Positions 1 to 25,497 of a stretch of 25,497 bases of DNA are shown here, piece by piece. Made by a program: the position numbers and the translations under genes. Source of the DNA: a virus; IMG/VR virus record IMGVR_UViG_3300009526_000056, positions 1 to 25,497 of that record; one strand, given 5' to 3'. Below the pieces are notes generated by a model, which was not told where the DNA came from, did no database searches, and was given only the letters and a program-made list of their open reading frames with translations. Positions within the stretch are counted from its first letter, which is position 1. Each line of letters starts with the position of its first letter.

Positions 1-8
1 GTATTTAT
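1..8 (-). promoter_or_regulatory. Late-promoter-like element ATAAATAC at the left edge
   Basis: After the stop of the 219-residue gene the minus strand reads TAAAGATAATAAATAC up to the window edge. It is the fourth gap with this heptamer and probably precedes the next minus-strand gene, which is not in view. A second ATAAATA (28-34) overlaps the stop codon. An all-AT 6-bp hairpin is possible at 6-21 but has no T-tract. Confidence 0.4.
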
Positions 9-30
9 TATCTTTATAATATACCACTAT

Positions 31-690
31 TTATGTAGAACTAAGATTGGTTAATGTCTGTATACGCACAGTATAATCAATCTGTATCTGTCTGTTTAAA
101 CTCTTCTGTACTGGGTGGAAAATCACATGTGTAATCAATCGTAAATCAGTTGCACTTCCGTTCCAGGTTTTTAATCCTAGTTCATCAAAAACATAATCAC
201 CATTGAAATCTGTAGAGTTATCAAATGCTTGTTGTCCTGATGGCTCGCCGTAGTCTAACAAACAACTTACCAGTATATCACTGTAAACTTTTCCACTGGT
301 ATGTGTTACAGTAAGTTTGTTTCTAGTTGTATCAGTATTGGCTGAACTATTATCATCAACCACTTTTGAATATGTCGGATTATACAAGTTGGCATTTTGA
401 CCAGTTGTATTTGGTGGAAGATATGTTATTACACCTGTTGGATCAACACTACTACCTCCGTTGCCAAATGCCATACTGTAAATTTGTCCTACTGTTTTGT
501 TAGCAAGACTGTTTGCTAACGATTCACTTATGTTTTCATAGTGTATAGCGTTGCGTTTGTCAACAATAACTTCCCCGCTATTAGGATCAAATATTTTAAT
601 ATGACCACTGATAGCAATTTGTCCGTTTTCATTAGGACGTACTTCTTCTGACTCTGTCACTAAATCCTCATTTGCGTTCTCTTGTTCCAT
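31..690 (-). CDS. Uncharacterised virion structural protein (219 residues)
   Basis: The protein starts with an acidic, disordered stretch of about 25 residues (MEQENANEDLVTESEEVRPN). It then becomes beta-rich: GHIKIFDPNSGEVIVDKRNA, IYSMAFGNGGSSVDPTGVIT, then LITHVIFHPVQKSLNRQIQI and a final DYTVRIQTL strand. I cannot tie it to a named T4 protein. Its position after the giant gene, at the place T4 has gp8 and gp9, and its glycine- and strand-rich make-up suggest a baseplate or tail-fibre attachment protein. The GNGG, PTG and LPPNTTG stretch looks like a conserved loop. The ATG is preferred because a gap of 24 nt with AAGG precedes it. The stop is at 31-33. Confidence 0.55.
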   Translation of the reverse strand: MEQENANEDLVTESEEVRPNENGQIAISGHIKIFDPNSGEVIVDKRNAIHYENISESLANSLANKTVGQIYSMAFGNGGSSVDPTGVITYLPPNTTGQNANLYNPTYSKVVDDNSSANTDTTRNKLTVTHTSGKVYSDILVSCLLDYGEPSGQQAFDNSTDFNGDYVFDELGLKTWNGSATDLRLITHVIFHPVQKSLNRQIQIDYTVRIQTLTNLSST

Positions 691-693
691 GCT

Positions 694-701
694 GTATTTA
701 C
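694..701 (-). promoter_or_regulatory. Late-promoter-like element GTAAATAC before the 219-residue gene
   Basis: The minus strand reads AAGTAAGGTAAATACAGC and then the ATG. TAAATAC lies 3 nt before the start codon, the same geometry as before gp25 (TAAATACAGT and ATG). AAGG sits about 11 nt upstream of the ATG and may be the ribosome site, so the motif could simply be spacer sequence. It is reported because the same heptamer recurs in the other gaps. Confidence 0.35.
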
Positions 702-714
702 CTTACTTTTCTAC

Positions 715-3700
715 CTAGGATTTTAAAAACAATGCTGCTGGCGTAGTTTGGTCCTGCAATGCAATTCCATTACTAGCAGTATTAGTTCCTTGTGCGTACA
801 TCACATTGGCAGTAACCTGACTAAATGCAATTGTACTTCCAGATGCTGGAGCAGTTGTGAATGTTATTTCTGTACTGGTTAACGATGATTCAGTAATAGC
901 GTAATCAGTATCAGGTACAAGCACTGTTCCGCCTACTGTAACTGTTATTGCGTCTGCAAGTTCTGTACTATCTAAAAGCGTTGGTATAGTTATTGTTGTG
1001 GTATAAATTTTAGTAACACCATCACCCACTGTGGAATCTGTTGCGGTTGCTTGTTGATATGTAGTTGGTAACTGCTCACCTACTCCTACGTCAGAGACTG
1101 TATTGTCAATGGAGTGGGTGTAAACTCCTGTTCCTGCAGTGCCTCTTCGTAATCCGCTTACGGAATTATCGCCTATATTTCTATCTCTGTATGTAATACG
1201 TTCACCACCAATTATAATTTGTCCAAATATTCCTTGTTCAAGATTTGGCTCGCCAAGTTTAGATGCATCAGCTATATAGATTGTATCATCATTTACTGCT
1301 AGATCTTGTGTTAGTGTAGTGGTATTTGTTGTATTTAATTTGAGTAACTTTTGGTTGCCTAACATATCTTGGAATATACGGAAGTTCAAGCTGTTTGGAA
1401 CGACTGTATTTGTAAACATAGTTACTGCTAAAACATCAGCCGCATTTAGAATACTTAAATTAAGTGTTAATATACTGAGGTTATCACTGCCTGTTGCGAC
1501 TGTAAAATCAATTGATGGTCGAAGATAATCACCATTGAGTGTGACAATTAATCTAGCGTTTGCAGTAACCAATCTTCCTAAAGCAAAGTTGTTTGTGTCA
1601 ATGGTTGAACCAACAGTTTCGTCAAAAGTGCTCTCATCATATGCATCTTCATCATATGCTACTCCTGTTGTAATACCTTGAGTGGTTGGACCAACGTAAA
1701 CCTTTGTCATAATATTTTGCTGGGCAGTATCATTAAATGTAGTAATATCAAACAGTGCATCAAATGCGGCACTCACTCTTAGATTTAAATCACTGGTGTT
1801 GATTATGGTGTAATCGGATTCAGTTGTAGTAAAGATTTGTATTTGTGATCCAGCTACTGGTAAAGACTGTGTATTAAATTCAATATACCTATCGCTGCTT
1901 CCATCATATGTGCTAAGAGTCCAATTAACTGCTACATTCTGTTTTACATTATCAACATAAACTAATAGGTCAGAGGTGCTTATTAATGCTTGATTGGTTT
2001 TAGCAGTGGTACTCAAATAGTAAGGACCAAGACTTGATCCATCTCCAGTATATTCTATACCTTCTGGCGGCCGTAGCCTAAATCCATCTCTATCAACTAT
2101 CATGTTAGCAATGTTTGTGCCTTGTAGACTATTTGTAAGTGGATATGTTGACGTACTACCATCATAGTTAAAGTATTCTGCAACACTTGTACTCCAACTA
2201 TATTGTGTTGGTGTTGTTTCTCCAAGAGCAACAATTGTAACCATCTGTGTACTTGTTGGTTGATTTGTAAAAGTTACAGTGGTATCAAATGAACCTTTGG
2301 CTGCAAAAGCATATTCTGTTTGAAGTGTTCCATTTATAAAGATAACCATTTCTACAATTTCAGTAAAGGCAACTGGTATATCTTGTTTCTTATCTACTAT
2401 GGTATTGCCGACAAAACTTTCTTTGTAAAGTTGCGAACCTCCACCGAGTCCATACACTTCGACACTGATAGTATCTCCTACACTAGCGTTTGCACTTGTG
2501 CTTACTGCAACTGTTTTTGTCACCCAATTAATAGTATAAACAGCTGGTGGTAACACTTGGCGTGTAGTTGAGTTTATAACAATTACTTCAACCGGATGTT
2601 GTATCAAACCGCTAAAAATTATGCTTATGCCTGTTGCAGTAAAAACATTACTGATACTAGCAATTTCAAAACCATGTCCGTCTCCATTCCAGTCGCTTCC
2701 TGGACGAGTAAAAACTTTAAGATCTAGTGTATCAAATTCACTTCCTGGTACTAGTTCTTCAGGAGCATGCGAACTGTAAGTATCAATAAATGCTCCACCT
2801 TCAACATTGATATCTGTAGATCTTGTACCTAAATACGTATCTGTAAATGAACTTTCGTATATGACATCTAGTATTGCTGGATCATACGTTGGTAATCCTT
2901 CTGGTCCAAAACTGATATTATCAAATGGATTTATATCATAATTTCCTATATCAAATCCTGTGTTCTGATTGAAGTCTGGAGCATCAACCTGTACACCGGG
3001 ATAATCAATTCCAGTCATTACCTGTGCTAATTCTCTGCCTGGCTCGTTTGGTCCAGGGTTATATAAACCAATTGTTCTGTCTGCGGCGTCTAATGTGCTT
3101 GCATCAACAATGGTATACTTTTCTGGATCAAAACTACTTCCTGATGTGAAGTCAGAAATTGCTTGGTACACTTTTGGTAGGGCAACGTTTACAACTCCAA
3201 CAGTTGGAACCGGAAATCTAACTAATTGATTAGCAATGAATGCAGTATTAGCAGTCCAATCTATCACTTGACTTGTATACGTGATCCTGTTATATGCAAT
3301 AGTAGTAGTGAAATCACGTACCTGTTGTGTTTGTAAGACTGCAACTGCTGTTGCACCTGAGCCGTTGCCACCCGATATGGTAATTGTTGGTGTTGTTATA
3401 TACCCGCTACCAGCTGTAAGTAGAGTGATACTGGTTACAACACCTGCAGTGTTAACAACTGCTCTCAGTGTTGCTTGCGTTGTTGCATCTCCAGTTACAA
3501 CCACTTGCGGAGCAACTGTGTATCCTGTTCCTCCGGTCACAACTGTTACACCACTAACTACCAACTTATAATTTTGATACCATTGGCTCCACGGAAAGGT
3601 TGTCCATATAGAATCTGTACTAGGTACTGCACTTAATGATTTTGGATTTTCACTATCATCCAGTATAGGTGAAACAAACTGATTCAACTGTGAATCATAG

Positions 3701-6700
3701 TAGGCTGGTAAATCAAAATCAGTTACGCTACCATTGTAAGTGTCTTCGCCTTCGTAACGTAGATTAAATTCTCTAACTTGTACATGATAAGGCTTAACTT
3801 CTTTGATATACTCACTAACAAAGTCCTGATTGTCTCTTCTAAAAATAGGATACTCTATCAAGTCACGTATTTTGTGATTTACATCTATCAAACTGGTCTT
3901 AAACAACCAATCTGGAGCAGGTTGTTCGCTCATTATAAATTCAAATGCGAGTATTAACAATTCATTTCTAAATACAAGAAGTTCGTTTGTAAAAATTTGT
4001 GTGTTTAGAGCTTCAAGTATCTGCCTGGTTTCAGTAATTGGTGCTTGATCAAATCTTTGTGCATCAAAAACTTCAACATCAAAGCCAAAATTTCCAACTG
4101 AATAATCCCAAATAGTATTGTCAACTGCAATTGTTCCATCTTGTAAAAAAACTCTTGTCCATTCACCAGTTGTTGTGCTATACTGGTATACTTCTTGTTT
4201 GCCATTGCTGTTTGCTTCTACTGTTGCCCACTGTTCATTGGCTACATTTTCCAGTGCTAATAGTTCACTGTAAACTTTTACATCATAACTTGATGCATTA
4301 GCTGAACTAAATGTAGTACCATCAGAATTCTTTCCATTCCAGTCAATATAACTCCAATATAGATTGGTTTTGTACGTTTGTACTCTAGATAGTAATAGTG
4401 TTTGACCTGCCTCTACAGTATAAATTGTCCATAAGCCTTCGTTGTTAATATCACTTGCTACAAGATATTTGTAACCTACTGCTACCTGTCTAAGATCTTG
4501 ATATGTTAGTTCAGCATATGTTAATAATCTTTTATCCCATGCTCCACTAGCGATGGTTGGCTCTGGTTCCTCACTATTAAGCAACGTTAAACTTTTGCTT
4601 TCCGAAATTGTATACACTGACATAATACTATTTGCACGAGTCATATAATTTTGTAGTGCAAGGAATCTGTCAACGTACAAACTTTGTCTTGGACGAAAAC
4701 TAACACCATATCTATCTGCTAAACTTAATGTTGAATCAGGTACTAGATTACCTACTGTATCTGCTCCACAAAAACTATCAAGTAGTTTTCTATAAAGTTG
4801 AGCACCTAAGAAACTGTTCTTATCACCTACTGTAATTAAGTCGTATTCACTGTGAACGTTATCGTCATTGGCAATTTTATCAAATTCAACATGCAGTATA
4901 GTATTTGTTGCACTTATTAAACTTTTACAATTATAAAGTGTGATTTCATTGGGTGCGATCGCGGCACAATAACTTACTCCACTGCTTCTTGGATTATCAA
5001 TATACTGTGTTATACCACTTGAACTAAGTGTTTTGTTAGGACTTACCGCAGTCAATCCTTTAACCCAATAATAATAAGTTGTAACAAACGTGCCGGCACT
5101 GTCAAGTTGTGTTGTAGTTGTATAACTTACCGTACTGTAAACTGTACCTTCGCCTGTGTAATTTGCAGGTGTTACTGAGCTCTCAATCCATTGGTAAACA
5201 TCTACACTTGATCCGTCAAACAGTTGTCCCCAACGTCTTGCTCTAAAAGCAATGTCATCTTGATTATAGTTTATAAACCTTACTGTGGATAAATCCCACC
5301 ACATTTCACCTAGATGCTCATTTCTCCACTGTGATCCGTAGTTGTTTACAGTTCCAGTATTGTATGCTGCTGGGTCAAGCCCACCTGTGTAATCAATGTT
5401 TGCACGTGCAGCACCAAGTATTTTTCCTTGTATTGGGTCAATAAAATCCAAGTATGTAGTAACTGTATTACTAATATTGTTGTATGTGAATACACTATTC
5501 AATAAAGCAACATCAACAACTGGTGTCTCAGTATAACGTGCTTTCCAGCTTGCTTCATTGTTAGCATTTACCAATTGTGTTACTCTACCAAAGTCACCCG
5601 AACTATCATTGAGATCATCATTTGGTGCACCAACTAATAACGTGCCATCAACGTATGATACTGATGATCCAAACTTATCTAAACTGGTTAATGTTGTATC
5701 ATAAATCTGTTGTCCATAAACAAATTTGCCTGGGTTAGTTGCACTGGCATTTGCGGCATTTAGATAATCATATGTAAATGCCACACCTGATTCGGGTAAT
5801 GGGTCTAATAAATTCGTTGAGCCCGAATCAAAGTATGTTGTGCTGGTATCAAAAGTTGTTGGCAAATATGCAGTTGCATCAGGAGCACCAACTACAAGTG
5901 TATTTGCATCATCACTGATACTTAAACTTGTTCCAAAGTGTGCATAAGTCTGTGGTGCTGGTGCAGTGATTGTCTGTGCATAGATCCAAGGTGTTAAACC
6001 AAGATCTACAAATGCAGTTCCTGTTCCGGGTGCTACTTGTAATTTTATAAACTGCTCACCAGCTGAAACATCAACAAGATTAATCTGCAATGCTCCGCCC
6101 ACACTAGAAGCAGTAATGTTTGGTATATTAGCAGTTGTAATATCTGTAACCAAACTTGCAACAGTGGTGCCAGTGAGTGTCACATAGTAATTGTTAATTC
6201 GAATAGTATCTGTGGCAGTTAAAACCGGATTGGTTACAGTTCCGGTGATAGTTCCAAATAATCTACTTTGATTGATCCAACGCTCAACACTTCCTGCTTC
6301 AGTTTGTACAACGCTATCGTTAGGCATAGCAATATATGCACTGCAATTTGTTGAACACATATCTACAGTTCTACCAAAGAAGTAGTTTCCTCCATTTAAG
6401 GCACTGTTAAATTGTTGTAAGGTAGAGAAACTATTTGTTTCAACTTCTATTATATCACCAACTGTTAGTGTAACTGGATTAAGAGTTGTGCCAATTGTAA
6501 TTACGCTCCCTGCCACGCTAAACTGAGCATTGTTTGCATTACCAGTTGGAATAAGATATGTGCCGTTAAGTGTTACTGACACTGGTGTAGTCGGTGTGAC
6601 ACTAGTTGTGTATGCAACAGTTGCGGCATTTGAGACTTGAAATCTCTCAACGCTTCTGTCAATTATGTAACTTTCACCTGCAAAATCATTTGAACCAATT

Positions 6701-9700
6701 GTAGCATCTGGTGTACCAACTAGTATCTGTCTACCGTCTGTTGTGGTAGAAATATCATAACCAAATTGATCACTTGCTCCTATGCCTGTTGCAGTAAAGG
6801 TGTCTACAAAATCCCAATGTGTTTTCGCATTTATAGTAAGTGTACCACTGCTTATAGCTGATCCTAACACTACATTTGTTCCTACAATAGTATAATCAAA
6901 AAATGGACGTAATAGTTTACTGTCGTTAATCACAGTCATTGAATATATGTCACTAGCAGTGAACAACGTACTAAAACTAAAGTCTGTTGTTGATCCTATA
7001 GGAAAGTAAGTTTGACTCTGTCTTCGAATTATTACGATATCGTCATTTTCATTTGGTGGTGTGGTAAAGTTTACCTGTTGCAAGCCTGCAGTTACTGATA
7101 CAGTATAATCTGCCCCAGCAGTTTGAGCTACATTATTCCTAGTAACTGCAATCTGTGTTTGAGCGGTTGCAACACTTGCTGAAACTTGTATTGTTGGTTG
7201 TATTACAAAATCACTATTTGCACCGTCACCTGTGAATTCCAAGCGTTGATCTTGTACGTTTACTTTGTTGTAAGCATAAACTTTATTATCAGCTGGAGCA
7301 CTTATGTACATCCATTGCTCATCGTTGCTTACTGCTACGCTATAACCAAACTTGTCTGCATCGTTTGTTCCAGTATTAAAGTTTTGATACAGTGCAAAAC
7401 TTCCGTTTGATGCAGTTCTATTGATTGCAGTTGCATAACCTTTATTGGAGTCAGATGCTGGTGCACCAACAATTGCCCATTCTGTATTACCTGCGTCAGA
7501 ACTAAATCCAAATCCTGAAAAAGATAAAGATGCATCTGGTGAAAGAACTGTTTTTTCTAAATAGATGCCGGTGTCATTTTTATTAAAAGCATATACGCCA
7601 CCTATTGAACTTGCATAACCTGTTGCACCTACTAGTAATCCTTGATTGTTTAAACCTTGTGCAATAGTTGTTCCAAAAAGATCATTGATTATTGGTAGTG
7701 TTGCTTGAAGCTCGGTAGCAGTTCCAAATGGATTTTGTTTCTGTAATACTTGCCAATTATCTGATCCATTGTTGTCAACCCAAACTTCATTGCCAGTTGT
7801 AAGACTAGTTGAAAAACTCAACGCTGGTATATCACTTGGTTGTGCAACTCTCACACTCTCAAGCGTAAAGCATCTGCCATCTCCGTTTGTGATTGTTGTA
7901 ATACCTTCGGGTAGGCTCAGTGTCACTGTGAGTGTTTTTAATCCAGGCACAGTTTGCACAATATATGCACCGTCGACGTCTGTATTAAAGAATTTTACAA
8001 TCAAACGTTGCCCAATAATTAAGCCATGTGGCACATCAAACGTAAATGTACTAGTTCCGTTTAGGTTATCAACCGCAGTGGTTAAAGTTGATTTTACTAA
8101 GTTTACTCTATAAATATTCCAATCATAGCTATTAGCTTTAGCAACCCATATATTTGTGCCAACCACAATGTTATCAAGATCATTTACTACATTAGTTAGG
8201 TCATTATAATCAAACACTTTTAAGTTTACATCGTCATAGTTTACATATCCAGCACTTGGAAATCCTACATCTTCTGGAATACTGCCAACAGTTGGTAAAA
8301 TGTTAGTATTTGTTATTTTATAACTTTGTTTGTAAATATCTGAAATCAAAACTGTTTGATCAGCATTGCTTGCTTGTTGTGGATTTATAACTGCAATAGT
8401 ACCTGGGTTGCTTAACAACTTGCTTTCGTCTAGTTGTAATTCAAAGTAGCTTCTATTTGCATTTGCACCATACAATGCTCTTTGTATTGCCCAGTTTTCA
8501 AATATATCATATTCTGCTGTCTCTTTACCAAGATTAGCACTTGTAAATGTTTCTGCAGCAGTGATTGTTCCTTTTGTTCCTAGAAAACTTGCATACAATC
8601 CTGCCTGTGATATATCATCTAAGTTTAGATTTTGCATATATTGCCTTGGACGGAATCCAATTAATCCTAGTCCTAATAGAGTTGCATCACCTTCGAGATT
8701 TGCAGTGTGTATATTATAGTTGTCTTGCAGCTCATCTGCTTTGGTCGCCAAGTTTGGCAATAGACCTTTTTGTATTCTATTGTAATCGCTTTTTATCCAA
8801 TCTGCAAACACAAATGTTCCACTAGGTGGAAGTAATGTAGTAGCACTCCAGTAACTGTTTTTGTATTCTACAATTTGTCCTTTGGTGTAGGCAACATTTG
8901 GCTCCCACTCCTTGACATTATTTTGGTTAAGTATAAAACCCTGAGCATCAAGTGTTCCATTCCAGTCATATACTGTAAAACCATTTATCAACAATCTATT
9001 TTGTCTGGCACCAGTTACTGGCTGATACATTAGGTCGTTAAAAATACTTGTGTTATCAAAAACAATTATGTGCTCATAAGAAGTAAATCTTGCATTTAAG
9101 AAACTAAAAGTATTGTTGTTAAGTCCAATAAGTTTAAGCTCATTATCCAATCTCTCAACTGCATAATCTTCAGAAAAAACTGGTCGAAAGTTTTGATTAA
9201 GCATTATATCGTTTATGCCTTCGCTTGCTAAACTTTCAACAACACTAAAGGGTTGACTTAATTTTAAAACATTCGCCGCTGGATTGAGATTTAACACACT
9301 GCCAACTGTCCAGGACTGCCCTACCCAATATACAAACTCCTGTGCCATTTGTGTCCAGTTAAGTATTAGATCATTTTCTGTGTTATCAAATGTCAGTCCT
9401 TGTTGTTCTAATAATTGTCCATAACTTACTAGGAAATCAACTACTGCACTTTGACTAGTAAACTCATAACCATAAGGCACTTGTACTACGTCATCAGTGA
9501 ATGTTTGAGGGACACGTGCAGTAGTTCCGTTGACTGTAAAAGTTAAAAACGTTCCAGCAGCAGTACTTTTTAAAATATTAAAATAAGGTTTTGTAGTTGA
9601 ATAACCTGCTACACTCCAACCAGTATTAGTTCTTTGAATAATCACCGCTGAATACACTACTTCATTGAAACTTGGATTTTTATATAATGAAAGTTGATAG

Positions 9701-12700
9701 CTCTCATCAGGCAATAACAAGCTACTATTGAGACTATTTGGAGATGATTTTTCAGAAAATATTTTCAAATAACTTTGATCGCTAAATGAAGCCATTCTGT
9801 AACACAAACGTATGTCGAGGTTGCTCAATCTTGTTGTGAGTAAAGTAGTACTATCTAATCCAGATATTCTATTGTAATCTACAATAAAGTTTATATAACT
9901 ATTCTTTGAAGTTCCATCGCCATATATTTGAACTTCGGTAGTGTTAATTCTAAATCGTTTGTTGTACAACCATTGTTTTAAAGTTGCGTCATATTTGTAT
10001 AAATCTCTGTCTGCAAACCAACTGAAGTATTTTGCTGGTTTAGTCAGTGCTAGTAATCTTTGTATCGCAAAAGGATAGTAACTGCTACGTCTCCAAGTAG
10101 TCTGTGTAGGAGCATAATCTCCTGCTACCCACGACTTTTTAAAACTATTAAGGTCATAGCTTCCAACAATGCTTATCATTGGATCAACTAAATTTCCTTG
10201 AGAATCAGTTGGCAAACAGTCCAGCAGTTGTGGACGTATATATCGTGTTTTTGTTACATCACCGGTTGGGTAAGCAATCTTACCGTCAGCCATATCCTGC
10301 CAGAGCACAGTATTACCACTGGTGTATGGTGCAGGTCCGTATGTTGTATTCCACCAGTCTGGTTTTTCACTTAGTCCAACCATTTCCCATGGACGTGTAT
10401 CAGGAGCATCTGTATCGTAAAGTTGGAAATAAATTCCTCTCCAAAAACCCAACAGTGGATCGCCATTTAATCTATTTTCACTTTGACTATAGTTCCAAGT
10501 AAATCCATTGTCAGCATCATATGTTTGATCTTTATAAGGTACTCTCTGCGTTCCTACCCATGAAAGAAAACTTCTATTAAGAATGTTGTTTACTTCTGTA
10601 AGTGTATAATCAGTTGTTCTAAACTGTCCCGGAATAACATCCACTGCTTGTAGAGGTGGATTATATTTTTCCTCAGAAGTTAATTTAATATTGTTATAGC
10701 ATCTTTTTTCAAATTCTAATAGTACACCATTTCTATAATCACCATCATCAAATGCAACTGTTAAACTACCATCATGTCCTTGTATCACATTGGTTGGAGT
10801 TATATAGGTATTATCTAAAAACATCTGTGGCTTATAAACTTGATATAAACCTAACATACTAGGAGTTGCAGGAACATAACTTCCATAGGTAGCAGTATAT
10901 TCATTTATAGTAATAATATCGCCAATTGCTAGTGTTATACTAGTGCTATCAATGGTAATACGAGGGCCATCAGTTGCAACTGTATAATCGTGTCCATCTC
11001 CAACTAGTTGTGTTTGTATTCCAGTGGCTTTTGGAGTCAAGTAAACAAGTATACCTTTATAGTTTGCACTTGTAAAATTGTAACTGTTTAGAGTATCAAA
11101 AGTATGTGTTGTAATTGGACTTACTGTATAAGTTGTTGTATCAAACACAGTCCCACTTGGAATTGCATCAGTCCAGTAAAACGAAGTAGTTTCTGTTTTA
11201 CCTGCATTGATTGCAATCAATGTATCATCAAGTATTTGTGCAGATGTCTTTGATTCCCAGTCGTTAGTTGCAACATATTCTAGTATTTTATTTTTTGTTT
11301 TGTTATATTCGCTTGCATTGAAGTCTAAGGCACGAAAGTACTCAAACTGTCTTTCATTTATAAATGGAGTAGTAAGTGTCAACGGAGCACTTTGCTGAAG
11401 AATAAGGTCACCGTAAGGAATAACATTTCCTAAGTCATGAACGTTGTTTGCACCATGAATTTTACCTGTAAAGTTTTCTAAATTTTGGCAAATTGTTTCA
11501 TAGTGTGTTCTGATAGTACCTAGTGTAAAACTTGCACTATTTTCGTTCATTGCGTTGGATTCTAAGTTATCTGGAATAGTATAAAATCCAATACTACTTG
11601 CACTGTCACTGATTACCTGTGCTTCAATTACTGCTCCAACTGCAGGCAAAGTATTTGGTTGCCCTAATGTATTTGCATTAAATGTAATTTCAGTTACGCC
11701 AGCACTGTTGGTAGCATAGGTATAAGTGCTTGGAAGAACAAACTGACCTTCTACAAAAACCTTTACAGGAATAAGACTACTATCACTTATCACATCAATA
11801 TCTAGAACCAGTGGATCACCAGCAAAATCAAAACTGAAACTTTGACGTTGTACCTCAGTTGTAAAACTGGTTTGCCATCCGATAAGTTTTTCAAATGTGC
11901 TGATACTATTATACTGTCTTACAAATCCTTTGTCAATCTTTTCTGTTTTACTAACTGTTCCGTTAACGTATAAAAATGTGTCAGTATAAAGGTTGTTATC
12001 AAATACAATATCGCCAACGTTGGCAATGGTTAGATATTTCAATGGTTGTTCAATAATACTATCTGTTGCACCACTTCCTATTGCATAACTGAATATTTTG
12101 GTTCCAGCAAAGGTGCTAGATGGATACACTGTGATGTCGCTTAGGCTATACCCACTTGCATCATAGATATCAAATAACGGTGCTTGGTTGGTATCAGTTT
12201 TCTGTTGTGCTAAAATCCATGTAGTCCCGTTGAACCAATAGGCGTTTCCTTGTTCAGTTGCACCAGACAACACAACAACCGTTGTATTTGTTGCTGTATC
12301 AGATACGGTTAAACTTGCTGGTTGTAAATCAATTACATCACCGGCACCAAGATTGACAAACTTTACCGTATATATTTTATTTTTTACTTCTGGATCAATA
12401 TCTGCAGAGAATATTACTCTTGAACCGTCTACAAAACTATATCCATCCACCGCATACCCAGCAGTTCCGTTTATATTTGAAAACGCATCTGTTTCAGCAA
12501 AATCTATTATATCAATTGGAGTAGTTGCAATTGTTCCATAGTTAAAAAGTTTCAAATTCTTCTTAAATTCAAGTATCGGACGTTTTGCTCTTGCATCGTT
12601 ATCTATTAATAACGATGTATTATTGTATGTTGCAGTTGCAGTCAACACATCAATGTGAAACCATCTATTACCTCTGCACCATGCATTTAAGTCAATGCAA

Positions 12701-14283
12701 GCTCTATTCATAAGCATATAGTCTTGAACTGTTGGAGCATCCGAAGTAGCATCAAACCCACCTTCGTCGAAAGTTAGGCTATCAAAAGGTACAGTCTCTG
12801 ATTTGGTAAATGTTTCTGGTGTAACAAAATCTGTTACAGGAAGTAGCTCGATGGCAGTACCTACTCCTTCAACGTAATATTCTATGTTTGCATAACTTAC
12901 CGGAACAACAGATCCTATAAAATTAATTTTCAATCCGTTTGAAAATACCACACCGTTTGGTGAGGTATAGTTCACTTGCCCGAGTATGTCCTCAATTAGC
13001 AAATCTTCGGCATTGGCTTGATCAACAACTCTAATCACACCAAAGTTTGTTTCATCACTTTGATCTTGATAGTAAAGTATATCTAAGTTTGCAGTAATTA
13101 AAGGCTGTCTTTGAAATTCACCTTCTGCATTTTTGTACATAGTTGCACCAGCATACTCAGTTCCATATTGGATTTCTGTTTTGCTTAGATTAGCAACATC
13201 TTGTACTTTTGTAAGTTCCATAAACGGACGGAGAGGGTCGGCATAGTTGAAGTTAATTCTCCACTGTACATAACGCTCGGGATCTGTTGCTAACGGTACA
13301 CTGTTATCAAATGCCGCATTTGGTATTCCTGGATTGTCCTGGTCAAACAACGTGTCATCAAAAGGAGTAAAATTTTCCCATCCTAAGTCAGTATCTGTTG
13401 TAATAATAAGTGTTCGATTTTGTAAATCTACAATACCATCTATTCCACCATTTGCCGCTAAGAACACATCAACAAATTGATTGTTAATATCGCTAAATTT
13501 AAGTGTATCTTCAATTAAATCAGTTGCACCAATGTCAGCAAGTGTAAAGTAAAAGTTTTGTGCAGTTTTTTCAGGAACATTAAATACCACGTCGCCAACA
13601 TCATCACCATTGTTGCTTACACCAAGCACGTCTCTTGAACTTTGATTTGCTTGTTGTGGTAATACTCCTGATGTTCCAGGAACACTTTGTATCCAAAAGT
13701 TTCTACCACTGGTGTTTACATCAAATACGTAATTTCCTTCTCGCACAAGAGTAAGTGTTGGAAGACTTCCAGATTCGCCTGAAAAATTGTAACCGTCGTT
13801 GTATGTAACATCAAATGTATCAGTTGTTGGTACACCATTTGAAAATACATCTACACTGTTTGGTCCTGCTGGTATCCAATAATACTGGCCAAAATTTACA
13901 AACTTGTCAAGATCAACCATTGGATCAAAACTATAATGTTCACTTTCTAAAAGTCTATCATCGCGTGTTACGTTTGCTCCTTGCATCTGCAAACTATCAA
14001 TGATCCCAGGGTATGTAATTGCATTTTCAACAGTACGAGTATCTGTTTTTAGTTGTACAACTCCAGGCTCTAATTGGTAATCTGTTCTTGTCTGTGTTGG
14101 TTCTAGTACGTAACTATCTGATGCAGTTACACCAGGACCAATTTTACGTCCAATATATCCTTCAGTTGGCTTTAACTTGGGATTCTGTGTAAGTTGATCA
14201 AGGGTACTTCTTAGCAGTTGTTTGTTTGCAGGAGTCTGGAAGATTTCTGGTAAAAAATCTTCAGAGCGTATACGCTTAGCCAT
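715..14283 (-). CDS. Giant modular virion structural protein (gp7 position)
   Basis: A single 4522-codon frame, roughly 0.5 MDa, starting 3 nt after the gp6 stop with GGAG 11 nt upstream. I recognise no single T4 homologue. Residues 1-150 (NVTRDDRLLESEHYSFDPMV, then NFGQYYWIPAGPNSVDVF) may anchor it to the wedge. Later landmarks are a WCRGNRWFHIDV block near 537, an aromatic block near 1240-1445 (FLSWVGTQRVPYKDQTYDA, WRRSSYYPFAIQRLL), a CBM5/12-like motif at W1793, seven FG-GAP-like repeats at 2203-2925, a helical block near 3400-3515 (QPAPDWLFKTSLIDVNHKIR), two GxGY repeats near 3575-3650, a second CBM5/12-like motif at W3676, and beta-sandwich-like modules to the C-terminus. There are few cysteines and no transmembrane segment. 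Position after gp6 and composition suggest a peripheral baseplate or tail-fibre-network protein that contacts the cell surface. Its exact role is not known to me. Confidence 0.7.
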   Translation of the reverse strand: MAKRIRSEDFLPEIFQTPANKQLLRSTLDQLTQNPKLKPTEGYIGRKIGPGVTASDSYVLEPTQTRTDYQLEPGVVQLKTDTRTVENAITYPGIIDSLQMQGANVTRDDRLLESEHYSFDPMVDLDKFVNFGQYYWIPAGPNSVDVFSNGVPTTDTFDVTYNDGYNFSGESGSLPTLTLVREGNYVFDVNTSGRNFWIQSVPGTSGVLPQQANQSSRDVLGVSNNGDDVGDVVFNVPEKTAQNFYFTLADIGATDLIEDTLKFSDINNQFVDVFLAANGGIDGIVDLQNRTLIITTDTDLGWENFTPFDDTLFDQDNPGIPNAAFDNSVPLATDPERYVQWRINFNYADPLRPFMELTKVQDVANLSKTEIQYGTEYAGATMYKNAEGEFQRQPLITANLDILYYQDQSDETNFGVIRVVDQANAEDLLIEDILGQVNYTSPNGVVFSNGLKINFIGSVVPVSYANIEYYVEGVGTAIELLPVTDFVTPETFTKSETVPFDSLTFDEGGFDATSDAPTVQDYMLMNRACIDLNAWCRGNRWFHIDVLTATATYNNTSLLIDNDARAKRPILEFKKNLKLFNYGTIATTPIDIIDFAETDAFSNINGTAGYAVDGYSFVDGSRVIFSADIDPEVKNKIYTVKFVNLGAGDVIDLQPASLTVSDTATNTTVVVLSGATEQGNAYWFNGTTWILAQQKTDTNQAPLFDIYDASGYSLSDITVYPSSTFAGTKIFSYAIGSGATDSIIEQPLKYLTIANVGDIVFDNNLYTDTFLYVNGTVSKTEKIDKGFVRQYNSISTFEKLIGWQTSFTTEVQRQSFSFDFAGDPLVLDIDVISDSSLIPVKVFVEGQFVLPSTYTYATNSAGVTEITFNANTLGQPNTLPAVGAVIEAQVISDSASSIGFYTIPDNLESNAMNENSASFTLGTIRTHYETICQNLENFTGKIHGANNVHDLGNVIPYGDLILQQSAPLTLTTPFINERQFEYFRALDFNASEYNKTKNKILEYVATNDWESKTSAQILDDTLIAINAGKTETTSFYWTDAIPSGTVFDTTTYTVSPITTHTFDTLNSYNFTSANYKGILVYLTPKATGIQTQLVGDGHDYTVATDGPRITIDSTSITLAIGDIITINEYTATYGSYVPATPSMLGLYQVYKPQMFLDNTYITPTNVIQGHDGSLTVAFDDGDYRNGVLLEFEKRCYNNIKLTSEEKYNPPLQAVDVIPGQFRTTDYTLTEVNNILNRSFLSWVGTQRVPYKDQTYDADNGFTWNYSQSENRLNGDPLLGFWRGIYFQLYDTDAPDTRPWEMVGLSEKPDWWNTTYGPAPYTSGNTVLWQDMADGKIAYPTGDVTKTRYIRPQLLDCLPTDSQGNLVDPMISIVGSYDLNSFKKSWVAGDYAPTQTTWRRSSYYPFAIQRLLALTKPAKYFSWFADRDLYKYDATLKQWLYNKRFRINTTEVQIYGDGTSKNSYINFIVDYNRISGLDSTTLLTTRLSNLDIRLCYRMASFSDQSYLKIFSEKSSPNSLNSSLLLPDESYQLSLYKNPSFNEVVYSAVIIQRTNTGWSVAGYSTTKPYFNILKSTAAGTFLTFTVNGTTARVPQTFTDDVVQVPYGYEFTSQSAVVDFLVSYGQLLEQQGLTFDNTENDLILNWTQMAQEFVYWVGQSWTVGSVLNLNPAANVLKLSQPFSVVESLASEGINDIMLNQNFRPVFSEDYAVERLDNELKLIGLNNNTFSFLNARFTSYEHIIVFDNTSIFNDLMYQPVTGARQNRLLINGFTVYDWNGTLDAQGFILNQNNVKEWEPNVAYTKGQIVEYKNSYWSATTLLPPSGTFVFADWIKSDYNRIQKGLLPNLATKADELQDNYNIHTANLEGDATLLGLGLIGFRPRQYMQNLNLDDISQAGLYASFLGTKGTITAAETFTSANLGKETAEYDIFENWAIQRALYGANANRSYFELQLDESKLLSNPGTIAVINPQQASNADQTVLISDIYKQSYKITNTNILPTVGSIPEDVGFPSAGYVNYDDVNLKVFDYNDLTNVVNDLDNIVVGTNIWVAKANSYDWNIYRVNLVKSTLTTAVDNLNGTSTFTFDVPHGLIIGQRLIVKFFNTDVDGAYIVQTVPGLKTLTVTLSLPEGITTITNGDGRCFTLESVRVAQPSDIPALSFSTSLTTGNEVWVDNNGSDNWQVLQKQNPFGTATELQATLPIINDLFGTTIAQGLNNQGLLVGATGYASSIGGVYAFNKNDTGIYLEKTVLSPDASLSFSGFGFSSDAGNTEWAIVGAPASDSNKGYATAINRTASNGSFALYQNFNTGTNDADKFGYSVAVSNDEQWMYISAPADNKVYAYNKVNVQDQRLEFTGDGANSDFVIQPTIQVSASVATAQTQIAVTRNNVAQTAGADYTVSVTAGLQQVNFTTPPNENDDIVIIRRQSQTYFPIGSTTDFSFSTLFTASDIYSMTVINDSKLLRPFFDYTIVGTNVVLGSAISSGTLTINAKTHWDFVDTFTATGIGASDQFGYDISTTTDGRQILVGTPDATIGSNDFAGESYIIDRSVERFQVSNAATVAYTTSVTPTTPVSVTLNGTYLIPTGNANNAQFSVAGSVITIGTTLNPVTLTVGDIIEVETNSFSTLQQFNSALNGGNYFFGRTVDMCSTNCSAYIAMPNDSVVQTEAGSVERWINQSRLFGTITGTVTNPVLTATDTIRINNYYVTLTGTTVASLVTDITTANIPNITASSVGGALQINLVDVSAGEQFIKLQVAPGTGTAFVDLGLTPWIYAQTITAPAPQTYAHFGTSLSISDDANTLVVGAPDATAYLPTTFDTSTTYFDSGSTNLLDPLPESGVAFTYDYLNAANASATNPGKFVYGQQIYDTTLTSLDKFGSSVSYVDGTLLVGAPNDDLNDSSGDFGRVTQLVNANNEASWKARYTETPVVDVALLNSVFTYNNISNTVTTYLDFIDPIQGKILGAARANIDYTGGLDPAAYNTGTVNNYGSQWRNEHLGEMWWDLSTVRFINYNQDDIAFRARRWGQLFDGSSVDVYQWIESSVTPANYTGEGTVYSTVSYTTTTQLDSAGTFVTTYYYWVKGLTAVSPNKTLSSSGITQYIDNPRSSGVSYCAAIAPNEITLYNCKSLISATNTILHVEFDKIANDDNVHSEYDLITVGDKNSFLGAQLYRKLLDSFCGADTVGNLVPDSTLSLADRYGVSFRPRQSLYVDRFLALQNYMTRANSIMSVYTISESKSLTLLNSEEPEPTIASGAWDKRLLTYAELTYQDLRQVAVGYKYLVASDINNEGLWTIYTVEAGQTLLLSRVQTYKTNLYWSYIDWNGKNSDGTTFSSANASSYDVKVYSELLALENVANEQWATVEANSNGKQEVYQYSTTTGEWTRVFLQDGTIAVDNTIWDYSVGNFGFDVEVFDAQRFDQAPITETRQILEALNTQIFTNELLVFRNELLILAFEFIMSEQPAPDWLFKTSLIDVNHKIRDLIEYPIFRRDNQDFVSEYIKEVKPYHVQVREFNLRYEGEDTYNGSVTDFDLPAYYDSQLNQFVSPILDDSENPKSLSAVPSTDSIWTTFPWSQWYQNYKLVVSGVTVVTGGTGYTVAPQVVVTGDATTQATLRAVVNTAGVVTSITLLTAGSGYITTPTITISGGNGSGATAVAVLQTQQVRDFTTTIAYNRITYTSQVIDWTANTAFIANQLVRFPVPTVGVVNVALPKVYQAISDFTSGSSFDPEKYTIVDASTLDAADRTIGLYNPGPNEPGRELAQVMTGIDYPGVQVDAPDFNQNTGFDIGNYDINPFDNISFGPEGLPTYDPAILDVIYESSFTDTYLGTRSTDINVEGGAFIDTYSSHAPEELVPGSEFDTLDLKVFTRPGSDWNGDGHGFEIASISNVFTATGISIIFSGLIQHPVEVIVINSTTRQVLPPAVYTINWVTKTVAVSTSANASVGDTISVEVYGLGGGSQLYKESFVGNTIVDKKQDIPVAFTEIVEMVIFINGTLQTEYAFAAKGSFDTTVTFTNQPTSTQMVTIVALGETTPTQYSWSTSVAEYFNYDGSTSTYPLTNSLQGTNIANMIVDRDGFRLRPPEGIEYTGDGSSLGPYYLSTTAKTNQALISTSDLLVYVDNVKQNVAVNWTLSTYDGSSDRYIEFNTQSLPVAGSQIQIFTTTESDYTIINTSDLNLRVSAAFDALFDITTFNDTAQQNIMTKVYVGPTTQGITTGVAYDEDAYDESTFDETVGSTIDTNNFALGRLVTANARLIVTLNGDYLRPSIDFTVATGSDNLSILTLNLSILNAADVLAVTMFTNTVVPNSLNFRIFQDMLGNQKLLKLNTTNTTTLTQDLAVNDDTIYIADASKLGEPNLEQGIFGQIIIGGERITYRDRNIGDNSVSGLRRGTAGTGVYTHSIDNTVSDVGVGEQLPTTYQQATATDSTVGDGVTKIYTTTITIPTLLDSTELADAITVTVGGTVLVPDTDYAITESSLTSTEITFTTAPASGSTIAFSQVTANVMYAQGTNTASNGIALQDQTTPAALFLKS
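3105..3267 (-). other. CBM5/12-like carbohydrate-binding motif 2 in the giant protein
   Basis: Residues about 3673-3727 read DWTANTAFIANQLVRF, then a short insert and KVYQAISDFTSGSSFDPEKY. The order W, TAF, N-LV, K-YQA, SG-F is the same as in the first motif, and as in other phage copies of this module. It lies directly after the GxGY repeats. Confidence 0.4.
3330..3565 (-). repeat. Two GxGY repeats in the giant protein
   Basis: Two copies of a 35-40 residue unit follow each other near residues 3575-3650: GGTGYTVAPQVVVTGDATTQ, then AGSGYITTPTITISGGNGSG. Each has the form G-x-GY, P, a beta strand and a Gly-rich or Thr-rich turn, ending in an Ala/Val strand. This unit occurs in many phage tail proteins. 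It is probably a small all-beta structural repeat. Confidence 0.6.
5510..7680 (-). other. Seven FG-GAP-like repeats: putative interrupted beta-propeller in the giant protein
   Basis: Seven FG dipeptides, each followed about 15-20 residues later by a GAP-like element, occur at residues 2203 (LLVGAT), 2260 (AIVGAPAS), 2312 (MYISAPAD), 2507 (ILVGTPDA), 2636 (AYIAMPND), 2783 (LVVGAPDA) and 2871 (LLVGAPND). Spacing is 52-57 residues between the first three and longer after that, where beta modules are inserted between blades. FG-GAP repeats form seven-bladed propellers in integrin alpha chains. Seven here would be one full ring. The fold is inferred from the pattern only. Confidence 0.6.
8790..8913 (-). 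other. CBM5/12-like carbohydrate-binding motif 1 in the giant protein
   Basis: Residues about 1791-1830 read EWEPNVAYTKGQIVEYKNSY followed by WSATTLLPPSG. This has the spacing of chitin-binding modules of families 5/12: W, then AY, G, V-Y, YW-A and P. In phage tail proteins such modules often help bind surface glycans. The assignment rests on a short pattern. Confidence 0.45.
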
Positions 14284-14286
14284 AGT

Positions 14287-17200
14287 TTATACTACTCCAC
14301 TGTTTGATGCAGTTCTAAGTTGACTGCTTGTTAGTGCATCAATAACTTCAACATCATTAACAGTTGCTGCGTTAACGAATATTTCATTTGATTGAGAACG
14401 TATCTCGTATAAATCACCAAAACTTTTCAACGGATTGGTTGGAACAAGTACAACTGTGCTAATAATACTTCCAAGTTGATCATGTAAGTAACTGCTTAAT
14501 TCAGAGAAGAAGAAAGTATCACCAAAGTCCCAATTTTCAATAGTAAAGTATTGATTGATTGCATTTATCACTTGACTTTTTATTTCACTTGTGCTAACTG
14601 TGCTAATTGTATTTTTTACACATTTAATTGTTGCTCTAAGTTCAGTTGCTGCTTTTGTGCCAAATAAGGGTTTGAACGTCACACTGTTTAGTATAATATT
14701 ATCACTGATCATTTTGTATTGATTAAGTGTGTTATATGCAGTATTAAGTTCATCAATTGTTGGTCTAGCTGGTTCGGGAACTGTTCCAGTTGTGTCTCTA
14801 ATGTAGTTTTGATATGCAGTATAGTATGCTTGTGTAAGCAAATAGATATCAATAATATTAGTTGTACCTGGATCAATACGTCTGCTCAGTGGAGCATTAT
14901 GCCTATACTGGAAATTAAGATCTTGTCTGCCTACGAATGTTTGGTACCCAGTGACTTCGGCGATAGTTCTTACACCATTGTATGCCACAGTTAAGTTATA
15001 AAACTTTTTATCAGTATAAGCATAAAATACCTGTCCATTGATATATTCACTCTTTACTAATTCAATAGCATCTTTGGTGGCTAGTGTACCGGTTACAACT
15101 CCACTTGCCAGTGGTGTATACCTTTCAAGATTATCAAAGTCGATTGTTTGTTGTAGATAGATTCTTTTACTATTTGGGTTTGTGTCTGGTGCAACCAATG
15201 TTTCAAAATAATCTGGATTATCAGGAATGCCGTCATTGTCTGAATCTTTGTAACTTATCCTAACTCTAAAATCATCAATAAAACCATCTGACTCAACTGG
15301 TTGTCCAATAATGTCTAATATCTCGTCACTATTTAAAGGTGTGCTTGCATCGGGTTGATTGTTTGTTTTTAAAACATTGACAAAATCATTTATTACTTTA
15401 CCAGTTTTTGGATCATAAACTTTCTGTGAGCCATCATAGAAAAAACGTGTTTCTAGAACACTTGCCCAGTACCTGTCTAAACTCCTTGAACTGACAGTAT
15501 AGGTTACACCGTCTGTTTGAAAATCGACCAACCAACTATTGTCCAAACCTGTTCCGCTTGTATTCTGTGCATTTGCTAAACTAAAAGTAACGCTACTATC
15601 AAGGTTGCTTGCGGTAATCACATACCAAGTTTCGTTTAGGTTATCATATCCTAATCCAAAGTTTCTGTAGAGTTCAATGTTATCTCTCATTGTTGTTTCG
15701 ATAGCAGTAGGTAAATCAGTAATAAAATTAACAATTACTTGTGTCGGAACTGCATTAGTTGGAATAAAATTATTAAGTGTTACTGGTCCTGTGCCGTCTG
15801 CATTGTTACCAGTTCCTTGATTGGTACCATCAAGTTCTAAATTACTAACAGTTGCCCATAATTCAGTCTTATCACCAGGTAGTGTTGCTGACCCAACTCT
15901 AAGTCTGTTTAAATTATTAAAAACATATCCAGCAGGTGGAACAAATTTAATTAATCCACCTTTTGCAATATACTTTTTATTATCACTTGCTTGTGGACCA
16001 ACTGGTGCTGGTGCACCACTTGCAACAAATTTAAAAAATCCTGTTGTCTCGTTGTTTGATGTCGTGCTTTGCGACCATTCTAAATTTAGTGTTGTCAAAC
16101 TTGGACGAAGAAAGTTTTCATAATAAAACTCCTGCATTCCTCTACTAGAAAGTACAGGCTCGACTTGGTTTACAATAACATCAGTTATGTCATTTTGATC
16201 AATAAACGTAAATGTAAAACTAGGCACTTCTGTATTTTCGTATATCATTCCATCTGATGCAAATACATTGGTGCTTGAATATTTTCCAGTGATATCTACA
16301 AGATCCAAGTATCTACTAGTGCCAATTGAGCTACGATTAACAGCCTTGGACTTGATTATAGTTGAATAAAGCGTATATGGAAAATTATTGTAGTCCTCAC
16401 CATTAACCATTCTATTTTGTGTATAATATCTTGCAGGAGCTCTTTGCTTGATGTCGTTTATATTTTCTCTACTAGCTGCATTGCTCACAGGTTGTGTTAA
16501 TGCACATGTAAGAGTGAGTGTTTCATTTCTTCCTGTCTTAGAAACATATCCAATACTAAGTGTTACATTTTGCATTTCATCTGGATTAATAATATAGTTC
16601 AAACCATTTGAAGAACGCACATAAGTTCTAAATGTTCCAACAGGAATACTACTAAAAACCCCGTCACCAAAGTTTAGATCAATCTGATCGTTTGTTCTTG
16701 ATGTAATAGTGAAATACCTACGTTGTTCTGGAGTAAGTTCTTCTGTAGCACCGGCATAGATGTTTTCTACTTTTTTCCACTCGCTTTGAATAATGTTCTG
16801 TGCATTAAGTTGGTACAACCATGTATCTTCGTTGTTGATTCCCTCAATGTTTACGTTAACAATTCTGTTGCTTATTCTTTCTCCAAGATTAAACTGTTGA
16901 TCTTGTAAACTACCTTGTTTGAAGTAAAAGAAATAACCAGTATTTGCACTAGCATAACCTTGTTTGTCGTTTCTATATAGTATATTTAGGGCACCGTTTG
17001 GTGCAGGTGCTGGTTCGTACAAGTATGTTTCATCTAAACTTGTTGCACTCACTGCTTCAAACGTCATATTAGTTCCATTTACAACTTGACTAAATGGTAT
17101 TACTGGTAAAAATCCCTGTATTAGATTTAATTGATATTCATCAGTTTGCACACCAAGTAAAGTTTGCGTATTACCCGGGCGTCCAAATCTTTGGCTTCCA

Positions 17201-17694
17201 CTAAGTGAGGCATTAACAATTACTGTGAACTGTTCTAGCCAGTTTGCGTTTGTGGTATCATTCCAGTTGACTGTGATGTTTGAAAGATTTACACCTGTAA
17301 AATCGATTACACCTTCTGTAGTACTGATACTTTGTACTTTGATAAAACCTTGTGCCGCTGTATTACGTTTTGGTGTGTAACTTACTAGTTCAGCAAGACG
17401 TACTACGCTGTCTCTTCGTTCAGCAGTATCAATGAAGTTCTCTCTGGTGTTTAGATCATTTCTAAAACTTCCTGCTTGTCCCATAAACGCCATAACATCA
17501 AGCAGTGCAATAAATTCACTTGACTCAATATAGTCATTAAAACTTTCTGGATAGTACAAACGAATGTAGTCTATAAAGCTCTTGCGAAGTGTTTCAAAGT
17601 CATAGCTCTGAAAGTCTGCTTCACGATAAGTTTGGTAGATTCTCTTCCAATCTTCAACACCGAATATACTGGTTTGTCTTGTAGTTTTAGCCAT
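14287..17694 (-). CDS. gp6: Baseplate wedge protein gp6 (gpJ-like)
   Basis: A 1135-residue protein. The N-terminus is a clear gp6 match: FIDYIRLYYPESFNDYIESS, then ALLDVMAFMGQAGSFRNDLN and TRENFIDTAERRDSVVRLAE, in the first 110 residues. A baseplate-J-like middle has FGDGVFSSIPVGT near 350 and RAPARYYTQNRMVNGEDYNN near 418. The C-terminal 120 residues (WDFGDTFFFSELSSYLHDQL) resemble the T4 C-terminal part that closes the wedge ring. gp6 dimers form the iris-like inner ring that changes shape on contraction. T4 gp6 is 660 residues, so about 470 residues are extra, mainly between residues 500 and 950. This insert includes DSDNDGIPDNPD (817-828), like a calcium-binding thrombospondin type 3 repeat. 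The start has AAGGA 9 nt upstream. The giant gene begins three bases after its stop. Confidence 0.9.
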   Translation of the reverse strand: MAKTTRQTSIFGVEDWKRIYQTYREADFQSYDFETLRKSFIDYIRLYYPESFNDYIESSEFIALLDVMAFMGQAGSFRNDLNTRENFIDTAERRDSVVRLAELVSYTPKRNTAAQGFIKVQSISTTEGVIDFTGVNLSNITVNWNDTTNANWLEQFTVIVNASLSGSQRFGRPGNTQTLLGVQTDEYQLNLIQGFLPVIPFSQVVNGTNMTFEAVSATSLDETYLYEPAPAPNGALNILYRNDKQGYASANTGYFFYFKQGSLQDQQFNLGERISNRIVNVNIEGINNEDTWLYQLNAQNIIQSEWKKVENIYAGATEELTPEQRRYFTITSRTNDQIDLNFGDGVFSSIPVGTFRTYVRSSNGLNYIINPDEMQNVTLSIGYVSKTGRNETLTLTCALTQPVSNAASRENINDIKQRAPARYYTQNRMVNGEDYNNFPYTLYSTIIKSKAVNRSSIGTSRYLDLVDITGKYSSTNVFASDGMIYENTEVPSFTFTFIDQNDITDVIVNQVEPVLSSRGMQEFYYENFLRPSLTTLNLEWSQSTTSNNETTGFFKFVASGAPAPVGPQASDNKKYIAKGGLIKFVPPAGYVFNNLNRLRVGSATLPGDKTELWATVSNLELDGTNQGTGNNADGTGPVTLNNFIPTNAVPTQVIVNFITDLPTAIETTMRDNIELYRNFGLGYDNLNETWYVITASNLDSSVTFSLANAQNTSGTGLDNSWLVDFQTDGVTYTVSSRSLDRYWASVLETRFFYDGSQKVYDPKTGKVINDFVNVLKTNNQPDASTPLNSDEILDIIGQPVESDGFIDDFRVRISYKDSDNDGIPDNPDYFETLVAPDTNPNSKRIYLQQTIDFDNLERYTPLASGVVTGTLATKDAIELVKSEYINGQVFYAYTDKKFYNLTVAYNGVRTIAEVTGYQTFVGRQDLNFQYRHNAPLSRRIDPGTTNIIDIYLLTQAYYTAYQNYIRDTTGTVPEPARPTIDELNTAYNTLNQYKMISDNIILNSVTFKPLFGTKAATELRATIKCVKNTISTVSTSEIKSQVINAINQYFTIENWDFGDTFFFSELSSYLHDQLGSIISTVVLVPTNPLKSFGDLYEIRSQSNEIFVNAATVNDVEVIDALTSSQLRTASNSGVV

Positions 17695-17713
17695 GTGTAT
17701 CTATCCTTACCTT

Positions 17714-17721
17714 GTATTTAT
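17714..17721 (-). promoter_or_regulatory. Late-promoter-like element ATAAATAC upstream of gp6
   Basis: The minus strand reads CATAAATACAAGGTAAGGAT, then AGATACAC and the gp6 ATG. ATAAATA matches seven of eight positions of the T4 late promoter TATAAATA. It is 19 nt from the start codon, a spacing that leaves room for a leader, and AAGGA lies 9 nt before the ATG as ribosome site. This is the most convincing promoter candidate in the window. It would start a transcript for gp6, the giant gene and beyond. Confidence 0.5.
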
Positions 17722-17724
17722 GAA

Positions 17725-17746
17725 CAAAATAAACTGGGTAGTTTAT
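17725..17746 (-). terminator. Possible weak intrinsic terminator after gp25
   Basis: On the minus strand, ATAAACT, loop ACCC and AGTTTAT form a 7-bp stem at 17729-17746, followed by TTTG. It begins one base after the gp25 stop and lies just before the late-promoter-like element of gp6. The stem has a single GC pair, so termination would be inefficient at best. An mRNA 3'-end stabiliser is an equal possibility. Confidence 0.35.
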
Positions 17747-17747
17747 A

Positions 17748-18128
17748 CTACACGCCCGAGTAAGCGGCTCGCATTGTTTGGTTGTTAAAGAATATGTTTA
17801 GAAGTTCACCTTGTTGCCCACTGACTGTATCAACTTCAAGTTCAATTAAGATTCCGTTTTCTTGTGGATACACATTTATATCGTTCACTTGTATCCGTGG
17901 ATCTTGTGCAACCACACGTTGTATTTCTTTAATAATTGCTTTGTTTGTTGGTTCCCCTTGTGGTTCAAAAATTAGAGAAAACATAGTTGTACCAATATTA
18001 GGACGACCTGGCATTTCACCTTGACGTATGGTCAATGCATTTAACAAATCACGTTTGATTAAATCAAAATCAGTGACTGTATAACTTTTGTACTGGTTAA
18101 TTGTACTATATCCAATAAATGTTGCCAT
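17748..18128 (-). CDS. gp25: Baseplate wedge and sheath initiator gp25 (GPW/gp25 family)
   Basis: A 126-residue protein, close to the 132 residues of T4 gp25. The family pattern is clear: an N-terminal YTVTDFDLIKRDLLNAL helix, then RQGEMPGRPNIGTTMFSLIF followed by EPQGEPTNKAI, an amphipathic helix KEIQRVVAQDPRIQVNDI, and a final strand pair (GILIELEVDTVSGQQGELLN). In T4-like phages gp25 sits in the wedge core, binds gp6 and gp53, and starts sheath assembly through strand exchange with the first sheath subunits. The start ATG follows a 20-nt gap with a late-promoter-like element. The stop TAG is followed within 2 nt by an AT-rich hairpin. Confidence 0.9.
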   Translation of the reverse strand: MATFIGYSTINQYKSYTVTDFDLIKRDLLNALTIRQGEMPGRPNIGTTMFSLIFEPQGEPTNKAIIKEIQRVVAQDPRIQVNDINVYPQENGILIELEVDTVSGQQGELLNIFFNNQTMRAAYSGV

Positions 18129-18131
18129 ACT

Positions 18132-18139
18132 GTATTTAG
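18132..18139 (-). promoter_or_regulatory. Late-promoter-like element CTAAATAC before gp25
   Basis: The minus strand reads AGGACACTAAATACAGTATG into gp25. TAAATAC resembles the end of the T4 late consensus TATAAATAC. It sits only 3 nt before the start codon, so a transcript begun here would be nearly leaderless. The AGGA further upstream could serve as ribosome site for read-through transcripts. It is the only motif in the 20-nt gap between gp5 and gp25. Confidence 0.4.
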
Positions 18140-18148
18140 TGTCCTAAA

Positions 18149-20386
18149 TTATGTGCTTATTACACCATTGACTTTTTTGCTTGCAACGACTGTCTCCAAT
18201 GCGGTATCAATCGATGTACGAATAGTTGTTCCAACCACTCCGCCGCTGCCTGTAGAAAATCCTTGTATCGCATTGCTTAGTTTTTGTTGTGCCAATTGTA
18301 TAGAATACTGTCCGCCTCTAACCAATTCGCTCATTTGGTTACTGGTTATAGGAGCACTGTTTGCTCCAGCAAATGTTTCGCCAAGTGTTGCGGCTCCGTC
18401 CTGCCATTTTTTCACTGCATCTACACCAAACTTGCTTGCTCCACTGATAAGTCCACCAAGCGATGCTTCATTTTCAAGTCCAGTTACTATTCCTGCATTT
18501 TGCAATTCTCCCAAGCCTTTATTGAACAAATCAGTTTTGGTCAAATCTTGTAGAGTTTCGTTGTTGAGGAAATCACTTACTCCATTAATCCCTTGAGATC
18601 CAGTCCACACACTTGAACTGCTTAATACAGTGTTTAGATCAGCAGTAGCATCTTTGAGAAAGAACTCAGCAGTACCCGGTTTGAGTAGACCACCTTTTTC
18701 TAATTCTGTTGCACTAAATCCAAATTTGCCAACACCAAATGCATTTGATATTTCATTAGAAGCTTGTGGTACAAGTTTACTTGATTGTGCCACCATACTT
18801 GTAACTTTTTCAGAAGTAATTTTACCTACGTTTGTAGTTGCCTGACTCTGTTGTTCATAATCTGCTTCTGTTACAGTATCAATTTCAGTTGATTCTGCTT
18901 TGGTAACTGCTTCTTGAGTCTTTGGATCAAGTGGAACCTGTTCAGCAGCAGATTCTAAACTAGTACTGGTGTTTACGCCAGTACCTCTGTTTGCATAAGG
19001 TTCGTGTGTTGGTGCTCTTGTAACAATTGTTTCAATTGCACCTGGCGCTGCAATCCAACCTTGAGCAGGTTCAAATTTTGTATCTGGTAGTCGCAGTTTT
19101 GGAATCTCAGATGTTTTTGACACAGGCGATGCGGATCCACTGTTTAACTTTATACATCCAGCTTCGAGCGTAAGTCCAGTGCCTGCACCCCATCCTCCAA
19201 TTCTACTGTTTAAATTCAGTGCACCATCGCTTTTGATTCCAACCATGCTTTTACTGTATGCTAATATACTGTTTGTACCTGTAAGACTAAGACTACCAGT
19301 TTCTAAACTCATAGCACGTTTAGCAAAAATATTCACACTGCCTAGTTCACTGGCTATATTAATATTACGATCAGCATGCATGTTTAGTTCGCCAGCACTG
19401 CGAATGTTTAGACTGTTTGATGCATACAGATCAATTGTTCCTTCGTTGCCCAGTTCGACCCAAGTTTGACCGTTTGCATGCATAATATGAATTGTCTGTT
19501 TGCCTTCAGTGTCGTTCATCATAATTTGATGACCAGTACTGGTACGTATTCTAGTTAGGTTATCTTCACCTGCAAGATCACCATCATCCATTACAATACT
19601 GTGACCACCTTTACGTGCTATCACTGTTGTTTCATTTGCTTGTAGTGTACTGCTTGCTACCTTGGCTGATATCTGTGCATCTGTTAATCCGCCCTGGTAT
19701 ACAGGTCTTCCAGCAGTGCTTATTCCAAATACTGTACTCGGAGATTCTCTTTGACTGTTTGAACTGATCGGGCCAATTAGAGGATCTGCTATAACACCTT
19801 GTGACAACATCTGTCCTGCTAGTACACTGTGTACAGGTTTTGTTTCATCAAAGAATCTTGGATTTTCTGCTACTGCATCATTGGCATTGTTTATTTCAAC
19901 CACTGGCAATTTTGCTTTGTTTGCAAATAGCGGTGAACCACTATCGTCTACATACTTTTTACTACTGCCAATTGCCGGAACCATGTGATTTAGACCGGGT
20001 GATATTGGCATACCTACATAATAGCCTTTGTTTGGGTCACCGTCGGCAAAGAAGCAAAGTACTTTTGTTCCAAGATCAGGTGGTGTACCAAAGAACCCGT
20101 AACTATGATTGTTGCCAGTAAAACTTCCTGGACCAGTTGGTTGCTGAGCACTTTGTTGTGTGTATCCGTAGTAGGGTGAAATATAACTTACTGTACGCCA
20201 TAAATCTGTGTTGTTCTTATCGTCACCTGAAATATATTCAATATAAACTTGCAGTCTGCCAGATCGAGTAGGATCAATGTTATTGGTTACCTCACCAATA
20301 AACGGACCCGATTCAGCTGGTGTTCCGCCTTTGGACGTCTTATATGCACCGGGTGTACCTTTACTTCTTTGATAATTTTCTGCCAT
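18149..20386 (-). CDS. gp5: Central spike protein gp5-like, without lysozyme domain
   Basis: A 745-residue protein. The start ATG lies 8 nt after the hub stop, with AGGA overlapping that region. Residues 27-127 form the OB-fold of gp5/gpV/VgrG proteins: GPFIGEVTNNIDPTRSGRLQ, then PPDLGTKVLCFFADGDPNKGY. Residues about 255-415 are a run of short beta strands with alternating hydrophobic residues (TIDLYASNSLNIRSAGELNM, then SLETGSLSLTG), the triple-stranded beta-helix that pierces the outer membrane. T4 gp5 (575 residues) carries a lysozyme between these parts. Here residues 130-250 show no such domain, so cell-wall digestion must come from elsewhere or be absent. Residues about 420-745 are an added region, Gln/Thr-rich then helical, with a GLLKPGTAEFFLK and SSSVWTGSQG segment. 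Known marine T4-like gp5 proteins have a similar layout, as I recall. Confidence 0.85.
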   Translation of the reverse strand: MAENYQRSKGTPGAYKTSKGGTPAESGPFIGEVTNNIDPTRSGRLQVYIEYISGDDKNNTDLWRTVSYISPYYGYTQQSAQQPTGPGSFTGNNHSYGFFGTPPDLGTKVLCFFADGDPNKGYYVGMPISPGLNHMVPAIGSSKKYVDDSGSPLFANKAKLPVVEINNANDAVAENPRFFDETKPVHSVLAGQMLSQGVIADPLIGPISSNSQRESPSTVFGISTAGRPVYQGGLTDAQISAKVASSTLQANETTVIARKGGHSIVMDDGDLAGEDNLTRIRTSTGHQIMMNDTEGKQTIHIMHANGQTWVELGNEGTIDLYASNSLNIRSAGELNMHADRNINIASELGSVNIFAKRAMSLETGSLSLTGTNSILAYSKSMVGIKSDGALNLNSRIGGWGAGTGLTLEAGCIKLNSGSASPVSKTSEIPKLRLPDTKFEPAQGWIAAPGAIETIVTRAPTHEPYANRGTGVNTSTSLESAAEQVPLDPKTQEAVTKAESTEIDTVTEADYEQQSQATTNVGKITSEKVTSMVAQSSKLVPQASNEISNAFGVGKFGFSATELEKGGLLKPGTAEFFLKDATADLNTVLSSSSVWTGSQGINGVSDFLNNETLQDLTKTDLFNKGLGELQNAGIVTGLENEASLGGLISGASKFGVDAVKKWQDGAATLGETFAGANSAPITSNQMSELVRGGQYSIQLAQQKLSNAIQGFSTGSGGVVGTTIRTSIDTALETVVASKKVNGVIST

Positions 20387-20394
20387 TTATTGTC

Positions 20395-23300
20395 CTATCT
20401 AAATGCACTTGAATTTGTGCCAGTTCCACCGCCACTAACTACTTTTGCACCGTCCTTTACTCTCTGTTTTGATCTTTCTAAAGCACGTTGCGTTTTCTTT
20501 TTTAACAACGATCCTTGAAATCCAGTATTAGAACCAGCATCATCACTTACAGTATTACTTCCAGGTTTAGGTTGTACATTGGGTGTTTTTGGAAAACCCC
20601 CTGGTGGTGTCCATTCTGCTTCTCCTGGCGTAACATCTGCACCATCTGTGTAATTTACAGTTGAATCTGGTAGTTTTGCAATACGTCCAGTTGTTGCATT
20701 ATTTACTAGAGCACTGCTGTATGGCTCTTTCTTTTGAGTGTTGGTTTTAGATCCGTTGATAGTTTCAGCAGTTTTAAAGTTTCCTGCTCGCGGATCTTGA
20801 CCAGCATTTGGTTGAAATTGTCTACTACTACGAGCTCCAGGCGGAATAACATTCTTACTAGGTCTTACTGATTCACCTGCTCCGCCAAATGCATCTAATC
20901 CTGGATCTTCAATAACGTTCTTTTCAATTTGTTTTTGTTTTGGACTATTGATTGCTGCGCCAAATTCTCGTATTACACCGTTAAGTTCTTGTGTAAATTT
21001 TCCTTTAGCAAATTTATTAACAACTGTTAGCAAACAATACACTGCACTTTCCTGTGCTAGATTTTTTTCTCCAGTGATTTCGCTGTCTACATTGTTGCGG
21101 TTTACCGGAGTTTCACCAGTGGCCATATCGTAATCAGTAACGCGATTAAAACGCACTTCAAATAGTACTTCGCCGGCATTTGCGTTAACACTACCATCAG
21201 GTTCAAATGCCGCAAGACTATGTGTGTTGTAGAATAATTCGCTTTGAAGAATAAAATCTGGATCACCAACAATAGTCATTTGTACTTTAGCAACATCTGC
21301 TGGCGCATACAATCTAGCTGCCAACTGAGCCGCTGGTCGACCAGCATCTCCTGATGCCCCTTGAGTACTAGAGTCTGGTGAACTTTGAAAAAATCTTTGT
21401 TCTGCATATCTTGCATCTCCACCAACCTGCACATCAGATTCTGAGACTAGTCCATCTTTGCCCATAATTTCAAAATAGTTTGCTTTAGATTCAATTTCAA
21501 AGTTTAAAATTTCAGTGTTAAGTCCAGTAAACCAATAATTGTATAGCTTCTGTGTTCCCCTGTACATAGCAGTTGGAAAATAAGGTGACCTTGGTGTATT
21601 AATTTGATACCTTGATATTCTATATGTTATTTGGTATGCATAAGTTTGCCTTACACGGTCATATCCTATCGGAGCTGCTATTTGTGTGATTTTGTACCAC
21701 TGTACTGTTTTGGCGGCAGTACGTATAATTTGTTTATTGGTAACTTCGTCAAAAGCAATTGTTTGTTGAGCAGTGATATATGTGGAATTTTTCATAACCT
21801 GATCAATTAATTGTACAATCTGTGTACCAGCACTGATACTGTATTCTTTTGTATCCTTATCTAATGCCTGTTTTTCCATGTTTTTTTGTTCGTTTGGATT
21901 GCTAGACATCTGCATTGGTGCTCTGGTTTTATCAACCAATCCATCCTTCCGCATTTTGGCATCAATCAAGCCGGGTACATCTTCAATTTCAATAATATAC
22001 TGGTCTGCAATACTGCCATTCTTTTTTGCAATCATATTTTGGTGTTCATTTAATGCATCGCATAGTCCTGATGTGACAGTTCGATCAGCGAGTCCAAGTT
22101 TGCCTGCACGTTGTTGTTCCACTGATGCAGTTTGTTCTTGAGCTACAAGCCCATCGGACCCAATGGGTCCAGTGGCACTTCTAAATCTCGGATCTACCTT
22201 CGTTCCAGTTTGTGTTACCAATGGTACTAACGGTTGCAGTTCACTGTTGCCATTCAACAGCTTTTTAACACTTGAAGCATTAAGTTGAAAGTTAAAAGGT
22301 ATTGTACCTCTTGCAGTTGAATATCCTATTAATTGAATAGGAGCAACGCACTTACAACTATAAACCACTGCTTGATTATTAACCTTATAGGTAATACTAG
22401 TAAACTGAAATGGTATAAATTTTTCAACTAGAGAATTAGGATCGCTAGTGGTTTCAAATTCGCCTAGATTTTGTCCACCAGCAAATTCATTCGCTGTTTC
22501 TTGTGCAAAGGCGGTGGCAGCTGGTGCAGTCTGTTTGGTAACCAAGTTACCAAATTCATCATATCCATAAAAACGTATTACCATCAGATAGTTCTGTGCA
22601 TTGATATTGATGTTGGTGTCTTTCATATGTTCAGTGGTTGCTTTCTTTAACCTTTCTAAAAAAGTAATACCTTGTGGCTCCATGATATTAAAAGTTATAT
22701 TTGTAACATTGTGAGGAGATCCCACTGATTGATTGGTTAAAAGTGTTTGTATTTCAACATCTTCAATGTAAAAATCTACATCAAAATATCTGTTTCTCTC
22801 TTCTGGTTTAGCACCGCCTGATTGCAATATAAGTTGTCTAGTTGGTAATGTCTTTTTATCAGTGCCAAGAAAATCAGCATATTCAGTTTGATTCATCATA
22901 TAAATTGATATACTATAGGTTTGACTTGCTAGTCCCATTAATGGATTAGGAGTTGGATCAATCTTGTTTAGAAATTCTTGAGCAACCACAGTCCTGCCTT
23001 CAACACTATCAGCTTGTATAGCATTGCCAACCTGGTTCTTTTTTATGGTCTGTGCATCATCACCTGGTGCTACCTGTACTCCGCCACCACCACCACCACC
23101 ACCACCTGCTTTGTTATTACCACTAAGTGGTATAACTGCACTGCCTGTTGACGAGCTTACTGCGGTTGTTTGTGTTTGTCCAACTTTTTTTACAGGTGAA
23201 GCTCCACCAACTGTACTGGTTGATCCTGATCCTTTGAGATCGCCTAGTTGTTCATTGTTTCTACCTGAAAGTGCAGTTGTTCTTGCATTTGTTGGTTTAA

Positions 23301-23799
23301 CGCTACTAGAAAGATATGAAGAAATCTCAGGTCCTTTTCCTTCAATTGTTTTAATAATTTGATCATCATCTATATTGGGCGTAGTGAACCTTGCAAATTC
23401 ACTAGTATAAATTTGCTCCCTAGCAACGATTGTCCCGGCACTGTCTTTGGTAATGTTTTCTCTAATTGATGTTTTCTTTGTATTTGAAAATGCCTGTTTC
23501 TGGACAACAATCAATTCGTTTGTAAGTACGTTTGTTTCAACTATATTTGTTGTCAGTTTAACTTTTGTACTGACATATCCTGGTTGATTTTTTAGTCCTT
23601 CGTTTTGTCCGTTTAGATTTGTCAGTGTGCTTCTAGTTGTTTTAATAATTTCATCACTAGTGTTCCAGTCGTCTCTAATGTCATCCCACTTTGATCCGTT
23701 GCGAGATCTTGCCTGTAGAGCTTTTACTGCAATTTTTTGCCTGTTTATCTCTAGTTGTTGACTAAGTCTGGCCGCATTTAATTCTGCCGGGGTTGTCAT
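20395..23799 (-). CDS. Putative baseplate hub structural protein (gp27 position)
   Basis: A 1134-residue protein starting at an ATG one base after the gp53 stop, with AGG 8 nt upstream. Residues 1-230 are polar with a likely helical N-terminus. Residues 232-240 are nine glycines. A folded region follows (about 285-940) with TYSISIYMMNQTEYADFLG near 294, an NYLMVIRFYGYDEFGN strand pair near 400, a DVPGLIDAK segment near 606 and an aromatic stretch (QWYKITQIAAPIGYDR, then YRISRYQINTPRSPYFP) near 700-742. The last 170 residues are Pro/Gly/Asn-rich and end in a basic tail (KKKTQRALERSKQRVKDGAK). I do not recognise it by clear sequence match to T4 gp27 (about 390 residues). Its place between gp53 and the gp5 spike, and the beta-rich core, make a hub protein binding gp5 the best guess. 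Another virion structural role is possible. Confidence 0.55.
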   Translation of the reverse strand: MTTPAELNAARLSQQLEINRQKIAVKALQARSRNGSKWDDIRDDWNTSDEIIKTTRSTLTNLNGQNEGLKNQPGYVSTKVKLTTNIVETNVLTNELIVVQKQAFSNTKKTSIRENITKDSAGTIVAREQIYTSEFARFTTPNIDDDQIIKTIEGKGPEISSYLSSSVKPTNARTTALSGRNNEQLGDLKGSGSTSTVGGASPVKKVGQTQTTAVSSSTGSAVIPLSGNNKAGGGGGGGGGVQVAPGDDAQTIKKNQVGNAIQADSVEGRTVVAQEFLNKIDPTPNPLMGLASQTYSISIYMMNQTEYADFLGTDKKTLPTRQLILQSGGAKPEERNRYFDVDFYIEDVEIQTLLTNQSVGSPHNVTNITFNIMEPQGITFLERLKKATTEHMKDTNININAQNYLMVIRFYGYDEFGNLVTKQTAPAATAFAQETANEFAGGQNLGEFETTSDPNSLVEKFIPFQFTSITYKVNNQAVVYSCKCVAPIQLIGYSTARGTIPFNFQLNASSVKKLLNGNSELQPLVPLVTQTGTKVDPRFRSATGPIGSDGLVAQEQTASVEQQRAGKLGLADRTVTSGLCDALNEHQNMIAKKNGSIADQYIIEIEDVPGLIDAKMRKDGLVDKTRAPMQMSSNPNEQKNMEKQALDKDTKEYSISAGTQIVQLIDQVMKNSTYITAQQTIAFDEVTNKQIIRTAAKTVQWYKITQIAAPIGYDRVRQTYAYQITYRISRYQINTPRSPYFPTAMYRGTQKLYNYWFTGLNTEILNFEIESKANYFEIMGKDGLVSESDVQVGGDARYAEQRFFQSSPDSSTQGASGDAGRPAAQLAARLYAPADVAKVQMTIVGDPDFILQSELFYNTHSLAAFEPDGSVNANAGEVLFEVRFNRVTDYDMATGETPVNRNNVDSEITGEKNLAQESAVYCLLTVVNKFAKGKFTQELNGVIREFGAAINSPKQKQIEKNVIEDPGLDAFGGAGESVRPSKNVIPPGARSSRQFQPNAGQDPRAGNFKTAETINGSKTNTQKKEPYSSALVNNATTGRIAKLPDSTVNYTDGADVTPGEAEWTPPGGFPKTPNVQPKPGSNTVSDDAGSNTGFQGSLLKKKTQRALERSKQRVKDGAKVVSGGGTGTNSSAFR
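23082..23106 (-). repeat. (GGT)n microsatellite coding for a polyglycine linker
   Basis: Seven GGT codons in a row (23086-23106), followed on the coding strand by GGC and GGA, encode nine glycines at residues 232-240 of the putative hub protein. The run separates the polar N-terminal part from the folded core, so it probably acts as a flexible linker. A perfect triplet run like this is prone to slippage, changing length in steps of one residue without breaking the frame. Confidence 0.85.
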
Positions 23800-23800
23800 A

Positions 23801-24106
23801 TTAGATACCTAATACTGTTTGTAATGTGGACTTCTGTGGTAGATAGATTGTGGTTCCAGTGACAAAATTAAACAGTGGATCTGGCAATTGGTTTGGGTTA
23901 CGCATAGCAAATACCCACCATAGATTTGAATCTTCATATAGGTCGAACGCCAATAAATCAGGACGTAGGTTATATGTTTCATTGATAGTCATCGACAAGT
24001 CGTCCACCAATTTTGGTATAGGTCGTTCGATCATCAATCCAAGATACTGATTGTTTATTACCGGTGTCTCAAAATATGGGCTGGTATTCTGATATGAAGT
24101 TGACAT
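23801..24106 (-). CDS. gp53: Baseplate wedge protein gp53-like, LysM-like core only
   Basis: A 101-residue protein. A longer version from a GTG at 24112 is possible, but the ATG at 24104-24106 is preferred: AGAAGGGA lies 8 nt before it, whereas it would be only about 2 nt from the GTG. That ATG overlaps the upstream stop as TAATG. The core reads RPDLLAFDLYEDSNLWWVFA followed by MRNPNQLPDPLFNF, which matches the T4 gp53 pattern RPEELANAIYGNPQLYWVLL and so on, a LysM-like fold in the inner baseplate. In T4, gp53 joins neighbouring wedges around the hub. T4 gp53 is about 196 residues, so this one keeps mainly the LysM-like part. The next gene begins one base after its stop. Confidence 0.75.
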   Translation of the reverse strand: MSTSYQNTSPYFETPVINNQYLGLMIERPIPKLVDDLSMTINETYNLRPDLLAFDLYEDSNLWWVFAMRNPNQLPDPLFNFVTGTTIYLPQKSTLQTVLGI

Positions 24107-25497
24107 TACCACATTCCCTTCTTAATTAGATTTCCGTTTGCATACTCTTTGAGGCTAAACTGTTGACTTACCTGTTGTCTGCTTACAATTGGGTTGAGCA
24201 CTAGACTTATTGTTGCTTTTGTTGGAACATAGGTTGCTCCTTTTGTACCAAGTTTATCTATGCCTAATTTGGTTGGTTCTGCACCTGCTCGTATAGGGTC
24301 ACTTTTCCCATTTATTGCATTAGTAGCCGCAGTTGCTAGCCTTGTCAAACTTGAAAAATTTCCGTTTGTTACACTGGTTGCTAGTGGTTTTCGATATTGC
24401 AATTGTCCATCACGTTGTATCTGTTTGCTTCTTGCACGTATGTAGTTAACATCAGGAGGAAGGTTGTAATTAAATTCACTTATCACACATGGTGATTCGT
24501 TAAACTGGTATTCGCCTAAGCCTGTGAGATACAACAACGGAGGTGGTGATCCTCTTTGAGCATCTTGTCCGTAGAACATTTTGCTTGCACTTTTTAAGAA
24601 GTGTATAACTGCAAGTAGGTATTCTGCTTCAACAGTGTCTTGTGCAGTAAAATCAGCGTTTAATTGTACAGTTGCTACACTTGACCCTTGATAAAAAAAG
24701 TGTTGATAGTTTGAATGTGTTGGAGAATATGCATTGTATTCTGCTCTGTACTGTATATCGATACTTGGAGTATAGGGAAATATAATTCCGTCTGTTTCTG
24801 TAAGTGGTGCAAGTATGCCTGGATCAGGTGCTTGATACAAATAAGTTGCTTGCGGAGCTAATCGGAGCTTGACACGCCAATCGCCATCTGCATTCTTAAC
24901 ACCAGATGCTTCACGCATTTCACTAACAGTTTGTTGTTGTTGTGCTTTTGCTTTCAGTGCTTGTGCTTGTAGAGCAGCTTCTTGTTGTTGACTAATTGCA
25001 GCCTGTTCAACTCCATCTACGCCATCTAAATCGTCAAATTCTCCTGTTGGATCATCTCCAACTAAACTTTCTCCGTCGGCATCAACACGATCCTCAGGCG
25101 CTAGTATCGGATCACCAAACTCATCAAACTGTGCCGCTTCAGGGTCGCCAAAATCATCTACTCCAAAAGGATTTACTTCTTCTGGAGCCCTTAACGGGTC
25201 ACCAAACTCATCAAACTGTGCAGCTTCGGCATCACCAAAATCATCTACTCCAAAAGGATTTACTTCTTCTGGGGTTGCAAAGTCACTAAAATCCTCTTCT
25301 TCTGTGCCAAAGTCATTATCGCTATATTCGCCAAAGTCATCAACTTGTGCCGGTGTGTTTATCTCACCAAAGTCGTCTACCTGTGCACCAAAGTCGTTGT
25401 CGCTATAGTCAGTAAAATCGTCTACTTGTGCTGGTGAGTTTATTTCTCCAAAATCATCTACTTGTGCACCAAAGTTATTATCTGAATAATCAGCAAA
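24106..25497 (-). CDS. gp48: Baseplate tail-tube cap (gp48-like), N-terminus beyond window
   Basis: This frame is open from the stop TAA (24106-24108) to the right edge, at least 464 codons, so its start lies outside the window. The ATG at 24916-24918 is probably internal: the codons before it continue without a stop (a Gln-rich run, then acidic repeats) and no good ribosome site precedes it. The last 270 residues look like a tube-cap or tube-initiator fold. An FTAQDTVEAEYLLAVIHF helix segment, then LYLTGLGEYQFNESPCVISEF, then a final beta region align in order with T4 gp48 segments recalled from the family. T4 gp48 has 364 residues and sits on the hub to start tube polymerisation. The region before residue 270 from the end is unlike T4: low complexity, very acidic and tandemly repeated. 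gp54 is an alternative name for the cap domain. The gene overlaps the next one by one base (TAATG), which suggests translational coupling. Confidence 0.7.
   Translation of the reverse strand, partial: FADYSDNNFGAQVDDFGEINSPAQVDDFTDYSDNDFGAQVDDFGEINTPAQVDDFGEYSDNDFGTEEEDFSDFATPEEVNPFGVDDFGDAEAAQFDEFGDPLRAPEEVNPFGVDDFGDPEAAQFDEFGDPILAPEDRVDADGESLVGDDPTGEFDDLDGVDGVEQAAISQQQEAALQAQALKAKAQQQQTVSEMREASGVKNADGDWRVKLRLAPQATYLYQAPDPGILAPLTETDGIIFPYTPSIDIQYRAEYNAYSPTHSNYQHFFYQGSSVATVQLNADFTAQDTVEAEYLLAVIHFLKSASKMFYGQDAQRGSPPPLLYLTGLGEYQFNESPCVISEFNYNLPPDVNYIRARSKQIQRDGQLQYRKPLATSVTNGNFSSLTRLATAATNAINGKSDPIRAGAEPTKLGIDKLGTKGATYVPTKATISLVLNPIVSRQQVSQQFSLKEYANGNLIKKGMW
24113..24120 (-). promoter_or_regulatory. 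Ribosome binding site deciding the gp53 start
   Basis: On the minus strand the end of the gp48-like gene reads AAGAAGGGAATGTGGTAATG. The purine-rich AGAAGGGA is 8 nt before the ATG of the TAATG overlap, and almost touches the GTG six bases upstream. This favours the ATG at 24106 as the start and a stop-start coupled translation. Confidence 0.6.
25096..25269 (-). repeat. 87-nt (29-residue) acidic coding tandem repeat, two copies
   Basis: Two adjacent units, 25183-25269 and 25096-25182, lie in the same frame. Each reads EEVNPFGVDDFGD, then A/PEAAQFDEFGDP, then two variable residues and AP. A 38-nt exact stretch occurs at 25148-25185 and again at 25235-25272, 87 nt apart. The units share the DDFG/DEFG core with the 81-nt repeats just upstream, so both arrays may come from one smaller ancestral motif. 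Confidence 0.85.
25291..25491 (-). repeat. 81-nt (27-residue) acidic coding tandem repeat, about 2.5 copies
   Basis: Two full units (25411-25491 and 25330-25410) and a degraded third (25291-25329) lie in frame in the gp48-like gene. Each unit reads roughly DYSDNDFGAQ, then VDDFGEIN, then S/TPAQVDDF. The DNA marker caaagt followed by tatc or gtcgctata recurs at 25308, 25389 and 25470, exactly 81 nt apart. Many third codon positions differ between units while the protein stays the same, so the copies are old and protein-level constraint is likely. The array runs up to the window edge and probably continues. Confidence 0.85.

Follow-up and report, generated by a model that had tools for sequence, protein, structure and literature searches.

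The window analysed here is a viral record of 25,497 nucleotides (25.5 kb), taken at its full length, in which every long gene with a family match lies on the minus strand. The largest of these genes encodes a protein of 4,522 amino acids, which the profile of a virion structural protein family (phrog_10938) matches over the scaffold regions with an E-value of 2e-294. The open reading frame, of about 4,500 amino acids, is intact in 26 relatives, these being the ones with contigs long enough. The gene adjoins that of a gp6-like baseplate wedge protein and lies directly downstream of it. The genes of this region, and the two conserved scaffold parts of the giant protein, are as follows:

23801..24112, minus strand, small wedge protein, placed as gene 53 is in T4 (phrog_7145, baseplate wedge subunit, E 1e-22)
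18149..20386, minus strand, gp5-like baseplate hub / tail lysozyme (phrog_13211, E 1e-28)
17748..18128, minus strand, gp25-like baseplate wedge protein (phrog_43, E 8e-12)
14287..17694, minus strand, gp6-like baseplate wedge protein, directly upstream of the giant gene (phrog_219, baseplate wedge subunit, the family of T4 gp6, E 7.5e-27)
715..14283, minus strand, giant 4,522-residue virion structural protein that hosts the propeller (ORF translation, phrog_10938)
7714..8760, minus strand, conserved scaffold N-terminal to the slot, residues 1842-2190 (homology to relatives)
3694..5505, minus strand, conserved scaffold C-terminal to the slot, residues 2927-3530 (homology to relatives)

Exactly between the two scaffold parts lies a region with FG-GAP motifs, residues 2201-2925 or nucleotides 7680-5510 of the window. 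The seven FG...GAP pairs claimed for it in an earlier note on this DNA are borne out. In the translation FG occurs at residues 2203, 2258, 2312, 2507, 2636, 2783 and 2871, each followed after 14-16 residues by a GAP-like triplet, in order GAT, GAP, SAP, GTP, AMP, GAP and GAP. Three of the seven triplets are literally GAP in the window, and across 48 relatives, which are 38-91% identical to the window, the column consensus is G-A-P at nearly all triplet positions. Nearly all of the 14 half-motifs are kept in these relatives. Every motif retains the G of FG in 44-48 of the 48, and six of the seven retain the P of GAP in 38-48; at motif 2 the P is found in 28, with S as the alternative residue. 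The motifs and glycines are near-invariant down to about 38% identity, which indicates long purifying selection. Strict FG...[GSA][AT]P pairs were observed five times against 0.10 expected from shuffles of the region, the maximum in 2,000 shuffles being two. The Pfam family FG-GAP_2 (PF14312) matches the protein in four stretches with an E-value of 8.8e-15 and a score of 55.1 bits (curated cut-off 23 bits), and it matches 47 of the 48 relatives. Within five contigs of 300-344 kb it is detectable solely in the giant-protein gene. The calcium-binding loop that the earlier note proposed to look for between FG and GAP was not found: no DxDxDG-type loop is present in the propeller of the window and no consistent one occurs across 47 relatives.

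The AlphaFold2 model of the region, made from the 48-sequence alignment, has a pLDDT of 87.6 and a pTM of 0.88. It contains 28 strands in seven groups of four, with a strict A-B-C-D order in every blade. Foldseek gives integrin alphaV as the best match (E 2e-9), and VIA-align 2 superposes the whole ring on integrin alpha headpieces with a Z-score of 36.6 and 2.5 Å over 357 residues. The superposition spans model residues 33-765 and the best 50 entries are all integrins. A PDB sequence search with the propeller profile returned nothing significant. We looked for an open ring or for blades of unrelated folds, and neither appeared in the AlphaFold2 model or in the VIA-align comparison. Residues 2199-2921 are thus predicted with high confidence to form a closed seven-blade beta-propeller of the integrin-alpha (FG-GAP) type, as the earlier note had supposed. 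Its blades and inserts are:

7534..7689, minus strand, blade 1, residues 2199-2250 (FG 2203, GAT 2219)
7363..7533, minus strand, blade 2, residues 2251-2307 (FG 2258, GAP 2273)
7249..7362, minus strand, blade 3 strands A-C, residues 2308-2345 (FG 2312, SAP 2328)
6823..7248, minus strand, insert 1, residues 2346-2487, a related pair of beta modules in the C-D loop of blade 3 (HMM)
6778..6822, minus strand, blade 3 strand D, residues 2488-2502 (predicted model)
6640..6777, minus strand, blade 4 strands A-C, residues 2503-2548 (FG 2507, GTP 2523)
6454..6639, minus strand, insert 2, residues 2549-2610, a single beta module in the C-D loop of blade 4 (distant relative of insert 1)
6391..6453, minus strand, blade 4 strand D, residues 2611-2631 (predicted model)
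6265..6390, minus strand, blade 5 strands A-C, residues 2632-2673 (FG 2636, AMP 2652)
5998..6264, minus strand, insert 3, residues 2674-2762, alpha/beta module in the C-D loop of blade 5 (different from inserts 1 and 2)
5950..5997, minus strand, blade 5 strand D, residues 2763-2778 (predicted model)
5686..5949, minus strand, blade 6, residues 2779-2866, with a long B-C loop (FG 2783, GAP 2799)
5521..5685, minus strand, blade 7, residues 2867-2921 (FG 2871, GAP 2885)

The extra sequence had been placed by the earlier note between blades 3/4, 4/5 and 5/6. It does follow motifs 3, 4 and 5 (about 142, 62 and 89 residues for inserts 1, 2 and 3), but it lies inside the blades and not between them. 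The strand D that comes after each insert (HWDFVDTF, FSTLQQF and PWIYAQT in blades 3, 4 and 5) stands just before the next FG. The chain exits the ring after strand C and rejoins it as strand D, so that the inserts are carried on C-D loops. The inserts had also been likened to beta modules elsewhere in the protein. This is right for insert 1, whose modules 1a and 1b match each other in HMM searches and also match C-terminal modules of the same protein near residues 4076-4150 and 4417-4487. It is weakly so for insert 2, which resembles the C-terminal modules to a small degree; the insert-1a HMM matches insert 2 of ten of the 48 relatives at E<0.01. It does not hold for insert 3, of which the HMM search found no further copy anywhere in the 4,522 residues. 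The inserts evolve no faster than the blades. Insert 3 ranks with the best-conserved parts, having a mean pairwise identity of 0.78 in the close set, compared with 0.57-0.61 for blades 1-2.

Modules come and go among the relatives at loops that stay the same. Five relatives that form a clade have an extra beta module of the insert-1 family after strand D of blade 2 (E 1e-8 to 2e-15). In leukocyte integrins the alpha-I domain is plugged in at this same blade 2/3 junction. A CBM5/12-like module is nested in insert 3 of 14 of the 48 relatives, one of which also carries it in insert 1, and four relatives have a second type of nested module, 'GTTDFT', in insert 1, while a fifth has it in insert 2. 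On a tree built from blade sequence alone, the beta module between blades 2 and 3 accounts for one change, a single gain in the five-member clade, the CBM5/12-like module for five changes and the 'GTTDFT' module for four. The nested CBM5/12-like copies score 17-18 bits, below the cut-off of PF02839 (26.2 bits), and the best score for this family, 24.4 bits, belongs to a copy at residues 1790-1834, outside the propeller. The propeller of the window has no CBM5/12-like module.

The scaffold is more widespread than the propeller. Its N-terminal part and residues 2903-3530 are homologous to giant virion proteins of the isolate jumbo phages PA5oct, Atu_ph07, SCTP-2, CBB and PBECO4. Among 79 different scaffold sequences the propeller is present in 72, and the seven that are missing it are two environmental sequences (L139 and L141) and these five isolates. 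Pfam FG-GAP has no match in the four isolate jumbo phages scanned, and the blade HMM has none in any of the five. Profile searches for a propeller concealed in the slots of PA5oct and SCTP-2 gave no match, though a diverged one could escape them. The length of the slot ranges from about 120 to 1,170 residues. When residues 2031-2200 and 2901-2990 of the window protein are joined, they give an unbroken alignment to L139 over 264 columns (E 5e-35); L139 is a clean empty site. The ends of a closed ring lie side by side, so the ring may be absent without breaking the scaffold. On the tree the presence of the propeller needs two changes. In the simplest history the propeller was gained once, ahead of the environmental clade, and lost once, in L139/L141, which makes one loss among 74 environmental relatives; two gains are a possible alternative. 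Relatives of the propeller were not found in bacterial and archaeal genomes or in INPHARED phages.

The order of the 53-like, gp5-like, gp25, gp6-like and giant-protein genes parallels 53-5-6-7 of T4. A baseplate wedge subunit is annotated directly upstream of the homologue in PA5oct, CBB, PBECO4 and Atu_ph07; in SCTP-2 no gp6 is annotated there. The PA5oct homologue, gp355, is annotated as seen by ESI-MS/MS in virions. From these observations we infer the placement of the protein in the virion. Its gene follows that of gp6, as gene 7 does in T4. T4 gp7 has 1,032 residues versus 4,522, and sequence similarity is undetectable: hhalign of gp7 against both scaffold profiles gave a probability under 1%, and the PHROG of gp7 (964) had no match. 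The AlphaFold2 model of residues 2915-3560, the sole piece of scaffold folded (pLDDT 80.6, pTM 0.54), had no PDB match above a Z-score of 5.2, and PDB sequence searches with the scaffold profiles returned nothing significant. As no similarity to gp7 showed in the sequence or in the folded piece, the identity as a wedge protein is positional; the giant protein would occupy the place of T4 gp7, and we do not file it in the gp7 family. Several other baseplate PHROG matches were left unused. They were not recovered in other members tested, and we put them down to a repeat near residues 3576-3674 in the longer pieces of close relatives.

Giant viruses, and single proteins of phages, are already known to have FG-GAP propellers. 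A related ring is predicted in the Atu_ph07 'hemagglutinin' (A0A2L0UZX4), in H6WG31 of cyanophage S-TIM5 and in giant-virus FG-GAP proteins (BFVD). A0A2L0UZX4 and H6WG31 are separate proteins of about 400 residues, whereas the ring described here is a domain of a 4,500-residue protein beside gp6. The giant proteins of the five isolates (gp355 in PA5oct) have homologous scaffold flanking the slot on either side, and those of PA5oct, CBB, PBECO4 and Atu_ph07 likewise come after gp6, but their slot is filled by about 118-1,072 other residues. The protein passes the curated cut-off of FG-GAP_2, and differs from that family in having blades split by inserted modules. With integrin alpha (for example alphaM, alphaX, alphaL, alphaV) it shares seven four-stranded blades with FG and GAP on the same strands, and a domain plugged into the ring, as alpha-I is. 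It differs in its sequence (about 17% identity), in having no Ca2+ loops and in carrying inserts in the C-D loops of blades 3-5. It also sits in a virion protein with no evidence of a beta subunit, and we do not claim membership of the integrin family. What is new is that such a ring is built into a giant protein beside gp6 and that successive blades have modules within them; we found no isolate that shows this, and a literature search found no paper on such a domain.

We consider that this is probably a plug-in propeller in a variable slot of a giant baseplate protein, serving as a peripheral wedge platform that displays modules. The propeller would be a domain inserted between two scaffold segments of a protein in the place of T4 gene 7, beside gp6. 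The C-D loops of blades 3, 4 and 5 would hold small beta modules on one face, and some relatives add further modules, carbohydrate-binding-like ones included, either at these loops or where blade 2 meets blade 3. Such a platform might hold or orient baseplate and fibre parts, or weakly contact the host surface. A closed ring that tolerates its own absence and carries modules on C-D loops has the logic of a display or docking platform. We infer both the exposure and the function of the propeller; the turnover of modules, the CBM-like modules and the variable slot favour exposure.

Not quite an even chance can be given to the view that the domain is mainly an assembly or docking part, whose modules bind fibre adaptors or neighbouring wedges and never the host. 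That insert 3 evolves slowly (identity 0.78, compared with 0.57-0.61 in blades 1-2) speaks for partners that stay the same, for instance phage proteins, and the recurrence of insert-1-family beta modules near the C-terminus of the same virion protein points the same way. A part of this kind is harder to reconcile with the lack of the propeller in two environmental relatives and in five isolate jumbo phages, all of which have kept the scaffold, and with modules that turn over at fixed loops.

The ring may also be a receptor-binding platform, as the earlier note had it. In the strongest form of this idea, a tentative one, it is a direct receptor-binding head whose loops and inserted modules bind host glycans or proteins, as integrins bind their ligands. 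An integrin-alpha fold encoded in a baseplate operon, the variable slot, and some five gains or losses of nested CBM5/12-like modules are consistent with such a head. It would have to work without calcium loops, and the slow evolution of the inserts argues against a fast-changing receptor tip and direct receptor binding. The C-D loops of a propeller lie opposite the ligand face of integrins. The conserved inserts are on these loops, which calls for caution with the integrin analogy. It is doubtful that an FG-GAP adhesion platform evolved in jumbo phages in parallel to animal integrins, as a removable wedge cassette with exchangeable domains for host-surface recognition.

That the propeller and its modules are a large generic spacer, neutral padding of a giant protein, is improbable: the slot does vary in length (about 120 to 1,170 residues) and the isolates manage with no propeller, but near-invariant motifs and glycines show purifying selection, and the most parsimonious history has a single loss of the propeller in 74 environmental relatives. 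With no more than three literal GAP triplets in the window, one might suppose that the ring is not of integrin type and that FG and GAP arose by chance in repeats rich in beta strands, a very remote reading that was rejected on the strength of the shuffles, the Pfam match and the conservation, and is contradicted also by AlphaFold2, Foldseek and VIA-align.

The finding places an integrin-like propeller in a giant protein of the tail-baseplate operon of environmental jumbo phages, a group with no isolate in the phage collection searched. This suggests that, for display or docking, phages rely on a type of platform also found in animal adhesion receptors. A slot that can be emptied cleanly, as one relative shows, and loops of fixed position at which modules turn over together make a natural experiment that bears on how phages build and swap their surface-exposed parts, and they turn the role of a baseplate part into a testable question.

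The giant virion structural protein (4,522 residues) carries the following segments on either side of its predicted seven-blade FG-GAP propeller.

8782-8916, (-), CBM5/12-like (carbohydrate-binding-like) module, residues 1790-1834
3262-3558, (-), repeat unit matching phrog_460, residues 3576-3674

The CBM5/12-like module scores 24.4 bits, below the cut-off of 26.2; a custom-built HMM for this module finds 147 copies among 75 related proteins. Alignments of the giant protein to those of the jumbo phages CBB, PBECO4, PA5oct and Atu_ph07 are interrupted at approximately 1795-1845, coinciding with the module, which is perhaps a second removable cassette. The repeat unit occurs once in the window protein, whereas Atu_ph07 has several copies, mostly within the region equivalent to the propeller slot.

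The genes flanking the giant gene are as follows.

14287-17694, (-), gp6-like protein, 1,135 residues
31-690, (-), 219-residue protein downstream of the giant gene, phrog_11259 (unknown function, E 2e-74)

The gp6-like protein is longer than T4 gp6 (660 residues), and enlargement seems to extend beyond the giant protein to other baseplate proteins in these phages. In PA5oct the giant gene is likewise followed by small uncharacterised genes. At the opposite edge of the window, 24919-25497 (-) contains low-complexity acidic repeats, with units such as 'DDFGEINSPAQV', in a reading frame that extends past the window end.

In two environmental relatives, L139 and L141, the propeller is absent and the scaffold is intact, the slot comprising approximately 150-180 residues.

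approximately 2021-2198, L139 giant protein, propeller-less slot
approximately 2024-2179, L141 giant protein, propeller-less slot

These two relatives are useful natural controls.
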